Below are positions 1 to 64,000 of a stretch of 64,000 bases of DNA, piece by piece. The notes beneath the pieces are model-generated. The model was not told the origin of the DNA and did no database searches. It saw only the letters and a program-made list of their open reading frames with translations. The position numbers and the translations under genes were made by a program. Each line of letters opens with the position of its first letter. Positions within the stretch are counted from its first letter, which is position 1. Source of the DNA: Microvirga lotononidis (GTDB taxonomy: Bacteria; Pseudomonadota; Alphaproteobacteria; Rhizobiales; Beijerinckiaceae); assembly GCF_034627025.1 (NCBI RefSeq), contig NZ_CP141048.1, positions 4,664,001 through 4,728,000 of the forward strand. Reading direction: 5' to 3'.

Positions 1-2
1 TG

Positions 3-2591
<2,589 letters not shown>

Positions 2592-2643
2592 CCGAATCTC
2601 CGGGCGGCGCTCACCATCTCACGCAACCCTAAGGGAGGAACTC

Positions 2644-3609
2644 GTGAGCCACTTGACCAGACTGATCCGCGGCACCGCCTTCGCGGCCATGACGCTCGTC
2701 GCGTCATCCGCCTTCGCGCAGCAGGAACTCAAGATCATCGCACCGGCCGGGCCCGGCGGCGGCTGGGATGCCGCCGCCCGCTCGCTTCAGCAGGTGCTGA
2801 CGCAGACCGGAGCGGCCAAGAGCGTGCAGGTGGTCAATGTCACCGGCGCGGGCGGCACCATCGGGCTCGCTCAGTTCGTCAACACGGCCAAGGGCGATCC
2901 GAGCCAGCTCATGGTCAACGGCATCACCATGCTGGGCGCGATCCTGACCAACAAGTCGCCGGTCAGTCTAGATCAGGTCACCCCGGTCGCACGCCTGACA
3001 GGCGACCCGCTCGTGATCGTCGTGCCCGCCACCTCGCCGATCAAGTCGGTCAAGGAACTGGCCGATGCCGTGAAAGCCGATCCCGCCAAAGTGACCTGGG
3101 CTGGCGGCTCGGCGGGTGGCGCCGACCACATGCTGGCGGCCCTGTTCACGAAAGCCTCCGGCTCCGATCCGGCCAAGGTGAACTACATCGCCTTTTCGGG
3201 CGGCGGCGAGGCGCTCGCAGCGATGCTCGGCGGCAAGGTCACGGCGGGCGTGTCGGGCTACGGCGAGTTCGAGAGCCAGATCAAGGCCGGGAAGCTCCGG
3301 GCCCTTGCCATCTCGTTCGGCCAGCGCGTGAGCGGCGTCGACGTCCCGACCCTCAAGGAGCAGGGCATGGACGTCGAAATCGTGAACTGGCGCGCTGTCA
3401 TGGCCGGCCCCGACATCACGGCCGAGCAGCGCAAGACGCTGACCGACACCATCGAGAAGGTCGTGAAGTCGAAGGAATGGGCCGAGATCCTCAAGGCACG
3501 CGGCTGGGAGGACTACTACCTCGCCGGAGAGCCGTTCAAGGCCTTCATCAAGGAGGAGCAGAACCGGGTCGGCGATATCCTGAAATCGGTCGGCCTCGTG
3601 AAGTCCTGA
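2644..3609 (+). CDS. tctC: TctC/Bug-family tripartite tricarboxylate transporter substrate-binding protein
   Basis: Periplasmic binding protein of about 321 aa that captures a carboxylate for a TctAB membrane complex. The signal peptide ends at about SSAFAQQ, followed by the Bug signature IIAPAGPGGGWDAAAR and the conserved GTIGLAQFVN. A GTG start at 2644 is chosen because GGGAGGAA lies 4-10 bases upstream and it places the signal peptide at the N-terminus; the frame is open further upstream inside the aconitase gene but that part has no signal sequence. It sits behind the aconitase gene, probably in one transcript, and ends at a strong hairpin. No tctAB follows on this strand: the nearest set (3817-7020) is convergent and has its own TctC, so this is an orphan binding protein. 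Confidence 0.92.
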   Translation: MSHLTRLIRGTAFAAMTLVASSAFAQQELKIIAPAGPGGGWDAAARSLQQVLTQTGAAKSVQVVNVTGAGGTIGLAQFVNTAKGDPSQLMVNGITMLGAILTNKSPVSLDQVTPVARLTGDPLVIVVPATSPIKSVKELADAVKADPAKVTWAGGSAGGADHMLAALFTKASGSDPAKVNYIAFSGGGEALAAMLGGKVTAGVSGYGEFESQIKAGKLRALAISFGQRVSGVDVPTLKEQGMDVEIVNWRAVMAGPDITAEQRKTLTDTIEKVVKSKEWAEILKARGWEDYYLAGEPFKAFIKEEQNRVGDILKSVGLVKS

Positions 3610-3617
3610 AATCAACT

Positions 3618-3660
3618 GAAGCATCGGACATCCACTTTGGGGTCCGATGCTTCCTTCTTT
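3618..3660 (+). terminator. Intrinsic terminator/palindromic element after tctC
   Basis: Perfect 12-bp arms (GAAGCATCGGAC at 3618-3629 and its complement at 3642-3653) around a 12-base loop, followed by CTTCTTT. It sits 9 bases after the tctC stop. The arm and loop sequence also resembles the palindromic repeat at 13936, so it may be a dispersed repeat used as a terminator. Confidence 0.75.
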
Positions 3661-3664
3661 AATG

Positions 3665-3735
3665 AGAGCATCGTTCTGAGCGTAAAACCGAATCTACTTT
3701 TCGCTGACGGGCCCTCTGGGTCCGCACGATGCTCT
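3665..3735. repeat. Long interrupted palindrome (REP-like)
   Basis: AGAGCATCGT at 3665-3674 is perfectly complementary to ACGATGCTCT at 3726-3735. Inside is a second imperfect dyad (AGCGTAAAA against TTTTCGCT). It lies between convergent genes. The GCATCG-type outer arms resemble those of the neighbouring hairpin and of the 13936 element. Confidence 0.55.
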
Positions 3736-3765
3736 TGGAAGCCCGCAAGGCGGGCTCCTCTTTAG

Positions 3766-3795
3766 AAAAGGCCCGGTTTGTCCGGGCCATTTTTG
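3766..3795. terminator. Bidirectional intrinsic terminator between convergent tct genes
   Basis: GGCCCGG (3770-3776) pairs with CCGGGCC (3782-3788) around a 5-base loop. TTTTT follows on the + strand (3790-3794) and AAAA precedes at 3766-3769, so it can act in both directions. For the minus strand it lies about 25 bases after the tctA stop. A further GCCCGC/GCGGGC hairpin is at 3740-3756. Confidence 0.7.
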
Positions 3796-3816
3796 TTGGG
3801 TGTCGTTGCTTGAGGG

Positions 3817-5316
3817 TCAATCCTCGACGGCTTTGAAGCGGCCCATGCCTTTGAGGACGAAGGGCAGGATCAGGGCGATGACGGCGATGCCGAGGAGCGT
3901 GGCGGAGATCGGGCTCTGCAGCAGCACCATCGGATCGCCCAGGCTGATCGAGAGCGCCCGGCGCAGCTGGCTTTCCGCGATCGGGCCCAGGATCAGGCCG
4001 ACCACCACCGGGGCGATCGGGAAGTCGAACCGGCGCATCAGGAAGCCGAGCACCCCGAACCCGGTCAGCATGATCAGCTCCACCGGCGACGGATTGGCCG
4101 CGATCGTGCCCATGGTGGCAAACACCAGGATGCCGGCATACAGCCACGGCTGCGGGATCGCCAGCAGCTTCACCCACAGCCCGACCAGCGGCAGGTTCAG
4201 CACCAGCAGCATGGTGTTGGCGATGAACAGGCTGGCGATCAGGCCCCACACCAGGGCCGGCTGCTCGGCAAACAGCAGCGGACCGGGATTGAGGCCGTAT
4301 TGCTGGAAGCCGGCCAGCATCATCGCCGCCGTCGCCGAGGTCGGCAGGCCGAGCGTCAGCAGCGGCACGAGCGTGCCGGCCGCCGAGGCGTTGTTGGCCG
4401 CCTCCGGCCCGGCCACGCCCTCGATCGCGCCATGGCCGAAATCCTGCGGGTACTTGGTCAGCCGCTTCTCGGTCGCGTAGGACAGGAAGGTCGGGATCTC
4501 CGCGCCGCCGGCCGGCAGTGCGCCGATCGGGAAGCCGAACAGCGTGCCGCGCAGCCACGGCTTCCACGAGCGCTTCCAGTCCTCCTTGGTCATCCACAGC
4601 GAGCCGCGCACCGCCTCGAGCTTCTCCTCGTGGATGTGCCGGCGCGAGGCGACGTAGAGCGCCTCGCCGACCGCGAACAGGCCCACGGCCAGGGTCGTGA
4701 CCTCGACGTTGTCGTAGAGCTCGGGAATGCCGAAGCTCAGGCGCGACTGGCCGGACAGGATGTCGATGCCCACCAGCCCGAGCAGCAGCCCGATGAACAG
4801 GCTGGTCAGGCCGCGCACCGGCGAGTCGCCGAAGGTGGCCGAGACGGTCACGAAGGCCACGCACATCAGGGCGAAGTAGTCCTCCGGCCCGAAGCTGACG
4901 GCAACCTCGACGAGATAGGGGGCCAGCAGCGTCAGCCCGAGGGTCGCGATGGTGCCGGCCACGAAGGAGCCGATGGCCGAGGTCGCCAGCGCCGGGCCGC
5001 CGCGGCCGGCCTTGGCCATCAGGTTGCCCTCGAGGGCGGTGGCCATCGAGGCGCTCTCGCCGGGCGTGTTGATCAGGATGGCGGTGGTCGAGCCGCCGTA
5101 CATGCCGCCGTAATAGATGCCGGCGAACATGATGATCGAGCCGGCCGGATCGAGCTTGAAGGTGATCGGCAGCAGCAGCGCCACGGTGAGCGCCGGGCCG
5201 ATGCCGGGCAGCACGCCGACGGCGGTGCCGAGCAGCACGCCGATGAGCGCGAACAGCAGGTTCATCGGCTGGATGGCGACGGCCAGGCCGCCGGCGAGGG
5301 AGGTGAAGGCTTCCAT
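3817..5316 (-). CDS. tctA: TctA-type large membrane subunit of a tripartite tricarboxylate transporter
   Basis: Integral membrane permease of 499 aa, about 11-12 helices, that moves a carboxylate using the ion gradient together with TctB. The N-terminus shows [11 protein letters not shown], then [18 protein letters not shown] and, near residue 300, [15 protein letters not shown], all hallmarks of the family. Length is normal. It is the last gene of a minus-strand tctC-tctB-tctA unit (transcribed from 7020 towards 3817) with only 10 bases between tctB and tctA. The substrate cannot be read from sequence; citrate or another tricarboxylate is likely given the aconitase next door. Confidence 0.95.
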
Positions 5317-5326
5317 GGTCAGGGTC

Positions 5327-5800
5327 TCACAACAGGTGCTCGAGCGGCCCGGCCGGCAGGGACAGGGTCAGGAGCTTGCCGAACAGCAGGTAGATGAAGA
5401 CCGCGATCACGGCGCCGATTAAAAGATCGGTCAGGAACGCCCGGCGGCCGAAGGCGGCCGAGGTGGTGGCGAACAGGATCGCGGTGCCGATCATGAAGCC
5501 GCCGCCGACGGCGACCAGGGCGATGAGGCAGGCGAGCCCGCCGAGGATGAGCAGGATCGGCTTCCAGTCGAGGCTGTCGCGCGCCGGCAGGTCGCCGCGC
5601 AGGGCGCCGATGCCGTTGCCGATGGCGAGCAAGGTCAGGCCGACCGCGACGACGATCGGCATGACCTTGGGCCCGAGATCGTAGGGCGACAGGATCTGCA
5701 GCTTCGTCATGTCCCACCAGACAAGACCGGCCAGGCCGAGAAGAACGAGCGCAATGACAAGGCCGGCCACGTCAGGACGCCGAGAGAGGGGTGTGGTCAT
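5327..5800 (-). CDS. tctB: TctB-type small membrane subunit of a tripartite tricarboxylate transporter
   Basis: Small membrane subunit of about 157 aa with four predicted helices ([55 protein letters not shown]; the C-terminal [15 protein letters not shown]). ATG 5800 (MTTPLSRRP) is preferred because it puts a short basic tail before the first helix and has GAGA 8 bases upstream; an in-frame ATG at 5824 would add 8 residues. The gene is directly upstream of tctA (10-base gap) and follows tctC after about 250 bases without a gene. Confidence 0.9.
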
Positions 5801-6048
5801 GGATTGTCTCAAAGGCAAACACATCGTCGTGGACGCGGCGCTTCAAGAGGGCTTCATGCTGCCCAGGAAGCAACTGCCGGGTCCGGCGGAGTTGATCTTC
5901 GGTGATTTGGTCTTCGCAGCAGACGGCGCGCTGAGTGCCCTCGCCTGCTGCGTCAATCCGCGGGTATCTAACGTTTCCCATCGAGCCGGAGCGCTGCCGA
6001 AGCCGACCGCCCCAGACGCTGCTGATGGGTTCGGTGCGCACTCGATTT

Positions 6049-7020
6049 CTAGCCGAGACCGAGTTCCTTGAGGATCGCTGTGATACGGGCCTGCTCCTCC
6101 TTGATGAAGGCACCGAAGGGCGCGGAGGGCATGTAGAGATCGACCCATTCCCGTTCCTGAAGCAGCTTCTTCCAAGACGGGCTCTGCACCAGCTTGGCGA
6201 CCGCCGCTTCCAGCGCCTGCTTGTCCTCGGCACTGATATTGGGAGGGGCCATCAGGCCACGCCAGTTGACCAGTGTGGCGTCGACGCCCTGCTCACGGAA
6301 CGTCGGGATATCGATGCCGGGCAGACGTTCCGGAGACGAAATGCCGATCGGTCTCAGCTTGCCCGCCTTGAACTGGCCTGCGACCTCGTTGAGGCCGCCC
6401 GTCGCGACGGTGATCTTGCCGTTCATGACCAGGGGCAGCATCTCGCCGCCGGTTCCCACCGGGATGTAGTTCATCTTCTTGACGTCGCCGCCGGAGGCCT
6501 TCACGACCAGGCCGCACAGGACATGGTCAGGGGAGCCGTGCGCGAATCCGCCCCAGGTGACAGAGCCTGGGTCCTGCTTGAACCTGTTGACCAGGTCCGT
6601 GACGCTCTTGACGGGCGAGTCAGCGGCAACGAACAGCGGCTGATATTCGCCCTGGAGGCGGGCGATAGGGGGCGTCTGCTCAAGGGTCACCGGGGATTTG
6701 TTGATCACCGGCGCGCCCACAAGGCCGAAGCCGGCGACCATCAGCGACGGATCGCGCTCCTTGGAGTTGATGACCTGCGCCAGACCGATGGTGCCGCCGG
6801 CGCCTGGAACGTTCTGGACCTGGACGCTCGTGACGAGCTTTTCGCTCATCAGGACTTCCTGCACCGCGCGGGCGAGCTGATCGTATCCGCCGCCGGGTCC
6901 GGCCGGAGCGATGACCTTGACGCTCTTGAGCTGCTGCGCCCATGTCGGCGACGCGGGCAGAAGGCTGGCCGAGGCGGCGGCCAGGAGGGCTTTGTTGAAA
7001 CTGCGGCGATCTAAGGACAT
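6049..7020 (-). CDS. tctC: TctC/Bug-family substrate-binding protein, Tat-type signal
   Basis: Periplasmic binding protein of 323 aa, first gene of the minus-strand tct unit. The leader MSLDRRSFNKALLAAASASL contains twin arginines (DRRSF), so Tat export is likely, unlike the Sec leader of the tctC at 2644. The mature part opens with KVIAPAGPGGGYDQLARAVQ and has GTIGLAQVINSKERDPSLM. Length is normal for Bug proteins. It is separated from tctB by about 250 bases, so the abundant binding protein may be partly uncoupled from the membrane subunits. The promoter must lie in the 313-bp gap that also serves the divergent two-component genes. Confidence 0.93.
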   Translation of the reverse strand: MSLDRRSFNKALLAAASASLLPASPTWAQQLKSVKVIAPAGPGGGYDQLARAVQEVLMSEKLVTSVQVQNVPGAGGTIGLAQVINSKERDPSLMVAGFGLVGAPVINKSPVTLEQTPPIARLQGEYQPLFVAADSPVKSVTDLVNRFKQDPGSVTWGGFAHGSPDHVLCGLVVKASGGDVKKMNYIPVGTGGEMLPLVMNGKITVATGGLNEVAGQFKAGKLRPIGISSPERLPGIDIPTFREQGVDATLVNWRGLMAPPNISAEDKQALEAAVAKLVQSPSWKKLLQEREWVDLYMPSAPFGAFIKEEQARITAILKELGLG

Positions 7021-7333
7021 TTCCTGTCTCCCATAGGAACTCTCTCCGGTGTGGAGGAGCTAAAATCTTGTTGCTTTACAGGGGCATGATGTTCGGAACG
7101 GCCCGAAGCGCGCGGCTTCCGGACCCGGGCAATGGGATCTGCTGCGCACAGGCGGATGCCGGGATGCCCGTCCGAGAAGCCTCGGTCGAGTCGCGTGCAA
7201 GTGCCAGGAGGATGCGCATCCTCATCGTTTCTCCCTGTTACATTATTGGTCTTACGTTCGGTGTGGCCCGAGCTTATGGAGTACCGTAGGGTCGGAACCT
7301 GTCATTCACCTGTCATCCGGGGTGACGGAAGGC
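7021..7333. other. Divergent intergenic region between tctC and the tctD-like regulator
   Basis: No convincing gene. It separates a minus-strand tct operon from a plus-strand two-component operon and should hold both promoters. The only strong element seen is the tandem CTGTCAT repeat at 7299-7316, listed separately. Confidence 0.6.
7299..7316 (+). promoter_or_regulatory. Tandem CTGTCAT direct repeats (OmpR/PhoB-type operator)
   Basis: CTGTCAT, TCAC, CTGTCAT: two identical heptamers 11 bp apart centre to centre. This is the spacing used by dimers of OmpR/PhoB-family response regulators, and the bases equal the textbook Pho-box half-site. It ends 18 bases before the regulator's ATG, which suggests autoregulation by the adjacent OmpR-family protein. 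Confidence 0.65.
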
Positions 7334-8011
7334 ATGCGCATCTTTCTGGTTGAGGATACCCGCGACGTCGGAGAGGCGATTGTCGAGCACTTCGCCCGGA
7401 TCGGTCACGTCGTCGATTGGGAGACGGACGGGGATGCGGCTGCAGGCACGCTCGATGACACCATGTATGATCTGATCATCCTGGACGTGATGCTGCCGGG
7501 CAGGAGCGGTTTCTCGATCCTGCAACGCCTCCGAGCCGTCGGCAGCACGACCCCGGTCCTGATGCTCACCGCCCGGTCCGAGGTCGAGGACAGGGTCGGC
7601 GCCCTCGACATCGGCGCCGATGACTACCTGGTGAAGCCCTTCGACTTCCGCGAACTGGAAGCCCGCGCCCGAGCCCTGCTGCGGCGGCGCCATGGCGAAG
7701 CCACGAACCTGCTCGAATGCGGCGACATCTGCATCGACAGGTCGGCCCGTGCCGTGCGGGTCGGCCAGCGCGAGGTGCACCTGACCCGCCGTGAAGTGAC
7801 CCTGCTCGAGATCCTGGCCTCCCGCCCCGGCCGGGTCTTCAGCAAGGAGGATCTGCTGGATCAGGTCTTTGGCTTCGACGAGGAAGCCCCTTCGTTCAAC
7901 GCCGTCGAGCTTTACATCGGCCGCTTGCGCAAGAAGCTCCATGGCGCACAAGCCGAGATCGTGACGGTCCGAGGGTTCGGCTATCAGATGGTTCCCTATG
8001 GCCCGACGTGA
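7334..8011 (+). CDS. tctD: OmpR-family response regulator (TctD-like)
   Basis: DNA-binding response regulator of about 225 aa. The receiver domain shows MRIFLVEDTRD, the phosphoacceptor Asp in LIILDVMLPGRSG and the Lys in DYLVKPFDF. A winged-helix domain follows (VHLTRREVTLLEILASRPGR, then FNAVELYIGRLRKKL). The ATG at 7334 is chosen because the family starts with MRxxLVED; a GTG at 7322 would add four residues. It overlaps the histidine kinase gene by 14 bases. Such pairs usually control a nearby TTT operon, here the divergent tctCBA at 3817-7020. CTGTCAT repeats just upstream suggest it binds its own promoter. Confidence 0.93.
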   Translation: MRIFLVEDTRDVGEAIVEHFARIGHVVDWETDGDAAAGTLDDTMYDLIILDVMLPGRSGFSILQRLRAVGSTTPVLMLTARSEVEDRVGALDIGADDYLVKPFDFRELEARARALLRRRHGEATNLLECGDICIDRSARAVRVGQREVHLTRREVTLLEILASRPGRVFSKEDLLDQVFGFDEEAPSFNAVELYIGRLRKKLHGAQAEIVTVRGFGYQMVPYGPT

Positions 8012-9380
8012 ACCATCCCTGTTCACCCGCCTGATCGTCCTCATCTCGCTGGTGCTGATGGCGGGAGCAGCCGCCTTGACGACGGCAGCCTGGTATTATG
8101 CCCGTGCGGCCGCAAACAACGCCTATGACCGCCTCCTGGTTGGCGCCGCCTACCAGATGGCGGAAGCGCTCACCGTGCAGGGAGGAGCGTTGACCGTTGA
8201 ATTGCCGGTGTCGGTCTTCGACCTGTTGGCGAATTCGGAGCGCGACCGGATCTTCTACAAGATCGTCGATCCTCGAGGGCGCACGTTGACGGGCTACCCC
8301 GATCTTGAGACGCCGGAGAGCGACGCCCCCGCCATGTCCGGGCCGAAAGCCCGGGACGGGACGTTCAAGGGGGTCGATGTCCGCGTGACGAAGATCGGCC
8401 GCTTCTTCTCCGATCCATCGGTCCAAGGACGGGTTGATGTGGTGGTGGCCCAGACCACCGAAGCGCGAACGGCTTTGGCGCGAGAGCTGACCTTGCGTGC
8501 GGTCGCGCTGATCATCGTCATGAGCGGCCTGGCTCTCGGCGGTGCCGTCTTTGCGATCCGGTATGCTCTCAGGCCGATCGGACGCGTAGGAGCGGCGCTT
8601 CGGGACCGGGACCCCCATGACGTGACGCTGATCACCGTCAGCACGCCCCGTGAACTGCGCCCGTTCGTGTCCGCCACGAACGAGTTCATCATGCGGCTGA
8701 AGGACCGGATGGATCTGATGCAGCAGTTCATCGCCGATGCCGCACACCAGATCCGCACGCCCCTGACGGCTCTGAAGGCGCAGCTTCAGCTCCTGTCGCG
8801 TCAGCCCATGGAGGCCCAGGGACTGCAACACCTCGCCCGCGTGCAGGAGCGTGTCGACCAACTGTCCCGGCTGGCCGGCCAGTTGCTCAGCCATGCCATG
8901 GTGAACCATCGTGCGGGCGCCGTTCCCTTGGAGAGGCTCGATGTGGTCGAGGTCGTCCGGCGCGCGATCCGCGAGGCGGTGCCGGAAACCCTGGACCGCG
9001 ATGTGCTCACCTCCCTGGAACTGCCCCCGGTTCCGATAACGATCGAGGGAGATGCCATCAGCCTCAAGGAAGCCGTGAAGAACGTGGTGGACAATGCGGT
9101 TCGCCACGGCGCCCCAACGCAGCTCACGCTTCGCGTGCGCCGGGGAGCCCAGACGGTGGATATCGAGGTGGAGGATGATGGCCCTGGCATTCCGCCTGAG
9201 CTTTGGCCGAAGGTAACGGAGCGGTTCGGCGCACCGTCGCCGGGCGGATCCGGGCTCGGGTTGTCGATCGCCGCGGACGTGCTGGCCGCTCATGGCGGAG
9301 GCCTGACCTTCCGTCATGCGGACGGGAACGGCTTTACCGTCATCATGAGCCTGCCGAGCTGGATTGGACCCAAATCATGA
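7998..9380 (+). CDS. tctE: Sensor histidine kinase (TctE-like)
   Basis: Membrane histidine kinase of 460 aa. A first helix (residues about 10-30), a periplasmic sensor region of roughly 130 residues and a second helix (VALIIVMSGLALGGAVFAI) precede the H box DAAHQIRTPLTALKAQ (His near residue 250). The catalytic domain has the N box (KNVVDNAVRHG), G1 (VEDDGPGIPPE) and G2 (GSGLGLSIAADVLAAHGG). It overlaps the regulator gene by 14 bases and the next gene by 4 (ATGA), so all three are translationally coupled. The likely role is sensing a carboxylate, perhaps through the coupled binding protein. Confidence 0.94.
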   Translation: MARREPSLFTRLIVLISLVLMAGAAALTTAAWYYARAAANNAYDRLLVGAAYQMAEALTVQGGALTVELPVSVFDLLANSERDRIFYKIVDPRGRTLTGYPDLETPESDAPAMSGPKARDGTFKGVDVRVTKIGRFFSDPSVQGRVDVVVAQTTEARTALARELTLRAVALIIVMSGLALGGAVFAIRYALRPIGRVGAALRDRDPHDVTLITVSTPRELRPFVSATNEFIMRLKDRMDLMQQFIADAAHQIRTPLTALKAQLQLLSRQPMEAQGLQHLARVQERVDQLSRLAGQLLSHAMVNHRAGAVPLERLDVVEVVRRAIREAVPETLDRDVLTSLELPPVPITIEGDAISLKEAVKNVVDNAVRHGAPTQLTLRVRRGAQTVDIEVEDDGPGIPPELWPKVTERFGAPSPGGSGLGLSIAADVLAAHGGGLTFRHADGNGFTVIMSLPSWIGPKS

Positions 9381-10489
9381 GCCGCCGGAAGAGACCGCCA
9401 CGTCGGCCCCTCACGCAGTGGTTTTGTCTGCTTTGGGCCGCTGTCCAACCTTTGACCTGCCTTGCCCAAGGGGTTCCGACGCCGGTCTTCCCCGCCTTGC
9501 AGGACGAGCGGGAGGTCCTGTCGATCCACGCCGCGACCGACCGTCCGGCCATGGAGCCGCTGATCCGCGACTTCCAGCTCCTGAACCCCCACACCCGGAT
9601 CGAGTTCGTGGAGTACGTCACGAACGATCTCTTCGCTGCCGCATCGAAGGCCTGTCAGGAGGGCCGTGTCTTGGGCGACGTGCTGCTGTCCTCGGGCGTC
9701 GACCAACTGGTGAAGCTCGCCAATGACGGCTGTGCCGGCAGTATCCGTTCCCTGGAAACCCAGATGGTTCCACGCTGGGCCAACTGGCGGGACGAGGTGT
9801 TCGGATTTACCTTCGAGCCGGTGGTATTCGTCTATAACAAGGACAGGGTCCCCGCCGAGGATGTCCCCAAAACCCACCTTGAGCTCGCCGATCTTCTGAG
9901 GTTGAAGCCCGACACTTACCAGGGCCGTGTCGGCACCTATGACATCCGCCAGTCGGGCATCGGCTATCTGCTGGCCTTCAACGACTCGCAGCAGACGACC
10001 ACCACCTATGGCCGGCTTCTCGAAAGCCTGGGACGCGCCGAAACGGTCGTGCGCTGCTGCACCGGCGAGATCCTCGATGGGATCGAGGCCGGGCGCATCC
10101 TCATCGGCTACAACATGCTGGCGTCCTATGCCTATGCCCGCGTTCGTGCCGGAGCCAAGCTCGGGCTGGTCATGCCCGCGGATTACACCCTTGTGCTCAG
10201 CCGGGGGGCGATGATCCCCATCAAGGCAGGCAATGCCGCCGCCGGAGCCCGTTTCGTGAACTACCTTCTGTCCGACCGTGGCCAGGCCGTGGCACAGCGA
10301 GAGGCCTTCTTCTTCGGCTTTGCCGGAGAGGCTCCCGCCGGCATCGAGGGCGCAGCCTCAATCGTGCGGGCAGGCATCGCCCGGCCGATCGCGATCGGCC
10401 CGGCCCTGCTCGCGGTTCAGGACGACGAGAGGCGCAGACGGTTCTTCGCCGACTGGAGCCGCTCGCTTGTCGACATGCCGACACGGTGA
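9377..10489 (+). CDS. ABC-type periplasmic solute-binding protein coupled to TctDE
   Basis: About 370 aa with a signal peptide (basic RRKRPPRRP, then FCLLWAAVQPLTCLAQG) and an iron/polyamine-type binding fold (LSIHAATDRPAMEPLIRDF; FGFTFEPVVFVYNKDRVP; NYLLSDRGQAVAQREAFF near the end). The ATG at 9377 shares ATGA with the kinase stop. No ABC permease or ATPase follows, so it is unlikely to serve transport. A ligand-binding accessory that presents a signal to the TctE-like sensor is the simplest reading, and this gene trio is seen in other proteobacteria. Start and family are clear; the ligand is unknown. Confidence 0.85.
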   Translation: MSRRKRPPRRPLTQWFCLLWAAVQPLTCLAQGVPTPVFPALQDEREVLSIHAATDRPAMEPLIRDFQLLNPHTRIEFVEYVTNDLFAAASKACQEGRVLGDVLLSSGVDQLVKLANDGCAGSIRSLETQMVPRWANWRDEVFGFTFEPVVFVYNKDRVPAEDVPKTHLELADLLRLKPDTYQGRVGTYDIRQSGIGYLLAFNDSQQTTTTYGRLLESLGRAETVVRCCTGEILDGIEAGRILIGYNMLASYAYARVRAGAKLGLVMPADYTLVLSRGAMIPIKAGNAAAGARFVNYLLSDRGQAVAQREAFFFGFAGEAPAGIEGAASIVRAGIARPIAIGPALLAVQDDERRRRFFADWSRSLVDMPTR

Positions 10490-10536
10490 GCCGTTGTCCT
10501 CCACGAACCTATCGGCATTTCCTGCTGGGTCGGCGG

Positions 10537-11019
10537 TCAGGTCCTCGTATGCTGCCCGTCGGCCTTGCGCGTGCCGCCATGCAGTTGCCGGTTGCCCCAG
10601 CTCCGCAGCGCTCTCTGCGTGATGCTGGTGATCTTCCATGCGCCTTCGGCTTGGCCGAACCGGAACTCGTACGCTCCGCACGAATGGTAGAAGTCCTCCC
10701 CCTCCCCTTTGAAGTCGCTGTCGAACCTCAGGATCAGGTAGTTGCAGCGTCCCCGCACGCCCTCTGGCTCTTTCGTCAGGAGAAGGTTGGAGAAGCTGTG
10801 ATGCTTGGCCAAGGTGTCCGCCGCAGCGCGCCGGCGCTGGACGAACTCGGCACCGCTCATGGTGGTCGGCGGCTCGCGACCCGATGAGGCGTAATCGATG
10901 AACACCTCGCGCGCTAAGCAGGTCTCCATGACGGCCCAATTCCGCTCGTCGAAGGCGAGGAAGAATCGGCAGAGCACATCGTTGACGGCGATGTGTTCGA
11001 GGGGATCCAAGGCTTGCAT
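10537..11019 (-). CDS. SnoaL-like / NTF2-fold protein
   Basis: 160-aa soluble protein whose first 130 residues read as a SnoaL_4-like cone fold: an N-terminal helix (LEHIAVNDVLCRFFLAFDERNWAVM), then ACLAREVFIDYASSG and, towards the end, YLILRFDSDFKGEGEDFYHSCGAYEFRF. The family includes small isomerases, hydrolases and beta subunits of ring-hydroxylating oxygenases, so the reaction cannot be assigned. It stands alone between the solute-binding protein gene (convergent) and corA; the ATG at 11019 is preceded by GAAAGGACGATTGTC, a reasonable ribosome-binding site. Confidence 0.8.
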   Translation of the reverse strand: MQALDPLEHIAVNDVLCRFFLAFDERNWAVMETCLAREVFIDYASSGREPPTTMSGAEFVQRRRAAADTLAKHHSFSNLLLTKEPEGVRGRCNYLILRFDSDFKGEGEDFYHSCGAYEFRFGQAEGAWKITSITQRALRSWGNRQLHGGTRKADGQHTRT

Positions 11020-11284
11020 GACAATCGTCCTTTCGGGAAATGGGAGCGGTAGACACGGGCATCATTGATGCAGTCACAGCTTGCTCATGCCATCAAAAGC
11101 CATTTCGGGAAAGAAGCGGTGGGGACTCCGCAATGGACCGAAGTGCACCGGAGAGCGGTTCGAATAAACGGCCGCTTGACTCTGCTCTTGCAGACGCCCG
11201 AATTAGGTCAGCCCCCTGCCATTCGCGGTCCGATGAACCTGTGTCCCATGCTGGCTCGTCAGCGACCTTTCTGCGTGCCGCCCT

Positions 11285-12274
11285 TCAGATCCAGCCTTTG
11301 CGACGGGCCAGGCCGGCCGCAATGCCGATGAAGGCACACAAGGCACCAATCACAACCCAGAAGCCGATGACGCCCGTCCGAGTGTAGGGCGTCTCGAAGT
11401 TCATGCCGAACACGCCCGCCACCGCTCCGATCACGCCCAGCATCACCGTTACGAAAGTCAGCCGGCGCACGAGGTCGTTGGTGGCCTCCGCCGTGCGGGT
11501 CGTGAACAGCTCGAATGAGCCATTCACCAGTTCGCGCGCGTGGTCGACCGCGTCCACGGCCCGCTCGAACCGCCGTTCGAGCGACTGGTAATGCGCGGCC
11601 GCATCGGCCTCGAAGATCTGCGCAAAGTCCGGACGCGAGAGCCCATAGAAAACGGGGCGCTGCTGGTTCAGAAAGTGGCGAAGCTGGGAAACCTTGCGCC
11701 GCATTCCCACCACGCCGGCGAGCAGGCTGCGGCGTGCCGAGTGCGCCAGCATCGCTTCGTCGAGCCGGTCCAGAAACTCCTCGAGTTCGCTGACGGCCTC
11801 GAAATAGGCGCTCAGGTGCCAGTCCAGCAGGGATGCCGCGAGCGCCGGCGGACTCAGGGCACCGATCACCGTTTCGCCTTTGCCTTGGTCGCGGAATGCC
11901 TGAAGAAAGGGCAATTCACCGTCATGAACGGTGATGATCCAGCGCCGGCCGACGAGGAAGTCCAGGTGGACAGGAAGCCACTTGGTCAAGGCACGGTCGC
12001 CATTGCCGTTCTCTCCAGGCGAGAGGCCTATGACGTCGAACTGGAAGTACTCGCCGTAATTGTCGAGATAGGGAGCCTCCTGTGGATTGAGGAGTTCGCG
12101 GCCGGAGCCGCGATCCAGGTCGAAGAGACGGGCCAGATGCTCCACCTCGCCGCGATCACGGCCATCGGCATCCACCCACAGGAGCGTTCGCTCGTCGAGG
12201 CCGACGAGACATTGCTGGTCGAGCTCGACCTCCTGGTCGTGCCCGTCGGCGTTATAGAGAAAGGCCTGGATCAC
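11285..12274 (-). CDS. corA: CorA-family divalent metal transporter
   Basis: 329-aa CorA/ZntB-type channel: a long cytoplasmic alpha/beta and helical funnel, then two C-terminal helices (LTFVTVMLGVIGAVAGVFGMNF and GFWVVIGALCAFIGIAAGL). The signature GMN is present in GVFGMNFETPY, facing the pore mouth. It would carry Mg2+ or another divalent cation; the EExN loop of some CorA proteins is replaced by ETPYTRTG, closer to the ZntB-like branch, so the ion is uncertain. The start is a GTG overlapping the stop of the upstream 52-aa gene (GTGA at 12271-12274), indicating coupled translation. Confidence 0.93.
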   Translation of the reverse strand: MIQAFLYNADGHDQEVELDQQCLVGLDERTLLWVDADGRDRGEVEHLARLFDLDRGSGRELLNPQEAPYLDNYGEYFQFDVIGLSPGENGNGDRALTKWLPVHLDFLVGRRWIITVHDGELPFLQAFRDQGKGETVIGALSPPALAASLLDWHLSAYFEAVSELEEFLDRLDEAMLAHSARRSLLAGVVGMRRKVSQLRHFLNQQRPVFYGLSRPDFAQIFEADAAAHYQSLERRFERAVDAVDHARELVNGSFELFTTRTAEATNDLVRRLTFVTVMLGVIGAVAGVFGMNFETPYTRTGVIGFWVVIGALCAFIGIAAGLARRKGWI

Positions 12275-12429
12275 GGCGCGATGCTGGCCAGCAAAAGGCT
12301 TGTTCCAATCAAAGAGCCGAAGGACGCAACGAACAGAATCGAGGCGCGCTTGAAGGACGGTCTTTCATCCACGCCCGATGGGCGTGGAGCAACGCCTTGA
12401 GATTCCTCTACGCTTTGAACACGAACCAT
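12271..12429 (-). CDS. Small single-helix membrane protein translationally coupled to corA
   Basis: 52 aa: a polar N-terminal half (MVRVQSVEESQGVAPRPSG) followed by a basic anchor (FKRA) and one hydrophobic helix (SILFVASFGSLIGTSLLLASIAP). The ATG at 12429 has AGGAAAG 5 bases upstream. The frame is open further upstream, but that part is not protein-like and lacks a better start. Its TGA overlaps the GTG start of corA. I know no named family. The layout suggests a regulatory or stability subunit of the CorA channel, or a leader peptide controlling corA translation. Confidence 0.6.
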   Translation of the reverse strand: MVRVQSVEESQGVAPRPSGVDERPSFKRASILFVASFGSLIGTSLLLASIAP

Positions 12430-12883
12430 GGATCTTTCCTGCCTGGGTTGCACGCGGACATGAGAGCTGAACGAAAGTGGCAGGCGGACTATTCCGTCGA
12501 GAGGAGATAAAATATTTCGGGAACCGTCGACGGCCACGCGCTCGACGATGTTCAGGGGAGAGCCGGACAAATTCATCGGACGTGAAAGTGATCGAGACCT
12601 TTGCAACCCGCGAGTGGCCGCGACCCGAATTGCACAATCGGCTCGGCCTCAGGCAGGAACGGCGTTCAAAGAATGGCTGAATACGTGGCGAGGGTAATGG
12701 GCAGCACCAAGAAGACGGCGGTCGTCACGATCATTTCGAGGCTATCGATGTCCGTCTCAGCAACTCTTATCGCGGATCCGAAGAGCGCGTCCTTGATCCT
12801 GCCGAAGATGCCCGTCGTAGTCTTCCATCGAGCTTGCGTTCAACGCCCCTGCCCTGCCTGGCTGGAGGGAGCCACCGTTGAGC
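12430..12883. other. Gene-poor gap
   Basis: About 450 bases between the receiver protein gene and the small corA-linked gene, both on the minus strand. A minus-strand frame near 12680-12830 encodes a hydrophobic C-terminal stretch (MIVTTAVFLVLPITLATYSA) but has no start before the internal ATG and no Shine-Dalgarno sequence, so it is not called. Promoters for corA should be here. Confidence 0.5.
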
Positions 12884-13285
12884 CTATGCCACGGGTGGCA
12901 GAGGATCTTGAACCGCCTTCTCCGCCTGGACGAGGACATCGAGACCACGCCAAGGCTTGGGAATGAAGGTGACGCCCTCCGGCAACCCATCGGATGCGGC
13001 GTTGGGGTCTCCCGAGGTGAGTACGATGCGGATCGTGGGCCACAGGGTGCAGGCAGCCTTGGCGAGGTGGACGCCGTCCATCTCACCGGGCAGCCGGACA
13101 TCCGCGAAAACCAGCGCGACTTCGCTGCCCTGCTCCTTGAGGTAGTCCAGGGCAGCCTCTGCGGTCTCGACCTCCACCACATCGAGTGCGGTCTCTTCCA
13201 GCAGCGCAGCCGCGAGTTCACGGACGTACGGCTCGTCCTCGACGATCAGGGCCACATGCGGTTCAGGATGCTGGGCGTCCATCAT
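12884..13285 (-). CDS. Single-domain response regulator (CheY-like)
   Basis: 133-aa stand-alone receiver. The acidic pocket is VALIVEDEPYV, the phosphoacceptor Asp lies in LVFADVRLPGEMDG, the switch Thr/Ser in IVLTSGD, and the Lys in FIPKPW. There is no output domain, so it acts by protein contact or as a phosphate sink. Two tandem ATGs (13285, 13282) lie 3 and 6 bases after AGGGAGG; the second has the better spacing. The gene begins inside the end of the NepR-like gene (about 20 bases of overlap), so the two are coupled. The FATGUY motif of SdrG-type receivers is absent. Confidence 0.88.
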   Translation of the reverse strand: MMDAQHPEPHVALIVEDEPYVRELAAALLEETALDVVEVETAEAALDYLKEQGSEVALVFADVRLPGEMDGVHLAKAACTLWPTIRIVLTSGDPNAASDGLPEGVTFIPKPWRGLDVLVQAEKAVQDPLPPVA

Positions 13286-13460
13286 GGGCCTCCCTGATCT
13301 CCATCTGCCGCAGGATGGCCATAAGGGGAGCGGGAACGGGTGCGTAGAGCACATCCCTGTAGGTCTCGGCAATCGCCCGCGCGATCATGAAGGTGGCGAC
13401 ATCAGTTGGAACATCGTTGACATGGGGCAGACGCACGTCGCCTGAGGCGTCGCGGGACAT
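13263..13460 (-). CDS. NepR-like small protein (putative anti-sigma factor)
   Basis: 65 aa. The core AETYRDVLYAPVPAPLMAIL followed by RQME matches the NepR pattern (a helix with a Y-D-x-V-x-x-x-PVP-x-x-hydrophobic-x-x-LL-x-x-L run) by which NepR clamps the general-stress sigma factor EcfG and is itself titrated by phosphorylated PhyR. The ATG at 13460 has GGAGAGAG 3-10 bases upstream. It overlaps the downstream receiver gene. Neither phyR nor ecfG is visible here, so this may be a second, satellite anti-sigma. Family assignment is from pattern recognition only. Confidence 0.6.
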   Translation of the reverse strand: MSRDASGDVRLPHVNDVPTDVATFMIARAIAETYRDVLYAPVPAPLMAILRQMEIREAHDGRPAS

Positions 13461-13790
13461 AGGCTCTCTCCAAGGGTTCGTTACAGGCTGCTGGGATTGC
13501 AGCGTTCGAGCTAACATACGTTAAGGAAAGGAATCCCTGGCGCCGCAAAGGGTTTCAGCTTGGCAGCAGAATTGCCATGTCCGGCAATGGCCAAGTTCGG
13601 TTTCTCCCTTCCTGCCGGGAAGGAGCGCACATTCGCGAAAGCCGCAGACGACAAAGGTTTTCGAGGCAAAATGCGTCCACGACCTCTTCGGAGAGACCGG
13701 GCAGTGGTATGCTCAGGTCCAGCGGCAGAACCAGAACGCCGGTAGGACCAGCTGCGAGCAGTCCTATGGCTCTGCTTAGGGAGTCCGCTG
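13461..13790. other. Intergenic region between two divergent small genes
   Basis: 330 bases without a supported gene. It should contain the promoters of the NepR-like gene (minus) and the 47-aa gene (plus). I looked for the EcfG pattern GGAAC-N16/17-CGTT upstream of 13460 and did not find a good match. Confidence 0.5.
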
Positions 13791-13934
13791 ATGAGAGATA
13801 CCACCTACATTCTCTTCGGTCTTGGAGCAGCCATCCTTGTGTTCCTGGCCTTCTTATTCCGCGCCATGTTCTTCGGCCTCGGTCTTCGCGCCGTCGGAGA
13901 TAAATTCGCGAAGTGGATCGGTAGGCGGCCCTAA
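13791..13934 (+). CDS. Small single-helix membrane protein
   Basis: 47 aa: MRDTT, then a helix YILFGLGAAILVFLAFLF, a second hydrophobic run AMFFGLGL, and a basic amphipathic tail (RAVGDKFAKWIGRRP). The ATG at 13791 has AGGGAG 9 bases upstream. The coding bias (C/G at third positions) and the hydrophobic-to-basic layout support a real gene; it is short enough to be missed by usual gene finders. No family is recognised. A palindromic repeat begins directly after the stop. Confidence 0.55.
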   Translation: MRDTTYILFGLGAAILVFLAFLFRAMFFGLGLRAVGDKFAKWIGRRP

Positions 13935-13935
13935 A

Positions 13936-14048
13936 GCATCGAACGCAAAAGTGAGAACCGGTTTAGCGTGCGGTGTTCTTCGGATTTCCATGGCCGGGTC
14001 GTGAGAGCACTTTTCGGCGACGTGGATCCGGTTCATCGCCGAACATGC
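13936..14048. repeat. Composite palindromic intergenic repeat
   Basis: Two modules. The first (from GCATCGAACGCAAAAGTG at 13936) resembles the hairpin at 3618-3653. The second, 14008-14048, has arms TTCGGCGA (14013-14020) and TCGCCGAA (14035-14042). It aligns with the reverse complement of the palindrome at 33700-33742 (shared GCAyTTTTCGGCGA followed by GTkGATCC). Dispersed extragenic palindromes of this type are common in Hyphomicrobiales. Confidence 0.65.
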
Positions 14049-14161
14049 GGCCAAGCCAAGAAGAGAGCTGAAACCACACAAGTTGAAACAGCTACAGGTT
14101 CCGCATTCGACGGCTCGCAGCGCCTGACCCGAATTCAGTTCTTTGCCCCAAGCTTGCCGGA

Positions 14162-14767
14162 TTATGGCCCCCTTCCCCATTGGTACGGGAAACCCAGCCA
14201 AGCCGCACCGTGCAGGATGAGATCGATCCCCAGCACCAGACCGAACAGCCAGAGTCCCATCTTCGGGAACTCGGCCACCACGATGAGCCCCGCCACGACT
14301 CCGAACGAGCCCGACAGGATCATCATCCAGCCGCGATCCCGCCAGCGGCTCCACCCCAAAAGGACGCGCACGATCCCGGACAGGACGAGCAGCAGCCCAA
14401 GCCCGTAGGTCAGCAGCAGTTCGCCCGACCGGGCAGACCTTGCAATCCCTGAGGCCGAAATCATGCCGCCTGAACCGGCTCCGACGACGAGGACAAGGCC
14501 GACGGCCACATACAGGAGGCCAAGCAGCGTCTGCCACCCGAGGCCGCCCCAGCCGCGCATCCACACGGCATGGATGATCTCGAAGAGACCCACGACGGTG
14601 ACGACGGCCCCGACGAAGGTCGTGCTGATACCTGACTCAAGCGCGGCATCGGCCAGGACCATCACCCCGCCCACGATGATGACGGCGCTCAACAGCCGGC
14701 GAATCCGCGGCATGGGCTCCCTCAGGCTGGGCGCTGCAGAATCCGGCACGGCATCGTGGACGTTCAT
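14162..14767 (-). CDS. HdeD/DUF308-family membrane protein
   Basis: 201 aa with six predicted helices in three pairs (RRLLSAVIIVGGVMVLADAA; FVGAVVTVVGLFEIIHAVW; LLGLLYVAVGLVLVV; LLTYGLGLLLVLSGIVRVLL; ILSGSFGVVAGLIVV; LWLFGLVLGIDLILHG), the DUF308 pattern of HdeD, a membrane protein linked to acid and stress resistance in enterobacteria. The ATG at 14767 has GGAGGGCAG upstream. It is followed upstream (minus strand) by the YXWGXW and DUF1269 genes; all three look like envelope-stress functions and may be co-regulated. Confidence 0.85.
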   Translation of the reverse strand: MNVHDAVPDSAAPSLREPMPRIRRLLSAVIIVGGVMVLADAALESGISTTFVGAVVTVVGLFEIIHAVWMRGWGGLGWQTLLGLLYVAVGLVLVVGAGSGGMISASGIARSARSGELLLTYGLGLLLVLSGIVRVLLGWSRWRDRGWMMILSGSFGVVAGLIVVAEFPKMGLWLFGLVLGIDLILHGAAWLGFPYQWGRGP

Positions 14768-14801
14768 GCTCTGCCCTCCAGCAGCGCTGCATCCCGTGCT
14801 G

Positions 14802-15101
14802 CTACCGGAACCGGCGGCGGCGCCAATGGCCGTCCACCCAGACCCAGCGTCCGCGGCGGGAACTCCAGACCCATCGTCCCGGCACCCAGACGAAGCCCGG
14901 GCGCGGCCGTGGCCGCCGCTCGAAGCGCGGGTGCGGCGGCGGAGGACGCCGCCGCGGAGGAGGTCCTCCCGGACGGCCTGGTCGCGGCGGACGAGGTTCT
15001 GTCCAGGACTGGGCATCCACCGCTGTCGATGCCGCGGTTCCGACGGCAGCAGCCACCGTTGCGCCGACGAACAAGCTCAGAATGGACCGTCGTGTCAGCA
15101 T
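14802..15101 (-). CDS. Secreted proline/arginine-rich YXWGXW-repeat protein
   Basis: 99 aa. The leader MLTRRSILSLFVGATVAAAV carries twin arginines, so Tat or Sec export is likely. A low-complexity Pro/Arg tract follows (PRPPRPGRPGGPPPRRRPPP), then a C-terminal repeat, FVWVPGRWVW and GRWVWVDGHW, which matches the YXWGXW family of short periplasmic/outer-membrane proteins. Function is unknown; Trp- and Arg-rich tails of this kind probably bind the envelope. Base composition is extremely GC-rich because of the Pro/Arg run. Confidence 0.75.
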   Translation of the reverse strand: MLTRRSILSLFVGATVAAAVGTAASTAVDAQSWTEPRPPRPGRPGGPPPRRRPPPPHPRFERRPRPRPGFVWVPGRWVWSSRRGRWVWVDGHWRRRRFR

Positions 15102-15132
15102 ATCGATTTCCTTTGCAGAACGGCTTGAGCCA

Positions 15133-15702
15133 TCATGTCGGTTGTGCAGCCATCGTGCCCACAGCCTCGACGCCCTCGCTCGGGCTCGGCGAGTGCGCGC
15201 GAGTCAGAGCGGCCTGGAGCTTCGCCTCCTGCTCGGGAGACAGCGAGGAACGGATCACATGTCCCTTGAACCCCGCCAGCTCGGCGAGAACCTTTTCCGG
15301 CTGCGACTTGCGGATCAGCAGGAACAGAGCCGAAGTCTCGGGCTTGAGAGTCTCGCCGATCGACCTGATGAAGCCGTCGTTGATGCCGTAGTCGATCATG
15401 CTCCCGGACAAGGCTCCCGAGCCGACTCCCACGGCACCGCCAATGGCGAAGCCGGCGAGCGGATTGAGGAAGAGCAGACCGATGAGACTGCCCCACAGGG
15501 CGCCCCGCAGACCGCCCGTCGTCGCGCCGAGGCTTACCAGGTTGACGCTCTGCTTGATGCGGACCGTGCCGTCCTGACTTCGGATCGCGACGACGGCATC
15601 CTCGAGTTCGATCAGGTATTCCTTTTGCAGCCGCGTCAGTTCGGTGAGAACACGATCCGCATCGGTCGGGTTATGGAAACCGACCACGACCAGCTCAGCC
15701 AT
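15133..15702 (-). CDS. DUF1269-family membrane protein
   Basis: 189 aa. The start MAELVVVGFHNPTDADRVL and the glycine-rich membrane core (GALWGSLIGLLFLNPLAGFAIGGAVGVGSGAL) define DUF1269, small membrane-associated proteins often next to stress genes. The remainder (LFLLIRKSQPEKVLAELAGF) is a ferredoxin-like soluble part. The ATG at 15702 has GAGGAGG 9 bases upstream; longer in-frame versions lack a ribosome-binding site. No biochemical role is established for the family. Confidence 0.85.
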   Translation of the reverse strand: MAELVVVGFHNPTDADRVLTELTRLQKEYLIELEDAVVAIRSQDGTVRIKQSVNLVSLGATTGGLRGALWGSLIGLLFLNPLAGFAIGGAVGVGSGALSGSMIDYGINDGFIRSIGETLKPETSALFLLIRKSQPEKVLAELAGFKGHVIRSSLSPEQEAKLQAALTRAHSPSPSEGVEAVGTMAAQPT

Positions 15703-16217
15703 CGATTGACCTCCTCTGGAAGCAGCGCGACCCGTTGCCGGTAAGCTACGCAGATGTCGGCCGCAGGCTGCGGGGCCATCATCAAACCCCGAGATCGATG
15801 GGGAGACCCTGGCGTTGCGCTCGAACGGCCGGACACTGTCTGTCCCAGGCTCCTGCTCGCGGCGCGAGAGCGGAGCCATCCCCGAGCGGGCCTCCACCGA
15901 ATGTTCCGAGGCTTTCCCGATAATTTAACCGCCGCATGATGGCGGAAATCCGACTGCCCGCCTCACAGGGCGGGCCAGCATCGAGCACCGGACGGATGCC
16001 TTAGCAGCCGGTCGTTCGGCCGTACCCGAGGTTTGCGTGCGTCCGATGCGGTGTCGTTATCTGGATTACCTACGCTCCTCCTGGCGTCCTGTCGCATTGT
16101 CGTCCGACAAGGGAGCTGCGGGATGTCTTGAGCGGGAGTAGACTGGCCCGATCGGAGAGAGGGCTTGGCCCTGCCCGAGCGCGAAGGTGTCGACCTCACT
16201 CACCACGGGAGGGACGC
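15703..16217. other. Divergent intergenic region with a hairpin
   Basis: 515 bases between the DUF1269 gene (minus) and the CBS-BON gene (plus). No gene is supported. One clear hairpin, GCCCGCC (15956-15962) with GGCGGGC (15969-15975), lacks a T-run. Confidence 0.5.
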
Positions 16218-16913
16218 GTGATTGTTGAAGATGTCATGACCGCACCGGTGATCAGCGTAGAGCCGTCCACCACCATCGCCGAAGCCGCGAAGCTCATGCT
16301 GGCTGATCGGATCAGCGGCCTTCCGGTCACGATGCGGGACGGCACGCTGGTCGGAATGCTCAGCGAAGGCGATCTCCTGCGCAGAGGGGAGCTCGGCACC
16401 GAACGCAAGCGACCCTCATGGCTGGAGTTCCTCATCGGTTCCGGCAAACTGGCCGATGAATACGTACGTAGCCACGGCCGCAAGGTCGAGCAGGTGATGT
16501 CGACGGATCCCGTGACGACGCGTCGGGATGCGCCGATCGAGGAGATCGTCACGGCCATGGACCGTCACCGGATCAAGCGGCTGCCGGTGATCGACAATGG
16601 CAAGGTGGTCGGGATCGTGGCCCGCTCCGACGTCCTGCGCGCGCTCGCACGGACTCTGTCGGCCGTCTCTCCCGAGGTCGTCGCCGACGACCGGATTCAC
16701 AAGGCCGTGCTGGAGGAGATGGACAAGCAGAACTGGGGCGGCAGGTTCATTCGGGTTCGTGTCGAGAATGGAGTGGTCACCCTGACCGGAGCCATCCTGG
16801 ACGAACGTGAGCGGGAAGCGGCCAAGGTGGCGGCCGAGAACGTGCCCGGGGTGAAGGAGGTGGTGGATCAGTTGAGGTGGTTCGAACCGTCTTCGGGAAT
16901 TCTGATGGGATAG
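16218..16913 (+). CDS. CBS-pair and BON domain protein
   Basis: 231 aa. Two CBS motifs (VEDVMTAPVISVEPSTTIAE and VEQVMSTDPVTTRRDAP with LPVIDNGKVVGIVARSDVLR) occupy residues 1-155. A BON domain follows (IRVRVENGVVTLTGAILDE and VPGVKEVVDQL). CBS pairs sense adenine nucleotides; BON domains bind phospholipid or membranes. No catalytic domain is present. The GTG at 16218 is preferred (GGGAGGGACGC upstream). It lies convergent with the NptA-type transporter gene and divergent from the DUF1269 gene. Confidence 0.88.
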   Translation: MIVEDVMTAPVISVEPSTTIAEAAKLMLADRISGLPVTMRDGTLVGMLSEGDLLRRGELGTERKRPSWLEFLIGSGKLADEYVRSHGRKVEQVMSTDPVTTRRDAPIEEIVTAMDRHRIKRLPVIDNGKVVGIVARSDVLRALARTLSAVSPEVVADDRIHKAVLEEMDKQNWGGRFIRVRVENGVVTLTGAILDEREREAAKVAAENVPGVKEVVDQLRWFEPSSGILMG

Positions 16914-16980
16914 GGGTCCGTCCTCCCGCATCGCATGCCCCGATGCTGCTCAGTCCCGGAAGCCGCGATCTCGGGAGAGA

Positions 16981-18684
16981 TCATCCTCGTTCCTGTCGCT
17001 TCCGCTCCTCACTGATTGAGAGCAGCCAGCCCGGATCGTCATCACACGTGCCGCGACCGAGGAGATGGGCCGTCGCACGCCAGGCATGATGCGCGATCCG
17101 GTCGAGCCGCCGGACGGCGTCGATCCGCGCAAAGGCCTCCGCGGCGGTCAGCTTTCCCGGCGCAACCAAGGCGAGGGTCGCGGCGCGATGGTCCCGTTGC
17201 AGGGCATCGAGTTCCCTCGCGGCGCCCTCTGCCTCGGCGAGCGCGGCGGCGACCTCGGACGAAACGTTCCAACCGATGGGAGCGGCCTTCGCGCTGAGGG
17301 CGGCTTCCGAAGTGATCGACCGGCCGACCGCCTGTGCCGCGCCAATTGCCTGTGCACACAATTCGGCGGCGCGAACGTCGTGAGGGACTCCGGTCGCCGG
17401 CCCTGGAAGCCTGCCGTCCGCCACGACCTCCGCGAGACGCGAGGCGTGGTCGAGGGCATGCAGCGTGCTCGTCATGCGGAGCCGCTCGGCCTCCGTTTCG
17501 GGCGGCTCCTTCAATTCGGACAGGAAATTCCACACCTCTTCGAGCGTGGCGACGGCGGCCTGTGCCGCGGGGCTGCCCCTGCCCGAGAGCGCAGCGGACA
17601 CCGAGGCGGCAGTCACTGCGAGGACGTCCGCCACGACACGCCGGGCAGTCTCGACGGCGGTCACCGGGCTCGCGAGCACACTCGGATCGAGCGCGCGCTC
17701 AAGCGCCGTCTGCTCCGAGGGCAGAAGCCGCTCCACGATCCGGGCGAACCACCGCGTTGCCGGCAGCAGCACCGCGACGCCCACGACGTTGTACGCCGTG
17801 TGGTAGGCGGCAAGGAGCGTCATCCCGTCGACCGACGCGGCGAGGTTTCTCATCAGCGCCGCCGTGAACGGAAAGACGACGACGGCGATGAGCGCCGCGA
17901 TCACCTTGAAGAGGATATAGGCGAGAGCGAGGCGCTTGGCCGTCGTGCCGGCGCCGATGGCCGCCAGCGCGGAACTCGTCGCCGTCCCGATATTCTGGCC
18001 GACGATCAGCGCTGCGCCCTGCTCCAGGCTCACCGCCCCGGCGTAGAAAGCCGAAATGGTGACGGCGATGGCGGCGGTCGAAGATTGCATGACCGCGGTC
18101 ATCGCCAAGCCGACGACGATCAGGGTGACGAGACCGACCATCCCGGCGCCCCAGCCAACTCCCGGCGCACCGAGCGTCGCAGGCAGGTCGGATGGATGAA
18201 GGCTCTCCGCCAGGCCGCCCATGCCTTGCTGGAGGGTCGTCAGCCCGTACAGCACCAGCGCGAAGCCCGCGAACGCGCCCCCCGCCGCCGCAATCCGCCG
18301 GCCACCCAGCAACTTGGCCAACGCGCCAACGAAGATCATGGGCAGCGCGTAGGCCGAAAGCGACACCCGCACACCGATCAGCGCCACGAGCCAGCCCGTC
18401 CCCGTCGTGCCGACATTGGCGCCGAACACGAGGCCGAGACCCTGCGGAAAGGTCAGAAGCCCGGCGCTGACGAGGCCGATCGTCGTCATCGTCACCGCAC
18501 TCGACGACTGGACGAGCAGCGTCACGACCGCGCCCCAGAAGGCTCCCGACAACGGCGTGGCCGCGGCCTTGGCGAGGACGGTGCGCAGAGAGGATCCCGC
18601 CAGCGCCTTCAGACCATCGGTCATGACGGTCATGCCAAGCAGGAACAGTCCGACGCCACCCAGAATGGCAATTGCTGTCGACAT
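16981..18684 (-). CDS. Na+/phosphate cotransporter (NptA-type) with C-terminal PhoU-like domain
   Basis: 567 aa. Two inverted Na/Pi repeats, each with the QSS signature (LLVQSSSAVTMTTIGLVSAG near residue 60 and VMQSSTAAIAVTISAF near residue 210), are followed by a helical PhoU-like domain (residues about 340-560). It should couple phosphate entry to sodium, with the PhoU part regulating it. Length and order are typical of bacterial NptA homologues. No strong Shine-Dalgarno precedes the ATG at 18684. It lies next to a cyclase gene transcribed in the same direction, 93 bp upstream. Confidence 0.92.
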   Translation of the reverse strand: MSTAIAILGGVGLFLLGMTVMTDGLKALAGSSLRTVLAKAAATPLSGAFWGAVVTLLVQSSSAVTMTTIGLVSAGLLTFPQGLGLVFGANVGTTGTGWLVALIGVRVSLSAYALPMIFVGALAKLLGGRRIAAAGGAFAGFALVLYGLTTLQQGMGGLAESLHPSDLPATLGAPGVGWGAGMVGLVTLIVVGLAMTAVMQSSTAAIAVTISAFYAGAVSLEQGAALIVGQNIGTATSSALAAIGAGTTAKRLALAYILFKVIAALIAVVVFPFTAALMRNLAASVDGMTLLAAYHTAYNVVGVAVLLPATRWFARIVERLLPSEQTALERALDPSVLASPVTAVETARRVVADVLAVTAASVSAALSGRGSPAAQAAVATLEEVWNFLSELKEPPETEAERLRMTSTLHALDHASRLAEVVADGRLPGPATGVPHDVRAAELCAQAIGAAQAVGRSITSEAALSAKAAPIGWNVSSEVAAALAEAEGAARELDALQRDHRAATLALVAPGKLTAAEAFARIDAVRRLDRIAHHAWRATAHLLGRGTCDDDPGWLLSISEERKRQERG

Positions 18685-18777
18685 GCACGTCCAGTCCCGC
18701 CAACGCTTCGGCCTTGAAGCCCACCGGGGTCTAGCATTAGCCGAACCTAGACGTTGGCGTCACGCGCCCCCGACCCG

Positions 18778-20535
18778 TCAATCCAGGCCGGCTCGGGCAA
18801 GTCCCTCGATCAGGCGCGCCCGATCCTCGGCGCGGACGAAAGCCGATGTTGCTTCGACCGCGTCCTGTGAGATGTCGGGGACGAGCGCCTTGAGCCGCCC
18901 GAGCAAGTCCGTGGCGGCCTCTTGGTCGCCCAGAAATCCCGCACAGGCCGTGCCGATGATCAGCGGATGGGCGTGACCGGATCGCAAGCGATGCGCCTCC
19001 CGCGCATAACTCAATCCAAGCTCGTACTTTGCGCCCTGGAAGTAAGCCTTGGCGTAGTAGAACTGAAAGTCCCCGAGGAATGCCTCGCGCGGGCTCAGTC
19101 TGAGGGCATAGTCGATGCAGGGAATGGCGTCTGCGGCACGGCCTCCGTTGACATGCGCAAGGCCCAGCTGGCCATGTGCGAAGGCCGAATTGGGGTTGAT
19201 CGCGACAGCCTGGCTGACCGCCGCCATCGCCAGGGCGTCGTCACGCGTCGCATAGGCCGTCATCGCCTGGGCCAGGTAAGCCCACGGTTCCTTGTCGTCG
19301 GCGGCGATGGCCTGTTGAACGACATCTCCGGCGAGTGCCAGGGCGTATCCCATGTCCTCCCATCCCTGGAACGCGCGCCACATCGTAATCCAGCCTTTCA
19401 TTGCGAGCGCCTGGGCATAGTCGGGCGCCAGTCCGATGGCCCGATCGAGCAGCGGAAGCATCCTTCGGCTGCTCTCCTCCGACAACTGGGAGCACAGGAA
19501 CACCGCCCGCACGACACATTCCCAGGCATCGAGGCTATGATGCGGCTTGCGGCTTTCGCGGGCATGCTCCGCCGCCAGGAGTTCCGGCCCGATGCGGCCG
19601 ACGACGCTTGCGGTGATTTCGTCCTGAATGACGAAGATGTCGCCGAGGGCGCCGTCGTACCTTTCGGCCCAGAGATGGGCTTCGGAGGCCGTATCGATGA
19701 GCTGCGCGGTCACCCTGACGCGGTTGCCGGACTTGCGGACGCTCCCCTCGAGAACATAGCGGATGCCTAGCTCGCGCCCGATGGCGCGCACGTCCACGGG
19801 CTTTCCCTTGTAGGTGATCATCGTGTTGCGGGCGATCACGAAGAAGCCCTTGAGCTTGGACAGCGCCGTGGTGATGTCCTCGGTGAGGCCGTCGCTGAAG
19901 AACTCCTGATCCGGATCGGTGCTCATGGCATTGAACGGCAGCACGGCGATGGATGGTCGATCCGGAAGTGCGAGCCTGGGCGATGCCCTTCGTGCGGTCG
20001 CACCGTCCCAAACGGGTCGGTACAGTCGCACCGGTCGCTCCATGTTCTTGAGCGCGCGTTCACCAAGATACTCGTACTCGCAGTCGAGCTTGCCCTGGAG
20101 GTGATCGTACGCCGTGCCGGAAATGCAAATGCCGCCTGGATCCGCCAAGGCCTGGAGGCGGGCCGCGATGTTGACGCCATCGCCGTAGAGATCCCCGTCC
20201 ACCTCGTGGATCACGTCACCGAGATTGACTCCGATCCGGAAGACGATGCGTCGCTCCGTCGGCGCATCGGTCTGGTTCTCGGCAACGATCTTCTGGATGG
20301 CCACCGCACATGCGACCGCATCGACGACCGAGCCGAACTCCACGAGCGCACCATCGCCCATCAGCTTGACAATACGGCCCTGATGCTCGGCCAGGAGCGG
20401 ATCGATCACCTGGCGGCGCAGAGCCTTCAGGGCCGACAATGTCGCAGCCTCGTCGTGCTCGACGAGGCGGGAATAGCCGACGACGTCAGCGGCCAGGATC
20501 GCGGCCAGCCGCCGCTCCGCTCTTGCTGTCGCCAT
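18778..20535 (-). CDS. Class III adenylate/guanylate cyclase with TolB-like and TPR regions
   Basis: 585 aa. The N-terminal cyclase homology domain has both metal-binding Asp motifs (LAADVVGYSRLVEHD and KLMGDGALVEFGS) and GVNLGDVIHEVDGDLYGDGVNIAARL. A middle region resembles the TolB_N/FlgO fold (FFSDGLTEDITTALSKL; YVLEGSVRKSGNRVRVTAQL), and the last 240 residues form tetratricopeptide repeats. No membrane segment: a cytoplasmic cAMP producer typical of Rhizobiales, which carry many such paralogues. The ATG at 20535 has GGGGAGAG upstream and starts the usual MATARAERRLAAILAAD. Confidence 0.92.
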   Translation of the reverse strand: MATARAERRLAAILAADVVGYSRLVEHDEAATLSALKALRRQVIDPLLAEHQGRIVKLMGDGALVEFGSVVDAVACAVAIQKIVAENQTDAPTERRIVFRIGVNLGDVIHEVDGDLYGDGVNIAARLQALADPGGICISGTAYDHLQGKLDCEYEYLGERALKNMERPVRLYRPVWDGATARRASPRLALPDRPSIAVLPFNAMSTDPDQEFFSDGLTEDITTALSKLKGFFVIARNTMITYKGKPVDVRAIGRELGIRYVLEGSVRKSGNRVRVTAQLIDTASEAHLWAERYDGALGDIFVIQDEITASVVGRIGPELLAAEHARESRKPHHSLDAWECVVRAVFLCSQLSEESSRRMLPLLDRAIGLAPDYAQALAMKGWITMWRAFQGWEDMGYALALAGDVVQQAIAADDKEPWAYLAQAMTAYATRDDALAMAAVSQAVAINPNSAFAHGQLGLAHVNGGRAADAIPCIDYALRLSPREAFLGDFQFYYAKAYFQGAKYELGLSYAREAHRLRSGHAHPLIIGTACAGFLGDQEAATDLLGRLKALVPDISQDAVEATSAFVRAEDRARLIEGLARAGLD

Positions 20536-20955
20536 GGCTGTCTCTCCCCGGGAGATCCGCCGGATGAAGACCAAGCGATTGACGCGACATCGACGATCCG
20601 GCTGTCCGACGCCGCGACCGTGCCGGTTGATGATACCACTGAGACGGTCATGTGGCGACGCTTCACGAGAGAGGTCGCAGTCGAAAGGAAGGTCGGATCA
20701 CACCTTGACTGACGGAGCAGATGTCCTGCGTGCGCCGCCGGAGGGCCCGGGACAGACTTCGTCAGGGGCGGACACGGTCTTACCGCACCAGCCCGTCCGA
20801 TCATGGGCAAAGGGAGCACGCCGAAGCTGCGGCGGCGCTGCGCTGCAACGTTGTAGTGATAGACAACTCGACGAGCTGGGCTCTGCAATTTGATCTGGAA
20901 CGATCTCTCTCCCAACCCTATAAACCCCGGCCTTGGCAACTTGGAGGCCGGATCC
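20536..20955. other. Divergent promoter region, cyclase / hybrid kinase
   Basis: 420 bases without a supported gene. Near the right end a TATAAA box (20919-20924) lies 32 bases before the TTG start of the kinase, preceded 17 bases upstream by TGGAAC. This is a plausible kinase promoter, shown by pattern only. Confidence 0.4.
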
Positions 20956-23900
20956 TTGTCACACCCCACGTCCAGAACACCGGAAATCTTCGTCGGCAAT
21001 GGCGAGATGGCGGCGCTGATGCGGGCGAAGGACTGGACCCAAACCCCTCTCGGTCCACCGGAGCAATGGCCCGAGGCCCTGAAGGTGGCCACCCGGATCC
21101 TTCTCACCTCGCGCTTCGAGATGTGGCTCGGCTGGGGTCCGGAGATCGCCTTCCTCTACAACGATGCCTACCGCCCGACTCTCGGCCTGAAGCACCCGGA
21201 TGGCATAGCCAAGCCCACACGCGAGCTCTGGGCCGAGATCTGGCCCGATGTCGAGCCCCGGCTACGCAAGGTCTACGAGCAGGGTGAGGCCACGTTCGAC
21301 CGCGCCCTTCTGCTGATCCTGGAACGCCACGGCTATCCGGAAGAGACCTATCATACCTTCTCCTACAGTCCCGTGCTGGACGACGACGGCGGCGTCGGCG
21401 GTGTGTTCTGCGCCGTCTCGGAAGACACGGATCGCGTCATCAGCGAGCGCCGGCTCGGCTCCCTGCGCGTGCTGGCGAGCGGGCTCGCCGCCGCCGACAG
21501 CCGTAGGGCCGTCCTGCAAGCCGCCCAGGCGGGCCTCGCGGCCAATCCTCAGGATCTTCCCTTCAGCCTGACCTACCTGTTCGAGGACGACGGCTCGGCC
21601 CGTCTCGCCTTCACCACCGGCTTCTCCGGCACCCATGCCGCCGCGCTCCAAGCCCTGGATCGCTCCGCATCGGGCCCGTGGTCGCTCAACACGGCGGACG
21701 CCCTGGTTGACCTGTCCGGCTTTGCGGACCTGCCCATGGGGGCCTGGGGCCGTGCCCCGTCCCAGGCGGTCGTCGTACCGCTGATCGGCCAAGGCAAGGA
21801 GGCCCCCATCGGGGCCATGGTGGTCGGCCTCAACCCCTATCGTCCGTTCGATGCCGACTATCTGGGCTTCCTGAAGCTCCTCGCCGGCCAGGTGTCGTCG
21901 AGCCTCGCCAGCGCCGATGCCTATGAGGCGGAATACCGGCGGGCCGCCGCCCTGGCGGAAGCCCTGGAGATGCGCCAGCAGGCCGCCAAGGCCCTGGAGG
22001 ATCTCAATGCGCGGCTCGCGTCCGAGGTGGAGCTGCGGACGGCCGAGCGCGACCGTCTTCGCGCGCTCTTCCAGCGCGCCCCGGGCTTCATGTGCGTCCT
22101 GCAAGGGCCTGACCTGGTGTTCGAGTTCATGAACGAGGCCTACCAGCAACTAGTCGGGCATCGCGATCTCACCGGCCTCCCGGTCCGGCAGGCGTTGCCG
22201 GAGATCGCGGGCCAGGGTTTCTTCGAACTCCTCGACGAGGTCTACCGGACGGGCCAGCCCTTCGTCGGCCGCAACATGCCGGCCGACATCCAGCGCGAGC
22301 CCGGCGGGCCTTTGGAAAGGCGCTTTCTCAATCTGGTCTACCAGCCGATCGTCGAGGCGGACGGGTCCGTTTCCGGCATCTTCGCCGAAGGCCACGATGT
22401 CACCCACCAGATGCGGGCCGAGAAGGCCCTGCGCCAGTTGAACGAGACGCTGGAGCAGCAGGTCAGGGAGCGCACCTTCGAGCGCGATGCCGTCTGGCGC
22501 ATGAGCCAGGACCTGTTCGTGCTCTGCGGTCTCGACGGGATCTATCGCAGCCTGAATCCGGCATGGTCGGAGGTCCTCGGCTACCAGCCTGCGGAACTCG
22601 TCGGCACGCCCTTCGATGCCCTGGCCCATCCGGACGACCTTGCCGCGACGCGAGCGCAATTCGAACGGCTGACGGCAGGCCAGGTCGTCCGCGATTTCGA
22701 CATGCGGATGCGGTCCAAGGACGGCTCCTACCGTTGGTACAGTTGGTACTGCGTTCCGGAAGGCGATCAGTTCTACGCCGCGGGCCGGGATGTCACCGAG
22801 CGCAAGCAGTTCGAGGAGCACCTGCGCAGCTCGCAGAAGATGGAGGCGCTGGGCCAGCTCACCGGCGGCGTCGCCCACGACTTCAACAACCTGCTCCAGG
22901 TGATCAGCGGCAACCTGCAACTACTCACAAAGGACATCGCGGGGAACGAGCGCGCCGAGGCGCGAGTACAGAACGCTCTCGCGGGCGTCACGCGCGGCTC
23001 CAAGCTGGCCTCTCAGCTCCTGGCCTTCGGTCGGCGTCAGCCGCTGGAGCCGAAGGTTGTGAATGTCGGCCGCTTCATCAAGGGCATGGACGACATGCTC
23101 CGTCGGGCGCTCGGCGAGGAGATCGAGGTGGAAACCGTCATCTCCGGCGGTCTCTGGAACACCCAGGTCGATCCGGGCCAGATCGAGAACGCGATCCTGA
23201 ACCTGGCCATCAACGCCCGTGATGCGATGAACGGACAGGGCCGCCTGACCATCGAGGCGGGCAATGCCCTGCTCGACGATCGCTATGCCCGCCAGCACGA
23301 CGTAACGGCCGGCCAGTACGTCATGCTGGCCGTGACCGACACCGGCAGCGGCATCCCGCCGGACGTGCTGGAACGGGTGTTCGAACCCTTCTTCAGCACC
23401 AAGCCGGAAGGCAAGGGCACAGGCCTCGGCCTGTCGATGGTGTTCGGCTTCGTCAAGCAGTCCGGCGGGCACATCAAGATCTACAGCGAGGTCGGCCAAG
23501 GCACGACGGTGAAGATCTACCTGCCGCGCGTGCACGAGCAGGAGGATGTGCTGACCGATCTTCGCGCCGCGCCAGTGCGGGGCGGGACAGAGACCGTCCT
23601 TGTGGTGGAGGACGACGACGAGGTCCGCGAGACGGCAGTCGCCCTCCTGTCGGACCTCGGCTATCGCGTGCTCAAGGCCCGCGACGCGACGAGCGCTTTG
23701 AGCATCGTCGAAAGCGGGCTGGAGATCGACCTCCTGTTCACCGACGTGGTCATGCCTGGGCCGCTGCGCAGCCCTGAGCTTGCCCGCAAGGCAAAGGCCC
23801 GCCTGCCGCACATGGCGGTGCTGTTCACCTCGGGCTACACGGAAAACGCCATCGTGCATGGGGGGCGCCTCGATCCCGGCGTGGAGCTCCTGCCGAAGCC

Positions 23901-24399
23901 CTATTCACGCGAAGACCTCGCCCGCAAGATCCGTCATGTTCTGGCCAACCAGCAGCAGCGCAACCGCGCCGCATCCGCGCCTGCCGCCCACGCGGAGGAG
24001 GCGGCGAAGAAGGTCGCGAACATCGCGCATTGGACGGTGCTGCTGGTCGAGGACGACGACCTCATTCGGAGCAGCACGGCCGAAATGCTCGCGGAACTCG
24101 GCCATAGAGTGCTGGAGGCCGGGGATGCGGCATCGGCCCTGACTCTGCTCGAAGCCAGTTCCATCGACCTCCTGGTCGCCGACGTCGGGCTCCCCGATCT
24201 CTCGGGAGCCGAGCTGGCACGGCGTGCCATGAGGATCAGACCGCGCCTGGGCGTCGTTTTCGCCACCGGAGATGAGGCCGTATCGGCCGAGCCGGATCTG
24301 AGAAGCGCCGTTCTTCTGGTGAAGCCTTATTCCGGGGACGACCTGGCGCAGGCCCTGGCTTCCGCCATCGCGAAATCGAAGCTGGATGCAGCAGAGTGA
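20956..24399 (+). CDS. Hybrid PAS-GAF-PAS-PAS histidine kinase with two receiver domains
   Basis: About 1147 aa, no membrane segment. Order: a PAS-like domain ([28 protein letters not shown]), GAF (about 170-310), coiled coil, PAS, PAS ([20 protein letters not shown]), HisKA with His near residue 641 ([19 protein letters not shown]), ATPase ([40 protein letters not shown]), then receiver 1 ([10 protein letters not shown], Asp in [10 protein letters not shown]) and receiver 2 ([10 protein letters not shown], Asp in [10 protein letters not shown]). A TTG start at 20956 is chosen: GGAGG lies 9-13 bases upstream and a TATAAA box sits between it and the alternative TTG at 20890; the first ATG (21007) would cut into the first domain. 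The cognate target is not apparent. Confidence 0.9.
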
Positions 24400-24646
24400 C
24401 CTTCTGCATCCGGCCGGCAATTCTCGCCGCAGTCTCCTTCCCGGTCGTCAATCCCCTGAAATCGAACGGATCATGCGGCGGCACGTGGTCGTAGGGATGA
24501 ATGGGCTGCGCCAGAAGTTTTCGCGACCGGGTCAACAGCTCCATGCAGCGCCGCATGCAATCCTGATGGGCGGCCTGCTGCAGACCGGCACTGCGGCTGG
24601 CCTCGACGCAAGCTTCGTAACAGGCGGCGAGCGCACGATCATCCAT
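24236..24646 (-). CDS. Small protein with twin CX3C motif
   Basis: 136 aa. The N-terminal 35 residues hold CYEAC (C9, C13) and CMRRC (C30, C34): two CX3C motifs 16 residues apart in a predicted helical hairpin. The rest is Pro/Arg-rich and unremarkable. The ATG at 24646 has GGAGA 9-13 bases upstream and begins 22 bases after the stop of another small gene (24668-24865), so the two probably form an operon. Its last 164 bases run antisense over the 3' end of the hybrid kinase gene, and the C-terminal part may be non-functional tail. No family recognised; metal binding or a disulfide hairpin is conceivable. Confidence 0.5.
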   Translation of the reverse strand: MDDRALAACYEACVEASRSAGLQQAAHQDCMRRCMELLTRSRKLLAQPIHPYDHVPPHDPFDFRGLTTGKETAARIAGRMQKVTLLHPASISRWRKPGPAPGRPRNKASPEERRFSDPARPIRPHLRWRKRRPGAV

Positions 24647-24667
24647 CGGGATGTCTCCGTCAGGAGA

Positions 24668-24865
24668 TCAGTGCTTCATTTCGCAAGGCTCACATTGACC
24701 TGTGTCAAAAGGGCGAGATCCGATCACGGACCCTCCCACCGTGGCAGTCACGAGGGGTTCGGTCCGATCCAACAGGTCGCGCGACCGTCTGATCGTTTCC
24801 ATCGATGCTGCCTTCATCTGCTTGTCGTAGTCGGCAGGCGTCACGGGGCGTGCGACCTTGGCCAT
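24668..24865 (-). CDS. Small hypothetical protein, 65 aa
   Basis: Sequence starts MAKVARPVTPADYDKQMKAA, continues with a charged helix (SMETIRRSRDLLDRTE) and ends in a Cys pair (QCEPCEMKH). The ATG at 24865 has AGAGGAG 7-13 bases upstream. It is soluble, with no membrane segment. It is followed 22 bases later by the twin-CX3C gene; both carry cysteine pairs, which hints at a shared redox or metal role. No homology recognised. Confidence 0.55.
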   Translation of the reverse strand: MAKVARPVTPADYDKQMKAASMETIRRSRDLLDRTEPLVTATVGGSVIGSRPFDTGQCEPCEMKH

Positions 24866-25145
24866 AGGGCGCTCCTCTGCTTCGCAGGCGGGAGCGCACC
24901 TCTCTCTCAGCCACCAGTGCCTACGGGTTCGGGTCGGCTGGTGATGACACGGACATAGGGCCCTCAGGGCGGAAGTCCAAGCGAGGCCGCAGATTTGCGG
25001 CACCGGAATGTTCCGAAACCGTGGCGAACGCGAACTATAGTGGAACAGCCAGCGTCCGCTCACCGCGCCATGAGCAGACCAGAGGGTTTCTTCCGAGAAG
25101 GGCGATATTGGACCGTCCCGACTCGATGACCTTCTGACATCTCTC

Positions 25146-26423
25146 TTAGGTCTGATCCTCGCTCACGCCATTCAGTTTGAGCAGCCGATCTGGGCGCATT
25201 TCACCCAGCGCGCTGATCCCGAGAAGCCCCATGTTCCGGCTGATCTCCGATGAAAGGATGTTGACGGCATGACTGACGCCGGCCTCGCCTCCGATGGCCG
25301 CCGCATAAACGAACGGGCGGCCGACGAAGACGAATGAGGCGCCAAGGGCGATGGCCTTCAGTACGTCGGAACCTCGCCGGATACCGCCGTCCATCATGAC
25401 GGGAATCGAAGCGCCCACCGCATCCGCGATGGCCGGCAGGACGCGCAGGGGCGACACCGTTCCATCGAGCTGCCGTCCGCCGTGGTTGGAGACGACGATA
25501 CCATCGACGCCACTGTCCCGTGCAATGCAGGCATCCTCCTTGGCCATGATGCCCTTCACGACCAGGCGTCCGTTCCACCGTTCCCGGATCAGCTCGAGAT
25601 GACGCCAGTTCAGGTGATCCTTCGCCCCGAAGTCTCGCATCACGCTCTTGGCCAGGATCGGCGCTCCGCGGGTCGCGTAGGAATTCTCGAAATGGGGCAT
25701 GCCGTGTTTCAGCAACGTCCGGAGGAACGTGTTCAGCGTCCAGTTCGGTCGTATCATCCCATCCCAGGCCAGACGAAGGCTCGGCCGAAGAGGCGTGGAG
25801 AAGCCGCTTCGGACATTGTTCTCACGATTGGCTAGTACCGCCGTATCGACGGTCAGCACGAGTGTCTCGAACCCGGCCCGTTCCACCCGCTCCAGCAATC
25901 CGAGGATTCGGTCGGGCTCGCCCGGCAGGTAGGCCTGGAACCAGGCCGCAGGATTCGCCTTGGCGACTTCCTCCAGCCGGATGAGGGAGGACCCGCTCAT
26001 CACCATGGGGATGTTCGCCCGCCTGGCCGCGCGCGCGAGGACCAGGTCGCCGCGGTAGGCGGACAGAGCACTGATTCCCATCGGGGCAATTCCGAAGGGG
26101 GCGGCGTATGTATGCCCGAGCAGCTCGACCTTCTGCGTACGCTTGGACACGTCGACGAGCACCCGCGGAACGAAACCGAATTCCCTGAAGGCCGAGCGGT
26201 TGTCGCGAAGAGAGGTGTTGGTTTCGGCAGCCCCTGAGACGTAGCCGAAAATCGGACGCGGCAGGTGGCGTTGTGCTGCAATCTCGAAATCATCGAGCGC
26301 AAGAATCCGGCGAAGGCGCCTCGGTAGAGCCGTGGGAGGCGTCCGCACGATACCCTTCACCGGCGTGGATTCCAGGTCTGTCGTGGAGCGCTCCACGCCA
26401 CGCGGCGTGTCAGAAGTTCCCAT
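25146..26423 (-). CDS. FMN-dependent alpha-hydroxy-acid oxidizing protein (LldD/GOX family)
   Basis: 425 aa TIM-barrel flavoenzyme that oxidises an L-2-hydroxy acid (lactate, glycolate, mandelate or similar) to the 2-oxo acid. Visible motifs: IFGYVSGAAET, PFGIAPMGISAL, the FMN/substrate Lys in LVVKGIMAKEDA, the catalytic His in VVSNHGGRQLDG and the phosphate-binding MMDGGIRRGSDVLKAIALG. An N-terminal extension of about 35 polar residues is unusual; the ATG at 26423 may be too early, with later starts possible. It lies 96 bp after an MFS gene on the same strand, near a TTT operon and a 2-hydroxyacid dehydrogenase, so a hydroxy-acid catabolic role fits. Confidence 0.92.
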   Translation of the reverse strand: MGTSDTPRGVERSTTDLESTPVKGIVRTPPTALPRRLRRILALDDFEIAAQRHLPRPIFGYVSGAAETNTSLRDNRSAFREFGFVPRVLVDVSKRTQKVELLGHTYAAPFGIAPMGISALSAYRGDLVLARAARRANIPMVMSGSSLIRLEEVAKANPAAWFQAYLPGEPDRILGLLERVERAGFETLVLTVDTAVLANRENNVRSGFSTPLRPSLRLAWDGMIRPNWTLNTFLRTLLKHGMPHFENSYATRGAPILAKSVMRDFGAKDHLNWRHLELIRERWNGRLVVKGIMAKEDACIARDSGVDGIVVSNHGGRQLDGTVSPLRVLPAIADAVGASIPVMMDGGIRRGSDVLKAIALGASFVFVGRPFVYAAAIGGEAGVSHAVNILSSEISRNMGLLGISALGEMRPDRLLKLNGVSEDQT

Positions 26424-26519
26424 GAAAGTCTTCTCTCCAATCGCTGTTGAATGAGGAACGGCACGATGCTTCGGTGACCGACCGTGGCACCGCGGGTACC
26501 AGACATTCCGATGTCGCTC

Positions 26520-27746
26520 TCATAGATCGAGGCTCCTCAGGATCACCTTGCGCCGAACATGGACGATCCCGCTGAAGACAAGGGTCAGGGCCGCTCCAAC
26601 CGCCAATGGTCCGCGCGGCCCCGTCAGATCGGACAGCACACCGATGGCCAAGGCACCAAGGGCTGGTCCCCCACGAAAGATCATACTGTGGAGCGCGAGG
26701 AGCCTGCCCCGCAGATGATCAGGCACGGCAAGCTGGATCACGGTCTGATTGGCAATTCCGCTCACGACCATGCCGAAGCCCAGGATGAACAGGGCGAGAA
26801 GCCCCAACCACTTGTGATGTGCGAGGGCGGCAACGAGCAGTGCCGCACCCATCAACACTCCGTTGGACAATGCCATCGTCGCCATGGCCCTCGGATCGGC
26901 TTGTCGGCTGAGCCAAGTCGCACCGACCAGCGACCCGAGGCCAAGCACGGACGTCATCAGGGCGAACCCTGTCGCGTCGGACCCGAACATGGCTGCATAG
27001 CTTGGCAGGAGTTCGAGAATGGGCCGGACGCACAGCGAGACGACCGTCAGCATCAGGAGCATGACACCCAGCCCGGTATGCGCAACCGCGTAGCGCCACC
27101 CTTCGACAACGGAAGTCAGCAGGCTGCGGCTGGTCGATGGAGATTGGTCAGGGCTAACGAGGCGAATACGGGCGAGCGTCCATGAAAAGACCGCGAACGT
27201 TCCGAAGTTGATCACGAACGCCAGGGTGAGGCTGCCCTTCGCGATGACGAGTCCCGCGATGGCGGGGCCAATGAAACGGGCGATATTGAACACGATAGAA
27301 TTGACCGCAACGGCGCTGATCAGATTCTCGCGTGCAACGAGCCCAGGAAGGAGCGCCATGCGGAACGGCTGGTTGAACGCCGTGACGACTCCGGCAATCA
27401 GCGCCAGCAACAGGATCAGCCACGGCGACAGCAGGCCAAGGGCGCTGAAGATTGTGAGCAGACCCGCATGAACCATGAGCAGGGCCTGGCTGATCCTCGT
27501 GACCCGGAGCCGATCGGATCGGTCCGCCAGGGCGCCGGCCAAGGGCGTGACAACGACCATTGGAAACAAATCGGCAAAGGCAACGGCACCAAGCCATGCT
27601 CCGGAGCCCGTCAGCTCCCAAATGAGCCAGCCGAGTGCGACGCGCTGCACCCATGTACCGATGAGCGAGACAACATTTCCGATGGTGAAGTTGAGATAGT
27701 TGGCCTCGGACAACGCCGCGCGGACGCCATGCCATCCGTTTCGCAT
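26520..27746 (-). CDS. MFS transporter (EntS-like, MFS_3 type)
   Basis: 408 aa with about 11-12 predicted helices. Signatures: the N-terminal FTIGNVVSLIGTWVQRVALGWL, the inter-helix 2-3 motif GALADRSDRLRVTR and NQPFRMALLPGLV, all typical of the MFS_3 group that includes enterobactin exporter EntS. Such proteins usually export small metabolites or drugs. The substrate is unknown. Transcribed with the alpha-hydroxy-acid oxidase gene downstream; the gap of 186 bases to the next tctA gene upstream is empty. Confidence 0.88.
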   Translation of the reverse strand: MRNGWHGVRAALSEANYLNFTIGNVVSLIGTWVQRVALGWLIWELTGSGAWLGAVAFADLFPMVVVTPLAGALADRSDRLRVTRISQALLMVHAGLLTIFSALGLLSPWLILLLALIAGVVTAFNQPFRMALLPGLVARENLISAVAVNSIVFNIARFIGPAIAGLVIAKGSLTLAFVINFGTFAVFSWTLARIRLVSPDQSPSTSRSLLTSVVEGWRYAVAHTGLGVMLLMLTVVSLCVRPILELLPSYAAMFGSDATGFALMTSVLGLGSLVGATWLSRQADPRAMATMALSNGVLMGAALLVAALAHHKWLGLLALFILGFGMVVSGIANQTVIQLAVPDHLRGRLLALHSMIFRGGPALGALAIGVLSDLTGPRGPLAVGAALTLVFSGIVHVRRKVILRSLDL

Positions 27747-27932
27747 CGTTTTAGTCGCCCCATTGCGGAGACCTCAAAGGCACACGGTACGCGGAATGCT
27801 TTCACACGAGCCGGGACGGACCATAGGTCCAATCCTCTGATGTCGAACGAAAGGCCCGGCAAGGCTGCAGATCCAACCGCGGAATGCCTTGCCGGGACCA
27901 AGTCTCAAACCAAACACCGACGTCTGAGTGTT

Positions 27933-29441
27933 TTAGGCTTCCTCTTCAACGAAGGCATCCTCACGGGTTTTGCGGATCGCCGGCACCAGGAGCAGGATGA
28001 ACAGGGCCAAGGACGCAAGGAGGAGGACCAAGCTGATCGGCCGCTCGATGAAGACGGTCGGACTTCCCTGCGAGATGAGCATCGCACGCCGCAGATTCGT
28101 CTCCAGCAGAGGGCCGAGAACGAAACCGAGCAAGAGCGGGCCGGGCTCGCATTTCGCTTTGCGGAAAAGATATCCTAAGAAACCGAAGCCGACCGCGAGA
28201 GCGACATCGAAAGCCCGGTTGCTAACGCTGTAGACGCCGACGCAACAGAACAGCAGGATCGCCGGATAGAGAAGGCGGTACGGCACCGTCAGGAGTTTGA
28301 CCCACAGCCCGATCAACGGAAGATTGATGACCAGGAGCATGAGGTTGCCGATCCACATGCTGGCAATCAGACCCCAGAAGAGATCCGGTTGGTTGTGCAT
28401 GACGGACGGTCCAGGCGTAATGCCATGAATCGTCATGGCGCCCAGCAGCATCGCCATGACCGCATTCGAGGGAATTCCGAGGGTCAGCAACGGAATGAAT
28501 GACGATTGGGCTCCTGCGTTGTTGGCCGCCTCCGGACCTGCCACGCCCTGGATAGCGCCTCTGCCGAACTCCTGCGGCCGGCGGGACACCTTCTTCTCCA
28601 GAGTGTAGGCACTGAACGCGCTGAGCGTAGCTCCACCGCCGGGAAGGATACCGAGAAACGTTCCGAGACCTGTTCCACGAAGAACCGCAGGCCACGCCTT
28701 GCGGAAGTCTTCGCGGGTTGGCCAGAGGCGCGTGATCTTGGTTGCGATCAGGCCACGGGTTTCCGGGCTTTCAAGGTTGGTGATGATCTCGGCGATGCCG
28801 AAGAGACCGACGGCGATGACGACGAACTCGATGCCGTCGAAGAGTTCCACTGCGCCGAAGGTGAGGCGCTCCGACCCGCTGTTCACGTCCGTGCCGACCC
28901 AGCCGAGAAGAAGGCCGATGCCGATCATGCCGATGGCCTTGATTACCGAGCCGCTGGCGAGGATCGTGGCGCAGAGCAATCCGAAGACCGTGAGCGAAAA
29001 GTATTCGGCCGGGCCGAAGTCGAGTGCGAAGCTCGCGAGGGTTGGTCCTGCAACCGCCAGCCCGATCGTCGACACGGTGCCAGCGAAGAAAGATCCCAGT
29101 GCCGCGATGGCCAAGGCCGCTCCGGCGCGGCCCTGCTTGGCCATCTGGTAGCCATCCAGTGCCGTCACCACCGACGATGCCTCACCTGGCAGGTTCACCA
29201 GGATCGCGGTCGTCGATCCTCCATACTGCGCGCCATAGAAGATTCCCGCGAGCATGATAAGCGCCGCCAGCGGTGGCAGAAAGAACGTGATCGGCAGGAG
29301 AATCGCCAGGGTTGCGGTCGGGCCGATCCCTGGCAACACGCCAATGAGGGTGCCCAACAGGGCACCAATGAGACAGAACAAAAGATTGGTGGGGGTGGCA
29401 GCCGTGCTGAAGCCAAGAATAAGCGAATCGAGAAATTCCAT
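27933..29441 (-). CDS. tctA: TctA-type large membrane subunit (second TTT set)
   Basis: 502 aa. [38 protein letters not shown] and [14 protein letters not shown] mark the TctA family. It is the last gene of a tightly packed tctC-tctB-tctA operon: its ATG overlaps the tctB stop by one base (TGATG at 29439-29443). The set lies between an alpha-hydroxy-acid oxidase/MFS pair and an IclR regulator, so the solute may be a hydroxy or keto acid rather than citrate. Confidence 0.95.
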
Positions 29442-29905
29442 CAGAAAGGCCCCAACTGCATCTGGACGCCCAGTCCAAGGATGAAAACGAGGATGCCAAA
29501 AATCGTCAGCACCACGATGGAGGCGGCGACCTCACGAAGTCGCGTTTCCGGATCGGCCAGGCTGCCGACACCGATGAGCCAAGCGACCGCGATGATGAAG
29601 CCTAAGGATCCCGCTGCATAAGCAAAGCCCGCGATCGCGAGGAGAATGATCAGGAGCGGACGCAGCCTAACGACCTCCAGAGGCTCGTTGGAGCGCAGAA
29701 GTCCCATGATTGTCACTCCGAGGCCGATCAGGACGATCAGACCCGAGACGATCAGCGGAAGGTAACCCGGACCCATCATGGCAGCACTTCCCATCCGTAG
29801 GTCGCGCCCGCCCCAAAGGCCGAGCGCTCCCACAACGATGAAAATCAGACCAGCAAGAAGGTCAGGATGGTTACCGGTCCGCCCAATTTTCGAGCGGCTG
29901 GTCAT
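29441..29905 (-). CDS. tctB: TctB-type small membrane subunit (second TTT set)
   Basis: 154 aa with four predicted helices (LLAGLIFIVVGALGLWGG; YLPLIVSGLIVLIGLGVTI; LLIILLAIAGFAYAAGS; IVVLTIFGILVFILGLGV). The ATG at 29905 (MTSRSKIGRTG) overlaps the upstream tctC stop by one base (TAATG), and its own stop overlaps tctA by one base. This chain of overlaps supports stoichiometric, coupled synthesis. A longer frame upstream lies inside tctC and is not used. Confidence 0.92.
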   Translation of the reverse strand: MTSRSKIGRTGNHPDLLAGLIFIVVGALGLWGGRDLRMGSAAMMGPGYLPLIVSGLIVLIGLGVTIMGLLRSNEPLEVVRLRPLLIILLAIAGFAYAAGSLGFIIAVAWLIGVGSLADPETRLREVAASIVVLTIFGILVFILGLGVQMQLGPF

Positions 29906-30864
29906 TATTGTACCCAGGGTGTCTTGTTCCAGATGTCCTGGAACGATTGCAGGCGCTTTGGCATCTGCTGTTCCCACTCCTCACCTGACAGATAGGCGAG
30001 CGGAAGAGCAAGCTTCTTGGCTTCCGCTTTGAACTCGGGATTGTCGACGACCTTCTTCACCGCCTCCGAGAACTTGGCGCGGATATCGGCGGGCACGTCA
30101 CGGCGCGAGGCCAGACCACGCTCCGAGCTCATGAACACCTCGATGCCCTGCTCTTGGGCTGTCGGGACATCCGGTGCCTCGGGAGACCGCTTGTCGCCGA
30201 ACGTCACCAGAGGACGAATGGTGGTCAGGTCTCCGCCGGCAAACTCGCTGACGTTCAGGCCGCCTGTTGTGATGTGTCCGCCGAGAAGGGCCGTACGGGT
30301 CTCGCCGGCTCCGGGAAACGGCACGTGGGTCAGGGTCACGCCGGCCGCCTGCTCCAGCAGGATCATGGCGAGGTGATCATCGGTGCCGACGCCGGAGGTG
30401 CCGACCGACACCGACCCTGGTTTTGCCTTGGCCTGGGCGATGAGATCCTTGACCGATTTGATCGGGGAGTCGCTTTTCACGACGTAAGCCGTCGGATCGT
30501 CGACGATGCGGGCCACGGCCTGGATGCTCTTCGGGTCGTACCGCAGCTTGCGCTGCACCTGCATCGACAGATAGCCAGGCGTGTTGATGAACGAGAAGGT
30601 GTAGCCGTCCGGCTTGGCCTGGGAGAGATAGGTGTAGGCAATCTCTCCCGAGGCGCCGGGCTTGTTGACGATTACGGTCTTCGCACCGAGTTCCTTCTCC
30701 AGGAAAGGCTGCATCGCACGAGCCATGACGTCGGTGCTTCCGCCTGGCGCGAACGCCACGACGATCTCGATCGGACGGTCCTTTGGCCACTCGGCATAAG
30801 CGGCTGTCGCGGTGGCGCTTATGGCGAGAGCACCAATACAAAGTGTTTTAAGCGTCTTCAGCAC
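29905..30864 (-). CDS. tctC: TctC/Bug-family substrate-binding protein (second TTT set)
   Basis: 319 aa. A Sec signal (LKTLCIGALAISATATAAYA, cleaved before EWPKDRP) and the family opening IEIVVAFAPGGSTDVMARAM, which replaces the usual PxAPGGG with FAPGGST. First gene of the operon, so an IclR-controlled promoter probably lies just upstream between 30865 and 30910 or in front of the regulator. GAGAGGAAAC lies before the ATG. Shorter at the N-terminus than the other three TctC proteins in the window but complete. Confidence 0.93.
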   Translation of the reverse strand: MLKTLKTLCIGALAISATATAAYAEWPKDRPIEIVVAFAPGGSTDVMARAMQPFLEKELGAKTVIVNKPGASGEIAYTYLSQAKPDGYTFSFINTPGYLSMQVQRKLRYDPKSIQAVARIVDDPTAYVVKSDSPIKSVKDLIAQAKAKPGSVSVGTSGVGTDDHLAMILLEQAAGVTLTHVPFPGAGETRTALLGGHITTGGLNVSEFAGGDLTTIRPLVTFGDKRSPEAPDVPTAQEQGIEVFMSSERGLASRRDVPADIRAKFSEAVKKVVDNPEFKAEAKKLALPLAYLSGEEWEQQMPKRLQSFQDIWNKTPWVQ

Positions 30865-30910
30865 AGTTTCCTCTCCTTATGATGATCACTGGTGGTCGGC
30901 TTTATCCGCC

Positions 30911-31672
30911 TCAGGCGCGGGTGGATGCGCGGGGCCTGAGAGGCGAATTGTGGTCCTCGGTCTTTCCGCCGAGCTGTCGCGTGAGTTCGTTCGCGATGAA
31001 TCGCAGCGGCTCCAGATGGCGGGCTATGGCCTCGGCGTCGAACCGGCTCTTCGGGCCGGTCACGGCGAGAACCCCAGCGAGCTGTTGACCTATCCTGAAC
31101 ACGGGATACGCGACGCTACCGACCTGCGGATCGCGTTCACCGCATGTTGCGTAATAATGGTCGTGACGGATCCGATCGTAGAATTCACCGGGTTCACCAC
31201 CGAAGGCGAGAATCACGCGTCCTGGCGCACCACGATCGAGTGGAAGCAGATCGCCCGTTCGGGCGTGATGCCCAATCGATTGCGGTGAATCCACGCGGAA
31301 CAGGCAGAGGCGCTTGTCGCCCTCACGAACATAGAACGCGGCACTTTCCCCCGTCTCATGAGCGAGCCGGCGCAGTGCCGGTTGGACGTAATCCTCGATC
31401 CGGAAGCTGGCTTGGTACAGGGTTCCCAGGCGGGCCAGCTTCGGCCCGAGGCGGAAGCTCGCGTCCTCGTTGCGGACGAGATAACCGGACCGGGCGAGTG
31501 ACTTGGTGAAACGCAGGACTGTCGGCTTCGACAAGCCAACGCGGCGCGCAAGCTCCGCCAAGCTGAGAGACCGGTCATCGGCCGTGAAGGCGTCGAGAAC
31601 GGCCAGGGCCCGCTCGACAGCGATCACCCCGCCTTCTTCCCGCGCTTCGACGTCCAGGGCCTGCCTCAGCAT
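30911..31672 (-). CDS. IclR-family transcriptional regulator
   Basis: About 253 aa. N-terminal winged helix (VIAVERALAVLDAF, LSLAELARRVGLSKPTVLRF with the recognition helix, then a wing) and a C-terminal effector domain of GAF-like fold (residues about 95-245, with AVTGPKSRFDAEAIARHLEPL near the end). The ATG at 31672 is chosen by homology length; an ATG at 31750 would add 26 atypical residues. It precedes tctC on the same strand and is divergent from the dehydrogenase gene, so it probably governs both arms. A nested inverted repeat lies at 31696-31725. Confidence 0.9.
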   Translation of the reverse strand: MLRQALDVEAREEGGVIAVERALAVLDAFTADDRSLSLAELARRVGLSKPTVLRFTKSLARSGYLVRNEDASFRLGPKLARLGTLYQASFRIEDYVQPALRRLAHETGESAAFYVREGDKRLCLFRVDSPQSIGHHARTGDLLPLDRGAPGRVILAFGGEPGEFYDRIRHDHYYATCGERDPQVGSVAYPVFRIGQQLAGVLAVTGPKSRFDAEAIARHLEPLRFIANELTRQLGGKTEDHNSPLRPRASTRA

Positions 31673-31695
31673 AATCGTTTCACTCTGCGTAACGA

Positions 31696-31725
31696 CATTT
31701 CTTACTATGAAATACTTCGGAAATG
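31696..31725. promoter_or_regulatory. Nested inverted repeats, candidate IclR operator
   Basis: CATTTC (31696-31701) pairs with GAAATG (31720-31725), and inside it ATTTC (31697-31701) pairs with GAAAT (31709-31713) over a 7-base spacer. The site lies 25-55 bases upstream of the iclR ATG and about 130 bases before the divergent dehydrogenase, as expected for autoregulation. Confidence 0.45.
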
Positions 31726-31856
31726 TGCTTCTGTCAAAGCACACCGTCAAGCAAGAAAATTTCGTGAGACGGCATCCTTTAGTCGATCAGCTTGTCAGGG
31801 ACCGGATCCCACGTCGCAGGACGGGCGGGAGGCAGGCCCTGAAACGGGAGAGGAAA

Positions 31857-32894
31857 GTGCTGGGAAGTCAGCCAAAGGAAGAAGCGTCAGATTCGCAGCC
31901 AACATACCGAGGCCGGGCCGTGCTCGTCACAGGCGCAACCCTCGCCGGAGAGGCCGTCGCCAATTTGGCGGCGCACGGCTTAGAGGCCCATTACTGCAAG
32001 CCCTATGCGTCGGCAGAGGACATCGCGCAGCTCGCGTCGGACCTCCAGATCGAGGGATTGATCGTCCGGCAAGGGCAGATCGATGAGAACGTCATCTCGG
32101 CCTCGCCCCGCCTGAAGGTCATCGCGAAGCACGGCACGGGCGTGAACAACATTGATCTTGAGGCCGCCGCTCGGCTCGGCATTCCGGTTCTTCGAGCGCT
32201 TGGTGCGAATGCGCGGTCGGTGGCCGAGCACGCCATTGCCCTGTCGATCGCCTTGCTCAAGGACCTCATGCCGCTGGACCGCGCTGTCAAGAGTGGCGAG
32301 TGGCCCAAGGCCAGCTACGTCGGACGTGACATTGCCGGCACCAAGCTGGGACTGGTGGGCTTCGGCGCCATTGGACAGGAGGTCGCTACGCTGGCACGTG
32401 GGCTCGGGATGCCCGTCACGGTCTTTGATCCGTATACGAGCGAACTTCCGCAGGACGTCAGCCGAGAAACCGATCTTGATACGCTTCTGGCGACGTCGGA
32501 TATCGTCAGCCTGCACTGCCCTCTGACGAAGGAAACCCATCACCTCATCGATGCGGAACGTCTCGCACGAATGAAGCCGACATCCTTCGTTGTGAATACG
32601 GCACGCGGAGGCATCATCGACGAGGCGGCACTGGTGGAGGCGTTGCGGAACGGCATCATCGCGGGAGCTGGCCTCGACAGCTTCGCAGAGGAGCCGCCGC
32701 CGAAGGGCAGCGCGCTCTGGTCACTGCCGAACATCATCGTGACCCCGCATACGGGCGGAGCGGCGAAAGGCGCCATGCGGGCCATGGCGGAAACAGCCGC
32801 ACGCCACGTCATCAGCGTGTTGGATGGCGACGGACCCGACATCAGAAGCGTTGCGAACCCGGCATTCCAGACCGCGCCCCCCGCTGCGCGCTGA
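31857..32894 (+). CDS. D-isomer-specific 2-hydroxyacid dehydrogenase
   Basis: 345 aa, NAD(P)-dependent, SerA/hydroxypyruvate-reductase superfamily. Substrate-binding half: VIAKHGTGVNNIDLEAA. Rossmann loop: KLGLVGFGAIGQEVA. Catalytic Arg in VNTARGGIIDEAAL, Glu in AGAGLDSFAEEPPP, His in IVTPHTGGAAKGAM. The GTG at 31857 follows GGGAGAGGAAA and yields a normal N-terminus. It would reduce a 2-oxo acid or oxidise a D-2-hydroxy acid, complementing the L-specific flavin enzyme at 25146. Followed 85 bp later by the RraA-like gene. Confidence 0.92.
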   Translation: MLGSQPKEEASDSQPTYRGRAVLVTGATLAGEAVANLAAHGLEAHYCKPYASAEDIAQLASDLQIEGLIVRQGQIDENVISASPRLKVIAKHGTGVNNIDLEAAARLGIPVLRALGANARSVAEHAIALSIALLKDLMPLDRAVKSGEWPKASYVGRDIAGTKLGLVGFGAIGQEVATLARGLGMPVTVFDPYTSELPQDVSRETDLDTLLATSDIVSLHCPLTKETHHLIDAERLARMKPTSFVVNTARGGIIDEAALVEALRNGIIAGAGLDSFAEEPPPKGSALWSLPNIIVTPHTGGAAKGAMRAMAETAARHVISVLDGDGPDIRSVANPAFQTAPPAAR

Positions 32895-32979
32895 CCGATC
32901 CGATACGACGCGGCTCGGTCACGCCGATCCCTGCGTCACGTCCGGACCCATTCAATATCGTGAAAAGGAAACACCCAAA

Positions 32980-33654
32980 GTGACAATTGGATTCAGAGTT
33001 CTACCCCGCCAGCGGAAGGTCGATGCGGACGTTGTCCAACAGTTTCGGGAATTGCCCGTCGCCAACGTAAGCGATGTCATGTCGCGCATGACCGCTGGTG
33101 GCTCTCGGCTCCGTCCGCTGCATGCCGGCGGCATTCTCGCAGGCCCTGCGCTGACCGTGAAGACCCGCCCTGGCGACAATCTCATAGTCCATAAGGCTCT
33201 CCAGATCGCGGCGCCGGGTGACGTCATCGTCGTCGATGCCGGAGGCGACCTGACCAACGCCATCATCGGTGAGCTCATGCTCGCCCATGCCGAGAAGATC
33301 GGTCTCGCGGGAATCGTGATCAACGGCGCGGTGCGCGACTATGGCTACATCCGCTCCCACCATTTTCCCGTTTTCGCAGCGGGGGTGACGCATCGTGGTC
33401 CCTACAAGGACGGCCCGGGCGAGATCAACGTGCCGATCGCCATCGACGGAATGGTCGTTGAACCCGGCGACCTGATGATCGGGGACGACGATGGCCTGCT
33501 CTGCGTCCCCTTCGGCGACACAGCGACGATCTACGCCGATGCCAAGGCAAAGCAGGCGGCCGAAGCCAAGACCATGGCAGCGACCCAGGAGGGCAATGTT
33601 TCGAGACCATGGGTCGACGAAGCCCTGAAGCGCCTTGGATGTGAAGGCGTCTAG
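32980..33654 (+). CDS. RraA-like / HMG-CHA aldolase family protein
   Basis: 224 aa. The core LPVANVSDVMSRM, GPALTVKTRPGDNLIVHKAL, VIVVDAGGDLTNAIIGELM and GIVINGAVRDYGYIRS match the RraA-like fold. The Gly-x-x-Arg-Asp in GAVRD carries the catalytic Arg and metal-binding Asp of 4-hydroxy-4-methyl-2-oxoglutarate / 4-carboxy-4-hydroxy-2-oxoadipate aldolases, so an aldolase giving pyruvate is more likely than the RNase E inhibitor RraA. GTG start at 32980 with AAAGGAAA upstream. Cotranscribed with the 2-hydroxyacid dehydrogenase; a T-tailed hairpin lies about 110 bases downstream. Confidence 0.87.
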   Translation: MTIGFRVLPRQRKVDADVVQQFRELPVANVSDVMSRMTAGGSRLRPLHAGGILAGPALTVKTRPGDNLIVHKALQIAAPGDVIVVDAGGDLTNAIIGELMLAHAEKIGLAGIVINGAVRDYGYIRSHHFPVFAAGVTHRGPYKDGPGEINVPIAIDGMVVEPGDLMIGDDDGLLCVPFGDTATIYADAKAKQAAEAKTMAATQEGNVSRPWVDEALKRLGCEGV

Positions 33655-33699
33655 AACTGGTTCCACTGGCGTGGAATCATCTCTCTTCTTTGCGGAGCC

Positions 33700-33742
33700 G
33701 CATTTTTTGACGGCGAACGGGATCAACTTCGCCGAAAAATGC
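33700..33742. repeat. 43-bp near-perfect palindrome (REP-like)
   Basis: Left arm GCATTTTTTGACGGCGAA, 10-base loop, right arm TTCGCCGAAAAATGC. Its reverse complement aligns with the module at 14008-14048. Located between the RraA-like gene and a terminator. Confidence 0.7.
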
Positions 33743-33763
33743 TCGACGGTTCCGATGTCCGAA

Positions 33764-33791
33764 CGACCGGCTGCAGCAGCCGGTCGTTTTT
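33764..33791 (+). terminator. Intrinsic terminator after the RraA-like gene
   Basis: CGACCGGCTG (33764-33773), loop CAG, CAGCCGGTCG (33777-33786), then TTTTT. A classic rho-independent terminator for the dehydrogenase-aldolase transcript. Confidence 0.85.
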
Positions 33792-33889
33792 CATGTGTCG
33801 ACACTCCTTAGGAGTGAGCACATCCCTCACAGGTTGAAATCATCCCACGATGCAAAAGCGGCACTGCCCTGCGCGGTCTGGCTCACCAA

Positions 33890-34273
33890 CTATCGGAGTG
33901 GATCGTTCGCGAGCAGGATCGGCTGACCATGCGGTGTGGCATGTGCCGCGCGATCCCACGCATTTCGCCGTTCCGCCAGAGCCTGCTCGCTCGCAATACC
34001 CTTGTCCCTGACCAACCGTTCGATTGCAGTGAGCCAGTGCTGATAGTAGGTCGAGCCATCATCACAGTCGCCAGACGCTTGAGCCTGTTTGATGACCGCC
34101 GAGAGCGCCGCAGCCCACTCCGTCCAGGCAAACAGCCCCTGCTCGTACAGAGCCAGCGTCATGGCGAAGGCCTGAGCCTCCCACGGCTCGCGGAAAACGG
34201 GCGCACCATCGTCCCCGCGAGGGATCGGCGCAACCTGCGCGGCCACACGGACGATGTCTTCATGCCGGCTCAA
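33890..34273 (-). CDS. Nitrile hydratase accessory (activator) protein
   Basis: About 127 aa, homologous to the small metallochaperone that loads the metal and supports cysteine oxidation in nitrile hydratase. Features: PVFREPWEAQAFAMTLALYE and LFAWTEWAAALSAVI, then YYQHWLTAIERLVRDKG, all resembling the beta-subunit N-terminal half, as is normal for this family. The TTG at 34273 is preferred (GGGAGAG 5-11 bases upstream; translation SRHEDIV); it overlaps the end of the beta gene by 14 bases. An ATG at 34291 lacks a ribosome-binding site. Confidence 0.85.
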   Translation of the reverse strand: MSRHEDIVRVAAQVAPIPRGDDGAPVFREPWEAQAFAMTLALYEQGLFAWTEWAAALSAVIKQAQASGDCDDGSTYYQHWLTAIERLVRDKGIASEQALAERRNAWDRAAHATPHGQPILLANDPLR

Positions 34274-34919
34274 GGTAGCTCTCCCAGGCATCGATCGAGA
34301 CAGTGATGGTTGGATCCGCCTGCTCTCCCCAGAGCTCTCGGCCCGAGAAGCAGATCGTGTAGAGCCATTGTGGCTGCTCACCTTGTCCATCAGCGTTCGC
34401 GTCCGGAAAGACGTGGGCGCCGTGCACCAGCTCGACAACGCCCGTCTTACCGCGAGCGTAGCGCGGCAGGCGGGTGTGGCCTTGGGGATGCATATTGCGG
34501 GTGCGGACCCGGCCGCCAACCGCAAAGCGCGCCGGCTGCTCGATTGAACGCTCGGCCGGACCACCGCGGGCCAGCACGGCCGGCACGTCCTCAGCCTTCA
34601 CTACGCGCTTGATGGGCGCTGGCTCTGCAAGAGACTGGCCGCTGGTCAGCTCCTCCCTCGAGACGAGCCCCGCCGCAACGACCAGCTTTTCGACACCCTT
34701 GGTCCAGATCTCATAATAGCTCGAGGTGAGGTACTCACCGGGCGGCAAGGACTCGCGGGCGTGCCGGCTCATGTCGATGTTCCAGCTGCCGGTCGCTCCC
34801 ATGGCCAGGGTCAGACCGAAGGCCCGTCGCTCCCACTCGGCATGGAACCAGGGCTCGTCGTGCTCAATGGAGATCGGGCCGAAGCCCATCATGCCGCCAA
34901 GGTCCTGAGCGCCGTTCAT
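34260..34919 (-). CDS. nthB: Nitrile hydratase beta subunit
   Basis: 219 aa. N-terminal [16 protein letters not shown] and [20 protein letters not shown] are diagnostic, followed by [17 protein letters not shown]. The C-terminal half is an SH3-like barrel ([31 protein letters not shown]). With the alpha subunit it forms the cytoplasmic enzyme hydrating nitriles to amides. Its ATG overlaps the alpha stop (ATGA). Gene order alpha-beta-activator is the usual one for the cobalt type. Confidence 0.95.
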
Positions 34920-35542
34920 CGCATCGCCTCCGGTTGCCGGGCGAGACCCGTGCCAATCATGGAATCGCGGGTGACGAGTTCGGCCAATTGCTCCTCGCCC
35001 ATTCCCTCTGTCCCCTCGGGGCGCATCGGGATCACGAGGTACCTGACTTCGGCGGTCGAGTCCCAGACCCGGATGCGGGTGGTCTCCGGCAGGTGCACAC
35101 CGAACTCGGCCAGAACCCCACGAGGGTCGAGCACAGCCCGGGAGCGGTAAGGAGCGGACTTGTACCAGACTGGGGGAAGGCCGAGCACAGGCCACGGGTA
35201 GCAGGAGCACAGGGTGCAGACGACCATGTTGTGCTCATCCGGAGTGTTCTCGACGGCCACCATGTGCTCCCCCTGGCGGCCAATGAAGCCGAGAGAGGCA
35301 ATGGCGGCCGTCGCGTCCGTCCGGAGCCAGTCCCGATAGGCTGGATCGGACCAGGCCTTAGCGACCACCTTGGCCCCGTTGCGGGGACCCACCTTGACCT
35401 CGTAGGTCTCGACCAGCGCATCGATGGCGGCCGGATCGACATAACCTTTCTCGACCAGAATGGACTCGAGTGCGCGTACCCGCAGCTCGATCTCGGAGAG
35501 GTGGCTGTGATCGTCATGATCGTAGTGATGGTCATGCCCCAT
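34916..35542 (-). CDS. nthA: Nitrile hydratase alpha subunit, cobalt type
   Basis: 208 aa. The metal claw CTLCSC (Cys109, Cys112, Cys114; context [15 protein letters not shown]) with Thr in the second position and Tyr after the claw indicates non-corrin Co3+, not Fe3+. The N-terminus ([17 protein letters not shown]) has seven His and five Asp in 14 residues, an unusual metal-binding-looking tail. ATG 35542 is chosen over one 69 bases upstream because the family starts close to it. No amidase or nitrile-forming gene is nearby, and an IS remnant lies just upstream, so the cluster may have arrived by transfer. Confidence 0.95.
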
Positions 35543-35779
35543 GCGTCCGCCCTCGCCTCTTTGAATGAGTCGGGGATATGCTAGACCTGTAATGGGGGTG
35601 AAGCCAGCCATAGGCGTTCGGATCGGCCTCAGACGATCGGACGTCGAGCAGTTGCAGAGATCGTCTGGCGCCTGGGAGACAACGGCTCAATGGGCGGGTT
35701 CGGGTAACCCTTTGATTTTATTGGGCAACACGCTATGGCTTGCATCAAGGAACCTTCTGATTAAGAGGGTGTGGTCCGG

Positions 35780-36085
35780 CCCGTGCATAACTGATCGGGC
35801 CAACTCAAAAGCCTTCGCACCCTCCGTATCGCCTGCTCAAAAACGAGCCTTAGGCGTAGACCCCGTTGGCGCTCCAGCGACCGAGGCGGCGAAAGACACT
35901 GTTCCGGTTTCCAAACGCGTCCGGTCAGTCGCGCCAGGGCGAGCCCGTTCGCACGATCCACAGCACGCTCTCGACAAACATCCGATTGTCCCGGCCCGTC
36001 GATCCCTTCTGATCCGGCCGCCCGATGATCAGCGGCGCAATCCACTCCCACCGAGCATCGCTCAGCACCAGACGATCCGACACAC
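35780..36085 (-). pseudogene. Decayed IS5-family (IS427-type) transposase, N-terminal fragment
   Basis: Reading the minus strand from GTG 36085 gives VSDRLVLSDARWEWIAPLI, then TGRDNRMFVESVLWIVRTGS, PWRD and NSVFRR, the classic N-terminus of the IS427 group of IS5 transposases. In-frame stops follow PWRD (TGA) and GVYA (TAA), and the catalytic DDE part is missing. So this is a dead remnant of roughly 100 codons. No terminal repeats were identified. It lies between the nitrile hydratase genes and the tannase-family gene, about 460 bases upstream of nthA. Confidence 0.8.
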
Positions 36086-36364
36086 CCAAGATCGCCTTCC
36101 CAAAAGCAGTCTTGAATCACGCCCTGACGCCAAAGGGGATCCTAAGATTCCGCAGAGTCTCGCGGGTGCGCGACAAGGCAATGTCCGCTCGGGGCAATGT
36201 GTAACTTTTGGCGGCCCCAATGAAGGTCAGCTCGGCGCGCCTGTGCAGAAGTTCTGTGCACTTCCGCCCTCCAAACGGAGCCCCTCCGGGTTCAGGTGCT
36301 TAGCCCGAGCCCGGAGCTGCGATCTCTGTTCACGATCCGACGTTATTTGCCTGCGATGTCGCTC

Positions 36365-38026
36365 TTACTCCGAGGCGCAGGAAAAGCTGGATGCGCTGTT
36401 GATGTCGCCGGAGCCCTTGTACTTGGGCCAAGTGGGATACTCACAGAGTGGGCGCGTCCGCCCCTTCGTCGCCGTCTTCGTCGCATCGACGACGATAGGA
36501 GCAGCCGGAGGAACGCCGTTCTCGACCCAGTTGTCCAGCGCGGTCAGGTTGTCCCAGGTCGGCGAAAACTTGCCTCCGCCATGAGCGAGGCCGGGAACGA
36601 GATAGAACCTCATGAACCCATCCACTTTCTCCTCGCCCATCTTCGCGACAACACTCTTGTAGAGGTTCGCGTTCACATAGGGGCTCACGCTGGGATCGTC
36701 ATTCCCTTGAACCCAGATGATCTTCCCGCCCCGTGCGCGGAACGCTTCCCAGTCCGATTTCGTGGCCCCGATCTGCTCGGACAGGTGTACGATCCTGTCC
36801 TTGAGCGCTCCAGGGTTCCTGATGTCGAAATTCAGCAGGCTGAAGTCGCCCCTGCGAGCGACGAAGCTCTGCATGAACTCGTAGGCCCGGCTGGAATGGT
36901 GCGCGTTCGGACCAGACACAGGCGGCTCGCGGTAGGCCGCCTGCGAGCCGAGTTGCATCGTGATCCCCTCGAGACTGTTGTAGCCTTGATAATCGTTGAT
37001 GCCGTCGGCGAGCTTGTACGGCAGGGAGTAGCCGTTGTGGTAGACGTTGATCGTCCGCTCGATCTGGGCCGTGGTGAGACAATGCTCGGGATGGCCCGTC
37101 TCGCCGTTCTTGCACCTTAAGCCTTCGATGAAAGCATCGGCCCGGCCGCGGCAGGCTTCCGGATTGCTGACCAGCCCGTCGGCGGCCCCATCGAGCGCGT
37201 CGCAGGCCGTAATGGCATCCGCGGCAATCCGGTTGACGAGGCCCGGCGGTATCCACCCGGCCGAATTGTCGTCATAGACCGCGCGAGCCAACGCGGCTCC
37301 CCACAGCCTGAGGCCCACGAAACTGGCCGTGGGATAGTTGGTGAGGATCCCGTCATAGGCCTCGGGCCAACGCATTGCCGCCGTGAGGCCTTCCCGACCG
37401 CCGGTCGACCCGCCGGAAAAGTACACACGCCGAGGCGTGGACCCGTACCGCGATTGCGAAAGATACTGGGCCACATCCAGCGTCTTCTTGATATGCATGA
37501 AGCCATAGTTCAGCATGGCCTCGTCGTTCATGCCGAACGAAGCGTCGTCGGCATTCGGCGCCTGATGTCCCGAGTCGCTGGCGAAGGTGATGTAGCCTTG
37601 AGCAAGCGGTGTCGGAACATTGTCCAAGCCGAGCGTTGGCTTCGTGAGGGTCTCGGGAATGCTGCCGTTGTAGCCTCCGCCTCCCATTTGCAGAGCCTTC
37701 CTGTTCCAGTGCGTCGGAAGGTTCACTTGCCACAGGATCTTCGGCGCCTTCTCGTCAACGGGATTGATGGCTCCCCTCACCTGGCAGAACTCGCCATTCG
37801 AATTGTCGGCGCGCCCAGCCTCCATGAAGGTCGCGTCCGTGACCTCCGCTCCTGATGTCGGAAGGCTGATAGCCCCAGCCTCGATCTTGAGGCCAGCCAA
37901 GCGTTCGCAGCTCTCCCTGGCCCCGGATGTCGCGGCGAACACGGGACCCGTTCCCGCATTGCTGCAAATGAACGCTGCCCCAAGAGCAGCAACAGATCTC
38001 CATCGTATGACGGTCTTGGTCGGCAC
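36365..38026 (-). CDS. Tannase/feruloyl-esterase family protein (secreted)
   Basis: 553 aa with a signal peptide (VIRWRSVAALGAAFICSNAGTGPVFAATSG). The alpha/beta-hydrolase core has LPTHWNRKALQMGGGGYNGS, the nucleophile Ser207 in VYFSGGSTGGREG, a candidate acid Asp444 in GNDDPSVSP and His482 in LVPGLAHGGG. The family cleaves aromatic esters such as gallates or ferulates. Most members have Cys beside the Ser and His (the CS-D-HC motif with a linking disulfide); both cysteines are Gly here. GTG start at 38026 preceded by AGGAGGAAC. Downstream of a class C hydrolase gene on the same strand (43-base gap), so likely one operon under the nearby LysR regulator. Confidence 0.88.
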   Translation of the reverse strand: MPTKTVIRWRSVAALGAAFICSNAGTGPVFAATSGARESCERLAGLKIEAGAISLPTSGAEVTDATFMEAGRADNSNGEFCQVRGAINPVDEKAPKILWQVNLPTHWNRKALQMGGGGYNGSIPETLTKPTLGLDNVPTPLAQGYITFASDSGHQAPNADDASFGMNDEAMLNYGFMHIKKTLDVAQYLSQSRYGSTPRRVYFSGGSTGGREGLTAAMRWPEAYDGILTNYPTASFVGLRLWGAALARAVYDDNSAGWIPPGLVNRIAADAITACDALDGAADGLVSNPEACRGRADAFIEGLRCKNGETGHPEHCLTTAQIERTINVYHNGYSLPYKLADGINDYQGYNSLEGITMQLGSQAAYREPPVSGPNAHHSSRAYEFMQSFVARRGDFSLLNFDIRNPGALKDRIVHLSEQIGATKSDWEAFRARGGKIIWVQGNDDPSVSPYVNANLYKSVVAKMGEEKVDGFMRFYLVPGLAHGGGKFSPTWDNLTALDNWVENGVPPAAPIVVDATKTATKGRTRPLCEYPTWPKYKGSGDINSASSFSCASE

Positions 38027-38069
38027 GTTGTTCCTCCTGAGTTTCCTTATGGCCGTGATCGGCTTCAGC

Positions 38070-39203
38070 TCATTTCCCGCGTGCCGCGACGACGAGGTCC
38101 GCGATCTTGAGGAACTCGCTGGCCGACACCTTCGGCGGCTCGAACTTCGTCTCGCCGAGATTGCGGGCGATCGAGAATTCGTCCGCCACGGCACGTCTGT
38201 GGACGATGACGGTATCAATCGCGGGAAGGACCAGGATGAACTGGCCGAAGTTCCCGTTAGCGAGGAACGAGCCGGCCCATTCCAGAGCCGTGCGGCTTTC
38301 GGGGATCCACCAAAGGTAACTGTAGCCGAGCGGACCTTTGTCGGCCATGTCTCTCGCTTTGACGCGAAGCTTCGTGCTCTCGGCGACCCATTCGGCAGGG
38401 ATGAGTTGTTGCCCGTTCCACTGGCCTTTATTGGCCATGAGGACACCGAGGCGCGCCATGTCCCGGCCCGACAGGAAGAGGTGATAGGCCAGGTAGCGTG
38501 ACTGGTTCTGATAGCCCATCATGCGCTGGCGGGACGGATCGTAGTCCTGCATCTGGAGCGGCGCAGCGAGATCCTCGCCGAAAGCCTGGAAGACGGTCTT
38601 ACCGGTGAGCTTCTCGAAGATGGCGCCGAGGACGTTGAAGTCCCAGTTGTTGTAATGAAAGTAGGTGCCGGGCTGCTTTGAACCGCGCGGTGGTGTCGAC
38701 TCGTCGCCACCGGGACTTCCGGCCGGGTGATAGACGCCGGAACTGCTGATCAGGAGGTCGCGAACGCGCGCCGTCTTTTCGATCGGGAGAAGACCCTGGT
38801 CCTCTTCAATCCCGAGATCCGCGATCGTGTGGTCGAGGTCGATCGTGCCGTTCGCCACGTACTTCCCGTAGAGCATGGACAGAATGCTCTTCCGTGCAGA
38901 GGCCAGATAGCTCACCTGCTCGGTGAAACCGTAGCGGTACGCCACCTTGCCCGAGGTCACGACCATGAGCGAAGTCGTCGGCAGCGCATAAAGGCTGCGT
39001 TCTACTGCGGCGAGCCCTTCGCGCGTGAAGCCCCCTGTCTCCGGTGATACGTTTTCCCAATCCTTGCCTGGAGATGCGGGAGATGTTGCCGGCTGTGACT
39101 GAGCCTGGGCCGTTGTGGCATCGGCCAAGACGCTGAAAGCCGGCAGTCCGAGTGCGAGCCCTCGTGCAATAGCCCGACGTGTTAGCACGATTTTATCGGT
39201 CAT
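38070..39203 (-). CDS. Serine hydrolase, beta-lactamase/class C (EstB-like)
   Basis: 377 aa. A signal peptide with RRAIARGLALGLPAFSVLA (twin Arg, Tat-like). Catalytic S-x-x-K in YLASARKSILS, Tyr motif YNN in FHYNNWDFN, and a third motif HRR (VIVHRRAV) in place of KTG, as in class C esterases rather than true beta-lactamases. Probably a periplasmic esterase or amidase. First gene of a pair with the tannase-family gene. A 25-bp element shared with the lysR promoter lies 77-101 bases upstream of its ATG. Confidence 0.88.
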   Translation of the reverse strand: MTDKIVLTRRAIARGLALGLPAFSVLADATTAQAQSQPATSPASPGKDWENVSPETGGFTREGLAAVERSLYALPTTSLMVVTSGKVAYRYGFTEQVSYLASARKSILSMLYGKYVANGTIDLDHTIADLGIEEDQGLLPIEKTARVRDLLISSSGVYHPAGSPGGDESTPPRGSKQPGTYFHYNNWDFNVLGAIFEKLTGKTVFQAFGEDLAAPLQMQDYDPSRQRMMGYQNQSRYLAYHLFLSGRDMARLGVLMANKGQWNGQQLIPAEWVAESTKLRVKARDMADKGPLGYSYLWWIPESRTALEWAGSFLANGNFGQFILVLPAIDTVIVHRRAVADEFSIARNLGETKFEPPKVSASEFLKIADLVVAARGK

Positions 39204-39279
39204 TATGAGCGTTTCCCTTATTCACGGCTGAGGCGGTATTTTCGCCACCCTCAGCCTATGAATGAGAATGCTCATAGAT

Positions 39280-39304
39280 AAATGCAAAGATTGGTCCGAT
39301 TAAT
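39280..39304 (+). promoter_or_regulatory. 25-bp conserved element, copy 1 (candidate LysR operator)
   Basis: AAATGCAAAGATTGGT, three bases, ATTAAT. The same element with one change plus a different 3-base spacer occurs inverted at 40283-40307. Directly overlapping is a perfect palindrome TAATGCA-N5-TGCATTA (39301-39319), which fits the T-N11-A style of LysR sites. It lies upstream of the class C hydrolase gene. Confidence 0.6.
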
Positions 39305-39332
39305 GCAGAACATGCATTAGGTGACGTCGCCG

Positions 39333-40277
39333 TCAGTCGCTTCCCGCAGATAGGCGTGCCGATCTGCGCTCTATCTCGGCCGAGATCTTCCAAGTTCCAA
39401 GAAGCATCTCGAGAAACCGTTCCGCTGCGGGGGCAAGACGACCGCCGCGCCGCCTGACAACGCCGATCGTTCTCGATACTTCCGGACTGCCGATCGACCG
39501 CGTCACGATGATGGGGTGTTCAGCCTGCGGGGTCGCGAGTTTGGGCAGGACCGAGATGCCGAGCCCCGCTTCGACCAACCCAAGGGATGTCGAAAGGTGT
39601 GTCACCTCGTACGACCAACTCAGGCTTACCCCGGCGTGTACGAGCGCTGCATCCAGCAGGATGCGATTGCCGCTTGTTCGGCTCACGGCGACGAGCGGCT
39701 GTCCTTCGAGATCCGACCACGCGAGAACGTCTCGCTGCGCCAGCGGGTGGTCCCGTCGGCACGCCAGGACAAAGGGATCCTCGATCAGGGGTTCAAAGAC
39801 CAGCTCCGGATCGGACGCCCCGAGAAGGTTGATGCCGAACTCGACCTCGCCCCGCGCCACGCTCTCGAGACCTTCGTTCGCCGACAGGTCGAGGATCCTG
39901 AAGCGGATGTTCGGGTACTGCTCGTTGAAACGGGCAATGACGGAAGGCAGGAAGTAGAAGGCAGCCGTCGGGACGCAGGCCAGCGAAATTAGACCTCGCC
40001 TTTCCCGGCCGATGTCCCGCATCGCGAACAGCGAAGAGTCGAATTCGTCGAGCATGCGCCGCACGAGAGGCAGGAACTCACGACCGACGGTCGTCAGCGC
40101 CACCCGCCGGGTTGTGCGTTCCAGCAGCGCCGCTCCCACGGCCGCCTCCAGTCTCTGGATGCGGCGGCTGAGAGCCGGCTGCGATAAGTTCAGGGCCTCG
40201 GCCGCGCGGTGAAACCCCTCAAGGTCCACCACTGCAACAAAGGCACGCAGATCAAGCGATTCGAAATTGATGCTCAT
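39333..40277 (-). CDS. LysR-family transcriptional regulator
   Basis: 314 aa. N-terminal HTH (FVAVVDLEGFHRAAEALNLSQPALSRRIQRLEAAVG) and an effector domain with the usual LISLACVPTAAFYFLPSVI start and GLGISVLPKLA. Located between a minus-strand esterase pair and a plus-strand prpF-tct-ACL cluster, and flanked on both sides by copies of the same 25-bp element. The simplest model is that it autoregulates and controls both flanking transcripts, with a carboxylate as inducer. Confidence 0.93.
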   Translation of the reverse strand: MSINFESLDLRAFVAVVDLEGFHRAAEALNLSQPALSRRIQRLEAAVGAALLERTTRRVALTTVGREFLPLVRRMLDEFDSSLFAMRDIGRERRGLISLACVPTAAFYFLPSVIARFNEQYPNIRFRILDLSANEGLESVARGEVEFGINLLGASDPELVFEPLIEDPFVLACRRDHPLAQRDVLAWSDLEGQPLVAVSRTSGNRILLDAALVHAGVSLSWSYEVTHLSTSLGLVEAGLGISVLPKLATPQAEHPIIVTRSIGSPEVSRTIGVVRRRGGRLAPAAERFLEMLLGTWKISAEIERRSARLSAGSD

Positions 40278-40282
40278 AACGA

Positions 40283-40307
40283 ATTAATAACACCGATCTT
40301 TGCATTT
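40283..40307 (-). promoter_or_regulatory. 25-bp conserved element, copy 2 (candidate LysR operator)
   Basis: On the minus strand AAATGCAAAGATCGGT, three bases, ATTAAT; 21 of 25 positions match copy 1 at 39280-39304. It ends 6 bases before the lysR ATG and starts about 70 bases before the prpF ATG, in the shared divergent promoter. Confidence 0.6.
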
Positions 40308-40375
40308 CAAAGCAGTTTCAAGATTTGAGATGGTCCGCAGGCAATACAAATGATGGATCTGCCGCCGTGCACACC

Positions 40376-41575
40376 ATGCTCGCCCCCTCGAACAAGAACG
40401 CCCTGCGGGTCCCCTGCGTGCTCATGCGCGGCGGGACGTCGCGGGGGCCGTTCTTCCTGGAGACGGACCTTCCCGGCGATCCCAACGAGAGAGACCGTTT
40501 CCTGATCGCGGCTATGGGCTCCCCCCACGTGCTCCAGGTCAACGGCATCGGCGGCGGCAACCCGATGACCAGCAAGGTTGCGATCGTCAGCCGATCGTCT
40601 CAGCCCGGAGCGGATGTCGACTACCTCTTTGCTCAGGTCGCGACCGACAGAGCCTTCGTCGACGTCAGTCCGAACTGCGGCAACATGCTGTCCGCCGTGG
40701 GCCCCTTCGCGATCGAGGCCGGACTGGTGCCGGCCGAGATCGGCGAGACGACCGTGCGGATCTTCAATCGCAACACCTCGACTACGGTGGAAGCCGTGGT
40801 CCAGACCCCGGCCGGCGTCGTGGAATACGAGGGCGAGACCGCAATCGATGGGGTGCCCGGAACGGCGGCGCCGATCAAGCTGACCTTTCTCGATGCGCTG
40901 GGCTCCAAGACCGGCGCGTTTCTGCCCACCGGGCACGTCCACGAATTCATTGAGAACACCCCGGTCACGCTCGTCGACTACGCCATGCCGATGGTGCTGC
41001 TACGGGCGTCCGACTTGGGCCTCTCCGGCGACGAGCCTCCCGACGAGCTCGAAGCCAACCTGCCCCTCCTGGAGCGCCTGGAGGCCATCCGGCTGGAGGC
41101 GGGACTGCGCATGGGGCTCGGCGACGTGTCAGGCAGCGTCGTGCCGAAGCTCGCGATCCTGTCCGCGGCCCGTCACGGCGGGACGATCACGTCCCGCTAC
41201 TTCATGAACGCGCACCGTTGCCACAAGGGCCATGCAGTCACGGGTGCCCTGTGCATCGCAGCCGCATGCCGCCTGCCCGGCAGCGTCGCGCATGACCTCG
41301 CCACTCCCAGCCTCACGTCATTGGTGAACCTCGAGCACCCAAGCGGCCGGACCGAGATCGACCTGAGCTTCGACGCTTCCGGTCAGGTCTTGCGGGCAAG
41401 CCTTGTCCGCACAGCCCGCAGAATCTTCGAGGGTAACGTCATCGTCCCCGCAAGCGCCGTTGCGGCGCCTCTGGAAGGGATGCAACAAGGAGGAACCCAT
41501 GCCCAGGACCATCACACGCCGACTGCTCTGTTGCGCAATTCTAGCGGCATCAACGATGATCGCCGCACCCTTTAG
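40376..41575 (+). CDS. prpF: PrpF-family isomerase (aconitate isomerase / 4-oxalomesaconate tautomerase type)
   Basis: 399 aa, cofactor-free isomerase of the diaminopimelate-epimerase fold, shifting a double bond or its geometry in an aconitate-like acid. Signatures: VLMRGGTSRGPFFLETDLP, NPMTSKVAIVSRSS (catalytic Lys), VSPNCGNMLSAVGPFAIEAG (Cys), and GLGDVSGSVVPKLAILS. The GPFF and LFAQV versions of the motifs lean to the GalD-like branch. The ATG at 40376 is chosen because homologues begin about 10 residues before the RGGTS motif. The C-terminus overlaps the tctC signal peptide by 77 bases, a sign of coupling or of a slightly extended tail. First gene of a run with tctCBA and the citrate-lyase subunits. 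Confidence 0.9.
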   Translation: MLAPSNKNALRVPCVLMRGGTSRGPFFLETDLPGDPNERDRFLIAAMGSPHVLQVNGIGGGNPMTSKVAIVSRSSQPGADVDYLFAQVATDRAFVDVSPNCGNMLSAVGPFAIEAGLVPAEIGETTVRIFNRNTSTTVEAVVQTPAGVVEYEGETAIDGVPGTAAPIKLTFLDALGSKTGAFLPTGHVHEFIENTPVTLVDYAMPMVLLRASDLGLSGDEPPDELEANLPLLERLEAIRLEAGLRMGLGDVSGSVVPKLAILSAARHGGTITSRYFMNAHRCHKGHAVTGALCIAAACRLPGSVAHDLATPSLTSLVNLEHPSGRTEIDLSFDASGQVLRASLVRTARRIFEGNVIVPASAVAAPLEGMQQGGTHAQDHHTPTALLRNSSGINDDRRTL

Positions 41576-42494
41576 CGCGGCGATTGCACAGGACAGCTTC
41601 CCGATCCGGCCGATGAAGCTCGTGGTGCCGTACGCCGCCGGCGGCGGGACCGACGCGATCGCACGCCTCGTGGCACAGGGCGTCGGCGAGAAGCTCGGAC
41701 ATAGCCTGGTCGTCGAGAACAACGGCTCCGCTGGGGGTAACATCGCCACCCAGCAGGCGGCGAAGGCGGATCCCGACGGCTACACAGTCCTGATGGCCAA
41801 CCAGGGACCGATGGTGGTCAATCCCCACCTGTTCAAGAACGTCAAGATCGACCCTCTGACGGCCTTCGATCCCCTTACGCTCATCACGGCGGCGCCATTG
41901 GTGGTCGTGGTGCCGAAGGCCTCGACGCACGCGACGGTCAAGGACTTGATCGATTATGCGCAAAAGAACCCCGGCAAGCTGACCTATGGTTCGGCGGGCA
42001 ACGGTTCGGCAAGCCATCTGGCCACCGTCCTCCTCGCCCAGGAGGCGAACTTCCAGGCGACCCACGTGCCCTACCGCGGCGCCGGGCCGGCCGTGAACGA
42101 CCTCCTCGGCGGCCGCATGGACTTCATGGTGACCACCGTGCCGTCCATCCTCGGCCTCATCGAGAGCGGTGACGTGAAGGTCCTTGCGGTTACATCCAAG
42201 ACGCGGGCCAAAAAGTTCCAGGAGGTGCCCACAGTGGCGGAAAGCGGATGGCCGGCCTACGAGGCCACCGCCTGGTACGGGTTCGTCGTCCCGAAGGGAA
42301 CGCCGAAGGACATCGCCGACAAGATCCGGAATGCAACGGTCGAGACAATCACGAAGGGTGTCGTGCGGGAGCGGCTCGAGGCCGAGGGCGCGGAGCCGAT
42401 CGGCAACAGTCCCGAGGAGTTCGCCACCATGATGAAGGCGGAGTCCGCCCGCTGGGCCGAGATCGTCAAGAAGGCAAACATCTCCATCGACTGA
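41499..42494 (+). CDS. tctC: TctC/Bug-family substrate-binding protein (third TTT set)
   Basis: 331 aa. Signal peptide RRLLCCAILAASTMIAAPFSAAIAQD, then FPIRPMKLVVPYAAGGGTDAIARL and NNGSAGGNIATQQAAKA, the classical Bug ligand loop. The ATG at 41499 follows AAGGAGGAACCC and starts inside the end of prpF. Its tctB partner begins about 500 bases downstream, an unusually long gap within a TTT operon. Confidence 0.94.
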   Translation: MPRTITRRLLCCAILAASTMIAAPFSAAIAQDSFPIRPMKLVVPYAAGGGTDAIARLVAQGVGEKLGHSLVVENNGSAGGNIATQQAAKADPDGYTVLMANQGPMVVNPHLFKNVKIDPLTAFDPLTLITAAPLVVVVPKASTHATVKDLIDYAQKNPGKLTYGSAGNGSASHLATVLLAQEANFQATHVPYRGAGPAVNDLLGGRMDFMVTTVPSILGLIESGDVKVLAVTSKTRAKKFQEVPTVAESGWPAYEATAWYGFVVPKGTPKDIADKIRNATVETITKGVVRERLEAEGAEPIGNSPEEFATMMKAESARWAEIVKKANISID

Positions 42495-42996
42495 TCGAAG
42501 GCGCGAGAGCAGCACCATCCCCGGCGGCTTGGGTCCGAAGCGCCGGAGGTGGGAGCTGGGAGACGGACGGAAGACGGTACCCATGCCGACAACCATCGCC
42601 GTTGACAGCGGGAGAGACCGCGTCCTCGGCTGACACGCGCGGCAGACCCGGTTTCCGCCCGCATCTCGATCAACATGACCGCAAAGGTCCTGGACGAAAG
42701 CAGAGCCGACCCGAGACGCGATGCTTGGCTCGCTCACGAGCCTCCGGGGCGGTTCGACGATCCGGCAGCCTGGGAATGTTCGGACCGGATGCCGTCCGGC
42801 ACGGATGGCCCTTCACAGCGATTGCTCGCCGAGCGGTGAGATGACGGCCCCCGGAAGCAAGGCTCCTAGCCATACGTTCCCCGCGAGCCGCGAAGGCTTC
42901 ATGTGGAACGCGATGCACAAGACCTGCAAAAGCAGGCGCTCAAACAACCACGATGAAAAACCAGCACACCAAGCGGTGTGCCGAGGGAGATGAAAC
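42495..42996. other. Unexplained gap inside the third tct operon
   Basis: 502 bases between tctC and tctB with no recognisable gene. A plus-strand frame from ATG 42675 encodes 50-60 polar residues without a ribosome-binding site and is not called. The region ends with the hairpin at 42964-42981 in front of tctB. A second promoter for tctBA could lie here. Confidence 0.5.
42964..42981 (+). promoter_or_regulatory. Hairpin upstream of tctB
   Basis: GCACACC (42964-42970), loop AAGC, GGTGTGC (42975-42981), a perfect 7-bp stem just before the GAGGGAG ribosome-binding site and 15 bases before the tctB ATG. Could be an operator or a translational hairpin that tunes TctBA relative to TctC. Confidence 0.4.
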
Positions 42997-43665
42997 ATGT
43001 CTGAAACCGTCTCAGGAGACCTGTGCCCGGCGCGTGCCGGACCCGTCCGTTCCCCGCAGAGCCTCGTTGCCGGGCTGACGCTCGTTGCGCTCGCGGCCTT
43101 GTCGCTCTGGCTGATCAGTGACCTCGATCAGGGCACGTTGCAGTCCATGGGGCCCGCGCTCCTGCCACGTTGGCTGGCCATCGCGGTTGGCCTGTGCGGG
43201 CTTGTCTTGGTCGGGACCAGCTTTACGACGGACGGCGATTTTCTGGAGCGGTGGAGCCTGCGCGGGCCGGTCTTCGTGATCGGCTCGATCCTCGCCTTCG
43301 CCCTGACCATCCGCGGCTATTCCTTCGGGGCCTTCGCCCTTCCGGGCCTCGGCCTGCTGGTGGCCGGGCCGCTCGGCATCATCCTCGGCGGCTATGCCAC
43401 CCCCGAGGCGCGCCTGCGCGAGCTCGTCATCCTGGCGCTCAGCCTGACGCCGTTCTGCATGGTGCTGTTCGGCGACCTGCTCAACCTGCCGATCCCGGTC
43501 TTCCCGCAGGCCCTGACCAGCCTCTTTCCCGCCGACTGGTCGCAGAAGGCGGTGCTGCGCGCCTGCGCGGCGCTCATGACGGCCGGCGCCATCGTGATCT
43601 TCCTCGCCACGCGCAACCGACACCCAGGCCCCGTGGACGTGGCCGACCACTCCGGGAGGATCTGA
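42997..43665 (+). CDS. tctB: TctB-type small membrane subunit (third TTT set)
   Basis: 222 aa, longer than the other two TctB proteins (154-157). Four to five helices: LVAGLTLVALAALSLWLI, LLPRWLAIAVGLCGLVLVG, PVFVIGSILAFALTI, a central LPGLGLLVAGPLGIILGG, and a C-terminal AALMTAGAIVIFLATR beyond the usual end. GAGGGAG precedes the ATG. The stop overlaps the tctA start by one base (TGATG at 43663-43667). Confidence 0.9.
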   Translation: MSETVSGDLCPARAGPVRSPQSLVAGLTLVALAALSLWLISDLDQGTLQSMGPALLPRWLAIAVGLCGLVLVGTSFTTDGDFLERWSLRGPVFVIGSILAFALTIRGYSFGAFALPGLGLLVAGPLGIILGGYATPEARLRELVILALSLTPFCMVLFGDLLNLPIPVFPQALTSLFPADWSQKAVLRACAALMTAGAIVIFLATRNRHPGPVDVADHSGRI

Positions 43666-45170
43666 TGGGGGACTTCTTCGCCAACCTGAGCCTCGGCTTC
43701 GGCGTCGCGCTCAGCCTGCAGAACCTCGGGCTCGCCTTCCTCGGCTGCCTCGTCGGCACCCTGATCGGCGTGCTGCCCGGCGTCGGGCCGATCGCCACCA
43801 TCGCCATGCTGCTGCCGATCACCTTCGGGCTCGATCCCACCGGGGCGCTGATCATGCTGGCCGGCATCTATTACGGCGCCCAGTACGGCGGCTCGACCAC
43901 GGCGATCCTGGTCAACATCCCCGGCGAGGCCACCTCCGTGGTCACCGCGCTCGACGGTCACGAGATGGCCAAGCAGGGCCGCGCCGGCGTGGCGCTCGGC
44001 ATCGCGGCCATCGGGTCGTTCTTCGCCGGCACGGTGGCGACGCTGGTCATCGCCGCGCTCGGCGCGCCGCTCACCGGCCTCGCCCTGGTGTTCGGCCCGA
44101 CCGAGTACTTCTCGCTCATGGTCATGGGCCTGGTCTTCGCCGTGGTGCTGGCGCGGGGCTCGATCCTGAAGGCCATCGCCATGATCCTGGTCGGGGTGCT
44201 GCTGTCCACCGTCGGCACCGATCTCGAGACCGGCGAGGAGCGCATGACCTTCGGGCTGCCGTTCCTGTCCGACGGCATCGACTTCGCCGTGCTGGCCATG
44301 GGCATCTTCGGCATCGCCGAGATCATGCGCAACCTCGACCACACCGAGCACCGCGACGTGGTGCGCCAGGCCATCGGCCGGCTGCTGCCGAACCGCGACG
44401 ACTTCCGGCAATCCTACAAGCCGGTGGTGCGCGGCACCATCCTCGGCGCGATCCTGGGCATCCTGCCCGGCAACGGCGCGGTGCTCGGGCCGTTCGCCTC
44501 CTACACCCTGGAGAAGAAGCTCGCCAAGGATCCGCGCCGCTTCGGGCGCGGCGCCATCGAGGGCGTGGCCGGGCCGGAGAGCGCCAACAACGCCGGCGCG
44601 CAGACCTCGTTCATCCCGCTGCTGACGCTCGGCATTCCGCCGAATGCCGTGATGGCCCTGATGGTCGGCGCGATGACGATCCACGGCATCATCCCGGGCC
44701 CGCAGGTGATGACCAAGAACCCGAACCTGTTCTGGGGCATGATCGCGTCGATGTGGGTGGGCAACCTGATGCTGCTGGTGATCAACCTGCCGATGGTGGG
44801 GATGTGGGTGCGCTTGTTGAAGGTGCCGTACCGGCTGATGTTCCCGGCGATCCTGATGTTCTGCGCCATCGGCATCTACTCGATCAACTCGCTGCCCACC
44901 GACGTGATGTTCATCGGGCTGTTCGGGTTCGTGGGCTACGTGCTGATCAAGCTCGGCTTCGAGCCGGCCCCGATGCTGCTGGGCTTCGTGCTCGGCAAGC
45001 TGATGGAGGAGAACTTGCGGCGCGCGCTCATCATCTCGCGCGGGTCGCTGGAAACCTTCGTCAATCATCCGATCAGCGCCGGCCTGCTCGCCGTCGCGGC
45101 CATCCTTCTTGTGATCGCCCTGCTGCCTTCCATCCGCAAAGGCCGCGACGAGGTGTTCGTCGAGGACTGA
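43665..45170 (+). CDS. tctA: TctA-type large membrane subunit (third TTT set)
   Basis: 501 aa, [38 protein letters not shown] and GVAGPESANNAGAQTSF. The ATG at 43665 follows GGGAGGATCTG. Very GC-rich with a long antisense open frame that is a coding artefact. It is followed 56 bases later by the citrate-lyase-type small subunit, placing transport and cleavage genes in one operon. Confidence 0.95.
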   Translation: MGDFFANLSLGFGVALSLQNLGLAFLGCLVGTLIGVLPGVGPIATIAMLLPITFGLDPTGALIMLAGIYYGAQYGGSTTAILVNIPGEATSVVTALDGHEMAKQGRAGVALGIAAIGSFFAGTVATLVIAALGAPLTGLALVFGPTEYFSLMVMGLVFAVVLARGSILKAIAMILVGVLLSTVGTDLETGEERMTFGLPFLSDGIDFAVLAMGIFGIAEIMRNLDHTEHRDVVRQAIGRLLPNRDDFRQSYKPVVRGTILGAILGILPGNGAVLGPFASYTLEKKLAKDPRRFGRGAIEGVAGPESANNAGAQTSFIPLLTLGIPPNAVMALMVGAMTIHGIIPGPQVMTKNPNLFWGMIASMWVGNLMLLVINLPMVGMWVRLLKVPYRLMFPAILMFCAIGIYSINSLPTDVMFIGLFGFVGYVLIKLGFEPAPMLLGFVLGKLMEENLRRALIISRGSLETFVNHPISAGLLAVAAILLVIALLPSIRKGRDEVFVED

Positions 45171-45226
45171 AATCGTGGGCAAGCATCCGGTATTTGCGTC
45201 AACCCCATAGCAATTGGAGATTTACA

Positions 45227-46513
45227 ATGCAGATCACAGGCATGCTCCATGGAGCCAAGCTGCTTCAGTTCGCTGGGTTCCCGACTTCGGAGGTACTCGG
45301 CCCCGACGCCAGCGAGGAGGAGATCCGGGCGCTCATCGATCGCTATGGCAGCGTGTTCATCAAGCCGGTGTTCAAGGGCGGCGTCGGCAAGAAGGGCAAA
45401 GCGGGCCTCCTCGGCCGAGCCTCCGACCTGAAGACGGCGCTGAAGGAAAAGGAGCGGCTCTATTTCGTCGAGCATCGGGTTGGCTCCACCGTGGCCAAGG
45501 CGAACGGCGTGACCTTCGAGGGTGCGGTGCCGGCCGAGCACGAGGTCTACTTTTCGATCTCGGATTCCACTCGCTTCCGGGCCCCGACCATGACGCTCAC
45601 CCACCACGGCGGCATAGACATCGAGGAGGTCGACAAGAGCCTTGTCGCTCAGATCCCCTTCGATGCGCTGACCGGGCTCAAGGCCTTCGTGGTCGCCAAC
45701 GCCCTGTCCGAACTGAACGCGCCCAAGCAGATCATCTCACCGCTCGTGCAGCAATTGCCGAAGCTGTGGGAGCTCTACCACAACTTCGGCATGACCACCC
45801 TGGAGCTCAATCCGATCCGCATGCGGCCGGACCGGAACGGACGCCTGACCCCGGTGGCCTGCGACTTCAAATGCGGCTTCGACCGCGACGATCCGCGCTG
45901 GGAACGGCTCAACCTGCCCAACCACCTGTTTGCCGTCGACTACTCGGACTTCGAACTCGAGATCAACCAGCTCCGCACCTACCAGGGCCAGAGCGACGTC
46001 TACGTCATCAACCCGCAGGGCACGATCCTGGCGCCGACTTTCGGCGGCGGCGCTAACTCGCTGGTCACCCAGATGCTGGGCGACGATGCGATCATCTCCT
46101 CCGACTTCGGCGGCAATCCTCCGTATGAGAAAATGAAGAAAGTCGCGCAGATCTGCTTCAAGCACTGGCTCAAGCAGTCGAACGTGCTGTTCATCATCGG
46201 CGGCAAGTCGAACAACACCGACATCTTCGAGACCTTCCGGGCCATGGCCGACGCCCTGCGCGAGCACTTCGGCCAGCACGGTCCGACACCGCTCTATGTC
46301 GTGGCGGGTCGCGGCGGCCCCAATCTGGTGCGGGGCATGGGCGCCCTGCGCGATACCGTTGAGGCGCTCGGCGTGCCCTATCGCCTGTTCGGCTTCGATT
46401 CCGACATGAGCGAGGTTATCCACTACGCCCGCGCCGCGGATGCCTGGATGAAGGCAGGCGGGCGCGATGAGGTCGCGGCGAAGCTGCGCATTCCTGTGGC
46501 GGCCGCGGCCTGA
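45227..46513 (+). CDS. aclB: ATP-citrate-lyase-type small subunit (ATP-grasp and citrate-binding domains)
   Basis: 428 aa. An ATP-grasp domain of the succinyl-CoA-synthetase beta type (VFIKPVFKGGVGKKGKAGLL; TTLELNPIRMRP; ACDFKCGFD) occupies residues 1-240. The citrate-binding flavodoxin-like domain (INPQGTILAPTFGGGANSLV, SSDFGGNPPYEKM, LYVVAGRGGPNLVRGMGAL) occupies the rest. Together with the next gene it would form citryl-CoA from citrate, CoA and ATP, then split it to acetyl-CoA and oxaloacetate. GGAGA lies before the ATG. No other reductive TCA genes are in the window; together with the tct and prpF genes it looks catabolic or acetyl-CoA-supplying. Confidence 0.88.
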   Translation: MQITGMLHGAKLLQFAGFPTSEVLGPDASEEEIRALIDRYGSVFIKPVFKGGVGKKGKAGLLGRASDLKTALKEKERLYFVEHRVGSTVAKANGVTFEGAVPAEHEVYFSISDSTRFRAPTMTLTHHGGIDIEEVDKSLVAQIPFDALTGLKAFVVANALSELNAPKQIISPLVQQLPKLWELYHNFGMTTLELNPIRMRPDRNGRLTPVACDFKCGFDRDDPRWERLNLPNHLFAVDYSDFELEINQLRTYQGQSDVYVINPQGTILAPTFGGGANSLVTQMLGDDAIISSDFGGNPPYEKMKKVAQICFKHWLKQSNVLFIIGGKSNNTDIFETFRAMADALREHFGQHGPTPLYVVAGRGGPNLVRGMGALRDTVEALGVPYRLFGFDSDMSEVIHYARAADAWMKAGGRDEVAAKLRIPVAAAA

Positions 46514-46552
46514 GCCGAGCGCATGAACCCCTAGGCAGATTTGGAGGAGACC

Positions 46553-49255
46553 ATGTTCAAGCAGGGCGTCGGCAGCTTCAAGTACCACGTGGGCATCAGC
46601 TCCCTCGACCAGATCGCCACCCATGACGACCGGGTCTGCGTGCTCAACATCCTGGGCGGTGAGTCAAGCGACGTTACCCCGGTGGGCCACGCCTACTCAG
46701 GTGGAAACGTGGTGTTCGGCACCTCTCCCGGCCGCAGCGGCCAGGTGCTGGAGACGCCGGTTGGGAATGTGCCGGTTTACAACAACGTCCGCGAGGGGCT
46801 TGAGGCCGGGCATCGCTTCAATTGCGGCGTGGTCTATCTGCCGCCCTCCGGCGCCCGTGACGGTGTCGCCGAGCTGATCCGGGTCAATCCCGAACTCAAG
46901 AAGATCTTCATCGTCACCGAGAAGCTGTCCGTGCACGACTCGCGCGAGATCCGCGCCATGGGCCAGCAGAACGGCATCGACATCTTCGGAGGCAACAGCC
47001 TTGGCGTAGCCGACGCCTGGAACCAGGTCCGCATCGGCGGGGCGCTGGGTGGCGACAATCCGGCCGAGGCCCTGCGCAAGGGCTCGATTGCGATCTTCTC
47101 CAACTCCGGCAACTTCACCACCACCATCGCCACCTACCTTCGCATGGCCGGCTGGGGCACCACCACCCTGATCTCGAGCGGCAAGGACGTGTACATCCAC
47201 TACGCTGCCCCCGAGTTAGCGTTCGCACTGGCGAATGACGCCCGCACCAAGGCGGCCGTTCTCTACGCCGAGCCGGGCGGCTACTACGAGCTCGATGCCA
47301 CCTTCACCAAGCCGGTGGTGGCCTGTGTGGTCGGACGCTGGAAGTCGAAGCTCACCCGGGCGGTTGGCCATGCCGGCGCGATGGCGGGCGGCCACGACGA
47401 TGCCGCGGCCAAGGAACAATGGTTCATGGCCAAGTTCGGGGTCGATGACATCTTTACGCCCGAGAATCCGGTCTTCTCGTCCAAAGGCGCGGTCGTCACC
47501 AACATCGCCCACATTCCGGCAGCCCTGACGGCGGTGATGCAGGCGAATGCCGCTCGACCCGACTTCGCGCCCGAGGGTAGCCTGGCTCTCAAGCCGTGGT
47601 TCGGCTCGAGCCAGGGTATTGCGCTCCCCCCGGAACTCGACCTGCCGGTGGTCACCGCGGCAAGTCCTTATGACAAGCAGATCGAGGACCTGAACCGGCA
47701 GATCGGGGCGGTATTCCCGCGCCAGCCGATGAAGGATGCGTCCGGCGCCTCGCAGATGGATTCGAAGACCCAGATCACGGCCCTTCACGGCGTGTCGATG
47801 CTGGATGCGGCGCAGTTTCCGGTCGAGTCGAACATCTGTCTCTCCCTGCTGCGGGACCCGGGCAGCGAAAACGACCGTGCGTTGATCAATGCCGCCGTGG
47901 GGGCAGAGATCAACCTGTTCGGCACCCCTGCCCTGGCCGCCGCTCAGGCCGCGCGGGAAGCGGGCAACGCCCCCAACACGATCCTGGCGGCGGCGTGCAG
48001 CATCATTGGGCCTCGGCATGGGGAGCAGGCCCGGCGCGCCGTACGCGCGCTCGTGGAGGGCTTCACGGAAGCTGGATTGCGGTGCGCTGTCGACGAGAGC
48101 TTCGACCTGAGCCAAGTACGGTTCGACGGCGCGGCGGACCTGTTCGTTTCCGATCAACCCGACGCGAAGGCCGAAGCCCTGGTGAAGGGCTTGCAGGCCC
48201 GCGGCGCAAAATCGGTGTTCGTGCGCTACTTGCGCACCCTCAATGGCCACCCGACCGCGGATGCCGTTCTCGCCGCGGCAGCGGCGACGCTGGCGTGGGA
48301 GCCGCTGATGCGTAAGCGCATCTCGCTGCTGACGGCGGAGACCCTGCCCTGGTGGCTGCGATTGTTCGGCGTCCTGATCGGGGCGTCGGCTGATGCCGGG
48401 CGGCATGAGGGGGATGCCTTCGGCAGGATTCCGAACGAGGAGATCATCGGCACGCGGTCGCTCACCGAAGTCGCGTTCGCGGCCCTGGTGGGAAGCCAGC
48501 CCACGCCGGACGGTTTGTTCGCCTTCCAGACCCTGGTGGGCCTTCTGCTATCGAACGGGCCTGGCACCATCTCGGCTCAAGGAGCCAAGGGCGCCGTCTC
48601 GGCCGACGGTCCCGAGACACCCGAGCGGGTGCAGATCAACAAGGCGCTGATCGGCTTCCTGACTCATTGCGGCTATGCCCATGGCGGCAACGGCTACGAG
48701 GGCATCGCCTTCCTGATCGACCAGTTCCAGGACGTCGATCTGACGGATCCAGGAAATCCGGATCATGGCATCGACCTGCCGGCCCTGGCCCACCGCCACG
48801 CGGCCGATTACGCCACCTACAAGGCGGGCAAGAAGACCGCCGGCAGCGTGGACATCCGAAAGATCCCGGGCGTGAACCATCCCGTCTTCAAGGACAAGCC
48901 CGTCAACCACGATCCGCGCGAGGTGTTCGTACGGGAGCTGTTCGAACGGCGCGAGGAGTACAACGTCTTCCACGCGTACTATCGGGAACTCGTCAAGGCT
49001 CTCTACGAGACCGGAGTGTCGCGCAACGTCTACTGTGTCAACATCGATGCGGTGATCGCGGCCTTGCTCCTCAAGTTGCTGTGGCAGCCGTACCGCGAGG
49101 ATGATCTGGCCAAAGAGGCTCTGGAAATGAGTGCGTTCACGATCTTCCTCTACGCCCGCATGATCGGCTGCGCCGCCGAGATCGACGACCACCTCAACCG
49201 CGGCCGGAACATGGACACGCGAACGGCGGCATCCAAGTGCCAGTACGTGTCCTGA
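46553..49255 (+). CDS. aclA: ATP-citrate-lyase-type large subunit (CoA-binding, CoA-ligase and citrate-synthase-like domains)
   Basis: 900 aa. Residues 1-330 resemble succinyl-CoA synthetase alpha, with GNSLGVADAWN, FSNSGNFTTT and the phosphohistidine His273 in AVGHAGAMAGGHDDA. The C-terminal part is citrate-synthase-like: CGYAHGGNGYEG, IPGVNHPVFKDKP (His) and NVYCVNIDAVIAALLLKLL (Asp). Two-subunit ACL large chains are usually near 610 aa; the extra about 290 residues (roughly 420-640) look like a second, degenerate citrate-synthase half (NAAVGAEINLFGTPALAAAQ, SIIGPRHGEQARRAV). The ATG at 46553 has GGAGGAGA upstream. A related ligase-lyase acting on a citrate homologue is possible. Confidence 0.87.
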   Translation: MFKQGVGSFKYHVGISSLDQIATHDDRVCVLNILGGESSDVTPVGHAYSGGNVVFGTSPGRSGQVLETPVGNVPVYNNVREGLEAGHRFNCGVVYLPPSGARDGVAELIRVNPELKKIFIVTEKLSVHDSREIRAMGQQNGIDIFGGNSLGVADAWNQVRIGGALGGDNPAEALRKGSIAIFSNSGNFTTTIATYLRMAGWGTTTLISSGKDVYIHYAAPELAFALANDARTKAAVLYAEPGGYYELDATFTKPVVACVVGRWKSKLTRAVGHAGAMAGGHDDAAAKEQWFMAKFGVDDIFTPENPVFSSKGAVVTNIAHIPAALTAVMQANAARPDFAPEGSLALKPWFGSSQGIALPPELDLPVVTAASPYDKQIEDLNRQIGAVFPRQPMKDASGASQMDSKTQITALHGVSMLDAAQFPVESNICLSLLRDPGSENDRALINAAVGAEINLFGTPALAAAQAAREAGNAPNTILAAACSIIGPRHGEQARRAVRALVEGFTEAGLRCAVDESFDLSQVRFDGAADLFVSDQPDAKAEALVKGLQARGAKSVFVRYLRTLNGHPTADAVLAAAAATLAWEPLMRKRISLLTAETLPWWLRLFGVLIGASADAGRHEGDAFGRIPNEEIIGTRSLTEVAFAALVGSQPTPDGLFAFQTLVGLLLSNGPGTISAQGAKGAVSADGPETPERVQINKALIGFLTHCGYAHGGNGYEGIAFLIDQFQDVDLTDPGNPDHGIDLPALAHRHAADYATYKAGKKTAGSVDIRKIPGVNHPVFKDKPVNHDPREVFVRELFERREEYNVFHAYYRELVKALYETGVSRNVYCVNIDAVIAALLLKLLWQPYREDDLAKEALEMSAFTIFLYARMIGCAAEIDDHLNRGRNMDTRTAASKCQYVS

Positions 49256-49288
49256 GTTCAGCCAATCGGACGACGGGAAGGACCGGAA

Positions 49289-49486
49289 AGGGCCGAGCTT
49301 CTGTCCACCGGTGCCCTATCGGCCTTTCTCCTGGTGATCAGGATCGATCTGGTGCTGGCCGGGGACAACGCCGTCGTGATCGGGTTGGCGGCGGCGGGCC
49401 CATACGAGGAGAATCCGGTCGTCCTCTACGTGGCCGTCGAAATGATCTACCGTGGCGCGTTGGAAGTCTGGCCGTCGATGTCGTGA
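49289..49486 (+). pseudogene. TerC-family membrane protein remnant
   Basis: Translation from 49295 reads ELLSTGALSAFLLVIRIDLV, then LAGDNAVVIGLAAAGP, the start of a TerC/YjbE-type protein. It jumps directly to a C-terminal piece, NPVVLYVAVEMIYRGALEVW, before TGA at 49484. About 150 internal residues are missing and no start codon remains. It lies 30 bases after the citrate-lyase gene. Confidence 0.75.
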
Positions 49487-49496
49487 GGGAGCAGCC

Positions 49497-49709
49497 ATGG
49501 AAACCGACAGGATCGAGGTGCGCGAGGCGGTCATCAGGACGATTGCAATGCCGTCGGACACCAACCCGGCCGGCGATATCCTCGGTGACTGGCTGATGGC
49601 GCAAATGGATTTGGCGGCAGGCAACGCGGCCGCGCGACGCGCCCGAGGGCGCTGCGCAACCGTCGCCGTCGACAGCGGCTCCCGCCCGCGCCCGCTGCCT
49701 CCGGATTGA
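49497..49709 (+). pseudogene. Acyl-CoA thioesterase (YciA/hotdog) remnant
   Basis: The reading METDRIEVREAVIRTIAMP, then DTNPAGDILGDWLMAQMD, AAGNAAARRARGRCATVAVD matches the first 59 residues of YciA-type thioesterases, then runs into unrelated SGSRPRPLPPD and stops. The remaining 70-90 residues of the hotdog domain are deleted. The usual GGW at the active-site helix is GDW here. Confidence 0.75.
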
Positions 49710-49877
49710 ACTCAGGGCTACCGGTTCCGCAACTGGGCCAAATTGATGCCTATCTCGAATGAATAGGCTCGATAATTGCATTTAACAGTTTGTCTCCGCG
49801 CTGATACTCCGTATGTCAGCATTTTAGCCGTCATCGAAGAACGGTTTACGTCGACAGGGCTTAGAGGAGGAAACACG

Positions 49878-51257
49878 ATGCGCCTTGAAGCTGGAAGCCA
49901 AGATCCGACGCCCACCGCGACGAAGAAATTCTATCACGCGCTCTATTTCCAAGTCGTCGTCGCCCTGATCCTCGGCATCGTCGTCGGCTATCTCTGGCCA
50001 GGCTTTGGCGCCGGGCTGAAGCCTCTGGGCGACGGGTTCGTCAAGCTGGTCAAGATGATGATCGCGCCGGTGGTCTTCTGTACCATCGTCAGCGGGATCA
50101 CCAGCCTCAGCGACACGCGGGAGATCGGCCGGACCCTGGTCAAGTCGATGGCCCTGTTCTACGCCCTAACCATCGCGGCGCTGCTCGTCGGCCTCGCGGC
50201 GGTCATGGTCATCCAACCGGGCCTCGGCATGCACGTCTCGCCGGCATCCTTGGATCCGACGGTCGTGACACGCTATGCCAAGGAAGCCGCCCCCGTGGGG
50301 TTAGCCGACTTCCTGTTGCATATCATCCCGACCTCGTTCTTCGGCGCATTCGCCGACGGCGAAGTGCTTCCGGTGCTGCTCATCGCCATTCTCGTAGGCT
50401 TCGCCCTGACCCGGACGGGCAAGGCCGGCGAACCGGTGCTGCGGGGCATCGACTCCCTCTCTCACGTGCAGTTCGCCGCTTTCGGATTCATCATGAAGCT
50501 GGCCCCGCTTGGCGCCTTCGGCTCGATGGCCTTTACCGTCGGCAAGTACGGCATCGGCTCGATCGGCTCGCTGGGCTTGCTCCTCCTGACCTTCTATATC
50601 GCGTGCGGCTTCTTCCTCGCGATCATCATCGGTGGATTGGCGCGCGCCCATGGCTTCAGCCTGTGGAAGGTCCTGCGCTACTTCCGCGAGGAACTGCTGA
50701 TCGTGCTCGGCACCTCGTCCTCAGAGCCGGTTCTGCCGCGCGTCCTCCAGAAGCTGGAGGCATTGGGCTGCAAGAAGGGCGTTTCCGGCCTCGTGCTGCC
50801 CATGGGGTATTCGTTCAATCTCGACGGGACGGCGATCTATCTGACACTGGCCTCGATGTTCATTGCGCAGGCGTGCGACATCCACCTGTCCGCCACTCAG
50901 ATCTTCACCATGCTCGGCATCATGCTGCTGACGTCGAAAGGTGCCGCGGGCGTCACAGGCAGTGGCTTCGTTGCCCTGGTCGCCACGCTGACGGTGATTC
51001 CGGACCTTCCGGTTGCGGGCGTGGCTCTGATCGTCGGCATCGACCGTTTCATGTCCGAGGCCCGCGCTCTTACCAGCATCATCAGCAATTGCGTCGTCAG
51101 CATTGTCGTCTCGATCTGGGAGAACGCCTGCGATCGCGAGATCCTGGCAAGGGAGTTGAACCAGAACTACGCCGGCACCGAGCGGTATCTGGAGGACGGG
51201 CGTGAGATCGAGGTCTTTCCGCTGCATCCCCAATCCCCGGCTCAGCCGTCACGCTGA
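49878..51257 (+). CDS. dctA: C4-dicarboxylate transporter DctA
   Basis: 459 aa of the DAACS (sodium or proton:dicarboxylate symporter) family. It has eight helices and two hairpins with the signature VLGTSSSEPVLPRVLQKLE (serine-rich HP1) and LPMGYSFNLDGTAIYLTLAS (helix 7 with the metal/substrate-binding NLDGT), then MLLTSKGAAGVTGSGFVAL (HP2). It imports succinate, fumarate and malate. The ATG at 49878 follows GAGGAGGAAACACG. The DctBD sensor pair that normally controls it is not in the window. An unusual AT-rich leader (49740-49830) precedes it and may hold the promoter. Confidence 0.95.
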   Translation: MRLEAGSQDPTPTATKKFYHALYFQVVVALILGIVVGYLWPGFGAGLKPLGDGFVKLVKMMIAPVVFCTIVSGITSLSDTREIGRTLVKSMALFYALTIAALLVGLAAVMVIQPGLGMHVSPASLDPTVVTRYAKEAAPVGLADFLLHIIPTSFFGAFADGEVLPVLLIAILVGFALTRTGKAGEPVLRGIDSLSHVQFAAFGFIMKLAPLGAFGSMAFTVGKYGIGSIGSLGLLLLTFYIACGFFLAIIIGGLARAHGFSLWKVLRYFREELLIVLGTSSSEPVLPRVLQKLEALGCKKGVSGLVLPMGYSFNLDGTAIYLTLASMFIAQACDIHLSATQIFTMLGIMLLTSKGAAGVTGSGFVALVATLTVIPDLPVAGVALIVGIDRFMSEARALTSIISNCVVSIVVSIWENACDREILARELNQNYAGTERYLEDGREIEVFPLHPQSPAQPSR

Positions 51258-51666
51258 GCGTGGCGCCTCCCCTCGCAGACAGGATCAGCCATGAACGTCG
51301 AGGGGTGGAGCGGCTGACCCGGCATTGGACGGCAACGACGAAAGGGTGCCTCAAGGCCATGCGAACCGAAGCGTTCGTGGACGTCCTCATAGCCGACCCC
51401 GAACCGCCTTTAGCGGCCTGTTCGTCCTCTGTCCGCCGTCGTTACGAAGTCCTCAGCACTCAGGCGCAGCAGGGCTGCCAAGTCGGCTCAGCAAGGTTGT
51501 TGGGGAGCGCGCGGTCAGAGGCTGCATCGCTGACGCAGGCTGCGGTGCGGGACATCCATCCGGTGCCCGTCCCGTGGGCTGCCTCGCACGTCCTATGCCG
51601 GTCCGATACTGCCAGTGCTCCGAGGCAGTTATCGGCCGAACTCTGAGGACTGCCCCATGGAATTGA
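51258..51666. other. Gap between convergent dctA and citryl-CoA lyase genes
   Basis: About 410 bases. Open frames exist on both strands but none has a ribosome-binding site or protein-like character. No repeat or terminator with a T-run was seen. Confidence 0.45.
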
Positions 51667-52509
51667 TCATGGCTCTGATGCCTCCGGGAGCCTGCGCTCC
51701 GGTGTGCCCTCGTAGGCCCACAACCATTCGCGCGGCAGTGGCCCCTTGTTGCGATCAGGATACTGGGATTGCTCCCAGGCATGGGCGAGAATCCCGACCG
51801 AGCGGGAGAGGACGAACAGGCCGCGCGTCAGCGGCGGCGGGAAGCCCAGTTCCCCGTAAATGACAGCCGTGGCGCCATCGATGTTGAGCGGGATCCGCTT
51901 GCCCTTGCGTCGCTCGACGGCGGCCTCGACCGCCTCCGCGATGTCGGCGAAGCGTCCGGACACGGTGCCCTGCCGGGCGGCCTCCCGCACGAGCTCGAGC
52001 AGGCGCGGTGCACGAGGGTCGACCGGATGAAAGCGGTGGCCGAGCCCCGGAACATAGCCGCTCCGCGCAAAGAAACGGTCGACGCGATCCGCCACAGCAT
52101 CCTCCAGGGACTGACCCGCATCCATTGCGGCGGCGATGTCCCCGAAGAAGCCGAGCGCCTGTTCACCCGCTCCGCCATGCACGTCCCCAAGCACGTTGAT
52201 GGCGGAGGCCATGGCGCTGTTGATGCCGACGCCGCAGGTCGCAGCCATGCGGGCGATCGCGATCAAGGGCGCTTGCGGACCATGATCCACCGCCGCCCCC
52301 AGCGCCGTGCCGAGTAGGCTGGCTTGAGCCTCGGTCGGCAGTTCTCCCCGCAGCATGAGCCAGATCATGGCCGGGAAACTCACCCGGCCGATGAGGTCCT
52401 CGATCGGATAGCCCCGCAGCCGGATCATGCCAGGCCGCATCTCGATGATCTCGGTCGACCACCATTCCTCTCCGCGCTCGCGGCCTTCCTTGCGGGTCCG
52501 CTCCGTCAT
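51667..52509 (-). CDS. Citryl-CoA lyase / short citrate-synthase-like protein
   Basis: 280 aa, about two thirds of a normal citrate synthase. Catalytic residues are in LGDVHGGAGEQAL (His), YVPGLGHRFHPVDPRAP (His) and IPLNIDGATAVIYGELGF (Asp). The short form without the full N-terminal domain is typical of stand-alone citryl-CoA lyases, which split a citryl-CoA-like thioester into acetyl-CoA and oxaloacetate. ATG at 52509 with GAGGAGG upstream; it overlaps the end of the CoA-transferase gene by 4 bases (52506-52509), so the pair was built as ligase and lyase partners. Confidence 0.87.
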   Translation of the reverse strand: MTERTRKEGRERGEEWWSTEIIEMRPGMIRLRGYPIEDLIGRVSFPAMIWLMLRGELPTEAQASLLGTALGAAVDHGPQAPLIAIARMAATCGVGINSAMASAINVLGDVHGGAGEQALGFFGDIAAAMDAGQSLEDAVADRVDRFFARSGYVPGLGHRFHPVDPRAPRLLELVREAARQGTVSGRFADIAEAVEAAVERRKGKRIPLNIDGATAVIYGELGFPPPLTRGLFVLSRSVGILAHAWEQSQYPDRNKGPLPREWLWAYEGTPERRLPEASEP

Positions 52510-53640
52510 GCTTGCCTCCTCGTATCCCGTTGCCGACGAGCCTTCGCCAGGATCTCGTTTGTGTGCTCGCCGAGCTTCGGCGGCGGCTGAAGCGGCCGGG
52601 GCGCTTCGCCGTCGACCAGGAAGCCGCCGCGGATCACCGCCAGCGGCTTGTCGCCAGCCGCCGCCTCGAAGCGCGTCGTCATATCCCGCGTCGCTACCTG
52701 CGGCTCTTGGAGCACCTGGGGAATTGTCAGCACCCGTCCCGCCGGCACGCCCGCCCGGTTGAACCTCACCTCCCATTCCGCTGCGGATGCCGCGGCCAGC
52801 GCCTCCTCGATCAAGGTCTTCAGCTCGGCCCGATTGAGTTTGCGGGTCTCGCGCTCACTGAATCGCGGATCAGTTGCCAACTCGGGCCGCCCGATGAGGC
52901 CGCACAGCGTGACGAACTGCTCCTGCTTGTTGGCCGCGATGTTGAGCAAGCCGTCGCCCGTCTCGAAGGCTCCTGAGGGCGCCGCCGTCATGTTCTCGTT
53001 GCCCATCGGCCGGGGTTCAACGCCGGCCGTCAGGTAGTTCGATACGGGCCAGCCCAAGGCGCTCAGCGTGCACTCGAGCATCGAGACGTCGAGGAAAGCG
53101 CCTTCGCCCGTGCTCGAGCGGCGCACGAGCGCGGAGACGATGGCGAAAGCGCCGAACAGGCCACCGAGCGTGTCGCAGACCGGATAGCCGACCCGCAGCG
53201 GTGCGGTGTCCGGCGTGCCCGTGATGCTCATGACCCCGGACAGTCCCTGGATGATCTGGTCGTAGGCCGGATTGTCCCGCATCGGCCCGGTCTGGCCGAA
53301 CCCGGAGATCGCGCAGTAGACGAGATCCTCGCGGACAGAGCGCAACCGCGCGTAGCCGAGTCCGAGACGGTCCATGACGCCGGGCCGGAAGTTCTCGATG
53401 AGCGCGTCGGCCGTCGCGACGAGGTCCAGGAACTGCGCCTTGCCCTCCTCGCTCTTGAGATCGACGACGACGGAGCGTTTGCCGGCATTCTGGGCCAGAA
53501 ACGACGCGCCATGGCGGCCTTGTTGAGGTCGGGCGAGGCGCCGAGCTCGCGGGCGAGATCGCCACCATTCGGTGCCTCGACCTCCATTGCGCCCTGGTGT
53601 CGTGCGACACCCCGGGCAACAATCTCCCCGGCGGATCGCG
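52506..53640 (-). pseudogene. Class III (CaiB/BaiF) CoA transferase, frameshifted
   Basis: Residues after the break are a good CaiB-family protein (FLAQNAGKRSVVVDLKSEEG, IENFRPGVMDRLGLGYARL, SGFGQTGPMRDNPAYDQII). The N-terminal piece VEAPNGGDLARELGASPDLN, KAAM is in a different frame; restoring one G in the run at about 53510 would rejoin it to GASFLAQ. Upstream of VEAP the expected VLDLSRxLAGP start with its nucleotide-binding region is not recognisable. So the gene seems disabled unless the break is a sequencing error. It should have made the CoA thioester for the adjacent lyase. Confidence 0.75.
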
Positions 53641-53971
53641 ATGGGGTTGGGTTGGCCGGAGGCGCGGTGATCCTGCCGCATGTCGGCGCGGACCGATGCT
53701 TGAGTGGGATCCTCGTCCGTCACTCCGAAAAGGCGCTTGCAGGGCGAAGCCGTCTCGCCATTCCGCGCTGGGGCGTGCGCTCGGCGATCCGGAATTCCCG
53801 CCGCCGAATTCAGGGGAATGCCCGATCCCGAAGCATGCCGCGGGGTGCTAGGCTCCGTCGGGAGCCAATCGTTCTCCAGTCACCCACGGAGAGAAAACCC
53901 ATGGGGCGATAGCGACCCTTGTCTGCCGGCCAGCCCTCGACGCGGCCGCCGCCGACCTCGACAGGACACGC
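53641..53971. other. Gap between CoA transferase remnant and a small gene
   Basis: 330 bases where the promoter and 5' end of the CoA transferase gene would be expected. No intact gene is visible. Confidence 0.4.
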
Positions 53972-54232
53972 TTGGACCTGCTGCGGGCGAGGAACAGGCT
54001 CATGACCCTACGCGAGGCGCTCGACGGGGCCCTCGAGGAGGCCCTGCAACGCCAATCCTTCGCGCCCCTCGAGCATCTCTTCGGCGCGGAGGAGGCAGCA
54101 ATGGCGGCCTGCGAGAGACTGGCGGCGGCGCTCGCCGCGGCCGAGCAGCGCTGTGTGCTGCTGCGGGTGGCCCTTGCCCATGAGCGGGACCTTGCCGCGT
54201 CGGGACCGATCGCCTGGAATCGTCTCCACTGA
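53972..54232 (+). CDS. Small Ala/Leu-rich helical protein, hypothetical
   Basis: Up to 86 aa (TTG 53972) or 77 aa (ATG 54001, GAGGAAC upstream). Almost entirely helical and acidic/Ala-rich: LREALDGALEEALQRQ and ERLAAALAAAEQRCVLLRVAL suggest a short coiled coil. No family recognised. The antisense frames are Arg/Pro artefacts. Confidence 0.35.
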   Translation: MDLLRARNRLMTLREALDGALEEALQRQSFAPLEHLFGAEEAAMAACERLAAALAAAEQRCVLLRVALAHERDLAASGPIAWNRLH

Positions 54233-54433
54233 ACCCATCCGTCAGGAACGAGGAATCACCCACCGATTCTAAGTGTTTTCCTGCCCGTCTCTCAGGTGTT
54301 TCCCTAATATCGCTTCCCGTCCGCCTTCCTAAGCTGTGACTGGGGAATCGGGTTTGCCCGGAGCTGCCGCACTAGCCTGCATCAAGCCCGGGCTTCCGAG
54401 ATGTCTGTCCGTGCCGACGAGACGGAGGATCAC

Positions 54434-55186
54434 ATGGACCTTCACAACAGCCACAACATCCACCGCTGCGTGGCCGAGGGCATCGGCACCTTCTGGCTCA
54501 CCTTCGCCGGCTGCGGCAGCGCGGTGATCGCCGCCGGCTTCCCCGACGTCGGTATCGGCCTGCTCGGCGTCTCGTTCGCCTTCGGGCTGTCGGTGCTGAC
54601 CATGGCCTACGCCATCGGGCACATCTCCGGCTGCCATCTCAACCCGGCGGTGACCGTCGGCCTCGCAGCAGGTGGCCGCTTCCCGAAACAGGACATCCTG
54701 CCCTACGTCGTCGCGCAGGTGATCGGGGCCGTGGTCGCCGCGGCGGCGCTCTACGCCATCGCTACTGGCTCCCCCACCTTCGACGTTGCGAAGGGTTTTG
54801 CCGCCAACGGCTACGGGACCCATTCGCCCGGCCAGTACAGCATGATCTCCGGCTTCATCGCCGAGGTGGTGCTCACCATGATGTTCCTGTTCATCATCAT
54901 GGGCGCCACCCACGGCAAGGCCCCGGTGGGTTTCGCGCCCATCGCCATCGGCCTCGGTCTCACCCTGATACATCTCGTGGGCATCCCGATCACCAATACC
55001 TCGGTCAACCCGGCCCGCAGCACCGGCCCGGCCCTGTTCGCCGGCGGCTGGGCCCTGGCGCAGCTCTGGATGTTCTGGGTCGCGCCGCTGATCGGCGGCG
55101 CCTTGGGCGGGATCCTCTACCGCTGGCTCAGCGAGGAACCATCCGCCCAGGTCACAGGTGTCACGCCGGCCGCGCCGGCGGAATGA
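54434..55186 (+). CDS. aqpZ: Aquaporin Z
   Basis: 250 aa water channel with six helices. Both Asn-Pro-Ala boxes are present ([17 protein letters not shown] and [16 protein letters not shown]). The pore residues of AqpZ (Phe, His, Cys/Thr, Arg) are consistent: the HIxG stretch and the Arg after the second NPA. GGAGGATCAC precedes the ATG at 54434. It lies 48 bases before the MoxR operon on the same strand, but osmotic control is as likely as a functional link. Confidence 0.96.
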
Positions 55187-55234
55187 TGGCATCCCCAGGA
55201 ACGGAGTGGGTCAATCGCACAGGATCGAGAACAC

Positions 55235-56257
<1,023 letters not shown>

Positions 56258-56275
56258 TCGGGACGGAGGCGCCGG

Positions 56276-57271
56276 ATGGCCTCGGGCGGATCATCGCACC
56301 ACCCCCCAGCCTCCCATGGCCGGACCTCCGTCACGGTGGACGAGCTGCTCCGGCTGCGGCACAAGGCACGGGGCTTCAGCTTCCTCCCGCGCCAGCCCGT
56401 GCACAGCATCCTCACGGGGCCCCATGCCTCGCGCCTGCGCGGCCGTGGCCTGAACTTCGAGGAGCTGCGTCCCTACTATCCCGGCGACGACACCCGCACG
56501 ATCGACTGGAACGCGACCGCCCGCCTGCGCGAACCCTTCATCCGCGTCTACACCGAGGAGCGGGACCGGGCCGTCATGCTGCTCGTCGACCAGCGCCTAT
56601 CGATGTTCTTCGGCAGCCACCGGGCCACGAAGTCCGTGGCTGCCGCCGAGGTTGCCGCCGCATCCGCTTGGCGGGTCACCTCGCTCGGCGACCGGATCGG
56701 GGCGGTGGTGTTCTCCGACGACGGGGCGGTGACGGTCAAGCCGCAGGCTCGGGACGCCGGGGCCACGGCCGTCATCAATGCGGTTGCGGAACTGAACCGA
56801 GCCCTCCCCGGCCGCATCGCGGGGCACGCGACGCCTGGGGCGCTGAACGACGCTCTCCGCCGTGCCGCGCCGTTCCTGAAGCATGACGGCCTCCTGTGCC
56901 TGATCACCGACGCAGCGGGGGCCGATCAGGAAACGGTGGAGCGGGTGACGGCGCTCACAGCCCACAACGACGTCCTGAGCGTCTTCGTCTACGATCCCCT
57001 CGAGGCCGACCTTCCTCCGATCGGCCCCGTCGTCGTCGCCGAGGCGAACCGCCAGATGGAGATCGACCTGTCGTCCACCGACCTGAGAACGCGGTTCGCG
57101 CAGGACTTCGCACGCCGCCGCCGGCAGATCGAGCGGTTCTCCCGCAAACGCTCGATCCCGGTGCTGCCGATCCGGGCGGATTTCGACCCGATCGACCAGC
57201 TCCGCGACCTGCTGGGACGCCGGGTGACGCATTCCATCCGCGGGCGGGCACCGGAGGCGGTCCGGTCATGA
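56276..57271 (+). CDS. DUF58 domain protein (MoxR-associated)
   Basis: 331 aa. DUF58 core GRGLNFEELRPYYPGDDTRTIDWNATARLREPFIR is diagnostic (here given in part: YYPGDDTRTIDWNATARL), with a degenerate VWA-like fold downstream (MLLVDQRLSMFFGSHRATKS). It starts 18 bases after moxR. The equivalent in methanol oxidation is MxaS. The stop overlaps the next start (ATGA). Confidence 0.9.
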   Translation: MASGGSSHHPPASHGRTSVTVDELLRLRHKARGFSFLPRQPVHSILTGPHASRLRGRGLNFEELRPYYPGDDTRTIDWNATARLREPFIRVYTEERDRAVMLLVDQRLSMFFGSHRATKSVAAAEVAAASAWRVTSLGDRIGAVVFSDDGAVTVKPQARDAGATAVINAVAELNRALPGRIAGHATPGALNDALRRAAPFLKHDGLLCLITDAAGADQETVERVTALTAHNDVLSVFVYDPLEADLPPIGPVVVAEANRQMEIDLSSTDLRTRFAQDFARRRRQIERFSRKRSIPVLPIRADFDPIDQLRDLLGRRVTHSIRGRAPEAVRS

Positions 57272-57732
57272 CGAGCGATCCGGCCGACCTCGCCAACCTG
57301 CGTGACATCGTCCTGCCTGCCGCTTCGCCCTGGTGGCCCCCGGCCCATGGGTGGTGGGTGATCAGCGCAGGTCTGTTCGCGGCCGCTCTCGTCGCATCGA
57401 TCCGGGGATGGAAACGGTACCAGGCGAACGCCTACCGCCGCGAGGCCCTTCGCGAGCTCGATGCTACGTCGGACGTGACCGCCGTCATGCCGATCCTCAA
57501 GCGGGCCGCCATGGCCGCCTACGGGCGCGAGCGGGTTGCGTCCCTGAGCGGCTCGGGCTTTCTCGCTTTCCTCGACCGGACCGGTGGCACGATCGACTTC
57601 ACGTCGGGGCCTGCCCGCCTCCTTCCCGGGCTCGCCTTCAAGCACGGGCCGCCTCCGACGCCGGACGAATTCGCGACGGCCGTTGCCGATGCCAGGCGCT
57701 GGCTGCGAACCCATCGGGTGCGGGGACGATAG
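57268..57732 (+). CDS. DUF4381-type membrane protein of the MoxR operon
   Basis: 154 aa. N-terminal LRDIVLPAASPWWPPAHGWW, one helix (VISAGLFAAALVASI), then a cytosolic or periplasmic helical part (KRYQANAYRREALRELDA, ILKRAAMAAYGRERVASLSG, FLAFLDRTGG). It occupies the place of MxaA-like proteins in the mxa order. ATGA overlap with DUF58; 1 base separates it from the next start. Confidence 0.82.
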   Translation: MTSDPADLANLRDIVLPAASPWWPPAHGWWVISAGLFAAALVASIRGWKRYQANAYRREALRELDATSDVTAVMPILKRAAMAAYGRERVASLSGSGFLAFLDRTGGTIDFTSGPARLLPGLAFKHGPPPTPDEFATAVADARRWLRTHRVRGR

Positions 57733-57733
57733 C

Positions 57734-58741
57734 ATGCTGACCTTTGCCTATCCCTGGCTCGCCGTCCTGCTTCCCCTGCCCCTGCTCGTGTCCTGGTTGG
57801 TGCCGCCGCGTGCAGAGCATCGGGCCGGCGTGAGGGTGCCGTTCTTCCGGACCCTCGTGGCCCTTACCGGACAGGTGCCGGGCAGCGGCACCGTCATGGC
57901 GCGGCGCGGCGCCGGACGTACGGCCGTCCTCATCCTCTGCTGGCTCCTGGCGCTCGCCGCGCTCATGCGGCCCCAGTGGATCGAGCCACCCCTCCATCGC
58001 GATGTCCCGACCCGAGACATGCTCCTGCTGGTCGACCTTTCCGCCTCGATGGACACGAACGACTTCAGAGACGCGCAGGGGCGGACGGTCGATCGGCTGA
58101 CCGCGCTCAAGCAGGTGCTCGACGAGTTCGTCGCGCGTCGCCACGGCGATCGCGTCGGCGTGGTGGTCTTCGGCGATTCACCCTTTGCGCTGGTGCCCTT
58201 CACGACCGACCTGAAGCTCGCCCGCCAGCTCGTGCAGGAGACCGCCGTGGGCATGGCCGGACCCCGGACGGCCTTCGGCGACGCTATCGGTCTCGGCATC
58301 TCGCTGTTCGACAAGTCGACCGTGAAGACGAAGACCATGATCGCCCTGACCGACGGCAACGATACGGCCAGCAAGATGCCGCCTGGCGAGGCGGCCGGCG
58401 TCGCCAAGGATCGGAGCATCGTCATCCACACCGTCGCCATCGGCGATCCGACCGCCGCAGGCGAGGACAAGCTCGACGAGACCGCGCTCAAGGCCGTGGC
58501 GGCGCGGACGGGTGGCGGCTTCTACCGGGCACTCGACCGGGAGCAGCTCGCCGGGATCTACCGCAGGCTGGACGAGGTCGAGACCCGGCGCATCGAGACC
58601 GTCTCCTTCCGGCCGAAGACCGATCTCTATTGGATTCCCCTGGCGGCGGCCCTGCTGACGGGCATGGGAGCCGCCGCCCTGATCGCCATTAAGGGCCGAC
58701 GTCAACTTCAAGGGACGACGGGGGAGGAGGCTTCGGCATGA
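57734..58741 (+). CDS. VWA-domain membrane protein 1 (BatA/MxaC-like)
   Basis: 335 aa. N-terminal double helix (YPWLAVLLPLPLLVSWLVPP and AVLILCWLLALAALM), a periplasmic VWA domain with an intact MIDAS (LLLVDLSASMDTND, Thr in GPRTAFGDAIGL, Asp in ALTDGNDTAS), and a C-terminal helix (WIPLAAALLTGMGAAALIAI). Such proteins bind a divalent cation and the MoxR client. ATGA overlap with the next gene. Confidence 0.9.
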   Translation: MLTFAYPWLAVLLPLPLLVSWLVPPRAEHRAGVRVPFFRTLVALTGQVPGSGTVMARRGAGRTAVLILCWLLALAALMRPQWIEPPLHRDVPTRDMLLLVDLSASMDTNDFRDAQGRTVDRLTALKQVLDEFVARRHGDRVGVVVFGDSPFALVPFTTDLKLARQLVQETAVGMAGPRTAFGDAIGLGISLFDKSTVKTKTMIALTDGNDTASKMPPGEAAGVAKDRSIVIHTVAIGDPTAAGEDKLDETALKAVAARTGGGFYRALDREQLAGIYRRLDEVETRRIETVSFRPKTDLYWIPLAAALLTGMGAAALIAIKGRRQLQGTTGEEASA

Positions 58742-59676
58742 GTGCGGTGCTGGCCTCGCTTCATCTGCTGCGGCCATGGTGGCTGCTGTTGCTTGTGCCC
58801 GCCTTGTTGATCTGGTGGCGCCTGCGCACGGGGCACGATGCGATCGCACGCTGGGCGGCGGTGATCGATCCGGCGATCCTGAGCGCGCTGGCCATTGGCG
58901 TGAAAGGGCGATCCCGTCTCCTGCCCGATGATCTCCTGGTAGCCATCTGGATCGTCGGCATCGTGGCCGTTGCGGGACCGACCTGGAGGCGCGAGCCCTC
59001 GCCGTTCGCCGATGCCCGGCCACCCGTCATGGTCGTCCTGAAGGTCACGCCGTCCATGAAGGCCGAGGACCTGGCGCCGAACCGTCTTGTCCGCGCCGTC
59101 CAGAAGCTCTCGGACCTCGTGACGGCGCGCGAGGGCGCTTCGACGGGGCTTGTCGCGTACGCTGGATCGGTCCACCTTGTCCTGCCGCCGACACCGGACA
59201 AGGACGTGATGGGCGCCATGGCGCAGGCCCTGTCACCCGAGATCATGCCCCAGGAGGGCGACAGCCTGGCCGAGGCGGTCCGTCTGGCCTCCACCGTGCT
59301 GCGGGACGGCGGCAAGGGAGGATCGGTTCTCGTCATGGCCGATACGATTGCCCCGGACCAAGTGTCCCTCCTGGAGAACCAAGGCGGTTCGGGTCCGACA
59401 TTCGAGACTACCCTGTGGGCCGCGCTTCCGCCGTCGCACCTTGACGCCGCGCAGGACCTGAACACTGGCGCTTCGGCGCTGGATGCCTCGCTCCAGGCCA
59501 TGACACCCGACCGTTCCGACGTCGACGCCATTGCCACTCGGCTCGACCGGGCCACCGCCGTCGGCGACGTCACCGGCGAGGGCGAGCGATGGCAGGAGGC
59601 GGGCTACTGGCTGACGCCTCTGCTCGCGTTGCTTGCCCTCGCCTGGTTCCGGCGCGGCTGGGTCCTGGGGAGCTGA
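58738..59676 (+). CDS. VWA-like membrane protein 2 (BatB/MxaL-like) with degenerate MIDAS
   Basis: 312 aa. N-terminal helices (PWWLLLLVPALLIWW, LLVAIWIVGIVAVAGP), VWA-like domain, C-terminal helix (LTPLLALLALAWFRRGW). The MIDAS start DxSxS is replaced by VVLKVTPSMKAED: Lys stands for the metal-binding Asp and Thr-Pro for Ser-x. The metal site is probably dead, so this copy may be structural and pair with VWA protein 1. Confidence 0.87.
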   Translation: MSAVLASLHLLRPWWLLLLVPALLIWWRLRTGHDAIARWAAVIDPAILSALAIGVKGRSRLLPDDLLVAIWIVGIVAVAGPTWRREPSPFADARPPVMVVLKVTPSMKAEDLAPNRLVRAVQKLSDLVTAREGASTGLVAYAGSVHLVLPPTPDKDVMGAMAQALSPEIMPQEGDSLAEAVRLASTVLRDGGKGGSVLVMADTIAPDQVSLLENQGGSGPTFETTLWAALPPSHLDAAQDLNTGASALDASLQAMTPDRSDVDAIATRLDRATAVGDVTGEGERWQEAGYWLTPLLALLALAWFRRGWVLGS

Positions 59677-59680
59677 GGCG

Positions 59681-60370
59681 ATGGCGCACAGGATCCGCGA
59701 TACGGTAGAATGGCTGTCCTCGTTCCTGGCGCGGCATGCGTACGCGGGCATCGCCGGCGCAGTCGTGATCGGCTTGGGGATCCTCGGCGCGGCCTCAGGG
59801 TGGCGCGACCTCCTGCTCACGCCCGACCAGCGCGGCGCCTGGGCGATGCACGAAGGCCGCTACCAGGAGGCTGCCGATGCGTTCGTCGACCCCATGCGAC
59901 GCGGCGTGGCCCTGTTCCGGGCGGGCGCGTTCAAGGAAGCCGCCCAGGCCCTGTCCGGCCTCGACACGGCCGAGGCCGCCTACGACCAGGGCAATGCCCT
60001 CGTGATGCTCGGACAGTACGACAACGCCGTCGGTCGCTACGACCGCGCCCTCCAGCTCCGGCCCGGCTGGGCGGAGGCCGAAGCCAACCGGACGCTGGCC
60101 CGGCTGCGGGCCGATCGCCTGAAGACGACGGGCGGCGACATGGGCGATACGGATTCCCGACCCGACGAGGTCGTCTTCGATCCGAACAAGCCCAAGGGCA
60201 GCGAAGGCAAGGACGATCAGGTCGCGGGCGGCACTCCCATGTCAGACGAGGCGGTGCGAGCGCTGTGGCTGCGTGGCGTCCAGACCAAGCCCGCCGACTT
60301 CCTGCGGGCGAAGTTCGCCTATCAGCTCCAGTCCCAATCCACGCCTCCAAACCCGGGAAGCGCCCCATGA
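59681..60370 (+). CDS. TPR membrane protein (BatC-like)
   Basis: 229 aa. One N-terminal helix (AYAGIAGAVVIGLGILGA), then TPR repeats (GAWAMHEGRYQEAADAFVD; GVALFRAGAFKEAAQAL; GNALVMLGQYDNAVGRYDRA) and an acidic C-terminal tail. TPR partners of MoxR/VWA systems present clients. The stop overlaps the FGE start (ATGA). Confidence 0.88.
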   Translation: MAHRIRDTVEWLSSFLARHAYAGIAGAVVIGLGILGAASGWRDLLLTPDQRGAWAMHEGRYQEAADAFVDPMRRGVALFRAGAFKEAAQALSGLDTAEAAYDQGNALVMLGQYDNAVGRYDRALQLRPGWAEAEANRTLARLRADRLKTTGGDMGDTDSRPDEVVFDPNKPKGSEGKDDQVAGGTPMSDEAVRALWLRGVQTKPADFLRAKFAYQLQSQSTPPNPGSAP

Positions 60371-61326
60371 AGCACTCACCGATCTCTTCGAAGCTCTCCA
60401 CAACCGGAGACGGCATGGTCCGGATTCCCGGCGGCACGTTCGCCATGGGATCGAACGACCACTATCCGGAGGAGGCCCCCGTCCACCGAGTGACCGTCGA
60501 CGGCTTCTGGATGGACGCGGCTCCGGTCACCAACCGCCAGTTCAAGTCCTTCATCCAGGCTACCGGCCATGTCACGACCGCCGAGACGATACCTGATGCG
60601 AAGGATTATCCGGGAGCCCGACGCGAGATGCTGAAGGCAGGCTCCCTGCTGTTCACGCCACCGTCCCATCCGGTGGACCTGCGCGACTGGAGCCAATGGT
60701 GGACCTTCGCCTTCGGCGTGAACTGGAAACGGCCGAACGGTCCCAACAGCAACCTCAAGGGGCTGGAGGACCACCCGGTCGTCCATGTCAGCCACACGGA
60801 CGCCCTCGCCTATGCCCGCTGGGCCGGCAAGGACCTGCCGACCGAGGCGGAATGGGAGTTCGCGGCCCGCGGCGGGCTCGACGGCGCCGAATTCGCCTGG
60901 GGCGACGAACTCACGCCCGACGGTCGGCAGATGGCGAATACCTGGCAGGGACAGTTCCCATTCCAGAACACCATGCTCGATGGCTACGAGCGCACCTCCC
61001 CGGTCGGCTCGTATCCGGCCAACGGCTACGGCCTCGTCGACATGATCGGAAATGTCTGGGAATGGACGAACGACTGGTACACGCCGAAGCACCCCGACGA
61101 CGCGCCGAAGGCCTGCTGCATCCCGGAGAACCCGCGCGGCGGCCACGAGGATTCGAGCTACGATCCCAGGCAACCGGAGATCAGGATTCCGCGCAAGGTC
61201 GTGAAGGGCGGCTCGCACCTGTGCGCGCCGAACTACTGCCGCCGCTATCGTCCGGCAGCGCGGCACCCGCATCCGGTCGACACCTCCACGAGCCACATCG
61301 GCTTCCGCTGCGTGCGCCGGGAATGA
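60367..61326 (+). CDS. Formylglycine-generating enzyme family protein (SUMF1/FGE)
   Basis: 319 aa. FGE-sulfatase fold: IPGGTFAMGSNDHYPEEAP, VTNRQFKSFIQATGH, LPTEAEWEFAARGG, DMIGNVWEWTNDWY, and the active-site pair Cys286 and Cys291 in KGGSHLCAPNYCRRYR, the same CX4C spacing as the copper-binding cysteines of aerobic FGE. It should convert a Cys in a sulfatase (CxPxR motif) to formylglycine. No sulfatase gene is in the window. No signal peptide. Coupled to the TPR gene by ATGA, so it belongs to the MoxR operon. Confidence 0.92.
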   Translation: MKHSPISSKLSTTGDGMVRIPGGTFAMGSNDHYPEEAPVHRVTVDGFWMDAAPVTNRQFKSFIQATGHVTTAETIPDAKDYPGARREMLKAGSLLFTPPSHPVDLRDWSQWWTFAFGVNWKRPNGPNSNLKGLEDHPVVHVSHTDALAYARWAGKDLPTEAEWEFAARGGLDGAEFAWGDELTPDGRQMANTWQGQFPFQNTMLDGYERTSPVGSYPANGYGLVDMIGNVWEWTNDWYTPKHPDDAPKACCIPENPRGGHEDSSYDPRQPEIRIPRKVVKGGSHLCAPNYCRRYRPAARHPHPVDTSTSHIGFRCVRRE

Positions 61327-61350
61327 TGCGGTCGACGGGCATCCATCGGC

Positions 61351-62415
61351 TCAAGGGGTGATGGCTACCTTGAGAACACCGTCCCGCTGGTGCGCGAAGA
61401 GATCGTAGGCCTCCTCGATCCTGTCGAGCGGGAACCGGTGGGTCACGAGCGCGGTGGCATCGACCCGCCCGGACGCGATCACATCCATGAGCCGCCGCAT
61501 GCGCTCCTTGCCGCCCGGGCACAGGGTCGAAACGATGGACAGGTCTCCAAGTCCGGCCGCGAAGGCATCGAGCGGGATGCAGAGGTCGGCGGCGTAGACG
61601 CCGAGCGACGACAGTGTCCGGCCCGGCCGTAGGACCCGCAAGGCGCTCGAGAACATGCCTTGCCTCCCAAGGCCTCGATTGCCACGTCGACGCCGCGTCC
61701 GTCCGTGACCCTCATGATCTCCGCCACGGGATCTGACTCGCGGATGTCGATGCAGCGGTCGGCCCCCATCCTGCCGGCCATCTCCAGCCGCTCCGGCAGG
61801 CCGTCGACCACGATCACGGTCGTCGCTCCCATGAGCCGGGCTCCCGCCGTGGCGCAGAGTCCGATGGGTCCTTGGGCAAAGACCGCTACAGTGTCACCGA
61901 TCCTCACGCCGCCCCGCTCCGCGCCGGAGAAGCCCGTGGACATGATATCGGGGCACATGTGCACCTGCTCGTCGCTCAGACCCTCGGGAACGGGAGCGAG
62001 GTTCGTCATGGCGTCGGGGACGAGGAGGTGTTCCGTTTGCACTCCATCGATGGTGTTCCCGAACCGCCAGCCTCCGGAGGCCTTGAAGCCGTGCCTCGTC
62101 CTGGGACCAGCATCCGCACAGGCAGGCCGAGCTGTGGCCGCTGGGCGTGATCGCGCGGGCGATGACGCGCTGCCCCTCCCCGTATCCCTGCACCGCCGAC
62201 CCCAGCCTCTCGATGATCCCGACCGGCTCATGGCCGATGGTGAGACCGCGGGCCACCGGATACTCGCCCTTGAGGATATGGATGTCGGTGCCGCAGATGG
62301 TTGTGGTCGTGATGCGGATCAGGGCGTCGAGCGGCCCCACGTCCGGGATCGGCTTCTCGTCGAGGAGGATGCGCCCCGGTTCGACGAATACCGCTGCCTT
62401 CATCGTTGCTGCCAT
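61351..62415 (-). pseudogene. Zinc-dependent alcohol dehydrogenase, two frameshifts
   Basis: Three frames together rebuild one MDR-family dehydrogenase: frame 1 (62415 down to about 62120) MKAAVFVEPGRILLDEKPIP, then TTTTICGTDIHILKGEYPVA, TIGHEPVGIIERLG; frame 2 (about 62130-61660) TRHGFKASGGWRFGNTIDGV, RVTDGRGVDVAIEALGG; frame 3 (about 61656-61351) MFSSALRVLRPGRTLSSLGV to VLKVAITP. Breaks fall near 62125 (after SSACLCG) and near 61655. Catalytic-zinc ligands Cys and His are still readable. Either a recent pseudogene or local sequence errors. Confidence 0.85.
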
Positions 62416-62625
62416 TCCTTCCTCCCTCTCTCATGCGAGCGCGAGCGGCCGAGTCAGGAACCCGGCCTTGGACATTAGGAACCTCGTCAGCGGCGAAGGG
62501 GCTGGCATTGGGGCATAGGATGCGGTCCCCATCAAGGCCGAGGGGGATGGTCTTTCCGGGATGGACGCCATTCCCGTCCGGTGTGTTGTGCCGACACGAC
62601 AACGCTGCATTGTGGGAGCATCCCC

Positions 62626-63561
62626 TCAGAATGGATTGACGTAGTTCAGGATCGCGGTCTGCCGCAGCACGACCTTGCGGATGACGTGGGCCGCCTGCAC
62701 GCGCTCCGTGTAGATCGCCGCCACCCCCGTGCTCCCGGCCGGCAGCCGTCCGGCAACGGCCCGATCATCGAGCGAGATCCGGACCACGAACGGTGCCGCC
62801 TGGAGTTCCGATGGCGCCACCGCAAGGCCGCCCACCTGTGCCTGCCCCGTCGCGATGGCCTGCAACACGGCTTCGACACGTCCGGGAAATACTTCCCCTG
62901 GGAAACGCTTGAACGTGACCTCCACGGGCTGGCCGACCTCGACGTAGCGTGAGTAGATCTGCGGGACCTCGACCCCGAGGATCGTTTCTGAGGTGTCGAT
63001 GAACGCCATCACGGGGGACTGTGCGGTCACCCGTGTTCCCTTGCGCAGCGCCAAGTTGGTCACGTAGCCATCGGCCGGCGCCCGCACGGTCGCCTTATCC
63101 AGGCTCCACCTGGCGCCCTCGAGCTGGGCCCGCAACTGTTCCACATCCGCCTCACGTTGCTGCACGTCGAACGCGCGCCCTGCGTCGTTTCTCTGGAGCT
63201 CGGAGAACTGGCCCAGGCGCAGCTCGGCGAACCTGAGTTGGGCTTCAAGGGTCTGGACCTGTGCCTGGTACGTGGTCGGATCGATGCGGAACAGGACGTC
63301 GCCTGCCTTGATCGGCGTGTTGGCGGCAACGGGGACGTCGATGACCTCTCCCGCGACCTCGGGCACGATCTGGACGGAGTTGCGGATCACCGCTGTCGGA
63401 CCGGACGGCGCGCCCCATCCCATCGGGATGAACAGGCCGACCAGAAGGAGCAGCAGCACGAGGACAGGCGACAGCTTCCAGAACAGGTTGAACGGGATGA
63501 ACCGCAGCCAGACGAACAGAGCCAGCAGCGCAATGTAGGAGTTGAGCAGGACGACGATCAT
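62626..63561 (-). CDS. HlyD-family periplasmic adaptor (EmrA/AaeA-like)
   Basis: 311 aa. N-terminal membrane anchor (YIALLALFVWLRFIPFNLFW and VLVLLLLLVGLFIPMGW), lipoyl-like half (VPEVAGEVIDVPVAANTPIKAGDVLFRID), a helical hairpin (YQAQVQTLEAQLRFAELRLGQF), and a second half with ATVRAPADGYVTNLALRKGT. It links an inner-membrane pump to an outer-membrane channel. It overlaps the upstream DUF3302 gene by 4 bases (ATGA, 63558-63561), the usual partner of AaeA-like adaptors. The pump gene is not visible. Confidence 0.92.
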   Translation of the reverse strand: MIVVLLNSYIALLALFVWLRFIPFNLFWKLSPVLVLLLLLVGLFIPMGWGAPSGPTAVIRNSVQIVPEVAGEVIDVPVAANTPIKAGDVLFRIDPTTYQAQVQTLEAQLRFAELRLGQFSELQRNDAGRAFDVQQREADVEQLRAQLEGARWSLDKATVRAPADGYVTNLALRKGTRVTAQSPVMAFIDTSETILGVEVPQIYSRYVEVGQPVEVTFKRFPGEVFPGRVEAVLQAIATGQAQVGGLAVAPSELQAAPFVVRISLDDRAVAGRLPAGSTGVAAIYTERVQAAHVIRKVVLRQTAILNYVNPF

Positions 63562-63797
63562 TTCGGCTCCTCCCGCCGTTTCGGCACATCGACATAGGCC
63601 CAGATCAGCACCAGCGGCCAGAACACGAAGCCGCAGATCAGGGTGGCCCAGCTCCCGACCGTGACTGCCTCCGGCCAGGGATGACCGCGCTTGCGCGCGA
63701 TGTGCCCGGGCATCATCCCGAGCGCCACGAACACCGCGATGAGCGTCGCGACGAGGACGATGAGGACGATCCAGGCGAAGATGTCGAGGCCTGACAT
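63558..63797 (-). CDS. DUF3302 small membrane protein
   Basis: 79 aa with two helices (IFAWIVLIVLVATLIAVFVALG and VGSWATLICGFVFWPLVLIWAYV) and the conserved MMPGHIARKRGHPWPEAV loop between them. The ATG at 63797 has GGAGAGAT upstream. DUF3302 proteins regularly accompany HlyD-type adaptors; the role is unknown. Confidence 0.88.
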   Translation of the reverse strand: MSGLDIFAWIVLIVLVATLIAVFVALGMMPGHIARKRGHPWPEAVTVGSWATLICGFVFWPLVLIWAYVDVPKRREEPK

Positions 63798-63891
63798 TGA
63801 TCTCTCCGTAAGTGCCGCCTTCGGTTCAAGGCACCGCCTCAGGACCACCAGGCGCGAGACCAGGTTCGGCGATGAAGGACATCGTGCGAAC

Positions 63892-64000
63892 TCAGTATTT
63901 CGCCATGATGGCCGCGGGTGGCGTTGGATGCGCATGTCCGCCGAGCGGGAACGCCACGGTGAACAGGCCGATGGTGCCCTGCGGACGGTTCTCGACGTCG
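63892..64000 (-). CDS. C-terminal end of an unidentified protein, cut by the window edge
   Basis: The minus strand from the right edge reads an open frame ending DVENRPQGTIGLFTVAFPLGG, HAHPTPPAAIMAKY, stop at 63892-63894. Only about 35 residues are visible; the start lies outside. It precedes DUF3302 by 94 bases in the same direction. Not identified. Confidence 0.35.
   Translation of the reverse strand, partial: DVENRPQGTIGLFTVAFPLGGHAHPTPPAAIMAKY

Follow-up and report, generated by a model that had tools for sequence, protein, structure and literature searches.

A putative aconitate/citrate catabolic operon of Microvirga lotononidis linking a PrpF-superfamily isomerase and a tripartite tricarboxylate transporter to a divergent ATP-citrate-lyase-type enzyme

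PMC3522073 and PMC6783814 cite Hugler and Sievert (2011) for type II ATP-citrate lyase (ACL), an enzyme of Magnetococcus MC-1 and vestimentiferan symbionts. The initial annotation had spoken of an enzyme usually discussed for the reductive TCA cycle (rTCA), and this holds for type II ACL, which is treated in that context of carbon fixation in sections of PMC3522073, PMC6315080 and PMC6783814. The TarRAB locus of Bacillus velezensis, used for trans-aconitate assimilation, unites a regulator, a carrier and a PrpF-superfamily isomerase whose product feeds central metabolism; its carrier TarB is discussed among MFS importers, and TarA/TbrA of the PrpF superfamily are reported aconitate isomerases (passages of PMC11495376). 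The terms “citrate lyase,” “ATP-citrate” and “tricarboxylate transporter” did not occur in the main text of that paper. The function of E. coli ybhD-ybhHIJ is given as unsettled in a section of PMC9068703, in which the phenotype of a ybhD mutant was observed with L-malate. In the literature searched, which took in few subscription papers, nothing was found that joined ACL with a tripartite tricarboxylate transporter (TTT) and an isomerase, ACL with citrate utilization and Burkholderia, or aconitate isomerase with a TTT.

The locus compared here with these systems was located in a 64-kb stretch of DNA of M. lotononidis, a member of a heterotrophic genus, and the whole stretch is referred to as the window. 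The genes named earlier were recovered in the same place, order and direction (39333-49255), the lysR was divergent from the prpF cluster as described, and the break of about 500 bases reported before tctB was 502 nt. The features were as follows.

9..2591, + strand: aconitate hydratase AcnA, in the window
36365..38083, - strand: tannase/feruloyl-esterase family protein near the LysR gene, start uncertain
38070..39203, - strand: beta-lactamase-family serine hydrolase, adjoining the LysR gene
39333..40277, - strand: LysR-type regulator (Pfam/NCBIfam), divergent from the cluster
40376..41575, + strand: PrpF-superfamily isomerase, probable aconitate isomerase, ATG at 40376
41499..42494, + strand: TctC, periplasmic binding protein of the TTT (start codon read at 41499, domain scan run from 41496)
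42495..42996, + strand: 502-nt gap between TctC and TctB
42997..43665, + strand: TctB, small membrane subunit (Pfam)
43662..45170, + strand: TctA, large membrane subunit (Pfam)
45227..46513, + strand: AclB, ATP-grasp and citrate-binding subunit of the predicted type II ACL
46553..49255, + strand: AclA, SucD-like ligase part fused to a citrate-synthase fold
49878..51257, + strand: DctA-type C4-dicarboxylate carrier, downstream of AclA

The PrpF and TctC frames overlapped by 77 nt, and TctB and TctA by 4 nt. Pfam scores above the cut-offs were obtained for PrpF (PF04303, 390 bits vs 27), TctC (251), TctB (45) and TctA (519), and the transporter was complete with TctA, TctB and TctC all present. 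For the ACL-like pair, Citrate_bind (54), ATP-grasp_2 (46), Succ_CoA_lig (37) and CoA_binding (23.3) exceeded their cut-offs; Citrate_synth_N on AclB remained below its cut-off (41 vs 83), and so did the AclA citrate-synthase domain (22.5 vs 27), which had the support of the fold only. The cluster resembled ybhD-ybhHIJ in its divergent LysR (48% identical to YbhD), in a PrpF of the same NCBIfam subfamily, and in a tricarboxylate carrier annotation followed by a carboxylate-type enzyme, but the carrier of E. coli was a different one and a putative hydratase occupied the place that ACL has in M. lotononidis. TctCBA was shared with TTT systems accompanied by TctDE, whereas the M. lotononidis cluster had a LysR and no two-component pair; a TctDE-like pair with another TctCBA was present at window 3817-9380, and the genome (7.3 Mb) contained 8 TctA genes. 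Tricarballylate utilisation offered a further comparison, as the plasmid NZ_CP076363 of Gemmobacter fulvus carried tcuAB, PrpF, TTT and AclBA together. TcuA oxidises tricarballylate to cis-aconitate; tblastn with the Gemmobacter TcuA gave no match in the 64-kb window.

Judged from sequence, AclBA belongs to a divergent kind of ACL that has been named type II. The initial proposal, that the uptake operon includes an enzyme of ACL type, was supported, and its type was corrected through the kinship with the pair of genome G006, which we take to be Magnetococcus MC-1, and through the primer motifs. AclBA was 70/57% identical to the G006 pair and closer to it than to type I ACL, with the same two-subunit make-up (AclB, ATP-grasp and citrate-binding, adjoining AclA, SucD-like and citrate-synthase-like), the same primer motifs and the same checked residues. 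Translated, the published type II primers read VAKEEWF and NGFEAIA; motifs corresponding to these, with some changes, were found in 17/17 aligned rows. In AclA the ligase part covered about residues 1-330 and the citrate-synthase fold about 390-885; H273, H710, H776, R789, D832, R869 and R890 were identical in 46/46 rows, H273 being the predicted phospho-His position, and both citrate-ligase motifs of AclB were likewise present in 46/46 rows. A protein search gave 3008 matches (E ≤ 0.001), the best 120 of which were all at least 74% identical. The best ACL entry in PDB for AclA by sequence was 6hxj_B with 46 bits only.

The citrate-synthase part was very divergent, and a search of PDB with its 17-row profile drew no sequence whatever at E values up to 0.1. 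A citrate-synthase part recognisable by sequence, as in type I ACL, was therefore not seen, although the same profile missed citrate synthases too. With E. coli GltA, hhalign covered no more than 39 columns (E 0.0052). Given this and the empty PDB search, residues were matched to those of citrate synthase through hhalign with a citryl-CoA-lyase-like protein of the window and through the fold match. With this tentative mapping, the position presumed equivalent to ACLY His900 was Gln in 45/46 rows, and ACLY presumably differs at H710, a citrate-synthase-type histidine; in AclBA, a ligase of the citrate type would then be joined to a complete citrate-synthase fold in which H710 is retained. The whole-protein model of AclA had a mean pLDDT of 74 and a pTM of 0.56. 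Foldseek placed ACL entries at ranks 3, 4 and others; no ACL was among the 50 rows listed by VIA-align, an absence that carries no weight as evidence.

Unlike the MC-1 type, the AclBA of M. lotononidis sits inside an uptake operon. A citrate-class carrier was found within 7 kb of AclBA in 27/41 loci that do not belong to the Magnetococcus-type group, compared with 0/12 loci of that group, where carrier labels denote homology and the reference carriers were drawn from the same loci counted. In Pseudomonadota these carriers belonged to four families, tripartite, TcuC-type MFS (example 761 vs cut-off 445), CitMHS (example 582 vs 260) and 2HCT, the last represented by a protein under the citrate:cation symporter cut-off (471 vs 549). 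On the AclA tree, five carrier kinds needed 7 changes over 29 labelled rows (minimum possible 4). The remaining 14/41 loci had no carrier by this rule; three of them end within 1.2 kb of AclA, and some have other neighbours, namely a run of oxidoreductases in Aminobacter and, in locus L091, an ABC transporter of NMT1 type together with a xylose-isomerase/HPPD-fold protein. AclBA was scattered, occurring in 8/48 genomes of the genus, 5/298 of the family sample and 3/385 of the class sample (M. lotononidis counted each time). The count left out L082-L084, L087-L089 and L090 as second copies, in place of which L002, L003, L004, L005, L006, L020 and L108 were counted, and it also omitted L072/L073, a gene broken between two contigs, and the genome-search loci whose flanks were short. 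L085 and L086 come from the same genome, L095 and L096 from the same strain. The Magnetococcus-type group was represented by 12/38 genomes (L058 and L068 with short flanks) and the AclA-bearing plasmid records by 8/19, with S. fredii GR64 in the tree only; the trees held 5/12 Magnetococcus-type loci and L010-L026 except L022 (cut gene).

The prpF-tct-ACL neighbourhood, whose conservation in Hyphomicrobiales was to be expected from the initial annotation, recurred in Microvirga and Sinorhizobium. Loci L083, L086 and L087, from three further Microvirga genomes, repeated the full order, and chance adjacency of the cluster genes was therefore judged unlikely. PrpF lay beside AclA in 4/9 Microvirga AclA loci and in 4/4 Sinorhizobium plasmid records with AclA; with Gemmobacter, it was near AclBA in three settings, each with different carriers. 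The combination stood, but its PrpF link was narrower than the pairing of AclBA with several citrate-class carrier families, which constituted the wider pattern. PrpF was absent from 5/9 Microvirga AclA loci, and 2/8 AclA-bearing Microvirga genomes had no PrpF family member at all. Conversely, PrpF orthologues at least 73% identical occurred in 9/48 Microvirga genomes, 4 beside AclBA and 3 without AclA, and the Sinorhizobium PrpF records H23, H28 and H47 were not among the AclA plasmid records. As each occurred without the other, neither needs the other. AclA copies with and without PrpF interleaved on the Microvirga tree (3 changes, 9 rows), and genome G691 combined the two layouts, their AclA copies being close; a single ACL substrate, most simply citrate, is therefore to be expected for the two.

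Based on these data, the reading that we favour, by a modest balance of probability, is a catabolic operon in which the TTT would take up an aconitate/citrate-type acid and PrpF would convert trans-aconitate to cis-aconitate. Aconitase would hydrate the latter to citrate, a step that AcnA at window 9-2591 could supply; the genome has one PrpF and three aconitase-family genes including this one. ATP would then phosphorylate the AclA histidine, and citryl-CoA would be formed and split by AclB and AclA to acetyl-CoA and oxaloacetate, imported citrate joining at this step. The substrates trans-aconitate (PrpF) and citrate (ACL), co-expression and the direction of flux are all inferred. The aconitate/citrate route suggested earlier remained the most economical reading, against which stand the NCBIfam label of PrpF, the carrier-less loci, the many acids that TTT systems transport and the separability of PrpF and AclBA. 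The gain from spending ATP at ACL is not evident, because aconitase is present and citrate could be burnt without ACL.

The NCBIfam label, 4-oxalomesaconate tautomerase (OMA_tautomer, 499.8 vs cut-off 440), would place PrpF in the 4,5-cleavage of gallate/protocatechuate, with the tannase at 36365-38083 freeing gallate and the TTT importing an aromatic acid; a tannase gene also lies beside the LysR-PrpF module in G691 and Agrobacterium vaccinii. We hold this to be very unlikely. E. coli YbhH (515) and the Sinorhizobium and Gemmobacter PrpF homologues pass the same model, so it may be broad, and no hydratase or aldolase of 4,5-cleavage was among the identified cluster genes. The label was not supported since no LigB-family dioxygenase was found in the M. 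lotononidis genome by a search that finds it in E. coli and Caulobacter; the gallate-type role was disfavoured on this ground despite the score, and from context and superfamily, PrpF is more probably an aconitate isomerase. An operon for citrate only, in which PrpF repairs or recycles by-product trans-aconitate and provides no catabolic entry, is unlikely as well. It would suit the 5/9 Microvirga loci composed of AclBA, TTT and a TctDE-like pair without PrpF, and the genome with both layouts; however, PrpF has its own divergent LysR and recurs with carriers in examined plasmid modules without AclBA, an arrangement resembling import plus isomerisation. Five of the 301 PrpF plasmid records, whose best 30 were listed, were examined. 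In Rhizobium and Agrobacterium, the incomplete gene tables listed no further carboxylate enzyme directly adjoining three LysR-PrpF-ABC modules, which, in keeping with the favoured reading, suggested that PrpF already yields a central metabolite; a CoA transferase gene was about 5 kb from the module in L113.

The divergence of the citrate-synthase part and the Gln at the putative His900 position would agree with cleavage of another tertiary hydroxy acid (e.g. 2-methylcitrate, homocitrate or citramalate) that the operon serves. This appears quite unlikely given the Citrate_bind score of AclB, the invariant citrate-ligase motifs and the pairing of AclBA with CitMHS, 2HCT and TcuC-type carriers; citrate cleavage was also detected in MC-1, which carries the postulated type II genes (a passage of PMC6783814). 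That AclBA supplies acetyl-CoA or serves the rTCA, carriers adjoining by chance, would follow the published discussion of type II ACL but is hardly credible in view of the carrier counts inside and outside the Magnetococcus-type group, the scattered distribution, and the two Pfam-annotated Magnetococcus-type loci, in which nuo or clp/lon genes adjoin AclBA instead.

It is close to an even chance that type II ACL is widely citrate-catabolic, a two-gene cassette that heterotrophic Pseudomonadota combine with whichever citrate-class carrier is available, and that with PrpF becomes a complete route from trans-aconitate to acetyl-CoA and oxaloacetate. If so, aerobic heterotrophs would gain ATP-driven cleavage of citrate (and aconitate) as a route additional to citrate lyase and the oxidative TCA cycle, many proteins with no fuller name than “CoA-binding protein” or “succinyl-CoA synthetase alpha subunit” would receive a role, and the presence of type II acl genes would not signal carbon fixation or autotrophy.

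No Rfam family was detected in the window at gathering scores, the 502-nt gap included. The RNA fold z-score of the gap was -2.0, and the promoter and terminator scans gave 2 and 2 sites compared to 1.1 and 5.0 in shuffles. Because PrpF-TctC occurred without detected TctBA after TctC in five other Microvirga loci (among which L131 ends after TctC and L134 has LysR beyond it), the gap may be a seam at which a LysR-PrpF-TctC module was joined to a TctBA-AclBA module. Additionally, the TctBA stretch 43120-45158 had a second copy elsewhere in the genome (98.2% identical). The tannase/feruloyl-esterase protein is a possible ester-releasing partner, and the downstream DctA-type carrier is possibly related to the cluster.

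All of the genes that the initial annotation had placed in this cluster were found to be present, and their coordinates were read from the sequence together with those of the adjoining hydrolase genes.

36365-39203, minus strand, tannase/feruloyl esterase and serine hydrolase beside LysR
39333-40277, minus strand, LysR, divergent
40376-41575, PrpF
41499-42494, TctC
gap of 502 nt between TctC and TctB
42997-43665, TctB
43662-45170, TctA
45227-46513, AclB, ATP-grasp/citrate-binding subunit
46553-49255, AclA, subunit of 900 residues

The genome (7.3 Mb, 4 contigs) contained one copy each of AclA and PrpF, and the identity of AclA to related loci of Microvirga records, up to 93%, placed it close to Microvirga. 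In the proposed route, the acid would be imported, isomerised and then hydrated by an aconitase, for which three family genes were found in the genome, including an AcnA at 9-2591 of the window, before cleavage by the type II ATP-citrate-lyase pair (AclBA). A cell with a TCA cycle that spends ATP in this way might benefit by sparing both decarboxylation steps. Among the matches listed, no description of the prpF-tct-ACL combination was found in the open-access literature.

The search for this neighbourhood across Microvirga bore out a conserved linkage in part of the genus. AclA was present in 8 of 48 genomes as 9 copies, four of which (the window, L083, L086 and L087) had the order LysR-PrpF-TctCBA-AclBA, and the other five (L082, L084, L085, L088 and L089) were accompanied by TTT (tripartite tricarboxylate transporter) genes and a TctDE-like pair without adjoining PrpF, here called layout B. 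One genome, G691, carried one copy of each layout, and in the tree the AclA proteins of the two layouts were interleaved, the nine rows requiring 3 changes. A TerC-like gene lay directly 3' of AclBA in six of the nine copies (L083-L087 and L089), not including the window. PrpF orthologues of at least 73% identity were detected in 9/48 genomes, adjoining AclBA in 4 and lying apart from it in 5, 3 of which lacked AclA. Because no TctBA was found after TctC in the five other PrpF loci, one of which (L131) ends at that point, the 502-nt gap may be the junction where a TctBA-AclBA piece was added. In L134 the LysR gene was situated beyond TctC.

Outside Microvirga, all four Sinorhizobium plasmid records with AclA had PrpF about 4.1 kb upstream, judged from coordinates, and in S. 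chiapasense, the sole annotated one, an NMT1-type ABC transporter lay between the two genes. In Gemmobacter fulvus p2, AclBA adjoined tcuAB, PrpF, TTT and a two-component pair. The Sinorhizobium and Gemmobacter arrangements are independent joins. Three further Sinorhizobium PrpF records (H23, H28 and H47) were absent from the AclA record set. In each of five plasmid records examined around PrpF, a LysR of divergent orientation and a gene for a binding protein lay beside it, and three of the records had a full ABC set; no AclBA was seen in these stretches, whose gene tables are incomplete. The same plan is displayed by E. coli ybhD-ybhHIJ, in which YbhD is 48% identical to the window LysR and YbhH (6otv) is the closest solved PrpF relative.

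Each AclA locus was scored by a single rule, namely whether a homologue of a TTT, 2HCT, CitMHS, TcuC/CitA-type MFS or DASS carrier lay no more than 7 kb away. Such a carrier was found at 27 of 41 loci outside the Magnetococcus-type group (loci akin to Magnetococcus MC-1 type II ACL) compared with 0 of 12 inside it, a count in which matches are favoured because the reference carriers, YbhI excepted, came from such loci themselves, and some misses (L008, L014 and L022) arise because contigs end there. The positive loci comprised 9/9 in Microvirga, 10/19 in other genome records, 3/5 in family/class genomes and 5/8 on plasmids; L098 (ABC with PrpF) and L101 (2HCT slightly beyond 7 kb) were not counted. 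The genome of the window has 8 TctA genes, so that one would be expected in about 2% of random 18-kb stretches if they were evenly spread, although the actual spread is uneven, with 3 inside the 64-kb window. By NCBIfam, the MFS carrier was the tricarballylate/proton symporter TcuC (760.7, cut-off 445) and the CitMHS protein a citrate:proton symporter (581.8, cut-off 259.7), the 2HCT protein stayed under the citrate:cation symporter cut-off (470.7 versus 549), and the TctD-like regulators scored under that of TctD. On an AclA tree built by a quick method, the five carrier kinds required 7 changes on 29 labelled rows (minimum possible 4), and the labels were clustered, with 6 changes against a shuffled mean of 13 once ABC was removed.

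Among Pfam-annotated Magnetococcus-type loci, two adjoined nuo or lon/clpX/clpP genes and a third a sensor kinase. Exceptions to the carrier pattern were an Aminobacter plasmid, with AclBA after an oxidoreductase gene run, and L091, whose neighbours were an ABC transporter of the NMT1 type together with a xylose-isomerase/HPPD-fold protein. A Bacteroidales MAG contig (L023:8501-12703) held an AclA/AclB pair of 43%/55% identity with no carrier by the 7-kb rule. LysR and dctA occurred near AclBA on Paraburkholderia/Caballeronia plasmids (L094-L097, about 12-14.3 kb) and near PrpF-TctC in one Microvirga genome (L134:12675-15210), the LysR of L096 and L134 being 47% and 82% identical to that of the window. 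Where annotated in 19 plasmid records, AclA was named 'CoA-binding protein' (7) or hypothetical.

PrpF passed the NCBIfam model for 4-oxalomesaconate tautomerase (499.8, cut-off 440). This model may be broad, since YbhH (515) and the Sinorhizobium (507) and Gemmobacter (474) proteins also pass it. Gallate and protocatechuate 4,5-dioxygenases are members of the LigB family, of which no dioxygenase was found in the genome. That there are modules composed of a regulator, a carrier and PrpF suggests that the PrpF product is a central metabolite, and cis-aconitate would fit. TarA and TbrA of the PrpF superfamily are described as aconitate isomerases in PMC11495376. Tannase-family and beta-lactamase-family genes lay beside the window LysR, were also found in G691, and followed the ABC genes in Agrobacterium vaccinii; their position beside LysR-PrpF modules hints that the natural source of the acid may be an ester.

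Other citrate-type modules were present in the window. That at 9-9380 comprised the AcnA aconitase, TctA, TctB, TctC and a TctDE-like two-component pair; its TTT was of the type accompanying AclBA elsewhere in Microvirga, with TctA 94% and the TctC-like stretch 2725-3606 65% identical to their layout-B counterparts. A third TctABC-like set lay at 27933-30864, its TctA 62% identical to that at 43662. The TctBA stretches 43120-45158 and 3767-5813 had near-identical copies elsewhere in the genome (98.2% and 99.8%; L116 and L117), each beside another TctC gene, and this degree of identity would reflect recent duplication or conversion. A citryl-CoA-lyase-like protein (NCBIfam 432.9, cut-off 261) with a class III CoA-transferase was encoded at 51667-53723 (minus strand), possibly providing a second way to cleave a citrate-like acid, based on CoA transfer.
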